Part shown: positions 1-49,458 of the stretch, piece by piece
Layout of the letters: each line of letters starts with the position of its first letter
Position numbering within the stretch: the first letter of the stretch is position 1
Assembly: GCA_016931115.1 (NCBI GenBank)
Contig: JAFGFM010000041.1
Span: 1-49,458 of the forward strand
Length of the DNA: 49,458 bases
Direction of reading: 5' to 3'
Source: Deltaproteobacteria bacterium
GTDB lineage: Bacteria; Desulfobacterota; DSM-4660; Desulfatiglandales; HGW-15
Made by a program: the position numbers and the translations under genes
Notes under the pieces: model-generated
Database searches by the model: none
What the model was told of the DNA's origin: nothing
Seen by the model: the letters and a program-made list of their open reading frames with translations, nothing else

Positions 1-323
1 AGCCCATTTAAATCTGCGAGGATGCCATTGCTTTCCGGCGCAATTATAATGGCAAAATCACATTCCTTGGCAAGACCTGCGAGGGTTTTTTCATGTTCAG
101 AAGGATCAATAATCGTGATGCTGTCAGCAGTTATTGATGCTTGGGCAAGACTCTTATCCAGGGTTGTGCATACTGTGAACCGTCCCCATTTCATGAAATC
201 TTCCAGTATTGCAGAAAGCATTAGAAACCCTTCGGATGCAAGGCCCTGTGGCAGTTCTGCCTCTTTCCATCCTCCACCGGTAATGTATTCGTGAATCAAA
301 ATTTTGGGGATGGAATCATGCAT
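1..323 (-). CDS. ATP-grasp ligase, N-terminal part (MfnD-like), cut by window edge
   Basis: The reading frame starts at an ATG (323-321) and stays open to the left edge, giving 107 codons of the N-terminus. The start reads MHDSIPKILIHEYITGGG, and the HEY-TGGG signature followed by a PQGLASEG stretch resembles ATP-grasp proteins found in bacterial H4MPT/methylofuran gene clusters and related to the archaeal tyramine-glutamate ligase MfnD. In that family the enzyme ligates an amino acid during methanofuran synthesis. Only the substrate-side domain is visible; the ATP-binding core lies outside the window. It follows the broken AlbA_2 gene by 9 bases and no clear Shine-Dalgarno is seen. Its position close to fwdDBAC and ftr supports a role in methanofuran-type cofactor synthesis, which is inference. 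It could be a general PylC-like ATP-grasp protein. Confidence 0.6.
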   Translation of the reverse strand, partial: MHDSIPKILIHEYITGGGWKEAELPQGLASEGFLMLSAILEDFMKWGRFTVCTTLDKSLAQASITADSITIIDPSEHEKTLAGLAKECDFAIIIAPESNGILADLNG

Positions 324-332
324 TGTGCAAAA

Positions 333-1703
333 TCACTTGCTTACTGGAATAACAAGGGTCTTCCCTTTATCGGTCAGCCTGTATTTTTGATTTCGTGATT
401 TAGGCTTATCAGGGACTGTCATCTCAATCAGATCATTATTAAGCGCTTTATTGAGTATATTTTTTACAAAGTTTTTCTTATCCTTGTACCCCATAATTTC
501 CATTATTTCTACACGCCCCATTTCTCTATTCAGGATGGATAATAGTTTTTCGACTTGGGGGGTGACTTGGGGGGTGACTTGGGGGGTGACTTCTACGTTC
601 TTGCGGTTGAACACTACAGTAAACCAGTTATCGGATACATCAAATGTCGGAATTTTTACCCCGGACTCTTCGCAAAGTTCTTTAATGCGATTTATTCCGC
701 TGCCTATTTGTTCTACCAGTTCCATCCTGTAAAAAATATCGAACAAAAGGGGGTTTCTGGGCACACTTTTAACCCCGAGATCCTCTGCTTTCATCCCTGC
801 TGGTAAACCACCTGGTGTTATTATTTCAAGTCTGTCGTGGTAAATATGGATCTGAACATTAGCGGTTGATCTGTAGTCTCGGTGTACAAGTGCGTTTACC
901 AGGGCTTCCCTCAGGGCATCATCAGGCAATTCCAGCCTTTCTTCTCTTCCTTTTGAGTGAGGAATCATCTGGGTATTAAGCCTGGACTCCATATATTCCA
1001 TACAATTTTTGTAAATAGAATAAAGGTCTCCGGTAAAATCCCTTCTGTCTAATATATGAACATTATTTGTTCCCCGAAACAGGGCACATGTTACTCCTGC
1101 ACGGATATTGTATCTGGTAATGTCGTGACACAGTAACTATGCGCCAGCATTGGTCATCTTACTATTTTTTATGAGATGAAGATTGCCAAGTGCTGTTTCC
1201 ATTTTTATGTCAGGAGGTATACGAGCTGCTTTAGCAAACTTTATCCATATTTCAGGAGTAAGGTCATTATCGAAATCATATTCAATGCATGGAACCTGAT
1301 CATATTTAATAAGACCTTCTTTAAAGAAAAATTCTCGAATTTCTTCTCGTGACATCTGCTGTGAAGTGGCACCTTCACGTATATAAAATTTGCCTGCAAA
1401 TGAATATGGCTTGCTATGCTGTTCCGGGATTTCGACACAAAGAACATTTTCAACATTTGATATTTTAAGTAAGACTGGTGGATCAGCAGAACGTGCTATG
1501 GTTTGAATCTCTGATTTCAACCGGTTATGATCTTTTACTCCAACAACTTCACCAGAGTCATTTACCCCAATTAAAATTACCCCGCCAAGTGCATTCGCAA
1601 AAGCACAAATCTCCCTTCCGAGCCCGGTTGTTCCCGAACGCTTAAACTCGGTAGTGTAACCTTCTCCGAGGGCAATTATATCTTTAAGGGATTGTTTATT
1701 CAT
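333..1703 (-). pseudogene. AlbA_2 / ATP-binding transcriptional regulator-like gene interrupted by an in-frame TAG
   Basis: Two adjacent open frames are in the same phase. The first (1703-1137, 188 aa) has an AlbA_2 (Schlafen-type) domain beginning EGYTTEFKRSG. A single TAG at 1139-1137 ends it. Reading through gives 267 further codons to 333, including a stretch RAGVTCALFRGT that is homologous to the normal family continuation, then the helicase-associated ATP-binding region (ALVHRDYRS, GSGINRI) and a winged-helix C-terminus. The joined product would be about 456 aa, the usual family length. A VTPQ repeat linker precedes the last domain. Family members are putative DNA-binding regulators or defence-linked proteins; none has a clear link to C1 metabolism. 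The downstream part could be translated separately from an internal Met (1001), but simple inactivation is the likelier reading. Confidence 0.8.
552..587 (-). repeat. Three perfect 12-bp tandem repeats coding for VTPQ linker
   Basis: GACTTGGGGGGT occurs three times head to tail on the plus strand, and on the coding strand encodes the linker VTPQVTPQVTPQV between the ATP-binding region and the C-terminal winged helix of the broken AlbA_2 gene. Such VTPQ linkers are common in this family and probably change length by slippage. Confidence 0.9.
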
Positions 1704-2026
1704 TACCTTAGAACCTTATGGTCTCTTTTTCCACTTCCGGATAGACATCATCTATCTCTTATACCCGTACCTCTTTAAATAAATTGTTAAAAATTTTTAT
1801 CAGAAAACAGGTAGTTGAGCAATTGTTTTATCGGGGTTGAAAGTATGTATCCCTATTCTCAGGTGATTTATTCATTAAGGCTGAAACTCATATTAAAAAA
1901 AAGAAGCCTTGATCTTGTTGTATTTCTATCTCCTTGACACGCTATTTTACTTTCCCTATACTCCTTGCCTAACATAATGTTTTAACAGGAAATTTAAATT
2001 AATCACATTTTATGTGGAGATAATAA
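1704..2026. other. Divergent intergenic region upstream of fwdD
   Basis: This 323-base gap separates the minus-strand AlbA_2 remnant from fwdD. It is AT-rich and has no convincing ORF. It holds one near-consensus sigma70 promoter facing fwdD (1934-1962), and the fwdD ribosome-binding site (GGAGA at about 2014). I see no riboswitch-like structure or tRNA. Confidence 0.6.
1934..1962 (+). promoter_or_regulatory. Near-consensus sigma70 promoter for fwdDBAC
   Basis: TTGACA (1934-1939) is separated by exactly 17 bases from TATACT (1957-1962). Transcription would start near 1969, leaving a leader of about 58 bases before the fwdD ATG at 2027. The match is 6/6 and 5/6 to the consensus. Confidence 0.75.
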
Positions 2027-2377
2027 ATGGCCGGGATAAGCGGTCTTCTTGTAACAGTGCGTACAGGGAAGCAGGGGGCTGAGATGATGCGGGGTAAAAT
2101 GAATCCCGAATATCTTGATGAGATCTCCACCCTTCGCATCAACCCTGATGATATGGCTGAGGCGCAAATGTTACCGGGCCAGAAGGTAAAGGTGTCAAGC
2201 TCCTTTGGTGAGGTCACAGTGACATGCATTGCATCAGATGTACCCAGAAAACTCTTTTTTCTTCCAGTCGGGCCTGTTGCAAACAGGCTTGTAAGCGGCT
2301 CAGATACAGATGGCACTGGTGTCCCCGCCTGGAAAGGAGAGCAAGTGACCATTGAACCTGCTGATCAGGTGCAATAA
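2027..2377 (+). CDS. fwdD: Formylmethanofuran dehydrogenase subunit D (molybdopterin dinucleotide-binding)
   Basis: At 116 aa this has the length and layout of FwdD/FmdD, the small beta-barrel subunit that completes the Mo/W bis-pterin pocket of FwdB. The N-terminal TVRTGKQGAEM and the C-terminal DGTGVPAWKGEQVTIEP are characteristic of the family (compare GTGMPDFKG in archaeal sequences). It begins 58 bases after a predicted transcription start and its TAA shares a base with the ATG of fwdB, implying translational coupling. The methylotroph Fhc complex has no such subunit, so its presence points to a metal-containing, redox-active Fwd rather than a simple hydrolase. It is probably cytoplasmic. 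Confidence is high from motifs and from the order D-B-A-C. Confidence 0.9.
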   Translation: MAGISGLLVTVRTGKQGAEMMRGKMNPEYLDEISTLRINPDDMAEAQMLPGQKVKVSSSFGEVTVTCIASDVPRKLFFLPVGPVANRLVSGSDTDGTGVPAWKGEQVTIEPADQVQ

Positions 2378-3678
2378 TGGATCAGGAATTAAAGGTACAC
2401 AGTGATGTTATATGCACCTTCTGCGGGTGTCTTTGCGATGACATTGAGGTGGAGGTGGTTGATAACCGGATAAGCAAGGTAAAAAAGGCTTGCATGATAG
2501 GCCGCAACAAGCTTATGCATGCACAGTCAAATAACCCTGACATTACAATAGCAGGAAAGCCGACCTCTCTTGATGCAGCGATCAATGAGGCGGTAAACAT
2601 CCTTACAAATGCGCGGTTCCCACTGGTCTATGGCCTGAGCAGCACAACCACTGAGGCACAGCGTGAAATGGTCGAGATTGCGGAGATACTTAATGCAACA
2701 ATAGATAACCCATCTTCATACTGCCACGGGCCAGGGCTCATGGCGAGGCAGCAGGTGGGGCTATCTTCATGCACTCTTGGAGAGGTAAAGAACAGGGCAG
2801 ACCTGGTGATCTTCTGGGGCTGCAACCCGCTTGAATCACATGTCAGGCACTTAACAAGATACTCGGTATCAGCAAAGGGCATGTTTCATCCGGAGGGGCG
2901 GAAAAGCCGCAAGATTGTCTCTATTGATATACGGCCAACACCCACTACAAAATCATCCGATTGGTTCATACAGGTTACCCCCGGAAACACCTTTGAGATT
3001 GCAACTCTCTTAAGGGCGCTTGTGGCTAATAACCCGATTGGAAAAGGTGATGATGCCTTAATCGCTGGGGTCGCTGTGAGTAAATGGCGGGAACTTGCTG
3101 AAATGATCAGGGGATGTAAATATGGTGTTATCTTTTTCGGGCTTGGTGTAACACAGTGCAGGGGGAGGGACATCAATGTGGAACAACTGGCTGTCCTGGT
3201 GAGTGAAATCAATAATCACACACGATTTTATGCCATGGCAATGAGGGGGCACGGGAATGTGGCAGGGGGAAACCAGGTAATGACCTGGCAGACAGGTTTT
3301 CCCCTTGCTGTAAACTTCAGCAGGGGTTACCCAAGGTATAATCCCGGAGAGTTCAGCGTGATAGGTCTCCTCGCACGAAAAGAGGTGGATGCAGCATTGA
3401 TAGTTGCAACAGACCCGGGTGCACATTTACCTGCTGATACAGGGGATCATCTAAAAAATATACCTGTAATCTATCTTGAACCTCACAATAACCCGACAAC
3501 AGAATGGGCAACAGTTGTTATTCCTGTTGCACAGGCAGGTGTGGCGGCTTCGGGCACATATTATCGAATGGATAACGTACCTCTTCGTGTTAAAAAGATT
3601 GTTGACTCAGATCACCTCTCAGATGAGGAGGTACTTAAAAGGATCAAGGAGCGGATAACCCATGCTCAGAATTATTAA
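2377..3678 (+). CDS. fwdB: Formylmethanofuran dehydrogenase subunit B (catalytic Mo/W subunit)
   Basis: This 433-aa protein matches the usual FwdB length. FwdB reduces CO2 to formate at a Mo or W bis-pterin site, and formate then passes to FwdA. The N-terminal CTFCGCLCDD gives C13, C16 and C20, with C39 in KKACMIG, the pattern for one [4Fe-4S] cluster. SSYCHGPG puts a Cys at 116, where archaeal FwdB has its metal-ligating Cys (Cys118 in the Methanothermobacter enzyme) followed by His-Gly-Pro. Later blocks such as WGCNPLESH, MRGHGNVAG and ATDPGAH are also family-typical. Methylobacterium FhcB is known to have lost the metal ligands, so this copy looks catalytically complete. It overlaps fwdD by one base and fwdA by 17. 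Mo versus W cannot be told from sequence. Confidence 0.93.
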   Translation: MDQELKVHSDVICTFCGCLCDDIEVEVVDNRISKVKKACMIGRNKLMHAQSNNPDITIAGKPTSLDAAINEAVNILTNARFPLVYGLSSTTTEAQREMVEIAEILNATIDNPSSYCHGPGLMARQQVGLSSCTLGEVKNRADLVIFWGCNPLESHVRHLTRYSVSAKGMFHPEGRKSRKIVSIDIRPTPTTKSSDWFIQVTPGNTFEIATLLRALVANNPIGKGDDALIAGVAVSKWRELAEMIRGCKYGVIFFGLGVTQCRGRDINVEQLAVLVSEINNHTRFYAMAMRGHGNVAGGNQVMTWQTGFPLAVNFSRGYPRYNPGEFSVIGLLARKEVDAALIVATDPGAHLPADTGDHLKNIPVIYLEPHNNPTTEWATVVIPVAQAGVAASGTYYRMDNVPLRVKKIVDSDHLSDEEVLKRIKERITHAQNY

Positions 3679-5299
3679 TGGAAAGGTATATGATCCGGTA
3701 AATCGTATCCACGGGGAAATTAGGGATATCTGTATCAGGGATCAGAAGATAGTTGAAGGCCCTCTCCCCCCGGAAACAGAGATCATTGATGCTAAAGGCT
3801 GTGTGGTAATGCCGGGCGGTGTTGAGATACACAGCCATGTGGCAGGCGCAAAGGTGAATAACGGGCGTATGCTCTGCCCTGAAGACAGCGCTGACCATTT
3901 TCGTGCACATACCGAGATCCTAAGATCGGGCTGTAATGGCGTTGTGCCTACTACATTTTTGACTGGCTATGAATATGCACGCCTTGGTTATACAACACTG
4001 TTTGAGGCGGCAGTGCCCCCTTTAAAGGCGCGCCACGCACATGAAGAGCTGAGGGATACCCCCATTTTGGATACAGGCTGTTATACAGTCATGGGAAACA
4101 ATTACCTTGTAATGAAGGCGTTGAATGAACCGGATGAGATAAGCCGGAGGGAAAAGCTCATGGGGGTTGTGGCGTGGCTCCTTGAATCCACAAGAGGTTA
4201 TGCAGTAAAGATAGTGAACCCCGGAGGTGTTGAAAACTGGAAATGGAACAGGGGCCTTGTTGACCTTGATACGCCTGTGCCCCCATTTGATGTTACCCCG
4301 CGCATGATCATGACAGGTCTTGCAAGGACTGCCTATGAATTAAAACTGCCTCATCCCATACACCTGCATACCAATCACCTGGGGGAACCCGGTAACATGG
4401 CCTATACCTTAGAGACAATGAAGGCCCTGTCAGGAAGCAGGGCGCATTTTACCCATCTACAGTTCCACTCCTATGATAAATCAAAGAGGGGAGGGTTTGC
4501 ATCAGGTGCAGTAGCTATTGCAGAATATTTTAACAACCATCCGGAGTTTACATGTGATGCCGGGTTGATCGTCTTTGGCCCCACCATGACCATGACAGCA
4601 GATGCGCCAATGGAATTCAGTCTGCATCAGATGAAAGGCGGCAAGTGGTCGAACCTTGACATAGAGATGGAGACAGGTTCAGGTGTTGTGCCTATCAAAT
4701 ATCAGCCGGATTCACTCGTCAATGCGGTGCAGTGGTGTTTGGGGCTGGAATTGATGCTACTCATAAATGACCCCTGGCGGGTCTTTCTTTCAACCGATCA
4801 TCCGAATGCAGGGCCGTTTACCTCCTACCCCCTCCTGATTAAGCTTCTTATGGACAGGGATTTCAGGATGTCATGGTATGAGATGCTCCATCCAAAGGTA
4901 AAGGAATATACCTGCCTTCATGACCTCACAAGGGAATATTCACTTGAGGAGATTGCAATAGTTACAAGGTCAGGCCCTGCAAGGGCGCTTGGATTAAAAA
5001 ACAGGGGGCACCTTGGTGCAGGTGCTTATGCGGATGTTGCGATTTATCCATTTTTTGATGATAAACAGAAGATGTTTTCTTCAGCCTCTTATCTGATCAA
5101 GGATGGAAGAGTAGTTGTTCGTGATGGTGCGATAAAGGAGAGCTTCAGTGGAAGGGCACTGGGGCTGGAACTGCCTGTTAAGGGTGAACTGGCAGGCGAT
5201 CTCAAGGAATATTTTGAGCAGTATTCCACAGTAGCATTTTCAAATTACAGGGTTGAAGAGGAGTATACACCAAGGCCAGAGCTGATCAGGTGCGGATAA
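3662..5299 (+). CDS. fwdA: Formylmethanofuran dehydrogenase subunit A (amidohydrolase)
   Basis: This 545-aa protein is of the FwdA/FhcA amidohydrolase family, which joins formate to methanofuran (or the reverse) at a dinuclear zinc centre. Metal-site elements are in place: H57 and H59 in VEIHSHV, a Lys at 183 in VKIVNPGG (the position carboxylated in archaeal FwdA), histidines at 231-239 in HPIHLHTNHLG, and D379 in STDHPNAG. The ATG at 3662 lies inside the end of fwdB (17-bp overlap). FwdA is shared by redox Fwd and hydrolytic Fhc complexes, so it alone does not tell which type this is; fwdD and the fwdB cysteines do. Confidence 0.93.
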   Translation: MLRIINGKVYDPVNRIHGEIRDICIRDQKIVEGPLPPETEIIDAKGCVVMPGGVEIHSHVAGAKVNNGRMLCPEDSADHFRAHTEILRSGCNGVVPTTFLTGYEYARLGYTTLFEAAVPPLKARHAHEELRDTPILDTGCYTVMGNNYLVMKALNEPDEISRREKLMGVVAWLLESTRGYAVKIVNPGGVENWKWNRGLVDLDTPVPPFDVTPRMIMTGLARTAYELKLPHPIHLHTNHLGEPGNMAYTLETMKALSGSRAHFTHLQFHSYDKSKRGGFASGAVAIAEYFNNHPEFTCDAGLIVFGPTMTMTADAPMEFSLHQMKGGKWSNLDIEMETGSGVVPIKYQPDSLVNAVQWCLGLELMLLINDPWRVFLSTDHPNAGPFTSYPLLIKLLMDRDFRMSWYEMLHPKVKEYTCLHDLTREYSLEEIAIVTRSGPARALGLKNRGHLGAGAYADVAIYPFFDDKQKMFSSASYLIKDGRVVVRDGAIKESFSGRALGLELPVKGELAGDLKEYFEQYSTVAFSNYRVEEEYTPRPELIRCG

Positions 5300-5315
5300 T
5301 GGAGATGAACAAATT

Positions 5316-6161
5316 ATGAAATCCCAAATACAGTTAACCCTCAAAAAGATACCGGATATACCTGTTGAGGCGGAAAATATAAAACCTGAAAACATGGCAG
5401 GTAAAACTATATCAGAAATAAAGGCTATTCCCATACTGGTTGGGAAATGCTGGGAGCCTGCAGGAGACTGGTTTGATATAGGAATAAAGGAATCGCCCGA
5501 ATCAGATTCGGAAAAACCGGTTATTGATCTATTTATAAAAGGCGATTTAACCCGTTTTAAGCGGATTGGTGAGGGCATGTCACAGGGCAGTATGCGAATA
5601 GATGGCACAGTGGGCTTTCATGCCGGCGCAAAAATGTGCGGAGGAGAGCTTATTATTAATGGCAATACAGGAGATTATCTTGGGGCACATATGAAGGCCG
5701 GTCTCATAGTGGTTAATGGCAATGCAGGTCATTACATTGCCGCAGCATACCGCGGCCACGCAAAAGGGATGGCAGGTGGGACCATAATTATTAAAGGGAA
5801 CGCAGGTCAGATGCTTGGCGCAAGGATGAGGCGCGGGCTGATTTATGTTACAGGCGATTGCGGGGATGCGCCTGGGTTTAACATGAAGGCAGGGACTATT
5901 ATTATTGGCGGTACGCCGGGTGCAAGGGCAGGCGCAAGGATGGTGCGTGGAACCATAATGCTTCTTAATAAGGACAACCTGCCTGAACTGCTCCCCACTT
6001 TTACATATAACTGCACATACACACCTTCCTTCTGGGGAATAGCCAGAGGGGTCCTTTCCAAGATGGGCGTTCAATCTGAAGCCGGCACTGACCTCCTTTT
6101 TAAACGTTATAGTGGCGATACAAATGAAGGGGGCAGGGGTGAGATATTGATATCAGCATAG
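5316..6161 (+). CDS. fwdC: Formylmethanofuran dehydrogenase subunit C
   Basis: This 281-aa protein has the FwdC/glutamate-synthase-type beta-helix, seen as repeated G-x-x-G-x-x-x-G units between about residues 85 and 210 (for example GNTGDYLGAHMKAG, GNAGQMLGARMRRG, GTPGARAGARMVRG). FwdC is the structural subunit that holds FwdA and FwdB together. GGAGATG 16 bases upstream serves as ribosome-binding site, and the gap from fwdA is 16 bases. It is the last gene of the operon: the next gene is convergent and a perfect palindrome follows within 10 bases. No polyferredoxin or FwdE-like subunit follows, so the electron donor is unknown. Confidence 0.92.
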   Translation: MKSQIQLTLKKIPDIPVEAENIKPENMAGKTISEIKAIPILVGKCWEPAGDWFDIGIKESPESDSEKPVIDLFIKGDLTRFKRIGEGMSQGSMRIDGTVGFHAGAKMCGGELIINGNTGDYLGAHMKAGLIVVNGNAGHYIAAAYRGHAKGMAGGTIIIKGNAGQMLGARMRRGLIYVTGDCGDAPGFNMKAGTIIIGGTPGARAGARMVRGTIMLLNKDNLPELLPTFTYNCTYTPSFWGIARGVLSKMGVQSEAGTDLLFKRYSGDTNEGGRGEILISA

Positions 6162-6169
6162 GTGTAACA

Positions 6170-6197
6170 GTAGGGGCGAAAAATTTTTCGCCCCTAC
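6170..6197. repeat. 28-bp perfect palindrome between convergent fwdC and CitG-like gene
   Basis: Arms GTAGGGGCGAAAAA and its exact reverse complement meet with no loop. An identical copy is at 34995-35022. The right arm contains the TAG stop codon of the convergent CitG-like gene. It may act as a bidirectional terminator, but it belongs to a dispersed family in this window. Confidence 0.9.
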
Positions 6198-7084
6198 AGC
6201 GCCTGCACCTTTAAACCATTTTCCATCAAATACACAAACAATACAGCAGCAGTGAGGTCAGCGGTTGTGCCGGGGTTGAGGCGGTTGTCATGTGGGATTT
6301 TTTCACTCCTGCGTAAGAGGGTGTCCAGATCTTTTATTTTGTTACGGCCTTTTTCACTGAATATACCTCCTGACATTAGCACATCTGCTGCCTGATCTGA
6401 GATATCCTTTGCAGTATCTATTCCTGCCTTTCTTGCAATGAGTGTATCGGGTACCTGTGACAGGAGAATTAGAAATGTTTGAATTATTGCATCAGAAATT
6501 GGTACTTGTTTTAAAATAACCTCTTTAAGGGCAGGAAGGCCAGTCTCCAGTGTTATTTTAAAATCAGTAACATACTCCCTTGCTATGCTGTCACGATCCT
6601 TTGCGAGCACCATTGCATCCAGCAGGGTAATTTTGACCTCACTACCATTGATATCACTCTCCTTGACCTTTCCCATTCCGCCTGGAGCAACGATCCTGAT
6701 TGCCTCATAGGTTAACCTGGCATCATCTACTGTCACTCCTTTAATAACCCTCTTCAAGTTATCTCTAAAACTATTATTTGAAATGGTGTATGCCTTTGCA
6801 AGGGGGGCAAGAAGAAGGATGATGCCAAGATTTGTATTAACACTGGTTAGCGCTCTTGTGTCTTTAACAGCCTGAAGGATAGTTTCACCTACAGAGGCGT
6901 TTGATACATTTCTGAATGCCTTTCCTATGGCAACTGCACTGACAAGAAAGTCCTGATATTTTGTATCAGCAAAATCATGGGTGGGAGTGACATTGCCGGG
7001 TTTTTCTGCACTCACCTCAAGGAGGCAGGCCAGTTCTGTGGCCATTCCGATCTTTTCATTGATATCCATAGATAAGTAATCCAT
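6194..7084 (-). CDS. CitG/MdcB-like protein of H4MPT gene clusters
   Basis: This 296-aa protein resembles triphosphoribosyl-dephospho-CoA synthase (CitG/MdcB). It has EVSAEKPGNVTP near residue 23, NTNLGIILLL around residue 104, and a C-terminal NPGTTADLTAAVLF. Homologues accompany H4MPT C1 genes in methylotrophs, where they are thought to serve cofactor synthesis; no citrate or malonate lyase genes are nearby, so a prosthetic-group role is unlikely here. It is the last gene of the minus-strand operon, 98 bases after the MptN-like gene with a hairpin between them. The stop codon TAG is supplied by the palindrome at 6170-6197. The start is uncertain (7084 or the Met at 7069); neither has a clear ribosome-binding site. 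Confidence 0.75.
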   Translation of the reverse strand: MDYLSMDINEKIGMATELACLLEVSAEKPGNVTPTHDFADTKYQDFLVSAVAIGKAFRNVSNASVGETILQAVKDTRALTSVNTNLGIILLLAPLAKAYTISNNSFRDNLKRVIKGVTVDDARLTYEAIRIVAPGGMGKVKESDINGSEVKITLLDAMVLAKDRDSIAREYVTDFKITLETGLPALKEVILKQVPISDAIIQTFLILLSQVPDTLIARKAGIDTAKDISDQAADVLMSGGIFSEKGRNKIKDLDTLLRRSEKIPHDNRLNPGTTADLTAAVLFVYLMENGLKVQAL

Positions 7085-7096
7085 AAAATATATTTC

Positions 7097-7154
7097 ACAC
7101 GGAGAGCACGGAGTACGCGGAGATTGTTTTAGTTACGCTCCGTGCTCTCCGTGT
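7097..7154. repeat. 17-bp inverted repeat inside the C1 operon
   Basis: ACACGGAGAGCACGGAG (7097-7113) and its perfect complement (7138-7154) flank a 24-base loop. It sits between the MptN-like and CitG-like genes and could form an intra-operon hairpin, though CACGGAG-type repeats are also dispersed elements in many genomes. Confidence 0.85.
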
Positions 7155-7182
7155 CCTGCGTGGTTAATCGTTTTTTCTATCA

Positions 7183-8058
7183 TTATGAATTATATTTATT
7201 AAGCACATAATCCACAATATGCGATGCAGCATCAAAGCCTGTTGCCTTTTCAAGCCCGCGCCAGCCAGGGATTGAATTTACTTCAATCAGGTAATTGGTG
7301 CCATCTTCGCCCGGCATAATGTCTACCCCGGCATAGTCTGCTTTTAGGACTTCAGCGGCCTTTATGCTTATATCACTGATTACACTATCGGGTTTAAAAG
7401 GCTCCGCATCAGCGCCATTGGCTATATTACATTTCCAGTCTGTTCCTCTCCTTATCATGGCGGCTGCGACCTTACCACCAATGATAAATACGCGGTAATC
7501 ATTGTTATTATGAGGGATATATCTCTGGATATAAAAAATGTATCTGCCCATCTCAATGGCCCTGAATATCCTGTATGCAGTATCTTTATCTGTTACCCTC
7601 ACCATTCCCTTGCCTTCAGAACCAAAAAGCGGTTTAACAATCACATCCCTTCCCAGTTCATCAAATGCCGCAACAGCATCATCAAACCTTTCTGTGACTA
7701 TTGTCTCAGGCACCCTTATCCCAAGGTCTTCCATGCGTGTAAGGGTATAGTATTTGTCCACGCCCCTTTCAATGGTCTCTGCGGAGTTGATCACCTTAAC
7801 ACCCAGGTTTTCAAGCCGGTGAAGTGCATCCATGCGGTATATTACCTGTTCCAGGGAGCCGGATGGTATAGCCCTTACAAGGATAACATCATATGCCTCA
7901 AGCCGGTTTTCAGAGGATGAAAGATATTTACCTGTGCCAACAGATGCGGTCAGCGATGTAATGGGAAAACAGGGCGCTTCAATATTTTTATTCCTGAATG
8001 CTGACTGAAGGGCATTGGTGTACCAGGTATCTTTTCTGCCCAGGATGGCTATCTTCAT
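7183..8058 (-). CDS. RimK-family ATP-grasp ligase, MptN-like (tetrahydromethanopterin glutamate ligase candidate)
   Basis: This 291-aa protein is a RimK-type ATP-grasp ligase. After an N-terminal pre-ATP-grasp domain, VIVKPLFGSEGKGMVRV (about residues 140-156) is the ATP-binding loop, and the C-terminal YLIEVNSIPGWRGLE carries the metal-binding Glu-Val-Asn. In archaea MptN adds glutamate to H4MPT to give tetrahydrosarcinapterin, and RimK-like genes are regular members of bacterial H4MPT clusters. Here it overlaps the end of mch by 4 bases, implying co-translation. The natural role may be adding amino-acid side chains to the pterin cofactor; RimK ligases have varied acceptors, so the substrate is inferred. 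Confidence 0.8.
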   Translation of the reverse strand: MKIAILGRKDTWYTNALQSAFRNKNIEAPCFPITSLTASVGTGKYLSSSENRLEAYDVILVRAIPSGSLEQVIYRMDALHRLENLGVKVINSAETIERGVDKYYTLTRMEDLGIRVPETIVTERFDDAVAAFDELGRDVIVKPLFGSEGKGMVRVTDKDTAYRIFRAIEMGRYIFYIQRYIPHNNNDYRVFIIGGKVAAAMIRRGTDWKCNIANGADAEPFKPDSVISDISIKAAEVLKADYAGVDIMPGEDGTNYLIEVNSIPGWRGLEKATGFDAASHIVDYVLNKYNS

Positions 8059-9017
8059 GAGAAGAGCCCCTGTTTTAAAAGCGCTATGTTTACCTTACCT
8101 GCCCTGAATGTCTTCCCGGTTTTTGTATCATTAATTGAAACTTCAGCCGGGCTGAAGAGCAGGGGGTCTATCTTATAAAAGTCATAGTCATATCTCTTGA
8201 AAAGATCATAAAAGGGTGTGCCATAGTCAGTAGATGCAGAGGAGGGGAGTTTATATATCACCTTTTCTATTGGCCCTGCTCCACAGTTTGCCGTGTACCA
8301 TGCCTTTCCACCGAATAATACTGCATCGTTTGTCCTGCCTATAGCCTTCAGGTCATTCTCTGCGATCGGCGCAACAGGACACACCCCAAAGCCTGATGTG
8401 ATGCATGTTATATCAAAACCTGTTTCTATCATCTTGTGCAGACCGGTCTCAACGACCCTTGCTGCAATCTGGATTGAACCCACAAGGCTCGCTGTTGGTG
8501 CTATAAGAAGAGTAATCTTTTTAGGTGATACATTGCATTTACCTGCAATCCACATGGCCACTTCATCATCGGGTAGCTTACTGTTTTCAAGAAGAATAAT
8601 AGCACAATCATTCTCCTCTTTTATCTTTAACCTTTGAAGCAGCTCTTCCTTACAATAGATCGCCCTTGCAGGGCCTGAACCCATAGCCTGATAGGGTTTC
8701 TTACCCTCCCTTTCCACCTTTATAAACCACCCGGCATATTGTGAACCCATGCATGCAAGCAGAGGGTTGTTTACTGTGACCTTTACACTGGGGATAGAAA
8801 AGTCATCATATGTGAGTTCGCAGAATTCTATTTTGCCCAGCCCGCTCATGCATATCTCGCTATAGAGTATTCCTGCCTCACATGATCCTGTAACATTAAC
8901 CCCCGCATCTATCACAGTGGCGCCACATTTGAGTTTTTCAACTGCTATATTGAGGGCATCTGCATCCGCGATCATCCGTGTTGCCAGTTCATATGCCCTG
9001 TTGTTCATCATATTCAT
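8055..9017 (-). CDS. mch: Methenyltetrahydromethanopterin cyclohydrolase
   Basis: This 320-aa protein has the length and features of Mch, which converts 5-formyl-H4MPT to 5,10-methenyl-H4MPT by reversible cyclisation. Recognisable blocks are GVNVTGSCEAG, NPLLACMGSQYAGW, AMGSGPARA, IAPTASLVGSIQI and FGVCPVAPIAEND. It overlaps the following MptN-like gene by 4 bases and is separated from ftr upstream by 223 bases of repeat-rich DNA. The chosen start is the first of three closely spaced Mets (9017, 9011, 9008). It acts in the cytoplasm between Ftr and MtdB. Confidence 0.95.
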   Translation of the reverse strand: MNMMNNRAYELATRMIADADALNIAVEKLKCGATVIDAGVNVTGSCEAGILYSEICMSGLGKIEFCELTYDDFSIPSVKVTVNNPLLACMGSQYAGWFIKVEREGKKPYQAMGSGPARAIYCKEELLQRLKIKEENDCAIILLENSKLPDDEVAMWIAGKCNVSPKKITLLIAPTASLVGSIQIAARVVETGLHKMIETGFDITCITSGFGVCPVAPIAENDLKAIGRTNDAVLFGGKAWYTANCGAGPIEKVIYKLPSSASTDYGTPFYDLFKRYDYDFYKIDPLLFSPAEVSINDTKTGKTFRAGKVNIALLKQGLFS

Positions 9018-9240
9018 TTATATGAATTTCTCCCTTAATTAAAAGATGAACGTTCAACATCCAACTTTCAACGTCGAACTTCCAATGTAAAGCATAACAA
9101 AATCAGTGTAGATAATTTAGTTTTAATCATTCACAATTCAATGTTGAACATTCAATCCACCTTCGTAAATACTACGTCGTGACAAGTGTTCGATGTTCGT
9201 CTTTAAAAACCTTGCGCCCTGAGCCCAGCGCCTTATCCCC
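9018..9240. repeat. Repeat-rich spacer between ftr and mch
   Basis: The 223-base spacer holds degenerate repeats of the type TTCAACATCCAACTTTCAACG (9050-9080) and an inverted unit CAATGTTGAACATTCAAT (about 9138-9155). It also contains CCTTGCGCCCTGAGCC at 9210-9225, found again at 10319-10334 upstream of ftr. No ORF is seen. These look like dispersed intergenic repeats. Confidence 0.6.
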
Positions 9241-10125
9241 TTATTTTAATATTTCTTTTAGATGAAAATGGTATTGCCCCAGCTTCCCACCATAATTACC
9301 AGCAGAGATGCGTATGACCCCTGGTATGCATGCCTTAATTATTCCTCTCCTTGTGGCCTCCTTTATGGCCTCTTCACTCAGGCCATCTATGACTATTTCA
9401 AGCACGGCATTTACCCCTTCAGGGATACCGGTTTCTACCCTTGAGCGGATTGTCGGGCAATAGGCGGTATTTACAGAAACTTGCTGCCCCTTATACCTTG
9501 AGCCTATCTTGCTCCCACTCCTTACTATGCCCCCGGGAAATGGCATTATAACCCCTTGCACCTTTTTCATCTCTTCTATGGATGCTTCAGCCGCGGCAAG
9601 GGCAGAGGATAAATCTTTGGCAAGGATAAAGAAGTTGCCACCCCCTATGGCATTTACAATGGAATAACTTTCTTCCACAAGAAATTCACCATCCATTACC
9701 GGGACACGCCAGAACCTTCGACCATTAATGAGCTTGCTGCTCTGAAACCCGTCTCCAAAAAACCTTAGCTTGCCCCCAGTCTTTATCTTTTTATCTGAAA
9801 CAAGGTCATTAAAACATGCGGATGTGGGGGATGTCATTATGCATTGACCTATCCGGTTCATGAGCTGCTTTTCCATATCCTTTGTTGACATGGTGAAAAA
9901 CAGTACTTTTACGCCCGGACGTCCATCCATACTCTCTTCAGGGGTTAAGATAGTATTGATCCCTGCCTCACAACCGCACCCGATTATGGATGTTGCAAAA
10001 CCTGTTGCTGTCTGAGCAGCGATCATGGCCCACTTTTCATTGATAGCTGTTATGGTAATACCGGCAGCCTTCATGCCGAATGCCTCTGCAAAGGTATCTT
10101 CAATTTCTATATTATTAATTTTCAT
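9241..10125 (-). CDS. ftr: Formylmethanofuran:tetrahydromethanopterin formyltransferase
   Basis: This 294-aa protein is full-length Ftr (FhcD in methylotrophs). It moves the formyl group from formylmethanofuran to H4MPT. Family blocks visible are IEDTFAEAFGMKAAG at the N-terminus, IGCGCEAGI, GRPGVKVLFF, QCIMTSPTSACF, RFFGDGFQ, and MPFPGGIVRSGSKIGS. AGGGACT lies just upstream of the ATG as a weak ribosome-binding site. In Fhc systems ftr (fhcD) is in the same operon as fhcABC; here it is on the opposite strand in the biosynthesis operon, flanked on both sides by about 220 bases of repeats. Confidence 0.95.
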   Translation of the reverse strand: MKINNIEIEDTFAEAFGMKAAGITITAINEKWAMIAAQTATGFATSIIGCGCEAGINTILTPEESMDGRPGVKVLFFTMSTKDMEKQLMNRIGQCIMTSPTSACFNDLVSDKKIKTGGKLRFFGDGFQSSKLINGRRFWRVPVMDGEFLVEESYSIVNAIGGGNFFILAKDLSSALAAAEASIEEMKKVQGVIMPFPGGIVRSGSKIGSRYKGQQVSVNTAYCPTIRSRVETGIPEGVNAVLEIVIDGLSEEAIKEATRRGIIKACIPGVIRISAGNYGGKLGQYHFHLKEILK

Positions 10126-10342
10126 AGTCCCTGTTTTCCTTGTTCCACCATGAGGGCACGCTGCGGCGTGCCCCTACATTTATTTACCCCTGTTCCCTTT
10201 GTCTTGCAGGATAATATCAATTTTTTATCAGGTCAGCTTTTTAGGTCGGGGATAAACCCCGACCCTACTTCACAATAAGGGCACGATGACACGTGCCTCT
10301 ACATCCTTGCGCCTTGCGCCTTGCGCCCTGAGCCTTGGGCTT
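10126..10342. repeat. Repeat-rich spacer with three imperfect palindromes upstream of ftr
   Basis: The 217-base spacer between the DHPS-like gene and ftr contains three imperfect palindromes ending in CCTAC or TCTAC: 10151-10178 (GGGCACG...CGTGCCC), 10242-10268 (AGGTCGGGG...CCCCGACC) and 10276-10302 (GGGCACG...CGTGCC). They share the outer GTAGGG-type arms of the palindromes at 6170, 34995 and 46648 but differ inside. Next to them is a GCGCCTT triplet repeat (10310-10330), ending in the 16-bp CCTTGCGCCCTGAGCC that recurs at 9210-9225. Confidence 0.7.
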
Positions 10343-11656
10343 TTATTTACTTCCCCACCTGAGCGGCTCCTCCTGCACATACCTTTTCCCTAATCTTATT
10401 GCAAGTGCTGCCCTTTCAAGCTCTTTACCCAGATAAAAGGCATGCCCTGTATCTGTAACCTTAAGCCTGTCAAATATCTCCTGTGGTTCATTTCCATAAA
10501 TGAATATATCACGGTTAAACAGGTAAATCATTTTGTTATCTGTAAAGATCCTGTAGTTTTTATCCTCGATCTCCTTTTGCATGCCCCTCAGTTCCTCTTC
10601 ATCATAAAGATCAAAAGGTGGGTCTTTAAGCATTACCAGGTCATAGTTAATCCTTTTTGGTGGCATATGATTTTCATATGCGTAATGCATTAACCTTCTT
10701 GCCCTGTCAAGCTCCTTTACTGAGCCCTTTGCCCAGCTTATTACCTCTGTTGTGAGCAGATAATTGATATCAAGCTCTGTTGCAACCCCTGCCATCAAGG
10801 CATTAATGCCATTACTGTCTGCGTCAATAAGTTCTGTCAGGTTGCCCAGCCCCATCATTATCTCTTTATCCGGGTAACATTTCCTGAGGTTAATATATCT
10901 CTCTATTGATTCTATAAACCCAAGACACAAAGGATCAAGAACAGGGTCCAATATATAACCCTTTCCACAATCATCCAGCCTGGCTGCGTTCTTCATAAGG
11001 GATTCAAGCCCCCCATCAAAATCAGGTATCAAAACTACCTTTGCGCTTACCTGTTTGGCAATATCCATGTTCGCGGAGTTAACACTCAGAATTATATCAG
11101 CTCCGGCCCTGTCTGCCTTTAGAATGGTCTCTCTGTCAAATGAGTCAATGCTTACCCTGAAACCAGATGCCTTAAGCGCCTTTACCGCCATTTCGACATC
11201 CCTGAAACTACCCTTTGCCGGGCCGCCAAGGTCAATGATATCTGCGCCTGATGCCCTATAATATTCTGCCTTTTTTATGATCTCATTTATAGAAAGGGTA
11301 TATGCATCAACAATCTCTGCGATTATTTTTATTTTGTATGGCCCATAACCTTTAAGCTCTATATTTTCACCAAAGAGCAGGGGGATATCCTTGAGGTCTT
11401 TAGGCCCCCTTTTAGCAGGGATGCCGGTTTTATCTTCAATCAGCGAGATATCCCCTTCAGATAATCCGGGGATGAAGATCATGTCATACTGTAAACCCTG
11501 AGCAAGATGATTTGCAATCCATTCGGTGTTCATCAGGGCTGCGACAGTACAGTTGAGCGCAGAAATATCATATCTGAAATCCGTCTTCATCTGGCCAAGA
11601 CATTTGTGAAGTGCCTTTGCTGCGAGCTTACCGGTTATGAATAGATATTTCTTCAT
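10343..11656 (-). CDS. Dihydropteroate synthase-like protein (DUF6513-type) of H4MPT clusters
   Basis: This 437-aa protein has an N-terminal region of about 130 residues typical of DUF6513, then a DHPS-like TIM barrel with GADIIDLGGP (near 155-164), VSIDSFDRETI and LGNLTELID. DHPS joins a pterin to p-aminobenzoate; homologues in archaea and methylotrophs lie in H4MPT clusters and are proposed to join the pterin to the ribofuranosyl-aminobenzene phosphate made by MptG. That role is inference here. The start overlaps the preceding ATP-grasp gene through ATGA, and AAAGGA is upstream. Confidence 0.75.
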   Translation of the reverse strand: MKKYLFITGKLAAKALHKCLGQMKTDFRYDISALNCTVAALMNTEWIANHLAQGLQYDMIFIPGLSEGDISLIEDKTGIPAKRGPKDLKDIPLLFGENIELKGYGPYKIKIIAEIVDAYTLSINEIIKKAEYYRASGADIIDLGGPAKGSFRDVEMAVKALKASGFRVSIDSFDRETILKADRAGADIILSVNSANMDIAKQVSAKVVLIPDFDGGLESLMKNAARLDDCGKGYILDPVLDPLCLGFIESIERYINLRKCYPDKEIMMGLGNLTELIDADSNGINALMAGVATELDINYLLTTEVISWAKGSVKELDRARRLMHYAYENHMPPKRINYDLVMLKDPPFDLYDEEELRGMQKEIEDKNYRIFTDNKMIYLFNRDIFIYGNEPQEIFDRLKVTDTGHAFYLGKELERAALAIRLGKRYVQEEPLRWGSK

Positions 11657-12828
11657 AACATGTTTCCTTTTGCAGGTATGGGTATGATATCGAATACTTC
11701 ATGCTTTATTGTTTCCGCCATACTGAAGAGCGATGATTCACACTCCTTATAGCTGCCCCCCTCAGTGAGGATTGTACACACAGGCTGCCCTGCACCTATT
11801 TCATCGCCTTCAAAAGGGATGTCTCTGATCCCCTTATCCATCCATCCCCTGGTGCTTTTTACCTTGATATCATATTGGGAAAATAATATCCCCTTTGCAT
11901 AATAGATACTGTTATCCTGCGATAAAAGCGAGAAATGAGGCAGTGTCCCGTTGACCGCATGAATATGCAGAGAATAGATGTTGAGTCCATATGCCATCTC
12001 CGCAAGCTCCATTGATGCAGTATACCTCGGATTGACCTCAAGTATGATCGGCTTAACAGCTCCTTTATGATCCCTGGCAATTATAAAATCGATCCCGCAT
12101 GCGCCTTTTAAACCAAAGGTCTCTGTAAGTGAGGCAGCATACTTTTTGAGCATCTTTATCAACTGGTGATATTCATCTTTAGTAACCGGGGGAGGAAGGA
12201 TATTCCCGCACCATGTGCAACCATTTGCGCCAAGCTCATTCAGCCCTATAAGTTGAGCGGATAACCCGATCAGGAGGCTTTTATGTCCATCAGCAAGAAA
12301 ACTTATTGATGCCGGGATACCCTCAACATATCGCTGGATTATCTGGTGGTGAGATAACCTTTCTCCTTCCCATGCCTTTATTCTTGATCCCCCCCCGCTG
12401 TTTGTGGGCTTAAGGAGCCATCCCTTCTGGTTGTGCGCCCTCATCTCTTCACCGCAGAGCAGGGTTTCAGGGAAGGGGATATTGTCTGTGGTCATAAAAT
12501 CTCTTAACACCTTCCAGTCACGAACCTTTCGCAGTGTCTGAGTAGAGTTACCTAGGATTCTTACCTGCTGAGGTGCTTTATCAAGCAGTTCAGGGAAATT
12601 TTCAAAATTGGAAATGTAAACCAGGGAATCAAAATCAAAACTGCTGCTTACCGCTATAAGATTCTCAGCCTTGAAAGGGAGGTTAAAGTCTCTTAAGAGG
12701 GAATAATTTTCAACGATCTGTTTCTGATCATGATCGCCAAAGTAATCAATAGTGAACACGTCATGGCCGGATTTAACCGCAGATTCCGCAATCGCCCTTG
12801 TACTCACACCTGTTATGAGAGTCTTCAT
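11653..12828 (-). CDS. ATP-grasp ligase of the H4MPT/methylofuran biosynthesis cluster
   Basis: This 391-aa protein is an ATP-grasp enzyme. The N-terminal GVSTRAIAESAVKSGH is a Rossmann-like pre-ATP-grasp start; GWLLKPTNSGGGSRIK carries the ATP-binding loop, and VKPIILEVNPRYTASME has the metal-binding Glu-Val-Asn motif. Similar proteins (Orf17-type) occur in methylotroph C1 clusters and are required for the pathway, probably in cofactor synthesis; exact substrate is unknown. It is 12 bases after mtdB and overlaps the DHPS-like gene by 4 bases. It is distinct from the RimK-type ligase at 7183 and from the partial HEY-TGGG protein at the left edge. Confidence 0.75.
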   Translation of the reverse strand: MKTLITGVSTRAIAESAVKSGHDVFTIDYFGDHDQKQIVENYSLLRDFNLPFKAENLIAVSSSFDFDSLVYISNFENFPELLDKAPQQVRILGNSTQTLRKVRDWKVLRDFMTTDNIPFPETLLCGEEMRAHNQKGWLLKPTNSGGGSRIKAWEGERLSHHQIIQRYVEGIPASISFLADGHKSLLIGLSAQLIGLNELGANGCTWCGNILPPPVTKDEYHQLIKMLKKYAASLTETFGLKGACGIDFIIARDHKGAVKPIILEVNPRYTASMELAEMAYGLNIYSLHIHAVNGTLPHFSLLSQDNSIYYAKGILFSQYDIKVKSTRGWMDKGIRDIPFEGDEIGAGQPVCTILTEGGSYKECESSLFSMAETIKHEVFDIIPIPAKGNML

Positions 12829-12840
12829 GCTTTTCAGGTA

Positions 12841-13698
12841 TCAGTTCAATCTGCTTGCAACCTTGTAGATACCCTCTGCATCAAGTACAAGGTCATTCTG
12901 ATCAAAAAGATTAGAGACGCATTCCCTGTGCACCTTCATTTTTAAGGCACCTATTCCTAGGGCGCCGAATATTATTTTACCCTCCTTTTCCTTTGCGGAC
13001 CAGTGGGATTTTGTGCCCTCTATACCCAGGAGCGGCACTGCATTCACGTCGGCAAGGACCTTTATTGCCGGGAATTTTTTCCAGCCTGCCTCGGATAGCA
13101 TGGTAACCCCGGCAGCGCCGCATGAAATAACCACATAGCTGTCACTTATGATATATTCAGTTTCCTCCGCCCCGTTGACTACAGCGGGTGTTACCTTTAC
13201 ATTAAACCGATTTTCTATAGTACCGCATGTATCCTTCAGTTTATCATGCTTTCTTGATGTTATGGTGACACTAGCCCCCTCTTTTGCAAGAAGGGCTGCT
13301 GCCCTCATGCCTACAGGGCCGGTGCCTCCTAATACAGTGACCTTTTTACTCCTTATATTCCCGCAGGATAATATTTTCCGGACAGCAGCGGCTGCGGTTG
13401 TATTGCAACCGTTTGCATCCATCATTACAGAGACCCTTGTTGTCCCGAAAAAACTTTCAACTGCCTCTTTAAGCAGTATCTCTCCCACTGAGACATTTGA
13501 TCCGCCTATGAAAATGGCGCTGTTTTTAAGCTCTGATTCACCCCTTGTAAACATCGCTCCGTATACTATGTCACGAACCTCACCGGGGATTACCCCGCCA
13601 TATGGGAGTATCTGATCAACCCCTGAATCAAGCGCTGTAATGGTATCAAAGGAACTGGGTATCTTGTTGCTGTCTATCTGGATCAATACTTTTTTCAT
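12841..13698 (-). CDS. mtdB: NAD(P)-dependent methylene-H4MPT dehydrogenase
   Basis: This 285-aa protein resembles bacterial MtdB (about 290 aa). The N-terminal KKVLIQIDSNKIPSSFD and YGGVIPGEVRDIVYGAMFT are family-typical for the H4MPT-binding domain, and VLGGTGPVGMRAAALLA is the dinucleotide-binding loop followed by TSRKHDK, which suggests NADP acceptance (Arg-Lys after the second strand) though NAD use is possible. It interconverts methylene- and methenyl-H4MPT. Unlike F420-dependent archaeal Mtd, this is the bacterial enzyme, so the C1 pathway mixes an archaeal-type Fwd with a bacterial dehydrogenase. It lies 17 bases after the MptG-like gene. Confidence 0.88.
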   Translation of the reverse strand: MKKVLIQIDSNKIPSSFDTITALDSGVDQILPYGGVIPGEVRDIVYGAMFTRGESELKNSAIFIGGSNVSVGEILLKEAVESFFGTTRVSVMMDANGCNTTAAAAVRKILSCGNIRSKKVTVLGGTGPVGMRAAALLAKEGASVTITSRKHDKLKDTCGTIENRFNVKVTPAVVNGAEETEYIISDSYVVISCGAAGVTMLSEAGWKKFPAIKVLADVNAVPLLGIEGTKSHWSAKEKEGKIIFGALGIGALKMKVHRECVSNLFDQNDLVLDAEGIYKVASRLN

Positions 13699-13715
13699 GG
13701 TATGCCTCCGATTTA

Positions 13716-14690
13716 TTATGGAATGATCTCTATCCGGGCGCCTCTGTTACGTGCCTGTGTAATAATAACATCACCTGTGATATTTTTCTTCTCTAAAAAT
13801 TCCTTCATTTTATCAGCAAGCAGGGGCGCATCATTTTTATGTACAAGGCCATATATTGCCGGGCCCCATGAGCTCTGGCCTGCACCGGCTGCGCCTGATT
13901 CTATCATATGCCTGATTATTGTATAGGATGATTTCTCAGAATAGATTCCCCCCTGCACAGGTTTAAAAAAGGTGCCGGTCCTGATATCTATCTCTGATAT
14001 GGCATCACCGAATTTCTCAAGGTCTTCTTCAACAAGGGCAGGTAACAACTGCATCATGGTAAGCCTGCATATCTCTTCAGAGATCTTTCTGGATGGGCTT
14101 ACATAGCCCATTGCCTCCTTTTCCTGCTCACCTGAAAGACCAACCTTTTTTTCTGGTATCACAAGCACAAAATGCCACGATGTGGGAAAGTTATACCTTA
14201 ATAGATTTATTGGAGGTTCGGTACACTGCTTTTTCCCGCTCACCATCCTTTTCCCCCCATCAATTATAAATCCCCCCTTTTCAAAAGCTGTAATCCCTAT
14301 GCCCGATCGCAGCCCCCTGCCTGCTATGCGGGCAAGGGCATGATTATTTTCAGAGATATTACAGATCTTTGTGAGTGCAGTGGCAAGGGCAAGCCCAAGT
14401 TGTGAACCCGAACCAAGCCCTTTGTGCTCGGGGATATGTCTTGTAAGATTTATGATACCCCTTGGGGGAGTTTTAAAATGTGATGAAAATGCCTTAATGA
14501 AGGATGATATCCTTTTTCTTGGTTGATCATCCATTTCGCCGATTACAAGCCCTTCATGCTCTTCAATAGTTAGTTGAGTCCGGGGTGCCTTTAGCGTTAC
14601 ACCAATACTCCCGTATAATCTGCCCAGATCACCATTCAGATCAAGAAAGCCCAGGTGGAGCCGGGCTGATGTTGTAACCCTTACCTTCAT
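13716..14690 (-). CDS. mptG: Beta-ribofuranosylaminobenzene 5'-phosphate synthase-like (MptG)
   Basis: This 324-aa GHMP-fold protein begins with VTTSARLHLGFLDLNGD, typical of RFAP synthase, and has the GHMP phosphate loop HKGLGSGSQLGLALATAL. RFAP synthase condenses p-hydroxybenzoate or p-aminobenzoate with PRPP, the first committed step of methanopterin synthesis. C-terminal GAAGAGQSSWGPAIYGLV is the conserved GHMP C-terminal glycine-rich motif. It sits 12 bases downstream of the MmgE/PrpD gene and 17 bases before mtdB. The context makes the H4MPT assignment strong. Confidence 0.85.
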   Translation of the reverse strand: MKVRVTTSARLHLGFLDLNGDLGRLYGSIGVTLKAPRTQLTIEEHEGLVIGEMDDQPRKRISSFIKAFSSHFKTPPRGIINLTRHIPEHKGLGSGSQLGLALATALTKICNISENNHALARIAGRGLRSGIGITAFEKGGFIIDGGKRMVSGKKQCTEPPINLLRYNFPTSWHFVLVIPEKKVGLSGEQEKEAMGYVSPSRKISEEICRLTMMQLLPALVEEDLEKFGDAISEIDIRTGTFFKPVQGGIYSEKSSYTIIRHMIESGAAGAGQSSWGPAIYGLVHKNDAPLLADKMKEFLEKKNITGDVIITQARNRGARIEIIP

Positions 14691-14702
14691 TTATACCTCT
14701 GA

Positions 14703-16097
14703 TCAGGTTAGGAGGTTTATAACCTGGTTAATGTTTTCAAGCTCTTCAAGTCTGTTCAAGAGCTGCATCAGCTTTTTACCTTTTAAAGAATCGATCTTTT
14801 TAGAGAACTCCAGGTTCGATATAAATTTATTTAATATATCATCCCTTGTAAGGGGGTTACCTAATGGATCACCCTTTGGCGATTCTATGAGCTTTTCATA
14901 CTGCTCCCCTGAATTCATTGTCACCCTGATCCTGGCGCATAAAAGCTCCCTTTCAACGCCCGGCAAATGCTCAAGCTGTATCTTATCCATAAACCTGATA
15001 ACCTCAGGGGAGTGAACGTATGATCTTTCAAAGTGTTCCGGTTTTATAGCCTTATTCATGAGGACAGTTGCCACATGATATTTATAATTGAAGGCAGCAC
15101 CTGCATGGGGGAAGTCATTAGCATCAAGGGGCTGTGACAGAAAGCTGTTAAGGCCTGATCTTGATACATAGAGCACCGCCTCTTTTATCTCTCTGAAATC
15201 CAGGTTATAGGTATTAGCGAGAAACATGGCACAATCCACTGCCGCGTGGCTTACAGCGCAGCATGGGTAGAGTTTGAAGTGGGCATCACAAAAATATTTT
15301 TTGCCGAGCTCTTTTGTAAGTATCTCAGGGTTGCCGCAACCGTCCGCAAAAAGGTTGAAATAGCCGAGCTTACCAAACAGGGGGTCATCAGGGCCTGCCC
15401 AACCTGCATTTGCAAGCTGTGCCGAGATAATCCCATTTCTGGAAGATAACCCCTGAAGGAGCTTAAAGGCGGGCACACCATCCCAAATATTCTGCATTGA
15501 ACCTGACATCTGGTTGAATGCAAGGCCAAGGGCATTCCTGATCTGCTTTGTTGTTAACCCCATGATCCGGCCAGCTATTGCAGCAGCCCCAAAGCTGTTT
15601 GTGGTGCCTACGCTGTCCCATCCGGGCGGAAGCCCGCCTGTGCTTTCAGCGGCTATGATCCTTGAGGTCAGGTTATCGCCAGCGATCAGGGCGGTTAAAA
15701 GTTCTTTACCTGAGATACCATAAGTTTCAGCCATTGTGACTGCTGTTATTACAGTTGTGCCGCTAATGTGTGCAGGGTATGATCTTCCATCAACAAGCGG
15801 GCCAAGTGATTCAAAATCAAAGGAGCGGGCCATAACGCTGTTAACGAGTGCAGCATTATGGGCAACAGTTTTATTGCCATGTATGAGGATGCTTGCCTCG
15901 GGTTTACCGCCCCAGTCCCTGATAAGGTTAACAAGTGCCGGGTTGCATTCAGCGTAAGCGCCCGCTGCTACACAGCCAAGAACATCAATGACACGGTTCT
16001 TTGCATTTTCAATAACTGCTTCATCGATATTGCCAAACCGGGTGTCTGCAACATTCCGGCAAAGTGCGTCTGTAATATCTATATGTTGTAAAGCCAT
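14703..16097 (-). CDS. MmgE/PrpD family protein heading the H4MPT operon
   Basis: This 464-aa protein is of the MmgE/PrpD fold (2-methylcitrate dehydratase, cis-aconitate decarboxylase, iminodisuccinate epimerase). Family blocks include VIDVLGCVAAG, HNAALVNSVMARSFDFES, YPAHISGTTVITA, FNQMSGSMQNIWDGVPAFKLLQGLSSRNGI and KLYPCCAVSHAAVD. It is the first gene of the operon, 25 bases after a predicted transcription start and with GGAG 8 bases before the ATG. No other methylcitrate-cycle gene is present. Its role in or next to C1 metabolism is unknown; it may be a side enzyme carried along, or act on a dicarboxylate intermediate. The family is certain, the reaction is not. Confidence 0.85.
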   Translation of the reverse strand: MALQHIDITDALCRNVADTRFGNIDEAVIENAKNRVIDVLGCVAAGAYAECNPALVNLIRDWGGKPEASILIHGNKTVAHNAALVNSVMARSFDFESLGPLVDGRSYPAHISGTTVITAVTMAETYGISGKELLTALIAGDNLTSRIIAAESTGGLPPGWDSVGTTNSFGAAAIAGRIMGLTTKQIRNALGLAFNQMSGSMQNIWDGVPAFKLLQGLSSRNGIISAQLANAGWAGPDDPLFGKLGYFNLFADGCGNPEILTKELGKKYFCDAHFKLYPCCAVSHAAVDCAMFLANTYNLDFREIKEAVLYVSRSGLNSFLSQPLDANDFPHAGAAFNYKYHVATVLMNKAIKPEHFERSYVHSPEVIRFMDKIQLEHLPGVERELLCARIRVTMNSGEQYEKLIESPKGDPLGNPLTRDDILNKFISNLEFSKKIDSLKGKKLMQLLNRLEELENINQVINLLT

Positions 16098-16128
16098 TCA
16101 GAATCTCCAGTGGTATAAATTGTGCCCG

Positions 16129-16157
16129 ATTCTGAATTAACATGATAATAGTGTCAA
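16129..16157 (-). promoter_or_regulatory. Sigma70-type promoter for the minus-strand C1/H4MPT operon
   Basis: On the minus strand TTGACA (16157-16152) is followed after exactly 17 bases by CAGAAT (16134-16129), a 6/6 and 4/6 match. Transcription would start near 16122, 25 bases before the MmgE/PrpD ATG at 16097. Confidence 0.65.
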
Positions 16158-16184
16158 GATGTAAATTTCCAGCAGTTTTAAATA

Positions 16185-16508
16185 TTATCTCAATTTCTCA
16201 AGGGCTTTTCCAACCGCGGGCGCTTTTGCAATAAACTCATTAAGTGTTTCACACCGGTATTGGCTGCATCCGGCGCAGTGTGGTGTATTCTTTTCAATGT
16301 TGCATTTTCGTAAAGGGCATACTTCTGTAAAGTAAAATTTGGCCCCTTCGGCCTTGCAGCCAGTGCAGTTTATCTGAGCAGATTTAATCTCTGAATGATA
16401 GTTTTTACTCCATTTTTCTGCGACTTTGGCCCTCAGGGCATGATCGTTTTCCTTTGTTGCCTGATAGCATTCGCATTTGGTACAGTTCATTCCACAGTAA
16501 GCGATCAT
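16185..16508 (-). CDS. DUF3795 cysteine-rich protein
   Basis: This 107-aa protein starts MIAYCGMNCTKCECY, the signature of DUF3795, with further cysteines in INCTGCKAEG, CPLRKCNIEK and HCAGCSQYRCE. The many CxxC pairs suggest metal or Fe-S binding; the function of the family is unknown. The longer frame begins at 16568, but CAGGAGGT lies 4 bases before the Met at 16508, so that start is chosen. It is 74 bases after the pentapeptide-repeat gene and just upstream of the C1-operon promoter, so it is probably the last gene of the preceding unit. Confidence 0.8.
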   Translation of the reverse strand: MIAYCGMNCTKCECYQATKENDHALRAKVAEKWSKNYHSEIKSAQINCTGCKAEGAKFYFTEVCPLRKCNIEKNTPHCAGCSQYRCETLNEFIAKAPAVGKALEKLR

Positions 16509-16582
16509 GTTTACCTCCTGAGCCATTTCCTGGTATTCACCTTGCCGGTTAACCATTATTGTTGGCAAATGATCTTTTAATG

Positions 16583-18121
16583 TTATTTGGCCGGGGGTGC
16601 AATATTAACCCCCTTTACCTTGTCGTAGTTTTTTGCCAGTTCAAAATTTTTGATAGATGCAATATCAACCCCGGTAAAATCAGCCCCTCTTATATCTGCC
16701 CCCTCAAGATCCGCTCCGTTCATTTTCGCGTTTATAAGGAGGGCATTCTTCAGGTTGCTGTCTTTTAAAATTGCATTATCCAGTACTGTCCCGCCTAAAT
16801 CTGTACTGGATAAATCTGCCCCCTGAAAACTTGTTTTTGTCAGGTCGCACCCTGATAAAACAGCAAAACTCAAGTCAGCAAAACTGAAGTTCACCTCATT
16901 AAAAGATGATCCTGAAAACCGGGCCTTGCTCATTTTGATGCCGGTCATATTCAATCCATTAAGGTTGGCATTTTTAAGAAGGGCACCATTTAAGGTCGCA
17001 TTGTAAAAATTTATATCTTTTAATATTGCCCCCTCTAACAGGGCATTTGTCAAATCAGCTCCATCCAGTTTAGCATCCTCGATCTTTGCCCTGGTCAGGT
17101 CTGCGTTTCTAAGGTTGGCCCTGCTCAGATCAGACCCTGTCAGGTCTGCGGAGAACATAATCGCCCCGGTTAAAACTGCGCCTGAAAGATCCGCATTCTT
17201 TAAATCGACATTATTCATTTTAGCATTTTTAAACTCAGTTCCTTCAAGGCTTGAATCGGTAAGGATAGCATACTGGAGATCCGCATTATTAAATTTGGAA
17301 CCTCTGATAAAGGCATTACTTATATTGGCATAACTCAGGTCTGCGAAGTTAAGCTCTACCCTGTTCATTGAAATACCATGCATGTAGGCCCCGCCCAGAA
17401 GGGCGTAATCCATCTTTGATGATTCTATATTGGCATAACTCAGGTTTGCCTTTACAAGGAGGGTTCTGCCTTTCTCGGAGCCTTTCATGTTTATGTCATC
17501 CATCCTGGCAGTGCTCAGATTAACATTGGTCATGTTGGCGTTCACAAGTTTTACATCCAAGAGATATGCCCCGTGCATATCAGCCCTGTTAAGATCCGCA
17601 TTGGTCAAATCCGCTTTTATTAAAGAGAAGCTCAGGTTTGTATTGTTCATCACTATATTGGATAGATCGCTCTCCCTGATTATTCCATAACTTAAGTTTG
17701 CGTCTGAAAGATCCGCCCCTGTCATTATGGTTGAAATAAGGGCAACACATGTCATGTTTGCATTTCTTAAATCCGCCTTTGTGAAATTTGAGCTATCGGA
17801 TTTTGATCCGGTCATTTCTGCCTCTTGCAGATCGCTCTCACTCAAATCTGTAGCAATCAGAAGGGAATCTGCAAGTCTTGCTTTTTTCAGGATGGTTCCA
17901 TTCAATGATGAGTTATGAAGAGAGATTTTAGTTAAATCGGATCCTGTAAAATCCAGTTTACTTAAATCAACCTTTCGGAAGATGCTGCTTTTTTGAAGGG
18001 CCGCTGTCACATCACTTACTGTTAATTTTGTCAGTTGTGCTTCCGAAGCAGCAAAGAGCGGATGAACATTTACCATTGAAATAATAAAGATGGATATAAA
18101 AATCATGATCTTTTTTTTCAT
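16583..18121 (-). CDS. Secreted pentapeptide-repeat protein
   Basis: The protein is about 512 aa. It begins with a signal peptide (MKKKIMIFISIFIISM..., cleavage likely after LFA), then from about residue 45 to 490 consists of A(D/N)LXX pentapeptide repeats (for example ADLSGAVLTGAIMFSADL), forecasting a long right-handed quadrilateral beta-helix. The Met at 18121 is preferred over 18127 because AGGAG lies 6 bases upstream of it. Pentapeptide proteins act as DNA mimics, toxins or scaffolds, but an exported one of this length more likely has a structural or binding role in the periplasm. It lies 17 bases after the LysM lipoprotein gene and is probably co-transcribed with the kinase. Confidence 0.85.
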   Translation of the reverse strand: MKKKIMIFISIFIISMVNVHPLFAASEAQLTKLTVSDVTAALQKSSIFRKVDLSKLDFTGSDLTKISLHNSSLNGTILKKARLADSLLIATDLSESDLQEAEMTGSKSDSSNFTKADLRNANMTCVALISTIMTGADLSDANLSYGIIRESDLSNIVMNNTNLSFSLIKADLTNADLNRADMHGAYLLDVKLVNANMTNVNLSTARMDDINMKGSEKGRTLLVKANLSYANIESSKMDYALLGGAYMHGISMNRVELNFADLSYANISNAFIRGSKFNNADLQYAILTDSSLEGTEFKNAKMNNVDLKNADLSGAVLTGAIMFSADLTGSDLSRANLRNADLTRAKIEDAKLDGADLTNALLEGAILKDINFYNATLNGALLKNANLNGLNMTGIKMSKARFSGSSFNEVNFSFADLSFAVLSGCDLTKTSFQGADLSSTDLGGTVLDNAILKDSNLKNALLINAKMNGADLEGADIRGADFTGVDIASIKNFELAKNYDKVKGVNIAPPAK

Positions 18122-18138
18122 CTGCATCTCCTCTAAAT

Positions 18139-18603
18139 TTATTTGGGTCCAATCAGATCAAAATCTTCATCTTTTTTAGGCTGTGGTTTGGGTTTTGAAA
18201 CCGGGACCTTCTTTTCTTCTTCTTTTACCACGGGTTTGATTTCCTCTACAGGTTTGCTTTTTTGAATAAATTCGGCAATAAACTCTTCAGATAATGGATC
18301 TGTTGTCTTAAGCAGGTTTTCAGGAATAAATATCCTTGTGCCCGCCCCCATATTTTCATAATCCATATAGGGGTTGGCCTTTGCAATGGCCTCCCAGTTA
18401 TTCTCATCTTCCGTGTACCATTTTGAGATAATACGCACTGTTTCTTCAGGATATTTTACTGTATGGACATAGGGCGGCCTGCTTACAGTATCTGTTGGTT
18501 TATATACTGCTTCTGTTTTTTTCGCACCTGTCAGGTTACACCCGCTGCAAAACAATAAAATAACCCCTGATAATAAAAGGAACAGAGCTGATTTTCTGAC
18601 CAT
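18139..18603 (-). CDS. LysM-domain lipoprotein
   Basis: This 154-aa protein begins MVRKSALFLLLSGVILLFCSGC, a lipoprotein signal with the acylated Cys at 22. Residues about 48-95 form a LysM-like unit (VHTVKYPEETVRIISKWY...NWEAIAKANPYM...GTRIFIPENLL), which typically binds peptidoglycan. The tail is Lys/Pro/Glu-rich and probably extended. It is 23 bases after the kinase gene and 17 before the pentapeptide gene, so an envelope-anchored partner of those proteins is likely. LysM assignment is moderately sure because the unit is shorter than canonical. Confidence 0.78.
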   Translation of the reverse strand: MVRKSALFLLLSGVILLFCSGCNLTGAKKTEAVYKPTDTVSRPPYVHTVKYPEETVRIISKWYTEDENNWEAIAKANPYMDYENMGAGTRIFIPENLLKTTDPLSEEFIAEFIQKSKPVEEIKPVVKEEEKKVPVSKPKPQPKKDEDFDLIGPK

Positions 18604-18626
18604 AGTTGATATCCTTTTTTTCTTTT

Positions 18627-20528
18627 TTATTTTTTCAATGTTCCAAGCAGTTTTTTCGCGTTATTGTTTTCAGGATTAACTGCTATTGCCTTTTCCAGAT
18701 TCATTATGCATTCCTGGATATCGCCCATTTTTCTTTGAACAATCGCAAGATTATAGAGTGCTTCATCCAGAAATGGAGGAGAGAGGGCAACAACCCTGGC
18801 AAACATCTCCTCTGCCTTATTATAGTTTTTTTTGATTGCGTATATGTAGCCCAGATTAAAAAAGGCATTAGCCATCTGAGGATCAAGTTCTATAGCGGTC
18901 TGATATGAGGCAATTGCGCTGGTATAATCCTTCTGCTCTGTATATATGCGCCCCAATAGAAAATGGCCTTGGGGGCTGTCAGGATTCATTTTTACCGCTT
19001 TCAGCAGCAATGCCTTTGCCTTCTCAGGCATGTTCTCTGAAATGGTGGAGGCCTGCCCGACTAATGACTGAGAGTATAATTCAGATACCCTTTTTCCTTC
19101 CTGAGGCGCAGTTGCCAGAATTTCCTCAAAGACAATGGCCGCTTCAGCGAATTTTTCTGCGGTAAGAAGTGCAATACCCTCCTTTAATCCGGGAGAATCG
19201 GTATCGTGTGTTAGATCACCGGAATCGGATGACCCCTCCATCGAAATGACTTTTTCATGGTCGGATGCGGAGGAAGTGTTGCTGGCAGGTTTTGAAATCG
19301 GTCTAGAAACCTTTCCGGATGCATGCCCGGAAGCCGATTCATTGCTGGAAACCTTGAAACGGAAATAATTCAATATAGGTTCAGGCCTTTTTATAATAAC
19401 CAGCAATATAATTATTGATGCCATCAGAAACAGTACATAAATGGCAAACTTTGTTATCAGCTTTTTACTGTAGGGCAAATCTGCCTCAGAAAGAAGCAGA
19501 GTCTTTTCAGGCAGAAGATCGGACATCTCTGATAACTTCAGTGTGGGGCTGCTTTTTTCGCTGTTTTCTGTTTCGTAGGCCTCATCCTCATCAGCAGGCC
19601 CTTCACCAAAAAGTTTATTCATAAACCGGGCAAGGTTCCTGTAAGAAGGAATTATCGAAAGTCTGTGCATACACTTTTCAAGATCAGTCAGCATCTCTTC
19701 TGCCGATTGATACCGCTTTTCAGGATCTTTCTCCAAAGCCCTGTCAATGATCCTGCAAAGATCCTTCGGAAGCTCCCTGTTTACCTCCTGGGCAGGTCTG
19801 TATTCCGATTCAAGAACCTTGCTGAAGACGCTGTAGGTATTCTCTCCATCGAACATTCTTTCATGGGTAACCATTTCATAGAGCAGTATACCCATGGCAT
19901 ATATATCCGACCGGTGATCTATCTTTTCTCCCTTGGCCTGCTCCGGTGACATATATGTGATTTTACCCTTGATTGAGCCATGCTGGGTTTTATTAACCTG
20001 GGTAGCTGCCTTTGCAATACCAAAATCTATGATCTTTACCTGACCGTCATATGTTATAAAAACATTATGAGGGCCTATATCCCTGTGAATAATATTAAGG
20101 GGCTTGCCCTGGAAATCCTTAAGTTTATGAGCATAATCAAGCCCGGCGCAGACCTGGGTGGCAATGTAGAGCGCATTTCCAAGGCTCAGCAGTATTCCTT
20201 TTTCTTTATACTGCCTTGTGACAATTTTAAGATCCTTGCCATACAGATATTCCATTGCAATATAGTATGTATCATTCACACTTCCAAAATCATATATCTG
20301 TACGATATTGGGGTGCTGTAGAAACGCGGCAAGCTTGGCCTCATCGATAAAAGCCTTGATCAGGTTTGTCTCTTCAGCAAGATCCGGCAGGATTTTTTTA
20401 ATGGCGACAAGCTTCTCAAAACCTTCATAACCAGAGAGTTTAGCCAGGTACAGTTCTGCCATACCGCCCTGTGCAATCCGATTCAGCAGCTTATATTTCC
20501 CGAATTGTTGATCATCCAGACCAGGCAT
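18627..20528 (-). CDS. Membrane Ser/Thr protein kinase with C-terminal TPR domain
   Basis: This 633-aa protein has a bacterial Hanks-type kinase domain at residues 11-290: glycine loop IAQGGMAELY, Lys44 in VAIKK, HRD at 148-150 with IGPHN, DFG at 168-170 and SPEQAKG (APE-like). A single transmembrane segment lies at about 361-379, then a low-complexity Ser-rich linker, and at least four TPRs from about residue 445 to the end (for example GHFLLGRIYTEQKDY, AFFNLGYIYAIKKNY). The TPR region would lie outside the membrane, where Gram-positive PASTA kinases have their sensor. It is followed by a LysM lipoprotein and a secreted pentapeptide protein, and preceded by a PilZ gene. Confidence 0.9.
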   Translation of the reverse strand: MPGLDDQQFGKYKLLNRIAQGGMAELYLAKLSGYEGFEKLVAIKKILPDLAEETNLIKAFIDEAKLAAFLQHPNIVQIYDFGSVNDTYYIAMEYLYGKDLKIVTRQYKEKGILLSLGNALYIATQVCAGLDYAHKLKDFQGKPLNIIHRDIGPHNVFITYDGQVKIIDFGIAKAATQVNKTQHGSIKGKITYMSPEQAKGEKIDHRSDIYAMGILLYEMVTHERMFDGENTYSVFSKVLESEYRPAQEVNRELPKDLCRIIDRALEKDPEKRYQSAEEMLTDLEKCMHRLSIIPSYRNLARFMNKLFGEGPADEDEAYETENSEKSSPTLKLSEMSDLLPEKTLLLSEADLPYSKKLITKFAIYVLFLMASIIILLVIIKRPEPILNYFRFKVSSNESASGHASGKVSRPISKPASNTSSASDHEKVISMEGSSDSGDLTHDTDSPGLKEGIALLTAEKFAEAAIVFEEILATAPQEGKRVSELYSQSLVGQASTISENMPEKAKALLLKAVKMNPDSPQGHFLLGRIYTEQKDYTSAIASYQTAIELDPQMANAFFNLGYIYAIKKNYNKAEEMFARVVALSPPFLDEALYNLAIVQRKMGDIQECIMNLEKAIAVNPENNNAKKLLGTLKK

Positions 20529-20584
20529 ATGGAAAACCTTACATTAATAAATGCTTAATAACAAAATCATCCAGTTCCCTGATA

Positions 20585-20989
20585 TTACATCTCCAGTTTT
20601 TTCAGGTAGGCCTTTAGTTTAGCCTTTTCTTTTTCATTCAAATCAACAAACTGAACCCCGGCCCCCGTGTTATGGGAGTCTGCTCTTTCATAGTTATTAA
20701 CTATTTTTCCTTTAAAGGAGATGACATCTCCATCAAGCTCCATCTCAAAGTCAATTATTGATCCCACTGAAAAGGGCAGCTTTTTTTCTATGAAAAAACC
20801 GCTCATACTCAGATTCGACAACATATGATAATATCTTGAATTTTCATTAAGTTCTACAGCCCATATCTGTAAATTTAATCTGGGTTGCCTGCGCCTTTCA
20901 TCTTGAAATTTGGATCTGTTTTGACTCATATTTTTTCTCAGTCCTTTCTCCAAATTGACCTGTTTCAGGCAGGTTTCATACTCAGCCAT
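20585..20989 (-). CDS. PilZ-domain protein
   Basis: This 134-aa protein carries a PilZ fold from about residue 32: RRRQPR (the RxxxR c-di-GMP site) and NLSMSGFF (the D/NxSxxG site), followed by the PilZ beta-barrel to ATGAGVQFVDL-like GAGVQFVD. PilZ proteins bind cyclic di-GMP and alter partner proteins. Both binding motifs are intact, so nucleotide binding is likely. It is 56 bases upstream of the kinase gene, consistent with one operon. The start is either 20989 or the Met at 20929; the N-terminal extension lacks domain features. Confidence 0.8.
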   Translation of the reverse strand: MAEYETCLKQVNLEKGLRKNMSQNRSKFQDERRRQPRLNLQIWAVELNENSRYYHMLSNLSMSGFFIEKKLPFSVGSIIDFEMELDGDVISFKGKIVNNYERADSHNTGAGVQFVDLNEKEKAKLKAYLKKLEM

Positions 20990-21055
20990 CCCTAAGCGTT
21001 TTATTGATGGTCTGTAAAAGGCAGAGAATCTATAGCTTATGGCGAGAGGCTGGCA

Positions 21056-21079
21056 TGACAGATGGAAAATGCTCTGTCA
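21056..21079. promoter_or_regulatory. TGACAGA-N10-TCTGTCA inverted repeat upstream of the PilZ gene
   Basis: TGACAGA (21056-21062) and TCTGTCA (21073-21079) form a perfect 7-bp inverted repeat between moaA and the PilZ gene. The same half-sites recur in the longer inverted repeat upstream of aconitase (29776-29808). It could be an operator or a weak moaA hairpin. Confidence 0.4.
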
Positions 21080-21091
21080 AAATAAACCTCA

Positions 21092-22099
21092 TCACCCGCC
21101 GATGCTTGACATCTGCCTTGTACAGCTCCTTTGCCCCTGATTTTGAAGATTATGCCTTTCAGGTTTTTCATGGATGGCCTTTTCTATAAGAGCAATTATC
21201 TCTTCATCATTCTTGCCTTCACGTAAAAGAGGCATAGCGTCTAACTCTGTCTCTGAAAAGAGGCAACTCCTCAGGTGTCCATCAGCAGTAAGCCTCAGTC
21301 GGTTACATACATCACAGAAGTGGTTACTGAGCGCGCCTATAAGGCCAATCTCACCCTTTGCATTTTCTATTTTATAACGCTGCGCAGGGCCGTCCAGGCT
21401 GTTTCTCCTTTCTATGGAGACAAGAGGGCCGACATTCTGTAACCGCTCGTATATCTCAAGTATTGAAATGAATTTATCAGAGTTCCAGTTGTTGCCCCCT
21501 ATGGGCATCTGCTCGATAAACCTGATATGATATGGTTTTTCAAGTGTAAGTCTTCCAAATGCCTCTATCTCATCATCATTTATCCCCTTTATGGCAACAA
21601 CGTTCAGTTTTATGGGCGCAAAACCCAGCCGTTCCGCCTCCTGGATACCTTCCCATACCTGGTGAAAATAATCACGACCTGTTATCATTTTAAACTTTTC
21701 AGGCTTGAGTGAATCAAGGCTGATATTGAGCCGGGTGACTCCGCATGCCTTAATCTCCGCTGCATATTGCTTTAAGAGCACACCGTTAGTGGTAATAGAT
21801 ATCTCTTCAAGCCCCTCTATTTCACTCATGCTCTTTAAAAAATCAGTAAAGCCCTTGCGGACAAGGGGCTCGCCCCCTGTAAGCCTTACCTTGCGGATGC
21901 CCCTGTAGGTGGCAAGCTGAACAATCCTTAATATCTCTTCATAGGAGAGGATTTTATCATGCGGTAAAAATTCGATCCCATCTTCGGGCATGCAGTACAT
22001 ACACCTGAGATTGCAACGGTCTGTTATGGAAAGCCTCAGGTAGTTTATTTTTCGGTTGTTGCTGTCAACCATCATAATTCTGTTCATAATGCTGATCAA
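21092..22099 (-). CDS. moaA: GTP 3',8-cyclase MoaA
   Basis: This 335-aa radical SAM enzyme catalyses the first step of molybdopterin synthesis with MoaC. The N-terminal cluster is ITDRCNLRCMYCMP (C29, C33, C36), the C-terminal cluster is in CDVCNRLRLTADGHLRSC, and the protein ends in Gly-Gly, as MoaA needs. RLTGGEPLVRKG is the GGEP motif. Making molybdopterin is consistent with the Mo/W-type Fwd encoded upstream. The start is uncertain because Mets lie at 22099, 22087, 22075 and 22072 with no clear ribosome-binding site. It is 18 bases downstream of the HD-domain gene. Confidence 0.93.
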   Translation of the reverse strand: MISIMNRIMMVDSNNRKINYLRLSITDRCNLRCMYCMPEDGIEFLPHDKILSYEEILRIVQLATYRGIRKVRLTGGEPLVRKGFTDFLKSMSEIEGLEEISITTNGVLLKQYAAEIKACGVTRLNISLDSLKPEKFKMITGRDYFHQVWEGIQEAERLGFAPIKLNVVAIKGINDDEIEAFGRLTLEKPYHIRFIEQMPIGGNNWNSDKFISILEIYERLQNVGPLVSIERRNSLDGPAQRYKIENAKGEIGLIGALSNHFCDVCNRLRLTADGHLRSCLFSETELDAMPLLREGKNDEEIIALIEKAIHEKPERHNLQNQGQRSCTRQMSSIGG

Positions 22100-22117
22100 C
22101 CTGTCTGTTAATAATTT

Positions 22118-23155
22118 TTAAAACAACGTCCCCTGCCTGCCATCCAGCAGAGGCTGAGGCGCTGATTCATACTCCAGCGGCTTTATCCTCTCCTTCAGGA
22201 GATACCGCTCAAACATCCTATTAAACTCTGTCCATGACCCCTCGGTTTTGTCCTTTGCAATGATCCTTGCTATGCCATTAACCTTGGCATCAAGGTCATC
22301 CACAAAATGCAGGACAAATGCCTCTATAAATTTGGGCTTTTTGGGTGAGCCAAACTCATACTCACCATGGTGACTCAAGATCATATGCTTGAGGAAAAGC
22401 GCGGTTTGAGCCGGGAATTTCTTTAAGGCCATTAGCTTTTCTTCAAGCATTAACACACCCATAACGAGGTGGCCTAGAAGTCTTCCCTCATCAGAGTAAT
22501 CTACCACTTTCTCACATGTAAACTCCCTGATTTTACCTATGTCATGAAGAAAGGCCCCTGTTACAAGTAGGTCCGCGTCCAGTTCAGGATACTGCATGCA
22601 CACCTGTTTTGCCATGCGGCACACTGAGAGGGTATGTTCAAGCAGCCCACCTATATAACTGTGATGGAAATTCTTTGCAGCAGGCGCCTCCCTGAACCTT
22701 GTGATAAAACTGTGATCAGATAAAAATAAGTTTATCAGGTCCCTCATGTCAGGGTTTTTTATACCCCGCACAATCCCTTTAAGCTCCTTGATCATGCCCA
22801 GGGGGTCATTGGGTGTGGCCTCAAGAAATATGGAAGGGTCATCACACCTGGTTTGGGAAAGCCCTGATAGTGTAAGCTGCACCTGGTTCCTGTATAAAAC
22901 CGCTTTTCCTGTAACCGCAATAATATCCCCCTCTTTAAAAAGGGAGCCAAGCCCCTCTGCGTTATCCCATACCCTTGCCTCTATATCACCCGTCTTATCA
23001 GAGAGGGTCAGGCTCAGAAAGGTTGCACCTGTCTTGGTCTGACCCGCCTTTTTGACCCTGACCATGTAGATATCATTTACAGGGGTATCCTCTTTTATAT
23101 CCTTAACCCAGAGGTGATCACCTGCAGGGGTCACCTGCTTTTCCTCATTAGTCAT
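22118..23155 (-). CDS. HD-domain protein with OB fold, YhaM-like 3'-5' exoribonuclease
   Basis: This about 345-aa protein has an N-terminal OB-fold nucleic-acid binding region (VKKAGQTKTGATFLSLTLSDKTG, ARVWDNAEG) and then an HD domain (HHSYIGGLLEHTLSV, AFLHDIGKI, HHGEYEFGSPK), the layout of YhaM-type exonucleases. The frame could extend to 23200, but the Met at 23155 begins MTNEEK in ATGACTAA, overlapping the aldolase stop by 8 bases, and is preferred. It may trim RNA or DNA 3' ends in the cytoplasm. It lies between fba and moaA with no functional link seen. Confidence 0.82.
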   Translation of the reverse strand: MTNEEKQVTPAGDHLWVKDIKEDTPVNDIYMVRVKKAGQTKTGATFLSLTLSDKTGDIEARVWDNAEGLGSLFKEGDIIAVTGKAVLYRNQVQLTLSGLSQTRCDDPSIFLEATPNDPLGMIKELKGIVRGIKNPDMRDLINLFLSDHSFITRFREAPAAKNFHHSYIGGLLEHTLSVCRMAKQVCMQYPELDADLLVTGAFLHDIGKIREFTCEKVVDYSDEGRLLGHLVMGVLMLEEKLMALKKFPAQTALFLKHMILSHHGEYEFGSPKKPKFIEAFVLHFVDDLDAKVNGIARIIAKDKTEGSWTEFNRMFERYLLKERIKPLEYESAPQPLLDGRQGTLF

Positions 23156-24431
23156 CAAAATTTCCTTCAGGGCCTTTGGCTGAGGAGATATCTGCTGCAC
23201 GCTTCCTGATCTTTTCCTCTGTCCATTCAGCAGGGTTTTCTATGGGTTTTGCCTTTGGCCCGAGGTTGTATGACCCGGCCTTAATTATGGCATCTATTGC
23301 AAGGGGCGCTGTATCCTTTGCGTTAAAGACATTTACCAGAAGATCATATACGAAATCCTCCACACCCTTTGCCATCCTCTCCCTGTACTCCTTTGCCTGT
23401 CCAAGTATCTTGTTTTCAAAGGGGAGATTCAGTTTTTTATAATCACCTGCCTTTAAAGACTTGGACTTGGCATATTCAACCATTTCATTCCAGAGTGCAT
23501 CAGAGAGGCCATCAGTGGGCACCTTTACAAACTCCTTGTTTTCATCCAGATAGGCATTGCCATATTCGTTAACCTTTACGCCCCATGAGATCATCTGGAG
23601 GGCTGTTGCCACGTTTGCCTTTGTTGTTGCTGTCTCTGCCGCTATCTTCCTGAGCCTGTCAGAGTTATTGCCTGATGTGCCGTGCTGTGCCCCGGAGATC
23701 TTGTAGGGGGCGAGAGCCTTATGGATATCGGCTGTCAAATCTAGCTGGATACCTGCATCGCTTGCCTCTATGCCGTGGGTTGTGCCGTTATTGAGTGCGA
23801 TCCAGTCAGGTGAAATGCCGTGTGCATTCAGCCCCTGGATAAGAAACTTTGCCTCGGCAACTGTTGAGAGACCCTCCTTGCCCTTGATCTCACCCACCTC
23901 TGTCTCATAACCTGCCCATTGGGGGATATAGGGGTTTAGGGTAATATTTGCCAGCAGGTTTTCATCATCAGGCATATGGGATGCATCAATAGCTATGGAT
24001 GTCATGCCCGCATCAAACATGCTCGGTATCTCGGTTTTTGCAATCTCTATATCCTTGGCCGATTTTATACCATAATGGTCTGCATGGATGGCTACAGGTA
24101 TGGTGATATTAAGTTCATTACATATATCATCCACAAACCTTGCAAGGTTCCAGAAGGTCACGGCGCAATATGAGCTTGAGCCGCCTTCGGACTTTGCAAT
24201 CTCAATGATGATCGCTGCGTTTGCCTTCTGGGCAGCCATAAGTGTGCCCACTATTACTGGAAGGCTCCTTCCGTTTGCCGCTATGGTCATTGCCTTGCCC
24301 TTTACCATGAGCGCTCTGTCTATCACCTTGCCGCTTACAATAAGTGCCCTTGAGTTGGGGAATAATTTCTTTATGTTTGGGGGCCTGCCTATTTCCAATG
24401 CCTTTTCAAAAGCCTTGCTCTGATCAGCCAT
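23148..24431 (-). CDS. fba: Class II fructose-bisphosphate aldolase (long form)
   Basis: The product is 427 aa, longer than classical class II aldolase (about 350) but matching a long bacterial subtype. Zinc-site blocks are IPVAIHADHYG, EVGEIKGKEG and SGAQHGTSGNNSDR; ALNNGTTHGIE fits the substrate-binding loop. It would split or form fructose-1,6-bisphosphate in glycolysis/gluconeogenesis. The Met at 24431 is chosen because GGAGG lies 5 bases upstream, inside the longer open frame that starts at 24443. It overlaps the HD-domain gene by 8 bases and is probably first in an operon fba-HD-moaA. A tagatose-bisphosphate aldolase is a less likely alternative. Confidence 0.82.
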   Translation of the reverse strand: MADQSKAFEKALEIGRPPNIKKLFPNSRALIVSGKVIDRALMVKGKAMTIAANGRSLPVIVGTLMAAQKANAAIIIEIAKSEGGSSSYCAVTFWNLARFVDDICNELNITIPVAIHADHYGIKSAKDIEIAKTEIPSMFDAGMTSIAIDASHMPDDENLLANITLNPYIPQWAGYETEVGEIKGKEGLSTVAEAKFLIQGLNAHGISPDWIALNNGTTHGIEASDAGIQLDLTADIHKALAPYKISGAQHGTSGNNSDRLRKIAAETATTKANVATALQMISWGVKVNEYGNAYLDENKEFVKVPTDGLSDALWNEMVEYAKSKSLKAGDYKKLNLPFENKILGQAKEYRERMAKGVEDFVYDLLVNVFNAKDTAPLAIDAIIKAGSYNLGPKAKPIENPAEWTEEKIRKRAADISSAKGPEGNFDD

Positions 24432-24551
24432 CATATCCTCCATGTTTAGTTAATATTTGAATATTGTTGATTAATTTACTAAACCGCCATAAAAATGCAT
24501 ATTAATAAAAACGCGGGTAGAATATAATATTATGATACCAATTGTCCACAA

Positions 24552-24821
24552 TTGATTAATAAAGGAGATATATATATAGATATCCAGCTTGTACTGTCCG
24601 GCACAGATAATATGGGATGGAAACCCTTAAAAGGATGTAAACGCCCGGCATCAGGCTTTGACATGGATGAGGACATAGGGTTTTTCAATGATGGGCCGGA
24701 TGTTTTTATCCCTGTACGACCGGGCTATTTTGTGATCTTTACCCCAGACGATGCACACATGCCCCTTATTGGTGAGGGGGAACTCCACAAGATAGTAATA
24801 AAAATTGCCGCTGAAGAGTAA
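24552..24821 (+). pseudogene. YhcH/YjgK/YiaL-family remnant lacking its N-terminal part
   Basis: The frame of 89 codons starts only at a TTG. YIDIQLVLSGTDNMGWKPL and PGYFVIFTPDDAHMPLIG are hallmarks of the YhcH/YjgK/YiaL (EbgC-like) cupin family, proteins of about 150 aa involved in sugar metabolism. The first about 60 residues are missing and the sequence upstream (24444-24551) has no matching codons. It is therefore probably a decayed remnant, though an RBS-like AAAGGAGATATAT happens to lie within the start. The C-terminus, VIKIAAEE, looks intact. Confidence 0.65.
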
Positions 24822-24846
24822 GGAGGTAACTTGTTTCTTAAAAGTG

Positions 24847-25374
24847 TTATCCAGGTGTGATTTTTTGAGCTACAATCCCGGCAACCGCTTTTTCTTCTCC
24901 CATAATACCCTCATGGTACCTGAGCACCCTGAAACCCATGAACAGTTCAAGAAGCTCATTATGGTTAAGGAGATGGTCAGGATTTTTTGGTTTACCAAAC
25001 TGTGCCTGATCAACAATATAGGTCTCATATACTATAATGCCCCCCTGTCGAAGACCTTCTCTTATAAATGGAAAGAGAGACCTCTGAAGGTAGTTAAAGC
25101 AGATAATAACATCATAGGCATGCTTCATGATAAATGGCATTTTTTCCAGGTCGACGAGCAGTGCTGTTATATTGACCCCCTTTTCACTGGCCAGTTCATT
25201 TGCCATGCTGATAGCATCCTGTGAGTTATCTATCCCCTCAACATCAAACCCCTTCTGTGCAAGATACACGGAGTTTCTCCCCTCTCCCATTGCTATATCA
25301 AGCACCTTTCCCTTTGGAAGGAGAAGGATATTTTCAACCAGAAATTCTGATGGTGTATTGTTGTGGGTATGCAT
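24847..25374 (-). CDS. Class I SAM-dependent methyltransferase
   Basis: This 175-aa protein has motif I as LDIAMGEGRNSVYLA (canonical GxGxG-like AMGEGRN, typical of TehB/UbiE-like enzymes), acidic motif VEGIDNSQDA and DVIICFNYLQR as motif IV. The substrate is unknown; small TehB-like enzymes can act on metalloid oxyanions or small thiols. It is 16 bases downstream of the FAD oxidoreductase and probably co-transcribed with it. Confidence 0.85.
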   Translation of the reverse strand: MHTHNNTPSEFLVENILLLPKGKVLDIAMGEGRNSVYLAQKGFDVEGIDNSQDAISMANELASEKGVNITALLVDLEKMPFIMKHAYDVIICFNYLQRSLFPFIREGLRQGGIIVYETYIVDQAQFGKPKNPDHLLNHNELLELFMGFRVLRYHEGIMGEEKAVAGIVAQKITPG

Positions 25375-25390
25375 GATTTTTGTCCTTTAT

Positions 25391-26587
25391 TTACAATTTA
25401 CCGAAATCAAACCCCTCATCAAGTATTTTATCCTTGAACTTCGAGACATCTATCTTTGATGATATCAGCTTTGTTATTTTTGGAAAAACCTTTGTGTCAC
25501 CCAGCATGATACACCCGATTATCCTGCCATCCTCCAATACCACCTTTTTATAGGATTTATCATCCATCTTTATCTTTGATTCATATTTGTTATCCGTATC
25601 TATGTTGCCGCTTGAGGCAAGGTCAATGCCAGCAACCTTGAGGGTGTTTGACATGGTTGTGCCCGTATAAACAATATCCTCACCGGCCATGTTTGCACCG
25701 GCAACCTTACCCTGCTCCATTGCAGCAGGCCAGATACCATAAGAGATGCCATTAAATTCCGCACAGTCACCAGCCGCAAAAATATCCAGCTTGTTTGTGC
25801 TCAAATGGCCGTTTATCTTTATCCCCTTATCACAATCAAGGCCAAGGGCCTTTGCCAGCTCCATATTTGGCCTTACACCGGCAGATATGATAACCATACG
25901 TGCAGGCAGTGTTTCTCCGCCGGCAAGGCGTACAGCCTTTACCTCTTCACCCCCCTCTATGGCCTCGGTCTTTGCATCAAGCCTGAATGAAAGGCCCATC
26001 GTTTCCATAATGGCTTGAAGCCTCTTTGCCCCCTCCACATCAAGCTGCCTTGGAAGGAGCCTTGGGGCAAACTCCACAACAGTCACACTCTTTCCCATCT
26101 TTCTTAAGGCATTGGCTGCCTCAAGGCCAAGGAGTCCCCCTCCTATAACAACCGCATCCGTTATGTTGCGGCTGTACTCCATGATCCTTTCTGCATCCCT
26201 GATATCACGTATGGCAAAAACCCCATTTATCTGCGACCCGTTTATGGGCGGTATAAATGAATGGCTCCCGGTTGCAATAAGGAGCCTGTCATAGGATATG
26301 GTTTCACCACTCTCTGTAATAACATGCTTAACAACAGGATCAGCCCCTGTTACCCTTGTATCGAGCATAAGCCCTATATTGTTATCCATGTACCATGAAC
26401 CCTTTTTTGCCATGAGTACATCCTGCCCAATATCACCGCTTATATATTCGTTCAACCTGATCCTGTAATAAAAGGGGAGAGATTCATCTGTAACAATGGT
26501 AATGTTGCCTCTATTATCATATTTACGTATACTCTCGGCAGCTGAAGCGCCTGCCACACCGTTACCTATAATCAGATACTGAGCCAT
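25391..26587 (-). CDS. NAD(P)H/FAD-dependent oxidoreductase (nitrite reductase/NADH oxidase-like)
   Basis: This 398-aa flavoprotein has the FAD-binding start YLIIGNGVAGASAAESI, a second Rossmann motif DAVVIGGGLLGLEAANAL for NAD(P)H, and IFAAGDCAEFNG as the late FAD motif. It is like the N-terminal part of NAD(P)H nitrite reductase and rubredoxin reductases: its job is to pass electrons from NAD(P)H to a small protein or thiol. No redox-active Cys pair is obvious, so it is not a classical disulfide reductase. The C-terminal about 80 residues (LGDTKVFPKITKLI) are typical of the NirB-like group. The electron partner is not encoded next to it. Confidence 0.85.
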   Translation of the reverse strand: MAQYLIIGNGVAGASAAESIRKYDNRGNITIVTDESLPFYYRIRLNEYISGDIGQDVLMAKKGSWYMDNNIGLMLDTRVTGADPVVKHVITESGETISYDRLLIATGSHSFIPPINGSQINGVFAIRDIRDAERIMEYSRNITDAVVIGGGLLGLEAANALRKMGKSVTVVEFAPRLLPRQLDVEGAKRLQAIMETMGLSFRLDAKTEAIEGGEEVKAVRLAGGETLPARMVIISAGVRPNMELAKALGLDCDKGIKINGHLSTNKLDIFAAGDCAEFNGISYGIWPAAMEQGKVAGANMAGEDIVYTGTTMSNTLKVAGIDLASSGNIDTDNKYESKIKMDDKSYKKVVLEDGRIIGCIMLGDTKVFPKITKLISSKIDVSKFKDKILDEGFDFGKL

Positions 26588-26620
26588 ATTGACACCTCGG
26601 AATAATTTTTATTGTTATTT

Positions 26621-29095
26621 TTAACTGCCCTTTTTCTTTGCTTGTTTATTACTGCTCCCTTCCTCTTCCCTGCCAAATTTATTCAGACCCTCTGCAAGGT
26701 TTTTTAATCTTTCGTTAACCATGTAATTTATAGTATCTCCAGGGTATGAGCCATCAGGTTTTTTCTCTCCTGCCGGTTTACCTGTAAGTATCTCGATACC
26801 CTCATCTATGCTTTTTACCGCATACACATGAAATTTACCCTTTTTTACCGCACCTATCACATCCTTCCTGAGCATAAGGTCTTTAAGGTTGGTCTCAGGG
26901 ATCATTACCCCCTGCTTACCGGTGAGCCCCTTTCTGCTGCAGCAGTCAAAGAAACCCTCTATCTTCTGATTTACACCCCCTATGGGCTGGACCTCACCCT
27001 TCTGGTTTACTGATCCTGTTACCGCAACATCCTGTCTGACAGGCACATCTGCAAGGCTTGAAAGGATGGCATAGACCTCTGTTGACGATGCGCTGTCACC
27101 ATCAACACCCCCGTATGACTGCTCAAATGCAATGCTGGCGCTTATGGTAAGGGGTTTGTCCTGTGCATATTTTTCACGCAAATACCCGCCCAGTATAAGC
27201 ACCCCCTTGTTATGGGTGCTTCCTGACATGTCAGACTCCCTCTCGATATTGATTATGCCTGCCCTGCCCATGGATGTGGAGGCGGTTATCCTTGAGGGTT
27301 TCCCGAACATATAGTCCCCGAGGCTGTATACCGCAAGGCCATTTACCTGGCCTACCTTCGTGCCGTCAATATCTATCATCAGGGTGCCCCGGTCTATTTG
27401 CTCCTGGATCTTTTCCTCTATCATGTTTGTCCGGTATATCCGGGAGTTAATGGCCTCTTCAACATGGCCTGACATGACTGTTTTCTTTTTATCCTTACCT
27501 GCCCAGTAATCCGACTCCCTTATGATATCGCTGAGCACGGGAAAACCTGTTGATATCTTCTCCTGCCTGCCAGCCTCTCTCACCGCCTGTTCCACAAGGG
27601 CTGCAACCGCGCCCCTGTCAAAGGGTTTTAACTTTTCTTCCTTTGTCTTCATCCTGATGAATTCAGCGAACTGCTGTATTGCCCTGTCATCCCTGTCCAT
27701 GACAGTATCAAACTCAGCCCTCACCTTGAATATCTTTGGGACATCTTCATCCAGACTCATTAAAAGATTATAGATATAACTGTCAGAGATCAGCACTACC
27801 TTTACATCCATATCTATAGGCTCAGGCTTGATCCCTGTTGTTGTAAAGAGATAGAATGGGTCATATGTCTCTATCTGCATGGACTTGTTTTTGAGTGACC
27901 TTTTTAACGCGGGCCATACGCCGGGCTCCCTTGCCGCATCAAGGAGGTTGAGTACAAGAAATCCCCCGTTTGCCTTTATTAAAGAGCCTGCCCTGATCCT
28001 GGAAAAGTCTGTTCGCCATATGCCGCTTCTGTCAACGATCCTCTCTATGCTCCCGTACAGGTTCTGGTATGATGGGTTGTTCTCCACTATAACAGGCGGC
28101 CCCTTTCGGTCAGAGTTATCAACAAGCAGATTTACATGATATATTTCAAAGGGGTTTCCCTTTGCGGCCATGAGAGGCACTCCTCCGGGATACATCTCCT
28201 GCTGCCCGCTCATGAATATCTGGAGGTTTTCACTCATATCCTCGACTGTGCCGTTTAAAAAGGTCTCCACCTTTTTTGACTTATAGCGTCCTTTAATGGG
28301 TGCAACCAGTTCATTTGCCATGCTGAGAAAGAGCACCCTGTCCATCTCCTCGGTATTCTGCTGTATCTCCTTTTGCAGCTCCCTGAGCTCAATAAATATC
28401 TGCTCTATCTCCATGCGCAGGACAGCATATTTCTTCTTCATCTCCTCAAACTCCGCCTTTGGGAAACGGCCCTTCTCCACCATCTGCTCCACCTGGTCAA
28501 TATGCGTGGGCTGGCCATCAACAAGCGGGGCAACCTCTGGTCTCTTTACCTGGCCCATCTGGACATCCACAAGGGTGAACCCCTCATCCCTTACCTTTTT
28601 ATCCAGCTCCTTGAAAAACCCCTTGCCCTTTCTTTCATACTCCTCCATGATCTCCTTTTTCCGGTTTATATAGTCCTGCCCCTCAAAAAGGCGGGGCACC
28701 TCCCTTTTAAGGGTCTCTATGAGGTTATGTATATCCTTTTTGTATCTTTTCCCCTGGCCTGCCTTTAATTTTATAAGCACCGGCTCATCCGGGTTTTTGA
28801 AATTATTTACATAACAGAGATCATCCGGCACCCTGCCGCTTTTATCCGATATCTCATGAAGAAGTTTTTTTACTGTGGCGAGCCTGCCTGTACCGGCCGG
28901 GCCTGTTACAAATATATTGTATCCGGCGTGGTTCATGCCTGCGCCAAACCTGAAGGCATCAACCCCCCTCTTCTGGCCGATTATCTCAGTTAATGGTTCA
29001 AGGTCATCTGTTGTTTCAAATGTAAGTTTCTTTAGATCAAGCGTCCATCTCAGCGCTTCTGCTTTAACTTCCCTGTCTGTTTTCTTTGCGGGCAT
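26621..29095 (-). CDS. Lon-like ATP-dependent protease (AAA_32 type)
   Basis: This 824-aa protein has an N-terminal AAA-like ATP-binding region with a Walker-A-like FVTGPAGTGRLATV, in which the usual Lys is Arg, and a C-terminal Lon protease domain with the Ser-Lys dyad: Ser668 in VDGDSASSTEV and Lys711 in GVNQKIEGFF. The central part is coiled-coil rich (about 170-265). It is probably cytoplasmic and degrades misfolded protein. An Hsp20 gene lies 38 bases upstream on the same strand, so both may be induced by stress. The Arg in the Walker A loop is seen in several members of this subfamily and may not abolish ATP use. Confidence 0.88.
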   Translation of the reverse strand: MPAKKTDREVKAEALRWTLDLKKLTFETTDDLEPLTEIIGQKRGVDAFRFGAGMNHAGYNIFVTGPAGTGRLATVKKLLHEISDKSGRVPDDLCYVNNFKNPDEPVLIKLKAGQGKRYKKDIHNLIETLKREVPRLFEGQDYINRKKEIMEEYERKGKGFFKELDKKVRDEGFTLVDVQMGQVKRPEVAPLVDGQPTHIDQVEQMVEKGRFPKAEFEEMKKKYAVLRMEIEQIFIELRELQKEIQQNTEEMDRVLFLSMANELVAPIKGRYKSKKVETFLNGTVEDMSENLQIFMSGQQEMYPGGVPLMAAKGNPFEIYHVNLLVDNSDRKGPPVIVENNPSYQNLYGSIERIVDRSGIWRTDFSRIRAGSLIKANGGFLVLNLLDAAREPGVWPALKRSLKNKSMQIETYDPFYLFTTTGIKPEPIDMDVKVVLISDSYIYNLLMSLDEDVPKIFKVRAEFDTVMDRDDRAIQQFAEFIRMKTKEEKLKPFDRGAVAALVEQAVREAGRQEKISTGFPVLSDIIRESDYWAGKDKKKTVMSGHVEEAINSRIYRTNMIEEKIQEQIDRGTLMIDIDGTKVGQVNGLAVYSLGDYMFGKPSRITASTSMGRAGIINIERESDMSGSTHNKGVLILGGYLREKYAQDKPLTISASIAFEQSYGGVDGDSASSTEVYAILSSLADVPVRQDVAVTGSVNQKGEVQPIGGVNQKIEGFFDCCSRKGLTGKQGVMIPETNLKDLMLRKDVIGAVKKGKFHVYAVKSIDEGIEILTGKPAGEKKPDGSYPGDTINYMVNERLKNLAEGLNKFGREEEGSSNKQAKKKGS

Positions 29096-29133
29096 ATACC
29101 CTCCATGTTAACCTGCGTGAATATTATAATAAT

Positions 29134-29580
29134 TTAACTGAGTCTTACCCTGACTCCCCTTTTTTCCTCTCCCGAATACATGGGCATAACAATCTGCAAA
29201 ACATCGTTTTCATATGTGGCCCTAACCTTTGAAAGGCATATCCGCCTGTGTATAGGGATTGACCTTGAAAAGGTGGGTTTCCTTTTTTCAATCAGGTGAT
29301 GATTTTCATCGCCGCTTGCTCTCTCCTGTACTCCCCTGCCTTCTATTGATATGACATTACCTGTTATGGTTATCTCTATCGCATCCGGATCAATACCGGG
29401 CATATCTATACTCAGGATAAGCTCATTATCCGTTTCAACCAGATCATAATCTCTCCTTTTCAGCATGTCACCAGTGGATGAAAGATGCTTGAACTCAACA
29501 AGCATCCTTTCCATCATGCTGTCCATATCCTTCTTAAGCCTGTTTATTTGCCTCTTTTTCCAGATCACAAGCTCAGGCAT
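29134..29580 (-). CDS. Hsp20/alpha-crystallin small heat-shock protein
   Basis: This 148-aa protein has the alpha-crystallin domain with ILSIDMPGIDPDAIEIT, VISIEGRG and VRATYENDVLQIVMP. The N-terminal 50 residues are Lys/Arg-rich helix. The frame opens at a GTG (29586), but AGGAGG 6 bases before the Met at 29580 supports MPELVIWKK as the start. Small Hsps bind unfolding proteins without ATP. It lies immediately upstream of the Lon-like protease, which fits a joint protein-quality role. Confidence 0.9.
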   Translation of the reverse strand: MPELVIWKKRQINRLKKDMDSMMERMLVEFKHLSSTGDMLKRRDYDLVETDNELILSIDMPGIDPDAIEITITGNVISIEGRGVQERASGDENHHLIEKRKPTFSRSIPIHRRICLSKVRATYENDVLQIVMPMYSGEEKRGVRVRLS

Positions 29581-29774
29581 TATCACCCTCCTTTTTTATA
29601 CAGGGGTTTTCTGTAATTTGAATATGACTGTAAAAAGGCCATACCCCTTGTTTTGAGTGATTCAATATTTACTGAATGATGTTTTTTAAAGCCATTTTAG
29701 CATCTGCACCCCTATCCTCCAAGTGAAAAGTTTTTATTAATCCGGGGAAGGTGTTATGCCCTGTTTATGAATCC

Positions 29775-29808
29775 TTGACAGAAATTCGCATACGGTTTAT
29801 TTCTGTCA
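29775..29808 (+). promoter_or_regulatory. Promoter with 10-bp inverted repeat upstream of aconitase
   Basis: TTGACA (29775-29780) is followed at 17 bases by TATTTC (29798-29803), and overlapping both is a perfect inverted repeat TGACAGAAAT (29776-29785) / ATTTCTGTCA (29799-29808). The placement over the -35 and -10 elements suggests an operator. The same core TGACAGA/TCTGTCA occurs at 21056-21079. Confidence 0.5.
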
Positions 29809-29835
29809 CACAGATATTAATATGAAAGGTGCAAC

Positions 29836-32085
29836 ATGAATACAAACATGACCCGTGAAAGGGCAGAAAAGATACTTGATATAAAAAGGAAAATGGCAGT
29901 GAGAGGCCTCTCCTATGCGGAAAAGCTGCTTTATCTGCATCAGGCAGAGGATGAGATTAATAAAACCCGTGTGCCCGGAAAAGACATAATAAAGTTATAC
30001 CCTGACCGCGTTGCCATGCAGGATGCCACAGCCCAGATGGCAATGCTTCAGTTCATACAGGCACAGAGGGAAAAAAGCCAGGTGGATGCCACCATACACT
30101 GCGACCACCTGATAACCGCAGAACATGGAAATGCTCCTGACCTTGAAAAGGCAACAGACACAAACAGAGAGGTATATGATTTTCTCGCAACTTCCGCCCT
30201 TAGATACGGGATAGGGTTCTGGGGCCCGGGTTCAGGTATCATACACCAGGTATTGCTTGAAAATTACGCAAGGCCGGGGCTTCTCATGATCGGTACGGAC
30301 TCCCACACCCCTAATGCAGGGGGGCTTGGGGCGCTTGCCATTGGCGTTGGGGGAGCAGACGCAGCAGAGGTTATGGCAGGGCTTCCCTGGGAAACCACAT
30401 TTCCATATATTATCGGTGTAAGGCTTAAGGGGCGGCTTAAAGGCTGGGCCACTGCAAAGGATGTAATACTGGAGATGTTAAAGAGGCTTACAGTAAAGGG
30501 GGGGACAGGCTGCGTATTTGAGTATTTTGGCGAGGGGGCTCAAGGCCTTTCAGTGACCCAGAAGGCCACTATTACCAATATGGGTGCAGAGCTTGGCGCA
30601 ACCTCATCCCTGTTTGTATATGATGATTCGATGAATGCATATTTACAGAATGTGGGCCGTTATGGAGATTTAGAACAGACAAGGGAATTTTCTGATATCC
30701 TGAAACAGGATGATATCTGCTTAACCGAGCCTGAAAAGGTGTTCCACAAAATTATCGATATTGATCTTGATAAGATAAGGCCCGCCCATTCAGGCCCCTA
30801 TACCCCTGACCGGGTCACAGCGGTCGCCGATTTCAAAGAGCTTGTATCAGCTGAAAAATGGCCTGAAGAGGTCTCTGCGGTTCTTATAGGCTCATGTACC
30901 AATTCATCATATTCTGATCTTTATGCTGTTGCGGAGATACTGCGTCAGGCAGAGGAAAAGGGGCTGAAGATAAAGGCGCCTTTTCTCTTAAGTCCCGGCT
31001 CATTAAGGATATATGAAACCATAAAAAGAGACGGTATACTTGATACCCTGATAAATGCAGGGGCAATAATCCAGGCATCTGCATGCGGGCCGTGTATTGG
31101 TCAGTGGAACAGGAGAGATATCAAGAAGGGTGATCCAAATACCATATTCACCACCTTTAACAGGAACTTCAGGGCAAGGAATGACAACAACCCTGAGACT
31201 GTTGCCTTTCTCACCTCACCGGTGCTTGCCGCTGCTATAGCTCTCTCAGGTAAAACAGCCTTTAACCCTGAAACAGATATACTCATCGCAAAAGACGGTA
31301 CAGGCTTTATGCTTGAACCGCCAAGCCCTCCGCCCCTCCCAGAAAAAGGGCTTGTTGAATCAACCAGACACTTTGTGCCGCCGGACCCTTTAAAAGGTTC
31401 GGTAGAAATAGCTATGAATCCTGCCTCTGACAGGCTTGAGCTTTTAAAACCCTTTGAAAAGTGGGATGGAAAGGATTTTATTAATCTCCCTGTGCTGGTA
31501 AAAACAAAGGGTAAGACAACAACAGATCATATCTCACCTGGCGGTGAATGGCTTAAATACAGGGGCCATATAACCAATATCTCAAAAAATATGCTCATGG
31601 GCGCAGTAAACGCCTTTACAGGTGAAACAGGGCATGGGACAAATATTGTTACAAGTGAAAAGGGGGTGCCATTTCATAAGCTGGCCCTTTTTTACAGGGA
31701 GCACACGGGCGGTTTTGTTATTGTTGGTGATGAAAACTATGGTGAGGGTTCAAGCCGTGAACATGCGGCCATGAGCCCCAGGTTTATGGGGGCAAAGGCG
31801 GTAATAACAAGGTCATTCGCACGAATACATGAGGCAAACCTGAAGAAACAGGGGATTCTGCCCCTCACCTTCAGCTCGCAAGCGGATTATGAAAAGATAG
31901 AGGAGGCTGACAGGATAAGCCTTATTGATTTGTCTGGCCTGAAACCGGGTAAACCTGTAAATGCATACCTGACAAAAAAGGATGGATCAAAGTTGGAACT
32001 TATGCTCAGACATACACTTACAGAGGAACAGATTGCCTGGTTCAGGGCGGGCTCTGCGTTGAATGCATTGAATTGTGATATATAA
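29836..32085 (+). CDS. acnA: Aconitate hydratase
   Basis: This 749-aa protein is an aconitase of the IRP/mitochondrial type, isomerising citrate to isocitrate with a [4Fe-4S] cluster. Cluster cysteines are in SCTNSSYSDL and in ACGPCIGQW. Other conserved blocks are IGTDSHTPNAGGLGALAIGVGG, TFNRNFRARND and EGSSREHAA. AAAGGTG is the ribosome-binding site. The C-terminal swivel domain is complete. It would belong to the TCA cycle, in either direction. Transcription probably starts at the overlapping promoter/inverted repeat 30-60 bases upstream. Confidence 0.95.
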   Translation: MNTNMTRERAEKILDIKRKMAVRGLSYAEKLLYLHQAEDEINKTRVPGKDIIKLYPDRVAMQDATAQMAMLQFIQAQREKSQVDATIHCDHLITAEHGNAPDLEKATDTNREVYDFLATSALRYGIGFWGPGSGIIHQVLLENYARPGLLMIGTDSHTPNAGGLGALAIGVGGADAAEVMAGLPWETTFPYIIGVRLKGRLKGWATAKDVILEMLKRLTVKGGTGCVFEYFGEGAQGLSVTQKATITNMGAELGATSSLFVYDDSMNAYLQNVGRYGDLEQTREFSDILKQDDICLTEPEKVFHKIIDIDLDKIRPAHSGPYTPDRVTAVADFKELVSAEKWPEEVSAVLIGSCTNSSYSDLYAVAEILRQAEEKGLKIKAPFLLSPGSLRIYETIKRDGILDTLINAGAIIQASACGPCIGQWNRRDIKKGDPNTIFTTFNRNFRARNDNNPETVAFLTSPVLAAAIALSGKTAFNPETDILIAKDGTGFMLEPPSPPPLPEKGLVESTRHFVPPDPLKGSVEIAMNPASDRLELLKPFEKWDGKDFINLPVLVKTKGKTTTDHISPGGEWLKYRGHITNISKNMLMGAVNAFTGETGHGTNIVTSEKGVPFHKLALFYREHTGGFVIVGDENYGEGSSREHAAMSPRFMGAKAVITRSFARIHEANLKKQGILPLTFSSQADYEKIEEADRISLIDLSGLKPGKPVNAYLTKKDGSKLELMLRHTLTEEQIAWFRAGSALNALNCDI

Positions 32086-32106
32086 ACCTGATGCAGGTAA
32101 TAACCT

Positions 32107-32135
32107 GTAGAGACGGGTTTTAAACCCGTCTCCAG
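32107..32135. repeat. Palindrome between aconitase and recQ
   Basis: GTAGAGACGGGTTT and near-complementary AAACCCGTCTC form 11-bp arms around one base (32110-32132). It belongs to the GTAGRGRC family and lies just ahead of the recQ start, overlapping where a ribosome-binding site would be. Confidence 0.8.
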
Positions 32136-32136
32136 G

Positions 32137-34383
32137 ATGCTGGAACAAACCCTTAAACACCAGGAAATAATATCCTTATATATGTCTCAAAAAACATTGC
32201 CACCATTTGAAGATTCGCCTCCCTTGTCTGATGATGATTATCATCTGCCTCTTACTGCATGGGAAGAGTATGATAACCTCCCCGAAAAAAACAGGGCCAA
32301 TAAAAAGGAGCAGGCAGATATCAAGGCAGAGGATGTGAAATCCTGCAAGGCAGACCCTGATGAACTACTTAAAAGGATATTTCATTTTGCATCATTCAGG
32401 CCATATCAGAAAAGTGTGTGCGATGCGGTAATAAGCGGAAAAAATCTATTGCTGGTAATGCCGACAGGATCTGGTAAGTCCCTCTGTTACCAGCTCCCCG
32501 GTATTGCAAGGGGAGGGACAACCCTTGTGGTAAGCCCTCTGATAGCGCTTATGGAGGATCAGACCGCAAGTTTAAGGGAGAGGGGGGTCAGGGCTGAACG
32601 CATACACTCCGGCAGGGCACGGCATGAGTCACGGGAGGTCTGTCGTAAATACCTTGCAGGCGCACTTGATTTTTTGTTCATCGCACCTGAAAGGCTCTCT
32701 GTTCCCGGGTTCCCCGAGATGCTCGCTAAAAGAAAACCTGTGCTTATCGCTGTTGATGAGGCGCACTGTATTTCACAGTGGGGCCATGACTTCAGGCCTG
32801 ATTACCGCCTCTTAGGTGAAAGGCTCCCTCTCCTCATGCCCGCGCCTGTTATTGCCATGACAGCAACCGCCACTCCAAGGGTGCAGGAGGATATTGTAAG
32901 ACAGCTTAATATCCCTGATGCGCAGATGCACATACACGGCTTCAGGAGGACAAACATTGCCATAGAGGTAATTGAGATAGCCCCTTCTGAAAGACCAGGG
33001 AAGGTCAGGAATATCCTCCTTGATAAAACAACCCTGCCGGCAATAGTGTATGCGCCAACTCGCCAGAAGGCGGAAGACCTTGCGGAGGATCTAAAGGATA
33101 TGCTCAAGGTGGAGCCATACCATGCAGGCATGCCAGCTGAGAAAAGGGAGAGGGTGCAGACAGGCTTTCTTTCAGGGGAGCTGGATGTAATTGTAGCCAC
33201 CATTGCCTTTGGTATGGGTATAGATAAACCTGATATCCGAACTGTAATACATACGGCCATGCCGGGCACCCTTGAGGGATATTACCAGGAGATAGGCAGG
33301 GCAGGGAGGGACAGTAAACCATCAAGGGCCATACTTTTACAATCATACGCTGACAGACATATACACCTGTTTTTTCATGAAAAGAGTTACCCTGAAGAGG
33401 GTGTGCTTAGCAGGGTCTTTAAAAAACTTACAAATGATAAGATTCCCCTTGAAAGGCTGCGCAAGGAGCTGGATATGGAAGAGGAGGAGTTTGACAGTGC
33501 AGTGGAAAAACTCTGGGTACACGGAGGCGCAAAGGTAACCGCCGGTGACATTATAGAAAAGGGTAAAGGCGGATGGAATGTATCATACCTGAGGCAGAAG
33601 GATCACAGGCTTAAACAGATAGATGAAATGACCAGGTTTGCAGGCTCCTTTTCATGCCGCATGCTTTATCTTGTCAACCACTTTGGAGACAGGGAGGATA
33701 AAAAAGGCCCCTGCGGTATATGTGACTACTGCGCCCCTGTAAAGGCTGCAACTTCTTTAACCCGCATACCTGACAGGCTGGAGCAGGCATACATTGTTGA
33801 TATTATGAGCCAGTTAAAATCAGCAGGGAGCTTGAGCACAGGAAGGTTGTACAGCTCTGTATGCCCCGGTGAGACCTATCCAAGGGATAGCTTTGAAGGG
33901 CTGTTAAGGGCCATTTTAAAGGTCGGGCTTATAACATTGAGCGATGAGAGCTTTGATAAGGATGGGGAGACCATACATTACAAGAGGGCGAGCCTCACCC
34001 AGGAGGGTTACAGGTTTAACAGGGAGGATGTCAAGGGGCTTCAGGTAACATTAAATGTGCCACAGGAAAAAAGAAGGCCAGCACAGTTCAGGTTACGTAA
34101 ACCCGGCAAAGAGTCAAGGCCAGTATCCAAGGCAGGGGTTGAAAACAGCGACCTCAATAACAGGCTCAAAGCATGGAGAAACAGCCTTGCAAAAAAAAGG
34201 GGCATCCCTGCCTTCAAGATATTTTCCAATAATGTGCTTAACAACCTGTGCGCTGACCTCCCCACAACAGAGGATGAACTGCTTATGGTATCAGGTGTAG
34301 GGCCATATTTCGCTGAAAAATATGGAAAAAAGGTGATAGAGATAATAAAGGATTATCTGAGAGAAAATGGGGAGAGGGGATAA
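32137..34383 (+). CDS. recQ: RecQ-family ATP-dependent DNA helicase
   Basis: This 748-aa protein has a superfamily 2 helicase core with Walker A LVMPTGSGKSLCYQLP (Lys114), DEAH box VDEAHCISQWGHDFRP, a RecQ zinc domain (CRMLYLVNHFGDR...CGICDYC) and an HRDC domain at the C-terminus (ending GVGPYFAEKYGKKV). Residues 1-75 are an extra N-terminal stretch without recognised domain. It unwinds DNA 3'-5' in recombination and repair. The ATG at 32137 sits at the edge of a palindrome and has no good ribosome-binding site; a Met at 32182 (MSQKTLPPFED) is an alternative start. Confidence 0.92.
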   Translation: MLEQTLKHQEIISLYMSQKTLPPFEDSPPLSDDDYHLPLTAWEEYDNLPEKNRANKKEQADIKAEDVKSCKADPDELLKRIFHFASFRPYQKSVCDAVISGKNLLLVMPTGSGKSLCYQLPGIARGGTTLVVSPLIALMEDQTASLRERGVRAERIHSGRARHESREVCRKYLAGALDFLFIAPERLSVPGFPEMLAKRKPVLIAVDEAHCISQWGHDFRPDYRLLGERLPLLMPAPVIAMTATATPRVQEDIVRQLNIPDAQMHIHGFRRTNIAIEVIEIAPSERPGKVRNILLDKTTLPAIVYAPTRQKAEDLAEDLKDMLKVEPYHAGMPAEKRERVQTGFLSGELDVIVATIAFGMGIDKPDIRTVIHTAMPGTLEGYYQEIGRAGRDSKPSRAILLQSYADRHIHLFFHEKSYPEEGVLSRVFKKLTNDKIPLERLRKELDMEEEEFDSAVEKLWVHGGAKVTAGDIIEKGKGGWNVSYLRQKDHRLKQIDEMTRFAGSFSCRMLYLVNHFGDREDKKGPCGICDYCAPVKAATSLTRIPDRLEQAYIVDIMSQLKSAGSLSTGRLYSSVCPGETYPRDSFEGLLRAILKVGLITLSDESFDKDGETIHYKRASLTQEGYRFNREDVKGLQVTLNVPQEKRRPAQFRLRKPGKESRPVSKAGVENSDLNNRLKAWRNSLAKKRGIPAFKIFSNNVLNNLCADLPTTEDELLMVSGVGPYFAEKYGKKVIEIIKDYLRENGERG

Positions 34384-34409
34384 GGGTTAAAGGGGTCGAG
34401 TGAAATAAT

Positions 34410-34940
34410 ATGGTACAAAAAGATAAGGTAAATATGCAGGACTACATCAGATATACTGAGATGGCAAAGACACTCGGAATGGTAAACGCCATCCTGATAA
34501 AACCTGATGATATATTTTTTGATATCAGGGCGGTGCTCAAGTGCCGTTGGGGATGTGAGGATTTTAATAAGCAGACCATAAAGTGCGGGACCCGGAACGT
34601 CTCGTTTGAAGAGGGCATACGCATGATAAAATCCTATAAGGATATACTGATGCTCCATGCCCATGACGTAACTGATCTGAGCAGGGCAATTATTGAAATC
34701 GAAAGGGCCGCCTTTCTGGATGGCTTCTATTTTGCCTTTGGGATCAGGTATTGCAGGCTGTGTAAACACTGTGCGGTTGATGAGGGAAAGGATTGCCCCA
34801 CACCTCAAAAGATAAGGCCGTGTGATGAGAGCCTGGGGATTGATATATATAAAACCGCCAGAAACAAGGGTCTGCCATGTAATGTGCTTAAGGATAAAGA
34901 TGATGTGCAGAACAGGTATGGTTTTGTGCTTATTGATTGA
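34410..34940 (+). CDS. DUF2284 predicted metal-binding protein
   Basis: This 176-aa protein belongs to DUF2284, small cysteine-rich proteins of unknown function in anaerobes. Cysteines are in LKCRWGCED, IKCGTR, a cluster YCRLCKHCAVDEGKDC, RPCDES and LPCNVL, which suggests an Fe-S cluster or other metal. AAGG 5 bases before the Met at 34434 makes that a possible alternative start. The gap to recQ is 26 bases. The next gene is convergent, with two palindromes between. Confidence 0.72.
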   Translation: MVQKDKVNMQDYIRYTEMAKTLGMVNAILIKPDDIFFDIRAVLKCRWGCEDFNKQTIKCGTRNVSFEEGIRMIKSYKDILMLHAHDVTDLSRAIIEIERAAFLDGFYFAFGIRYCRLCKHCAVDEGKDCPTPQKIRPCDESLGIDIYKTARNKGLPCNVLKDKDDVQNRYGFVLID

Positions 34941-34960
34941 GGGCGAATAATTATTCGCCC
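34941..34960. repeat. 20-bp perfect palindrome abutting the DUF2284 stop codon
   Basis: GGGCGAATAA joins its own reverse complement with no loop, starting on the base after the TGA at 34938-34940. The downstream half is followed by CTGCAG. It is a divergent copy of the GTAGGGGCGAA family. Confidence 0.85.
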
Positions 34961-34994
34961 CTGCAGGTTGTTTGATAAAACCGGTATAAAAAAC

Positions 34995-35022
34995 GTAGGG
35001 GCGAAAAATTTTTCGCCCCTAC
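34995..35022. repeat. 28-bp perfect palindrome, identical to 6170-6197
   Basis: The arms GTAGGGGCGAAAAA and the exact reverse complement are identical to the copy between fwdC and the CitG-like gene nearly 29 kb away. Here it lies 58 bases after the 3' end of the glycyl radical enzyme gene. Confidence 0.9.
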
Positions 35023-35079
35023 AAGTTGTAATAAAAATCCACAAAAACAAAAATCTATCTATTAATCCAAAATGTCTGA

Positions 35080-37536
35080 TTAAAGCATATTCTCAGTCCG
35101 GCTTATAAGGTCATTCTGATTATCTAGCCCAAGTTCCACAAAATAGGCTGAATAACCTGCAATACGCACAACAAGGTCGCGGTATTTCTGCGGGTCAGCC
35201 TGCGCCTCGCGCATGGTATCGCTCCCCACAATATTATACTGGATCTCTGCGCCCCCCATATTAAAATATGTCTGTGACATCATGCGGAGCTTGGAAAGCC
35301 CCTCCTCATTACTTACAGCAGTTGGGTGTATCTTGAGATTTACGCATACACCGTCCATAAACTTGCTGTGGTCATAGCACAGCTCGCTCAGACATACAGC
35401 GGTCGGCCCCTTTTTATCACGGCCCTGTACAGGTGATGCAGCATCCGCTATGGGTTCCCCAGTCTTTCTGCCATCAGGTGTTGCCCATGTTGTATATCCC
35501 TGGCCCACATGATCCGCAGCGCTGTAAAGCCCAGATTTATATACCTTTGCCCGTTCGCTGGAGCACTGCTGGCATACATCATAATATGTGTCTATCACCC
35601 ATCTCATCATCTCATCGGCATATGGGTCTGCATTCCCGAAATGGGGCGCCTCATGGATTACGCGCTGCCTTAAATCCTCATACCCCTCCCAGTTTTTAAG
35701 AACTGCATCCAGCATCTCTTTAGCTGTACAGATTTTTTTATCAAAGATCATGTAGTTTATGGCTGAAATGGAATCAGCAATAGTGGCAAGCCCTGTTGCG
35801 GTGCCGCCAAAGGAGTTGTATTTGCACCCGCCCCATGTGGCGTCCAGCCCCTTTTCCATGCACCCATCCATGGATATGGAAAGCCCTGCCTCAGGTGCAT
35901 TGTACTGGATGATATACTCCACATAGTTATCAATGGTTACCTGGAGTTTCATCACATGCTCAAGCACCCGCCTGTAGGCCCTCTTTACATCCTCAATGGA
36001 GTTCATCTCATAAAGGTAGCCTGTCTTAACGCTGCTCTCTTCATTATTAAAGGGGTTGATGCCATTATTTATTGCCATGTCAAGCACAACACCGTGATGT
36101 ATGCTTGCATAGGGCGGCGAAATACCATTGCATGCAGGGTAGTCATTGCCAGCGCCTACTATCTCCTGGCAGCCTATTATTACATAATCACGCGCATCTT
36201 CCTGTGTAAAACCAAGCTCCCTGATAAGCCCGGGGATTATCACATCATCATTCTGGAACAGGGGCAACCCACCGCAGACCATGGATGTCCTTAATGCGAG
36301 GTCCCACAGCTCCTGCGGTGTATCTTTATGGATCCTTAAGGATATGGTGGGGTCATGAACCTTGAGCCTCGCTATTGAGTCAAGCACCATGTATGTTATG
36401 GGGTTGGAGGCATCCTTCCCGGTTTTGGGGTCAATACCGCCGATCGTGGTATGCTGGTATGTGTTTCCTACGCCTACTATTGTAACAAGCTTTCCAAAGC
36501 CACCGCCATAAAAGCAGTTTGCCTTTAGAAAAAAGGCGTCCAGGTATTCCTGCGCCTGATCCATTGTAATGCGGCCTGCCTCAAGGTCTGCCTTAAGATA
36601 GGGCCAGCAGTACTGGTCCAACCTCCCAAAGGCAGGGCCGGGGAAAAGTGTCTCTGAATAAAGGTAAAGCTGGTACATCATGGTGAGCTGTAATGCCTCC
36701 CAGAATGTTCGGGCCGGGTTTTCAGATATCCAGTTGAGCCCGTCACCCATCATCATCAGCTCTTTTTTGCGGGTTTCATCCTTGCAGGTTTCTGCCTTTC
36801 GATAGCATTCCTCCCCATATCGTTTGATAAGTATTGTGAGGGCATCACATGAGATAACAGCAGACTTGTAAAAGAGATATCTTTTTGTCTTGTCGCCCAT
36901 GAGATTGCCGTTATTCGCATCTATCCATTCCTGTGCCTGTTTCCTTATGGCGCGGATCCCCATGTTGATGAGTTTTTTGTAACCGGGGGAGAGGTGGCCT
37001 GTCTGCATCATTATAAGCGGGGCGCCGGTAACATTCTTGCTTACATTCAGCCTGCACAGCTCATCATATCCATCCGGCTGCCATGCGTCTGCTATCCTTG
37101 TGTAGGTGCGTTCGTTCCAGTAATCTGCAACACCCTTTAATTTCTCCACGTCTTCGGGGGATATAGTCATCTTTACGATATCCTCTTCAGGGTTGTGGTA
37201 GAGGCCGTCCTCTTCAAGAAGCCATGCGCCCGGCTGCGATGGGTCATTTGAGTAGATCTCTGTCTGGATCCCTGTCCATTCAGGGACAAAGGTGCTGCCC
37301 AGAAAATACTCTCCCCTGTTTGCCACAATAACCTCAAAGTCCTCTACCCTGATCCGCTTCTTTTTACAGTATTCAAGCATGGCAAGCGGCTTTTTAATAA
37401 CCGGGACAATATGCTCATATTTTTTATATGCCTCAGCCATGATAATGGCCCTTTCAGCATCATTTTGAATGACACGGTCGCGTATCAGCTCCCTCATGCG
37501 TTGAATGCGGGGTGAGATTGATCTTGATTTATACAT
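35080..37536 (-). CDS. Glycyl radical enzyme (pyruvate formate-lyase family), substrate unknown
   Basis: This 818-aa protein has both essential GRE motifs. The C-terminal glycyl loop is RIAGYSAYFVELG, with the radical glycine at 794 and the expected Arg three residues before it. The active-site loop reads VIIGCQEIVG, with the thiyl Cys at 456 and a Glu at 458, the Cys-x-Glu arrangement of dehydratase, decarboxylase and lyase GREs rather than of PflB, which has adjacent cysteines. The substrate is not assigned. No activating radical SAM enzyme lies in the window, so activation must come from elsewhere. A strong promoter (37574-37602) and AAGGAG 9 bases before the ATG precede it, and it appears monocistronic. 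Confidence 0.88.
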   Translation of the reverse strand: MYKSRSISPRIQRMRELIRDRVIQNDAERAIIMAEAYKKYEHIVPVIKKPLAMLEYCKKKRIRVEDFEVIVANRGEYFLGSTFVPEWTGIQTEIYSNDPSQPGAWLLEEDGLYHNPEEDIVKMTISPEDVEKLKGVADYWNERTYTRIADAWQPDGYDELCRLNVSKNVTGAPLIMMQTGHLSPGYKKLINMGIRAIRKQAQEWIDANNGNLMGDKTKRYLFYKSAVISCDALTILIKRYGEECYRKAETCKDETRKKELMMMGDGLNWISENPARTFWEALQLTMMYQLYLYSETLFPGPAFGRLDQYCWPYLKADLEAGRITMDQAQEYLDAFFLKANCFYGGGFGKLVTIVGVGNTYQHTTIGGIDPKTGKDASNPITYMVLDSIARLKVHDPTISLRIHKDTPQELWDLALRTSMVCGGLPLFQNDDVIIPGLIRELGFTQEDARDYVIIGCQEIVGAGNDYPACNGISPPYASIHHGVVLDMAINNGINPFNNEESSVKTGYLYEMNSIEDVKRAYRRVLEHVMKLQVTIDNYVEYIIQYNAPEAGLSISMDGCMEKGLDATWGGCKYNSFGGTATGLATIADSISAINYMIFDKKICTAKEMLDAVLKNWEGYEDLRQRVIHEAPHFGNADPYADEMMRWVIDTYYDVCQQCSSERAKVYKSGLYSAADHVGQGYTTWATPDGRKTGEPIADAASPVQGRDKKGPTAVCLSELCYDHSKFMDGVCVNLKIHPTAVSNEEGLSKLRMMSQTYFNMGGAEIQYNIVGSDTMREAQADPQKYRDLVVRIAGYSAYFVELGLDNQNDLISRTENML

Positions 37537-37573
37537 CCTGGAATACTCCTTATTAATTTAAACCTTGAAAAAT

Positions 37574-37602
37574 ATAATATTATGTTAACCTGTAAGTGTC
37601 AA
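37574..37602 (-). promoter_or_regulatory. Near-consensus promoter for the glycyl radical enzyme gene
   Basis: On the minus strand TTGACA (37602-37597) lies 17 bases from TATTAT (37579-37574). Transcription would start near 37567, about 30 bases before the ATG at 37536. Confidence 0.7.
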
Positions 37603-37716
37603 TATCCTGTCACCTGGCTTATTCCAATATAGTAACCCAAGCTAATTCTCAAAATATTAAAGTCAAATAACCTTTAAGCCTAAAGTCTAAAGCCTATAGC
37701 CTGATTTCCTTCGCCC

Positions 37717-40386
37717 CTACTTTTTATCCAGCTCTTCTCTTACGGCCATGCCGAGGGTTTCCATATTTACAGGTTTTTTAATAAATGTACCTGCACCAAG
37801 CCTCTGGGTCTCTTTTACATCATCTGTTTCAGCAAACCCGCTTGCTATAATGGCCTTTTGTCCCGGGTGCATTCTTATAATATGCTCATATGTCTCTCTT
37901 CCACTCATTCCCGGTTCCATAATCATATCAAGTATAATCAGGTCTGCCCTGTTTTTTGAAAGATATTCGATTGCCTCTTCACCGCTCCCAACTGCTACAG
38001 GTTTATAACCCAGGTAATCAAGCATGCTAGTGAATATCTTGCGCTGTGTATCCACATCATCAACTATAAGTATACTTTCACCGTGCCCCTGATAACCCTT
38101 AAGAAAGGTTTTATCCTGATCCCTCTTTATCTCTTCAAGTGTTTCAGGAAAGTATAATTCAAATTTAGTACCCCTGGGGCTTGTCAAAACATCTATATAC
38201 CCGTCATGTTCCTGTACCGAATTCCAGACAATGGCAAGCCCAAGCCCTGTGCCGCTACGGCCCATCTGCTTTTTTGAATAGAATGGCTCAAATATCCTTT
38301 CAAGGTCTTTTTGCGCTATTCCCTTGCCATTATCCTCCACAGAAAGAACAGCATATTCACCAGGTTTAACAACCTCATAACCCCTTATACTGTGATCCAG
38401 ATACCTGTTTTCTGTCTTGATCAATATTTTACCATGGGTACTGTCTATAGCCTCTGCTGCATTAAAAACAAGGTTCATCAGGCTTTTACCAATATGTACC
38501 GGTGCACCCTTTATATTGTGAAGATTCTCATCAAGCTCTGCTGTTATTGCAATACCGGGATGATATTCCATAAGCCGTCTATTCTCTGCTGATTCAAGAT
38601 ACCGGTTTACTATCCTGTTAAGGTTCATGGGCTCTTTTTCTATGGCAACCCCCCTTGCAACAGTGAGAAGGTCCTGAACAATGGCAACTGCCCTTTTACC
38701 TGATTCGTGAATGGTTTCAATAGGTTTTCTCAAACCGCTCTCCTGTGGCAGATCCATCAGTATCAGTTCCGGGTAACTGACAATACCTGAGAGGACATTA
38801 TTCAGGTCATGGGCAACTCCGCCTGCCATAAGCCCCAGTGATTCCATCTTTTTGGATCGGGATCTCTGTTCCTCTATCATTCTCCTTGTTTCCTCGGTCT
38901 GTTTACGGTCAGTTATATCAAGCGCAAGTGATAATAGCAGAGGTTGGCCATTTATGGTTATTGTGGTCAGGTGTATCTCAACCGGGAAGGGGGTGCCGTC
39001 CTTCCTGGTATTAATGCTCTCAAAGACATAACTCCCCTTTATGTCGAAATGCCTGCCTACCATCTCCTTTTGCTGATCTGTATACTCAACAGGGTCAATA
39101 TCCTTTATGTTCATGGAAAGGAGCTCTTCACGTGTATAGCCGATCATTTTACACCCGATATCGTTTACCAGACGATAATTGCCTTTGCGGTCATTAACAA
39201 AGACCCCGACCGGTATTCTTTCGAGGATTGTTCTCAATTGCTCCTCGCTTTCAAGCAGGGCCTTTTCCGTCTCTTTCCTTTTATTAATATCATCCAAAAG
39301 TTGGGAATTTACAGATTCAAGGCTACGTGACCTTTCATCAAGCCTTTCAAACAGGCTTTTAAATTCATTTGCAAGAACACCTATCTCATCATTTCTGGCA
39401 ACAAGATCAGGCATCTGCCGGTTATCATTTCTTGTTTTAATCACATTATCCTTGAGCCTTAAAACCGGTTTGACAACCAGCCAGTGAATTAAGAGGCTCA
39501 TTGCAACAAGGGCAGACAGCATTGTAACTAAAAAGGATATAGTTGCATAACGGATTGTGGAATAGCCGGTTTTTACTATTTTCCTCTGGAATTCCGATTT
39601 GAATATAAGGGCGTTTTTACCAGTAATATCAGGGAGAGCAGAGTAGATATTAAGCAGATCCAGCTCAGGGTCAATATCAAGCAAATAGATGAATTTATTA
39701 GTTTTAACAGCCTGCTTTAAAATTGACTCAGACTTTTCATCCTGTTTGGTATATCTCTTTAAATCCATCCTTATCTGCTCGGACACCCTCTCTATAAAGG
39801 CATCATCTATACGCTTGCCCATAATGATTGTTCCCTTAGCAGGTCCCCTGTTTTCACTTGTGAGAACCGGTCGTGAACTCACAATAAATACACCTGCCGG
39901 GGTAAAATAGAGGCCTGAGGCACCCTTTTCCTGAACAGGCGTATTATCAGACTCAAAGGCCCTGAATGGGTGATTTATGCTTATGGTTTTACCAATAAAT
40001 TCATTAAGTTTAAGCTCCTCCTCAGTTGATAAACCCTGTGTCCCCCCCCATATGATTTTCCCATATTTTGAAACAAAATAGATAAGGTTAAGCTGATTGT
40101 TTTCCAAGGTCGATGGGGTAAGATTTGTGCTGACATATTGATCTGAAGGTGACTGGACAAATTCATAGGTATCATCCCATGCAGACCAGTCATTCAGCAG
40201 TGAATCAAGGAATTTGATCTCCCTGTTTAATGCCTCTCCTATTCTGACTGCATTATCTGTTGCATTTTCTTTTTCCAGTGACAAAAAACCAGGAAAGATA
40301 ATAAACTGACGGAGATAGAAATCGACAATGCCCAGAAGAATAAAAATCACAGATACAATTATGGCAGCCTTTATTTTTAATGACAT
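37717..40386 (-). CDS. Hybrid sensor histidine kinase (CHASE4-HAMP-PAS-HisKA-HATPase-REC)
   Basis: This 889-aa protein has a transmembrane segment near residues 8-28, a periplasmic CHASE4 domain (about 35-270, with NDWSAWDDTYEF), a second membrane segment (280-305), HAMP, a PAS domain (380-495), a HisKA box with His526 in AGGVAHDLNN, an ATPase domain (about 620-735) and a receiver with phospho-acceptor Asp820 in LIILDMIMEP. CHASE4 ligands are unknown. No response regulator gene adjoins it. The TAG stop lies in a CGCCCCTAC half-copy of the palindrome family. It lies 180 bases upstream, in transcription order downstream, of the GRE promoter. Confidence 0.9.
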   Translation of the reverse strand: MSLKIKAAIIVSVIFILLGIVDFYLRQFIIFPGFLSLEKENATDNAVRIGEALNREIKFLDSLLNDWSAWDDTYEFVQSPSDQYVSTNLTPSTLENNQLNLIYFVSKYGKIIWGGTQGLSTEEELKLNEFIGKTISINHPFRAFESDNTPVQEKGASGLYFTPAGVFIVSSRPVLTSENRGPAKGTIIMGKRIDDAFIERVSEQIRMDLKRYTKQDEKSESILKQAVKTNKFIYLLDIDPELDLLNIYSALPDITGKNALIFKSEFQRKIVKTGYSTIRYATISFLVTMLSALVAMSLLIHWLVVKPVLRLKDNVIKTRNDNRQMPDLVARNDEIGVLANEFKSLFERLDERSRSLESVNSQLLDDINKRKETEKALLESEEQLRTILERIPVGVFVNDRKGNYRLVNDIGCKMIGYTREELLSMNIKDIDPVEYTDQQKEMVGRHFDIKGSYVFESINTRKDGTPFPVEIHLTTITINGQPLLLSLALDITDRKQTEETRRMIEEQRSRSKKMESLGLMAGGVAHDLNNVLSGIVSYPELILMDLPQESGLRKPIETIHESGKRAVAIVQDLLTVARGVAIEKEPMNLNRIVNRYLESAENRRLMEYHPGIAITAELDENLHNIKGAPVHIGKSLMNLVFNAAEAIDSTHGKILIKTENRYLDHSIRGYEVVKPGEYAVLSVEDNGKGIAQKDLERIFEPFYSKKQMGRSGTGLGLAIVWNSVQEHDGYIDVLTSPRGTKFELYFPETLEEIKRDQDKTFLKGYQGHGESILIVDDVDTQRKIFTSMLDYLGYKPVAVGSGEEAIEYLSKNRADLIILDMIMEPGMSGRETYEHIIRMHPGQKAIIASGFAETDDVKETQRLGAGTFIKKPVNMETLGMAVREELDKK

Positions 40387-40542
40387 TTTTACTTCCTTAG
40401 CGTTATATTATATATCGTCTGTATCTGGCGGTAGAAATCTGAGGCTTTACAATCTTATTTATTTAACCCCCGCACAAAGATACTAATATTTATCAAATAT
40501 ATATCGACAACTTTTTATTAAAAATTAAATTAAAGGCTCAAT

Positions 40543-41355
40543 ATGAAAGCGGATCTGCATCTACATACATGCGCATCGGACGGCACCTGGAGGCCTGAAA
40601 CACTGATAAAAAACCTTATTCAGACCGGAATAGGTATATTTGCTGTAACAGATCACGACTCTGTTGAAAATATCCCTGCGGTTTCCGACCTCGCAGAGAA
40701 AAACAGGCTTCATTATATAAGGGGTGTAGAGGTAAGTACAACAGAAAATGGAAGAATATTTCATATACTTGGTTACAATATTGACCCTGAAAACAGCGCC
40801 CTTAATAAAATACTGATGCTTAATCGTAACAATCTGGAAGAGAGGAATTTAAAAAGCATAATAAAACTCAGGGAGATGGGCTACCCTGTTTTACCTGATG
40901 AATTCCTTCTCTATAAAAACAACCCGGAGCGCGGGGGCTGGAAGGCCCTTAACTATGCCATAGATAAAGGCGTATGCCAGACCTACAGAGACTTTTTTCA
41001 GCTTTTTGGTGACAGGAAGATTGGTATGAACATAGATGGCTGTGCAACACCGGGCGCAGCCATAGCTGCAATCAAGGAGGCAGGGGGCATACCTGTGCTT
41101 GCCCATCCCGGCTCATCCATATACGGGGATAATCCGCCTGAGGTCATATCTATGGCAGTGGAGATGGGCGTTGAAGGTGTTGAATGTTTTCACCCGGAGA
41201 ATAATGCGGAAACCACAGAATACAGCGTTGGATTCTGCAAAAGGAATGACCTCTATATAACAGGCGGTTCCGATTGCCACGGCACCTTTGTAAAGGAGAG
41301 GTGGCTTGGGAAACCGGATGTAAGGATGGGGCAGCTCTCGCTTTGGGATTTTTAG
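40543..41355 (+). CDS. PHP-domain phosphoesterase (YciV/RNase AM-like)
   Basis: This 270-aa protein has the PHP metal-binding motifs in order: ADLHLHTCASDG, AVTDHDSVEN, GVEVSTTENGRIFHILGYNID, PVLAHPG, GVECFHPENN and GGSDCHGTF. Metal ligands look complete. Members hydrolyse 3',5'-nucleoside bisphosphates or 5'-ends of RNA. It stands alone on the plus strand. Its TAG abuts, without gap, the stop codon of the convergent esterase gene. Confidence 0.88.
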   Translation: MKADLHLHTCASDGTWRPETLIKNLIQTGIGIFAVTDHDSVENIPAVSDLAEKNRLHYIRGVEVSTTENGRIFHILGYNIDPENSALNKILMLNRNNLEERNLKSIIKLREMGYPVLPDEFLLYKNNPERGGWKALNYAIDKGVCQTYRDFFQLFGDRKIGMNIDGCATPGAAIAAIKEAGGIPVLAHPGSSIYGDNPPEVISMAVEMGVEGVECFHPENNAETTEYSVGFCKRNDLYITGGSDCHGTFVKERWLGKPDVRMGQLSLWDF

Positions 41356-42132
41356 TTATAAAAAACCAATCGACATCAAAAATTCATCCATCAGACTGAA
41401 GACCTCTGTGCTATCAACATTACCGAAAAAGTGGTCTGTATTCTCAAAGGGGTGGAGTTCACACCTGTTACCCAGTTTTACACTCTTTTCCACATATTCT
41501 TTAATAGACCCAAAGGGCACCAGGTTATCAGCCCTGCCGTGGATAATGCACATGGGCGGCATCCCGCTCTTGAGGTGATGAAAGGGTGAGAGCTCTTCAG
41601 AGCTGGCCCGCCCCTGAAGCAGGGATGTGAACTCATCAATGATAACAGTATTCAGGCATGCAGACTGGAATACAAGAGCATCAGGCACAGGGCTTAGATT
41701 CAGGTCATCCTCAGTGTCATCAAACCCTGTAATACAGGCCGCACAGGTTGCCAGATGTGACCCGGCAGATATGGCCCCTGCTATTACCTTTTCAGGGTCA
41801 ATATTAAGTTCATCCCCGTTTTTTCTTGCCCACCTGATGGCAGATTTAACATCAGTAAGCGCATCAGCAGGTGTGCTCCCTCCGATGGAAGAGATTCTGT
41901 ACTGAAAGGATATGGCCGTTATACCCTTTGATGCATAGTGACTGCATATCTCATAACCCCACTGGGGTTCGCCCATTGTCCATCCTCCCGGATGAAAAAA
42001 CAGAAATGCAGGAGAGGGCATGTTTTTCTTGCTGCGTTTATCCGGGTAAAATATGTGGGCCTTTAACTCTTTCCCATCTTTTTGCTTATAGCTCTTGATC
42101 TCATCTGGCCCCTTCATCTGATCTGTACTCAT
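41356..42132 (-). CDS. Alpha/beta hydrolase, acetyl esterase (HSL)-like
   Basis: This 258-aa protein has the HSL-family oxyanion motif HPGGWTMG (about residues 47-54), nucleophile Ser122 in AISAGSH (the first Gly of GxSxG is Ala), acid residue in HGRADNLVP and the His in NTDHFFG. It is predicted to be a cytoplasmic carboxylesterase or lipase. It lies 9 bases after the transglutaminase gene and probably belongs to its operon. The physiological substrate is unknown. Confidence 0.85.
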   Translation of the reverse strand: MSTDQMKGPDEIKSYKQKDGKELKAHIFYPDKRSKKNMPSPAFLFFHPGGWTMGEPQWGYEICSHYASKGITAISFQYRISSIGGSTPADALTDVKSAIRWARKNGDELNIDPEKVIAGAISAGSHLATCAACITGFDDTEDDLNLSPVPDALVFQSACLNTVIIDEFTSLLQGRASSEELSPFHHLKSGMPPMCIIHGRADNLVPFGSIKEYVEKSVKLGNRCELHPFENTDHFFGNVDSTEVFSLMDEFLMSIGFL

Positions 42133-42141
42133 TTAATACTC

Positions 42142-43599
42142 CTAATTCGTTATCTTCACATCCTGAATTGTAAAATTCCCAAGGTTATTCATCACCCCAA
42201 AAAAATCACCTGCATCACCATTCCCTATAGAGAGCGTAATATGCCCAGCATCAAATCCGTCTCTTGCATCCTTTAATGCAGCATCAAGCCCTATCCATTT
42301 ATTACCAATATATGCCTCTGTCCATGCATGGCCCATAAAGAGGCCATTTTCAACATGGACAATACCCATTATCACCCTTGCAGGGATACCTGCGGCCCTG
42401 CACAGCGCAGCCGTAAGAACTGCATGCTCAGTGCAGTCTCCCTGACGGCTTTTTGCCACCTCAAGCGCGCTGGCATAACCTACTGAGAGATTCTTCTCCT
42501 CTATATAACCGCTTACAAATGCCTCTATTGCAAGCGCAGCATCAAGGGCGCTATCTTTATCCTGTGTGCATCTTTGTGACAGCTCTTTTATGAGAGGGTG
42601 ATTCGTCTGGATATATTGTGTGCCCTGGAGCGCCTTCAATATTCCCGGGTCATTCCCTGTATAGGGAAATTTATGTGCCATCTCTCCCTTTACTGGTTTT
42701 ACAGTGACACTGACACTCCCATCAGGAAGTTTTGATACCTGCTGATTGTCTGTTTCAGGGAACCTGAATGATGCATCGGCCTTTATGGGTTTAAGGGTAT
42801 AGGTGATCTCTTTTGCTGTTTCCGGGTCATCAACAGCCACAGGGCTTCTTACAACCATGGAATCCACCATCTCCGCCACTGTAAGTTTGCTCAGGGCGAA
42901 TTCCCTTGAGCAGGCTATTACCTCTATATTCATGCCAGCTAGCGGCATGATCATTTTCTGGGAGTTAAAATCATCATCAACATAGTATGTGAAGAGGGCA
43001 CTGCCTGACTCGAGCAGAAAATATTCACCCTTTATCTCTACCAGCTCCACAACCCTGCCAAGCAGATCAACCTGTTTTTTATCGCCGACATTAAAGGTAA
43101 ACTTCATGGCCATAAGGGTTGAGGGGCTGAAGAGGTCTGCGGCATAACTTGTGCCTTTTTTAAGCCCCTGTCTCTTGAAAAGGAGGTTAAGACCCTCTGT
43201 CATGACCGCCCCTTTTGGGAAATCCTGCACAAGTTCCTGGGTGTTTCCGGCATTAGTCACCCTGATCCGCATCTTTCCATCAGGGGTGATATCCCCTTCA
43301 ACAGACATATCCATGGTTGATATCTTCTGTGTAGCCTTGAAAGAGAGGGGCATTCCATCAATGGTTTCTATGGCTGTCTCTTTCACATCAATCTTTATCG
43401 GCGTGCCCATGCGTTCCAGTTCAAGAACTATATTGTCGGTGCTTATCACCCTCTCTCCATCAACCTTACGCGTCTGTATATCATACCCGCAGCGGGTGTC
43501 ATTAAAATAGAGGGCAAAATAGTTTGCCTGCTCTGTATCCCCTGATGCAAAGCTATTAAAAAACAAAAGGGCCGCTATCAGCAGTAATAATTTTCTCAT
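42142..43599 (-). CDS. Exported transglutaminase-like cysteine protease-fold protein
   Basis: This 485-aa protein has a signal peptide (MRKLLLLIAALLFFNSFASG), a long beta-rich N-terminal region (to about residue 300) and a C-terminal transglutaminase core with Cys389 in GDCTEHAVL, His424 in GHAWTEA and Asp439 in IGLDAAL. The triad is complete. In bacteria such proteins are usually peptidases or unknown envelope enzymes. It lies 28 bases downstream of the KAS III-like gene. Start at 43599 follows from the signal peptide. Confidence 0.85.
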   Translation of the reverse strand: MRKLLLLIAALLFFNSFASGDTEQANYFALYFNDTRCGYDIQTRKVDGERVISTDNIVLELERMGTPIKIDVKETAIETIDGMPLSFKATQKISTMDMSVEGDITPDGKMRIRVTNAGNTQELVQDFPKGAVMTEGLNLLFKRQGLKKGTSYAADLFSPSTLMAMKFTFNVGDKKQVDLLGRVVELVEIKGEYFLLESGSALFTYYVDDDFNSQKMIMPLAGMNIEVIACSREFALSKLTVAEMVDSMVVRSPVAVDDPETAKEITYTLKPIKADASFRFPETDNQQVSKLPDGSVSVTVKPVKGEMAHKFPYTGNDPGILKALQGTQYIQTNHPLIKELSQRCTQDKDSALDAALAIEAFVSGYIEEKNLSVGYASALEVAKSRQGDCTEHAVLTAALCRAAGIPARVIMGIVHVENGLFMGHAWTEAYIGNKWIGLDAALKDARDGFDAGHITLSIGNGDAGDFFGVMNNLGNFTIQDVKITN

Positions 43600-43627
43600 G
43601 GATATTTCTCCCTATGATTAATTTTGA

Positions 43628-44689
43628 TCAGGGCATCCTGTAGACCATGGAGTTTATATTCATGCCTGCCCCTACAGAGGTAAATACTATTATATCCCCT
43701 GATTCAAGGCTGTGTTCTTCAAGCCTACCCTTCTGTATGAGGTCAAACATGGTAGGGATAGTGGCCACAGAGCTATTGCCGAGCCATGCAATGGTCATGG
43801 GCATAATTTCCTCCGGCACATCATCAAGCCTGTACAGCTTGAAAAGGCTGTTGATAATACTCCTGTCCATCTTCTCATTTGCCTGGTGAATGAGCACCTT
43901 TTTCACATCGGTAATTGATAAACCTGCCCTGTCAAGGCTCTCCTTAACCACCTTTGGCACATACCTTAGCGCATATTTGAATACCTGGTGCCCGTGCATC
44001 TTGAGATATGCATCATTTCCATTTTTATCCGGGCAGTATGACTTGCCACTAAAGATGAGATTAACTTCATTTATTGTGTCGCTTCTAGTTACATGTGAGA
44101 TAATGCCTGCCTCTTTATCAGTGGCCTCAACAATTGCTGCGCCTGCCCCGTCAGCAAATATCATGCTGTCAATATCATGGAGGTCTGTTATTCGTGAGAG
44201 TGTTTCAGCCCCTATCACCATAACCTTTTTCACCTTGCCTGATCTAATATAAAAATCAGCAATGGTCATTCCGTGCACCCAGCCAGGGCAGCCGAATGGT
44301 ATATCATATGCCACTGTATAGGGGTTTTTAATGCCCAGAAGGTGTTTCACGCGTGCTGCAATGGATGGGCAGATATCCACCCGTGCGGTACCAGGCCTGA
44401 CATCTCCAAAATTATGTGCAACAATTATATAGTCAAGGTCTTCACCACCACTGCCGTTAAGGGCATCCCTCGCGGCAAAGGATGCTATGTCGGATGTCAT
44501 AAGGTCATCAGTGACCCAGCGCCTTTCTCGTATGCAGGTGATATCCTGAAAGGTTGCGATTATGTCAGTATTGGATTTTACCTGTCTCTCATAGTCTGAG
44601 GTATAAAATTCAGTGTTTAAAAAGTGGCTGTTTTCTATCTTTAATGCTGGGATATAGCACCCAGTCCCTGTAATAATACTGTTTGGCAT
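43628..44689 (-). CDS. 3-oxoacyl-ACP synthase III (KAS III) family protein
   Basis: This 353-aa protein has the FabH-like thiolase fold with the catalytic triad Cys134 (DIPFGCPGW), His268 (LIHQANEKMD) and Asn305 (WLGNSSVAT). It condenses an acyl-CoA with malonyl-ACP or a related unit; it is longer than E. coli FabH (317) and lacks an adjacent ACP, so a specialised role is possible. AAGGA lies a few bases before the ATG. It is divergently transcribed from the thiolase/DUF35 pair, and sits upstream of the transglutaminase and esterase genes. Confidence 0.87.
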   Translation of the reverse strand: MPNSIITGTGCYIPALKIENSHFLNTEFYTSDYERQVKSNTDIIATFQDITCIRERRWVTDDLMTSDIASFAARDALNGSGGEDLDYIIVAHNFGDVRPGTARVDICPSIAARVKHLLGIKNPYTVAYDIPFGCPGWVHGMTIADFYIRSGKVKKVMVIGAETLSRITDLHDIDSMIFADGAGAAIVEATDKEAGIISHVTRSDTINEVNLIFSGKSYCPDKNGNDAYLKMHGHQVFKYALRYVPKVVKESLDRAGLSITDVKKVLIHQANEKMDRSIINSLFKLYRLDDVPEEIMPMTIAWLGNSSVATIPTMFDLIQKGRLEEHSLESGDIIVFTSVGAGMNINSMVYRMP

Positions 44690-45022
44690 ATAAATTCCTT
44701 GAGTTTAATAAATTTATTCAACATCGTCTCTATCACACGGGCAATATCTTCAAACATCTTTCTGCCTCTGCCCGGTCAGGCACTTCTGCTTTTTCACAAA
44801 TTCCCCTTATCTTTAAGGCTGTTACAAAACAGCTTTTCTCATATCATTAAAAGTAATTTCGATCAAATTGAATTTCCTTTTATCTTGACCATGCCCCTAT
44901 TCTTACTTATAGTGGCCAGGTTGCGGGTTATTTACCCGATTTTATATTTACTAATTTCCCAGGCATTGCCTGTACGAAACTCAGCAAATTTACCGGTTCA
45001 TCGACAATATAAGGAGGAATTT
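44690..45022. other. Divergent intergenic region between KAS III-like and thiolase genes
   Basis: This 333-base gap is open in the frame of the thiolase, but it lacks coding character and ends in a strong ribosome-binding site (AAGGAGG, 45011-45017). It holds a promoter facing the thiolase (44885-44913). No second promoter facing the KAS III gene is clear. Confidence 0.7.
44885..44913 (+). promoter_or_regulatory. Near-consensus promoter for thiolase-DUF35 genes
   Basis: TTGACC (44885-44890) and TATAGT (44908-44913) are separated by exactly 17 bases. The predicted leader to the ATG at 45023 is about 100 bases. Confidence 0.65.
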
Positions 45023-46192
45023 ATGAGAAAAGTAGCAATTATAGGAGTTGGTCAGAGCGCATTTGTACGCGGATATCCCGGTTCAATCAGGGAGCTGGCC
45101 TTTGAGGGCTTCAGGGAGGCCATGCAGGATGCAAAAATAGCAACAACCGATATAGACGCCTCAGTAGTTTGCTCTTCACCTGAATATGACAAACAGAGAT
45201 CACCAGCCGGCGTTCTGGCCGAATACCTGGGGTTGACTCCTCAGCCCACATTTTACGTGGAGACCCTCTGTTCATCAAGCAGTACCGGCCTCAAGCTGGC
45301 CTATTCGCTTGTTGCATCAGGCCTGCATGACGTGGTAGCGGTTGTAGGCTTCCAGAAGATGTCAGAAATAACATCTGCGGAGTCCCAGGAGAGGATGGGG
45401 AGGGGCGCTGATATCCAGTGGGAAAGCCCCTTTGGAACAATGATGCCTGCATATTATGCCACCTATGCAAGGGGACATTTTCTTAAATATGGCACCACAC
45501 CGGATGACCTGGCCCTTATCAGGGTAAAGGCCGCCACCTATGGCCAGATAAATGAAAAGGCCGTTTACAGAAAACCTGTAACGTTTGACATGTTTTCCGA
45601 CCCTGACAACACCATGTCAGGCCCTGTTGCAAGCCCCTTAAGGGTAGGAGACTGCTGCGCAAATGCGGATGGAAGCTCATGCCTGATAGTGGCCTGTGAA
45701 GAGAAGGCAAAAATCTTTTCAAAAAAACCGGTCTGGATCAAGGGTATCGGCGCTGCATCCACAGCGGTTAACCTTTCAGGAAGAGACCTATTCTCCGGCC
45801 TTTCTGTTGGTATTGAGGCAGGAAAACAGGCATACAAGATGGCAGGGATTACACCCAAACATATCAATGTTGCAGAGGTGCATGACTGCTTCACAATAGC
45901 GGAACTTATGGCCTATGAAAACCTGGGTTTTGCAAAACCTGGCGAGGGCAAGGAGCTTATCAGGTCAAAGGAGACCTACAGGGAGGGGAGCATCCCGGTT
46001 AATGTTGACGGAGGGCTCTTATCCAAGGGGCATCCGATCGGGGCTACTGGCGGTTCGCAGGTTAGGACAATAGTCCTCCAGCTGAGGGGTGAGGCCGGGG
46101 CTATGCAGGTTAAGGAGCCAGTATTCGGTCTGGTGCATAATATAGGCGGCGTTGGCCTTTACGGCAATGTAACAATACTGGGGAGGGAATAA
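45023..46192 (+). CDS. SCP2-type thiolase family acyltransferase
   Basis: This 389-aa protein starts MRKVAIIGVGQSAFVRG with AAGGAGG 5 bases before it. It has the thiolase nucleophile Cys83 in TLCSSSSTGL, His in VHDCFTIAE and GGLLSKGHPIGATGG. The family catalyses reversible cleavage of beta-ketoacyl-CoA or related condensation. It precedes a DUF35 Zn-ribbon protein by one base; such pairs are common in archaea and Desulfobacterota, where DUF35 presumably bridges the thiolase to partner enzymes. Degradation of acyl-CoA is a reasonable guess, but substrate is not known. Confidence 0.9.
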   Translation: MRKVAIIGVGQSAFVRGYPGSIRELAFEGFREAMQDAKIATTDIDASVVCSSPEYDKQRSPAGVLAEYLGLTPQPTFYVETLCSSSSTGLKLAYSLVASGLHDVVAVVGFQKMSEITSAESQERMGRGADIQWESPFGTMMPAYYATYARGHFLKYGTTPDDLALIRVKAATYGQINEKAVYRKPVTFDMFSDPDNTMSGPVASPLRVGDCCANADGSSCLIVACEEKAKIFSKKPVWIKGIGAASTAVNLSGRDLFSGLSVGIEAGKQAYKMAGITPKHINVAEVHDCFTIAELMAYENLGFAKPGEGKELIRSKETYREGSIPVNVDGGLLSKGHPIGATGGSQVRTIVLQLRGEAGAMQVKEPVFGLVHNIGGVGLYGNVTILGRE

Positions 46193-46193
46193 A

Positions 46194-46625
46194 ATGGCGA
46201 AAAAAGATATTGATATAAGGTTCAGCAAGTTTGGTACAATCAGTTTCACCTCCACAACCAAGGTAAACGATTTTATAGATAAGCTCGAGGCAGGCAAGGT
46301 ATCAGGGACAATTTGCAAGGATTGCGGGGCCAAGTATTTTCCGCCCAGGGCAGACTGCTGCAAATGTTTTTCAAGCAATATGGAGTGGTTTGATGTAAGC
46401 GGCAAAGGAAAGCTTCTCACATACAGCAAACTGGAATATGCCCCTATCGGTTTTGAAAATGATCTCCCCTACTGCATTGCAGTGGTTGATTTTGGCGAAT
46501 ACAAGGTATTCGGCAGGATCAGCGGGGATATTGCTGACAGTGAAATAACGGGTGGCATGGAGCTTAAGGCGGTTGTGAACAAGCTTCCCAGCGGCCAGAT
46601 TAACTACGTTTTTGAAAAGGCATAA
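46194..46625 (+). CDS. Zn-ribbon OB-fold (DUF35) protein
   Basis: This 143-aa protein has a Zn-ribbon with ICKDCGAKYFPPRADCCKC, then an OB-fold (KGKLLTYSKLEYAP, PYCIAVVDFGEYKVFGRI). DUF35 proteins bind acyl-CoA or bridge thiolase to HMG-CoA synthase in archaea. It lies one base after the thiolase stop, so co-translation and complex formation are likely. Confidence 0.88.
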   Translation: MAKKDIDIRFSKFGTISFTSTTKVNDFIDKLEAGKVSGTICKDCGAKYFPPRADCCKCFSSNMEWFDVSGKGKLLTYSKLEYAPIGFENDLPYCIAVVDFGEYKVFGRISGDIADSEITGGMELKAVVNKLPSGQINYVFEKA

Positions 46626-46647
46626 TTTTTTGGCTCCTGCCATATCT

Positions 46648-46675
46648 GTAGAGACAAGGCATGCCTTGTCTCTAC
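46648..46675. repeat. 28-bp perfect palindrome before prmA
   Basis: GTAGAGACAAGGCA and its exact reverse complement meet with no loop, between the DUF35 gene and prmA. It shares the GTAGRGRC outer arms of the other palindromes but has its own core. It may terminate the thiolase-DUF35 transcript or sit inside a longer one. Confidence 0.88.
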
Positions 46676-46698
46676 AATTAATTATTAATCAGGAATTC

Positions 46699-47598
46699 AT
46701 GGAAGAAAATTCAGATAAAAATCCCGGCCATCCCGGCTGGCTTGAGATAACTATAGATATAGACCCCTCTGCAAGGGAGGCAGTTAGCGACTTTCTCATG
46801 GGCCTGGGATGCGACGGTGTTGTTTCAGAGGATTTTGAAAACGGTCTTATGAAGGCATACCTGCCCTCTGACACTAATGACCCAGATGTTATCAGAGATA
46901 GTCTTTTAACATTTCTTGGTAATCTGAAAGACCCATTCCCTGGTATTGCTGATCCTGTTATGGATATAAAAGAGATAGCCAATCAGGACTGGGGTACAAC
47001 CTGGCGCAGCTTTTTTTACCTGGAAAAGATCACTGACAATCTCATGATCTTACCTGCCTGGGAGGCCATGCCTGACCCTGTTAAATGTCATGTAATAAGG
47101 ATAGATCCGGGCACTGCCTTTGGCACAGGCAAGCATGAAACTACAAGGATGTGCCTTAAGGCCATTGAGGATAATGCCCCGAGTAAACCATGGACAATGC
47201 TTGATGTTGGCACTGGGAGCGGTATACTCTCTGTTTATGGGGCAATGCTGGGGGCTCAGGAGATCACGGCCATAGATAATGACCCAGAGGCAGTAAGCTG
47301 GGCAGAAAAGAATATTGCCCTGAATGATATTCCTGTAAAGATCGATCTGTCCACAACACCTCTGGAAGAGATTGATAAGAGGTATGATATTATCGTTGCA
47401 AACATCATAATGAACACCATACTGGAATTAAACCCCCTGTTTTCCGGGCGACTTGCACATGATGGTATTCTTATCCTCTCCGGTATACTAACCGGGCAGA
47501 TAGATAGAATAGTGGAAGATTTAAAGCGCCATGGCCTTAAAAAAACAGGTGAAACCATCATGGGTGAATGGGCATGCCTTATAGTGAAAAAGGTTTAA
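46699..47598 (+). CDS. prmA: Ribosomal protein L11 methyltransferase
   Basis: This 299-aa protein has the PrmA N-terminal substrate-binding domain (LEITIDIDPSAREAVSDF), the linker block DWGTTWRSFF, IDPGTAFGTGKHETTRM, SAM motif I MLDVGTGSGILSVYGA and motif IV IIVANIIMNTIL. PrmA trimethylates ribosomal protein L11. The open frame runs back to 46612, but that part would translate the palindrome at 46648-46675, whereas AGGAA precedes the Met at 46699. Length matches the family (about 293). Confidence 0.93.
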   Translation: MEENSDKNPGHPGWLEITIDIDPSAREAVSDFLMGLGCDGVVSEDFENGLMKAYLPSDTNDPDVIRDSLLTFLGNLKDPFPGIADPVMDIKEIANQDWGTTWRSFFYLEKITDNLMILPAWEAMPDPVKCHVIRIDPGTAFGTGKHETTRMCLKAIEDNAPSKPWTMLDVGTGSGILSVYGAMLGAQEITAIDNDPEAVSWAEKNIALNDIPVKIDLSTTPLEEIDKRYDIIVANIIMNTILELNPLFSGRLAHDGILILSGILTGQIDRIVEDLKRHGLKKTGETIMGEWACLIVKKV

Positions 47599-47741
47599 CA
47601 GTGCAGAGACGACAGTTTTAAAGGTAAAGGCAGGTCTTATTCCGCTGGGGGTACCTATGGCGGGAATTCAGACTCCCAATGCTAAACTGTTCCTGCAACA
47701 ATCTCGGGATAAATTCGGTGGAAGTCTATTACTCTGAGGTC

Positions 47742-47762
47742 ATTCCCGACCAGATCGGGAAT
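47742..47762. repeat. ATTCCCGA-N5-TCGGGAAT inverted repeat
   Basis: An 8-bp inverted repeat with 5-base loop (CCAGA) lies in non-coding DNA between prmA and the toxin remnant. The motif GTCATTCCCG...CGGGAATCC is a widespread dispersed intergenic element. The surrounding 47599-47836 has no convincing ORF. Confidence 0.7.
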
Positions 47763-47836
47763 CCATCTGTTTTTGATTTGTATTTATTGAAAAATGCCCA
47801 ATGTCACGGGCTGGCTTCAGATTTTCACATAGTCCT

Positions 47837-47950
47837 TTATTTATCGTAGGCCGGTTTCAGATTCTTTAACATAGGGTAATGCCTGGTATTAAGAGTTTTC
47901 AATTCGGCATTTTCGGCATCAGCAGTTGCTGCCAGGAAGGATTGGCCTTG
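47837..47950 (-). pseudogene. C-terminal tail of a PIN-domain (VapC-type) toxin
   Basis: Reading the antitoxin frame past its TGA gives 37 codons and a TAA at 47837: SFLAATADAENAELKTLNTRHYP is the beginning. The AATA...LKTLNTRHYPML...PAY pattern is typical of the last 35 residues of VapC toxins (final acidic region, TxNxRHF/Y, PY end). The rest of the PIN domain, including the N-terminal D and central acidic residues, is missing. A short frame ATGACAAGG begins at the antitoxin stop but ends after 11 codons. This is therefore a deletion remnant, and the toxin activity has been lost. Confidence 0.7.
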
Positions 47951-48190
47951 TCATAGCTGCTCTCTGTCCCATTCAGCTCGAACAGACCTGAAATCAGGTA
48001 AATCATCGCGATTCTTCCAAATACCTGCGGCCTCACGAAGAACTGATTCTCTGTGTCTGCTGCCCGATTCGCCGATAAACCTTTCTATCTCCTCACGAAT
48101 TATTTCACTCGGCTTTTTCCCTGAAGACTTTGCTATAACAGCAAGTTCTTCACGTTGCTCTTCAGTTAAATATATCTGTGTTCGAACCAT
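47951..48190 (-). CDS. Ribbon-helix-helix antitoxin (CopG/VapB-like)
   Basis: This 79-aa protein begins with an RHH fold: MVRTQIYLTEEQREELAVIA, the strand-helix-helix of CopG/Arc proteins, followed by KKPSEIIREEIERFI. The remainder (HRESVLREAAGIW, DLPDFRSVRAEWD) is the acidic toxin-binding tail typical of RHH antitoxins of PIN toxins. GGAGGTG upstream is a strong ribosome-binding site. A VapC-like tail follows in-frame after its stop, so this is an antitoxin that outlived its toxin. It lies 37 bases after the RNase H-fold gene. Confidence 0.85.
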   Translation of the reverse strand: MVRTQIYLTEEQREELAVIAKSSGKKPSEIIREEIERFIGESGSRHRESVLREAAGIWKNRDDLPDFRSVRAEWDREQL

Positions 48191-48227
48191 AATTCACCTC
48201 CGGTAAAATGTACACCACGATATTACA

Positions 48228-48734
48228 TTACACCGAAGACATGTCAAGGTGGCCAATATGATAGGACGCCTCCAATTTACATAAGGCTAACAAATCATTT
48301 CGAAATATTGGCTTATTATTTTCTATAGCGGTACGTGCTAATTTGTGTGACATCTGATTTGTTCTCTTCGGCTTATATTGAAAAGCCACGCTATCGAACA
48401 GGTCTGATAGCCTCAGAATTGCACCAACAAGGCCATAACTGTCTTTTCCGGTTTGCTGTTTAGGATTCGTTTTAAGTAATTTTTTGAGATAATTGTAATC
48501 AGTTTTTATTTTGATCATTTTATAACCTCTTTCATTACTGATTCCTAATGCCCGATAGATGGCCAGCATTTCACCGCTGCCGGATGGAATACCTGTGTAT
48601 GCCTCACCAATTTGATCTATAAGAATTCCATTTCTGTGGGGTTTATCAGTTTCATGTATTGCAAGCCCAATCATTGTTGTCATAGTTTTAAAATTGAAGC
48701 TGGCATCTACAATAATTGTTTGCCTGAGAGACAT
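48228..48734 (-). CDS. RNase H-like fold protein
   Basis: This 168-aa protein has the pattern of an RNase HI/reverse-transcriptase-like domain: IIVDASFNF (first Asp), GSGEMLAIYRAL (Glu), IKIKTDYNYLKKLL (second Asp), and RTNQMSHKLARTA, where RNase H has N-x-x-A-D-x-LA and this protein has His instead of the last Asp. Three of four acidic positions remain. Homologues occur in phage and accessory DNA. The gene is not associated with a replicase here. It lies upstream of the antitoxin and may be co-transcribed. Confidence 0.6.
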   Translation of the reverse strand: MSLRQTIIVDASFNFKTMTTMIGLAIHETDKPHRNGILIDQIGEAYTGIPSGSGEMLAIYRALGISNERGYKMIKIKTDYNYLKKLLKTNPKQQTGKDSYGLVGAILRLSDLFDSVAFQYKPKRTNQMSHKLARTAIENNKPIFRNDLLALCKLEASYHIGHLDMSSV

Positions 48735-48987
48735 AAAATATAAAATCCTTTTATATTTAACACCCTGCTTAGCAGTCAGACAACTCGAATGATCTCATTG
48801 TATGACATATTTTAAAATGAACCTGTAAAGTAATACTACATTTCAAAAAGGTATAAAAGCATAGGATGTCATCTTATTCAATACGTTTCTGTCAATTGTG
48901 TAGGCCAGACACCCATTGCCATTGCGAACCCATTCAGCCCGATTAGGCTAGATAATAGCCGGTCTTAGTTTACCGTTTGGCTCGGTT

Positions 48988-49458
48988 TCATTTTTTGAAA
49001 ATAATACAATGCCAGAATTGAATTATTGAAGGATCAATAAACCCATCTTTATAAAATGTATAATCATGACATTGAAATATATCCTTTACTTTTTCAGTAG
49101 AGTAGAGTTCAACTTTCCTTTCAATCTTTTCTCCATTTATTACAGGATATGTTATGCTTTGGCCTTCTCCTTTAAAAAATATATTCATGAAGTATGCGCC
49201 TGGATTCAGAATATTGTCTATTTTAACCAGTAGTTTATGGAGATCGGTTTCATTTATATGAATCAATGAAGAACACGCAAATATTCCATCAAACTTACCT
49301 AAAGATTTATCAATATCAAAAAAATCTATCTCATAAAATGCAATTTCATTGTTTCTTTCTTTTGCGATTTTTATCGATTCTTTACTGAAATCAATACCTA
49401 TAACTTCTGCCCCTTCTTTGGCCAAGCGCATACTTTCTTGCCCTGGTCCGCAACCAAG
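48988..49458 (-). CDS. Class I SAM-dependent methyltransferase, 5' end beyond window
   Basis: The open frame enters from the right edge. Upstream of the first internal Met, codons encode LGCGPGQES, which is SAM motif I, so the true start lies beyond 49458. Then VIGIDFSKESIKIAKE is motif II, FDGIFACSSLIHI motif IV, and IDNILNPGAYFMNIF the post-IV strand. At least 156 residues are visible. The substrate is unknown. It is separated from the RNase H-fold gene by 253 bases without an ORF. Confidence 0.8.
   Translation of the reverse strand, partial: LGCGPGQESMRLAKEGAEVIGIDFSKESIKIAKERNNEIAFYEIDFFDIDKSLGKFDGIFACSSLIHINETDLHKLLVKIDNILNPGAYFMNIFFKGEGQSITYPVINGEKIERKVELYSTEKVKDIFQCHDYTFYKDGFIDPSIIQFWHCIIFKK

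Follow-up and report, generated by a model that had tools for sequence, protein, structure and literature searches.

A four-gene operon at positions 2027-6161 of the window, by which we mean the whole 49,458-nucleotide stretch analysed (contig C74 of a 5.18 Mb Desulfobacterota assembly, 98.5% complete and 2.8% contaminated), encodes the FwdD, FwdB, FwdA and FwdC subunits of formylmethanofuran dehydrogenase, an enzyme best known from methane-making archaea. It is likely that together these form a catalytically complete core of a bacterial redox-type clade, and that this core ends an oxidative tetrahydromethanopterin (H4MPT) route by releasing CO2. The operon itself belongs to a published kind, and what we add is its genus-level context and a rule relating FwdD to the ligand of the catalytic metal. 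Bacterial redox-type Fwd was described in 2016, 2020 and 2023, in these papers from sequence alone (PMC4807772, PMC7325909, PMC10100899).

The fwdDBAC operon

The four open reading frames are all on the forward strand, overlapping or nearly so. FwdD (2027-2377, 116 residues), the C-terminal molybdopterin-dinucleotide-binding subunit, has a gene of its own and matches FwdD chains in the PDB with E-values down to 1.7e-18; its 67 bits against NF042908 lie under the curated tungsten-FwdD cut-off of 175. FwdB (2377-3678, 433 residues), the Mo/W-pterin catalytic subunit, FwdA (3662-5299, 545 residues), the amidohydrolase subunit, and FwdC (5316-6161, 281 residues), the GXGXG repeat subunit, score 527, 713 and 251 bits, respectively, over the curated cut-offs of TIGR03129, TIGR03121 and TIGR03122. 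FwdB aligns end to end with FwdB of five solved archaeal complexes (8RJA, 5T5I, 9SW6, 9SFI and 7BKB, E-values 6.5e-125 to 9.5e-87), and its N-terminal cluster motif (C13, C16, C20 and C39) lines up with theirs. Counted along the alignment with 5T5I, C116 falls on the metal ligand C118, H117 on H119 and R290 on R288; all these residues are present, and 8 of 8 tested active-site positions are intact. At the FwdA positions checked, H57, H59, K183, H231, H234, H236 and D379 align with the binuclear metal-site residues of 5T5I FwdA. The operon thus has what is expected of a catalytic-type Fwd/Fmd complex, namely the cluster motif and Cys ligand with His and Arg in FwdB, an FwdD subunit and the FwdA metal ligands. 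The original prediction had named FwdDBAC at this place, with a separate FwdD, four numbered cluster cysteines and Cys116 at the metal-ligand position, and is borne out in each respect.

The archaeal W/Mo complexes listed above share subunits A, B, C and D and the metal and cluster ligands with the window, but the window FwdB is on a separate branch and no F, G, E or Hdr partners are encoded beside it. Indeed, no open reading frame with a C-x2-C-x2-C-x3-C ferredoxin motif, as for FwdF/G or an equivalent electron-transfer subunit, was found in the window, so our claim is for the A-D core and not for a full archaeal holo-complex. The earlier observation that FwdE, FwdF and FwdG are not adjacent was correct, yet this is usual in the bacterial clusters examined. 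The Fhc complex of Methylobacterium extorquens (6S6Y) has homologous A, B and C subunits and likewise works with Ftr and H4MPT, but its FhcB-type subunit lacks the ligand residue, FwdD is missing and it releases formate. Neither of these Fhc features, an FhcB without metal ligand or a missing FwdD, is seen in the window, and the match of 6S6Y FhcB to window FwdB is confined to residues 236-396 (E-value 8e-17).

Two bacterial classes of FwdB and FhcB

Comparison across genomes shows that bacteria hold two classes of this subunit, a redox-type FwdB with a Cys or in-frame TGA ligand codon and an accompanying FwdD, and a hydrolytic FhcB with neither, and places the window FwdB in the former. Named genomes yielded 532 relatives in a scan whose patterns spanned part of the cluster motif and not the ligand, which makes the scan biased for the cluster and unbiased for the ligand; in the best 80 of the 532, FwdD, mostly also FwdA, adjoins FwdB in planctomycetes, Gammaproteobacteria, Methylomirabilota, Bacillota, Chloroflexota and Desulfocapsa. 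When 369 genomes were drawn without cluster-pattern bias from the class of one gammaproteobacterial genome, all 14 ligand-bearing FwdB had an FwdD neighbour and none of the 16 ligand-free FhcB did (flanks of ~1.5 kb). When every row is assigned to a class by how it scores against the window, irrespective of its residues, 96 of 96 rows of the first class retain the cluster cysteines together with Cys/Sec116, His117 and Arg290, and 23 of 23 rows of the Fhc class have lost positions 116, 117 and 290; these 23 form a clade with 100/100 support in the FwdB tree. Ligand and FwdD together, or neither, would offer a simple genome rule for separating CO2-releasing from formate-releasing complexes.

An in-frame TGA serves as the ligand codon at 17 loci (Bacillota 5, planctomycetes 11, Acidobacteriota 1). 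It is the sole stop codon within the 390 bases checked at each of them and is flanked as S-Y/L-U-H-G-P; by analogy, it is presumably read as selenocysteine. The window FwdB has Cys at this codon. The earlier contrast between an archaeal-type enzyme and bacterial Fhc was right in that the window does not encode Fhc, but it is too simple, since FwdB proteins that carry the ligand and are accompanied by FwdD are spread over many bacterial phyla, as already published, and the window FwdB itself sits in a bacterial clade.

A ligand-bearing FwdB and a ligand-free FhcB lie within ~7 kb of each other at seven gammaproteobacterial or other proteobacterial loci (L059, L065, L069, L075, L086, L096 and L099); an FdxA-like ferredoxin reading frame follows fwdC in L059 and L096, and L088 has a reading frame with a ferredoxin motif. 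In a planctomycete (L021:6259-7971) FwdD and FwdB are fused in one 570-residue reading frame. FwdB-like proteins from other families of the window's phylum (L124-L129 and L131-L133) keep the four N-terminal cysteines, but Leu, Phe or Trp replaces the ligand; no FwdD match lies nearby, and in the FwdB tree their branches are long and fall on the archaeal side. L130, also from this phylum, has the ligand-position Cys and an FwdD match, but Gln and Gly replace His117 and Arg290.

H4MPT genes of the window and genome

A run of H4MPT-related genes lies on the reverse strand of the window: a CitG-family protein found at the same place in H4MPT clusters of other bacteria (6194-7084), an MptN-like tetrahydromethanopterin:L-glutamate ligase of the RimK-family ATP-grasp type (7183-8058, 257.6 bits against a cut-off of 350), methenyl-H4MPT cyclohydrolase Mch (8055-9017, over the TIGR03120 cut-off), formylmethanofuran:H4MPT formyltransferase Ftr (9241-10125, over the TIGR03119 cut-off), a dihydropteroate-synthase-like protein of H4MPT clusters (10343-11656) and an ATP-grasp protein weakly resembling the tyramine-glutamate ligase MfnD (11653-12828). 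Beyond these are an NAD(P)-dependent methylene-H4MPT dehydrogenase (12841-13698) and a GHMP-kinase-like protein conserved in H4MPT clusters (13716-14690). Of the MtdB, Ftr and Mch originally predicted, the latter two stand, and the dehydrogenase, with 240 bits to M. extorquens MtdA, is assigned at family level as MtdA or MtdB. Elsewhere in the window (35080-37536) is a glycyl radical enzyme of a pyruvate formate-lyase-like family.

The statement that Fae and MetF are missing holds for the window and fails for the genome. The genome search that the original prediction proposed for FwdE, Fae and MetF found five FmdE-domain matches, one Fae (on contig C15) and two MetF, together with one Fhs; the H4MPT formaldehyde oxidation set (Fae, MtdA/B, Mch and Ftr) is complete. 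Contig C15 carries homologues of MfnB, MfnE, MfnF and an AfpA-type flavoprotein together with Fae, and these, with the MptN-like protein of the window, provide for methanofuran/H4MPT biosynthesis, several of the matches being under curated cut-offs and the genes traced being part of the full set. The Fae contig also encodes an aldehyde ferredoxin oxidoreductase paired with a ferredoxin-like protein that has a Tat signal (L115:1763-4590).

In an RpoB tree the source genome joins Desulfocapsa and further members of its phylum (100/99 fork), hence its reading as Desulfobacterota. Of 395 genomes from the phylum, Ftr turned up in only 2, and these belong to the source genus. Neither CODH/ACS (CdhC/AcsB) nor DsrA above cut-off was found in these two assemblies (~98% complete) of the genus; CdhC/AcsB is present in two family members (G003 and G006), and dsrA matches above cut-off occur in all four family members tested (G002, G003, G004 and G006). 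With the H4MPT route present and CODH/ACS and dsrA, two hallmarks of its family, missing, the genus stands apart within our sample.

This context also distinguishes the operon from those in the literature. A planctomycete fmdD-fmdB-fmdA-fmdC operon with Sec, and the same fmdDBAC structure in a Lake Washington bacterium and Ca. Methylomirabilis oxyfera (PMC4807772), as well as fwdDBA-ftr-fwdC with Cys118 and the cluster in a Hakuba actinobacterium (PMC7325909), have the same four subunits, D-B-A start and Cys or Sec ligand as the window; FwdE/F/G are not reported from Hakuba either. The window operon differs from these in that its host genus, of the Desulfobacterota, has Fae and lacks CODH/ACS and dsrA, and in lying on the strand opposite ftr-mch; the Hakuba genome, unlike ours, lacks the H4MPT biosynthesis genes looked for. 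FwdB of Desulfosporosinus lacus, Moorella sulfitireducens and Ca. Formimonas warabiya (L022, L023, L025 and L027) is 62-65% identical to that of the window, and their clusters share its accessory genes (GHMP, DHPS-like, MtdA/B, ATP-grasp, Ftr, Mch, MptN and CitG), but their ligand codon is TGA (Sec) and not Cys, they run fwdDBA-ftr-fwdC-mch on one strand, and no Fae was found in the genomes searched (G062, G063 and G065). All three are candidate hosts for assays.

Proposed role of FwdDBAC

In the oxidative route that we favour, formaldehyde would be condensed to methylene-H4MPT by Fae, encoded elsewhere in the genome, oxidised to methenyl-H4MPT by the MtdA/B-type dehydrogenase and hydrolysed to formyl-H4MPT by Mch, after which Ftr would pass the formyl group to a methanofuran. 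The binuclear metal site of FwdA would then hydrolyse formyl-methanofuran, and formate, kept within the complex, would reach the Mo/W-bispterin site of FwdB/FwdD, where Cys116 would bind the metal, and be oxidised to CO2. Electrons would leave through the FwdB [4Fe-4S] cluster for a soluble acceptor, probably a ferredoxin encoded away from the operon. Activity, metal, direction and acceptor are here what we infer. The retained cluster, ligand and FwdA metal-site residues, the retained FwdD, the pairing of FwdD with ligand-bearing FwdB in the class sampled, the TGA ligand codons of 17 relatives, an FwdB more constrained than the other ten genes compared, the Fae and biosynthesis genes of contig C15, the missing CODH/ACS and the gene order shared with a second species all count for this reading; against it count the lack of an electron-transfer subunit beside the operon, the sub-threshold FwdD score and the fact that no source of formaldehyde was found in the genome.

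Direction is beyond what sequence can tell, and archaeal homologues run both ways. A potential of -0.53 V is given in the literature, as are archaeal complexes that run oxidatively, one of them F420-coupled (PMC11656701). The original prediction had allowed for a hybrid route in either CO2 fixation or C1 oxidation, and of these oxidation is favoured. Were the complex to run in reverse, as archaeal Fwd/Fmd does, CO2 would be fixed as formyl-methanofuran and carried to methylene-H4MPT for biosynthesis or a methyl branch, for which two MetF genes are available. We regard such fixation as unlikely, since CODH/ACS, the enzyme expected for Wood-Ljungdahl CO2 fixation, turned up in neither of the two genus assemblies; Fae is present, one MetF adjoins MetV/glutamate-synthase-like genes away from the H4MPT genes, and no dedicated low-potential electron donor is adjacent.

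Alternatively, FwdA might hydrolyse formyl-methanofuran to free formate, as the bacterial complex 6S6Y does, with FwdB and FwdD as structural relics, and the missing electron-transfer subunit would agree with this. It seems improbable, however, given that the tested active-site positions are intact, FwdD is retained and FwdB evolves slowly, whereas the true Fhc proteins sampled lack Cys116, His117 and Arg290 and have no FwdD adjacent. If the FwdB site were inactive, a formate dehydrogenase could equally finish the route. The original proposal of a potentially redox-active enzyme feeding or draining a bacterial H4MPT pathway is one that the residues and gene content support. More tentatively, and somewhat short of probable, a non-sulfate-reducing Desulfobacterota genus may take formaldehyde to CO2 through H4MPT and Mo/W Fwd with no free formate and with electrons delivered at ferredoxin potential, which would give the bacterial formaldehyde pathway an energy-conserving end that Fhc does not provide.

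Conservation and history of the operon

Gene content and order across window positions 333-16568 recur in the second genome of the genus. FwdB, 95% identical between the two species, is under strong purifying selection (omega 0.06), its NG86 value of 0.057 being the lowest among eleven genes of the cluster, a set without FwdD. This shared order and selection on FwdB reject a binning artefact, and the archaeal contaminant raised as a possibility in the original prediction is refuted by the second species. Although the best solved homologues of FwdB are archaeal, contamination or recent transfer from an archaeon is highly improbable given the repeated gene order, an FwdB that clusters with Bacillota and planctomycete sequences at a distance from the archaeal ones, and other H4MPT genes that group with Desulfocapsa. 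A published survey counted 149 bacterial FwdB and argued for transfer from Archaea (PMC10100899).

The window FwdB forms a clade with those of the second species and of the planctomycete L021, at 73%, with 100/100 support; this clade is nested with Bacillota, again at 100/100, and lies apart from the archaeal sequences sampled, and the FwdA tree agrees. The Ftr and Mch trees join the window to Desulfocapsa (L052; 100/98 and 100), from which it follows that the fwd operon did not share the history of the other H4MPT genes. With topology constraints chosen after the trees were seen, a grouping of the window FwdA with L052 fails the test (p-AU 0.0001), as does one of its Mch with Bacillota (p-AU 0.0007), the rejection for Ftr being marginal (0.042). 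In L052, fwdDBA and fwdC sit inside the gene run that is unbroken on the other strand of the window. The pattern is compatible with a foreign fwdDBAC having displaced an original fwd set, and also with gain in two steps. Between fwdA and ftr of this Desulfocapsa (MC-05, L052:12901-15853) lie genes for a GTP cyclohydrolase-like protein and an NADPH-glutamate-synthase-like flavoprotein, the latter a possible electron partner.
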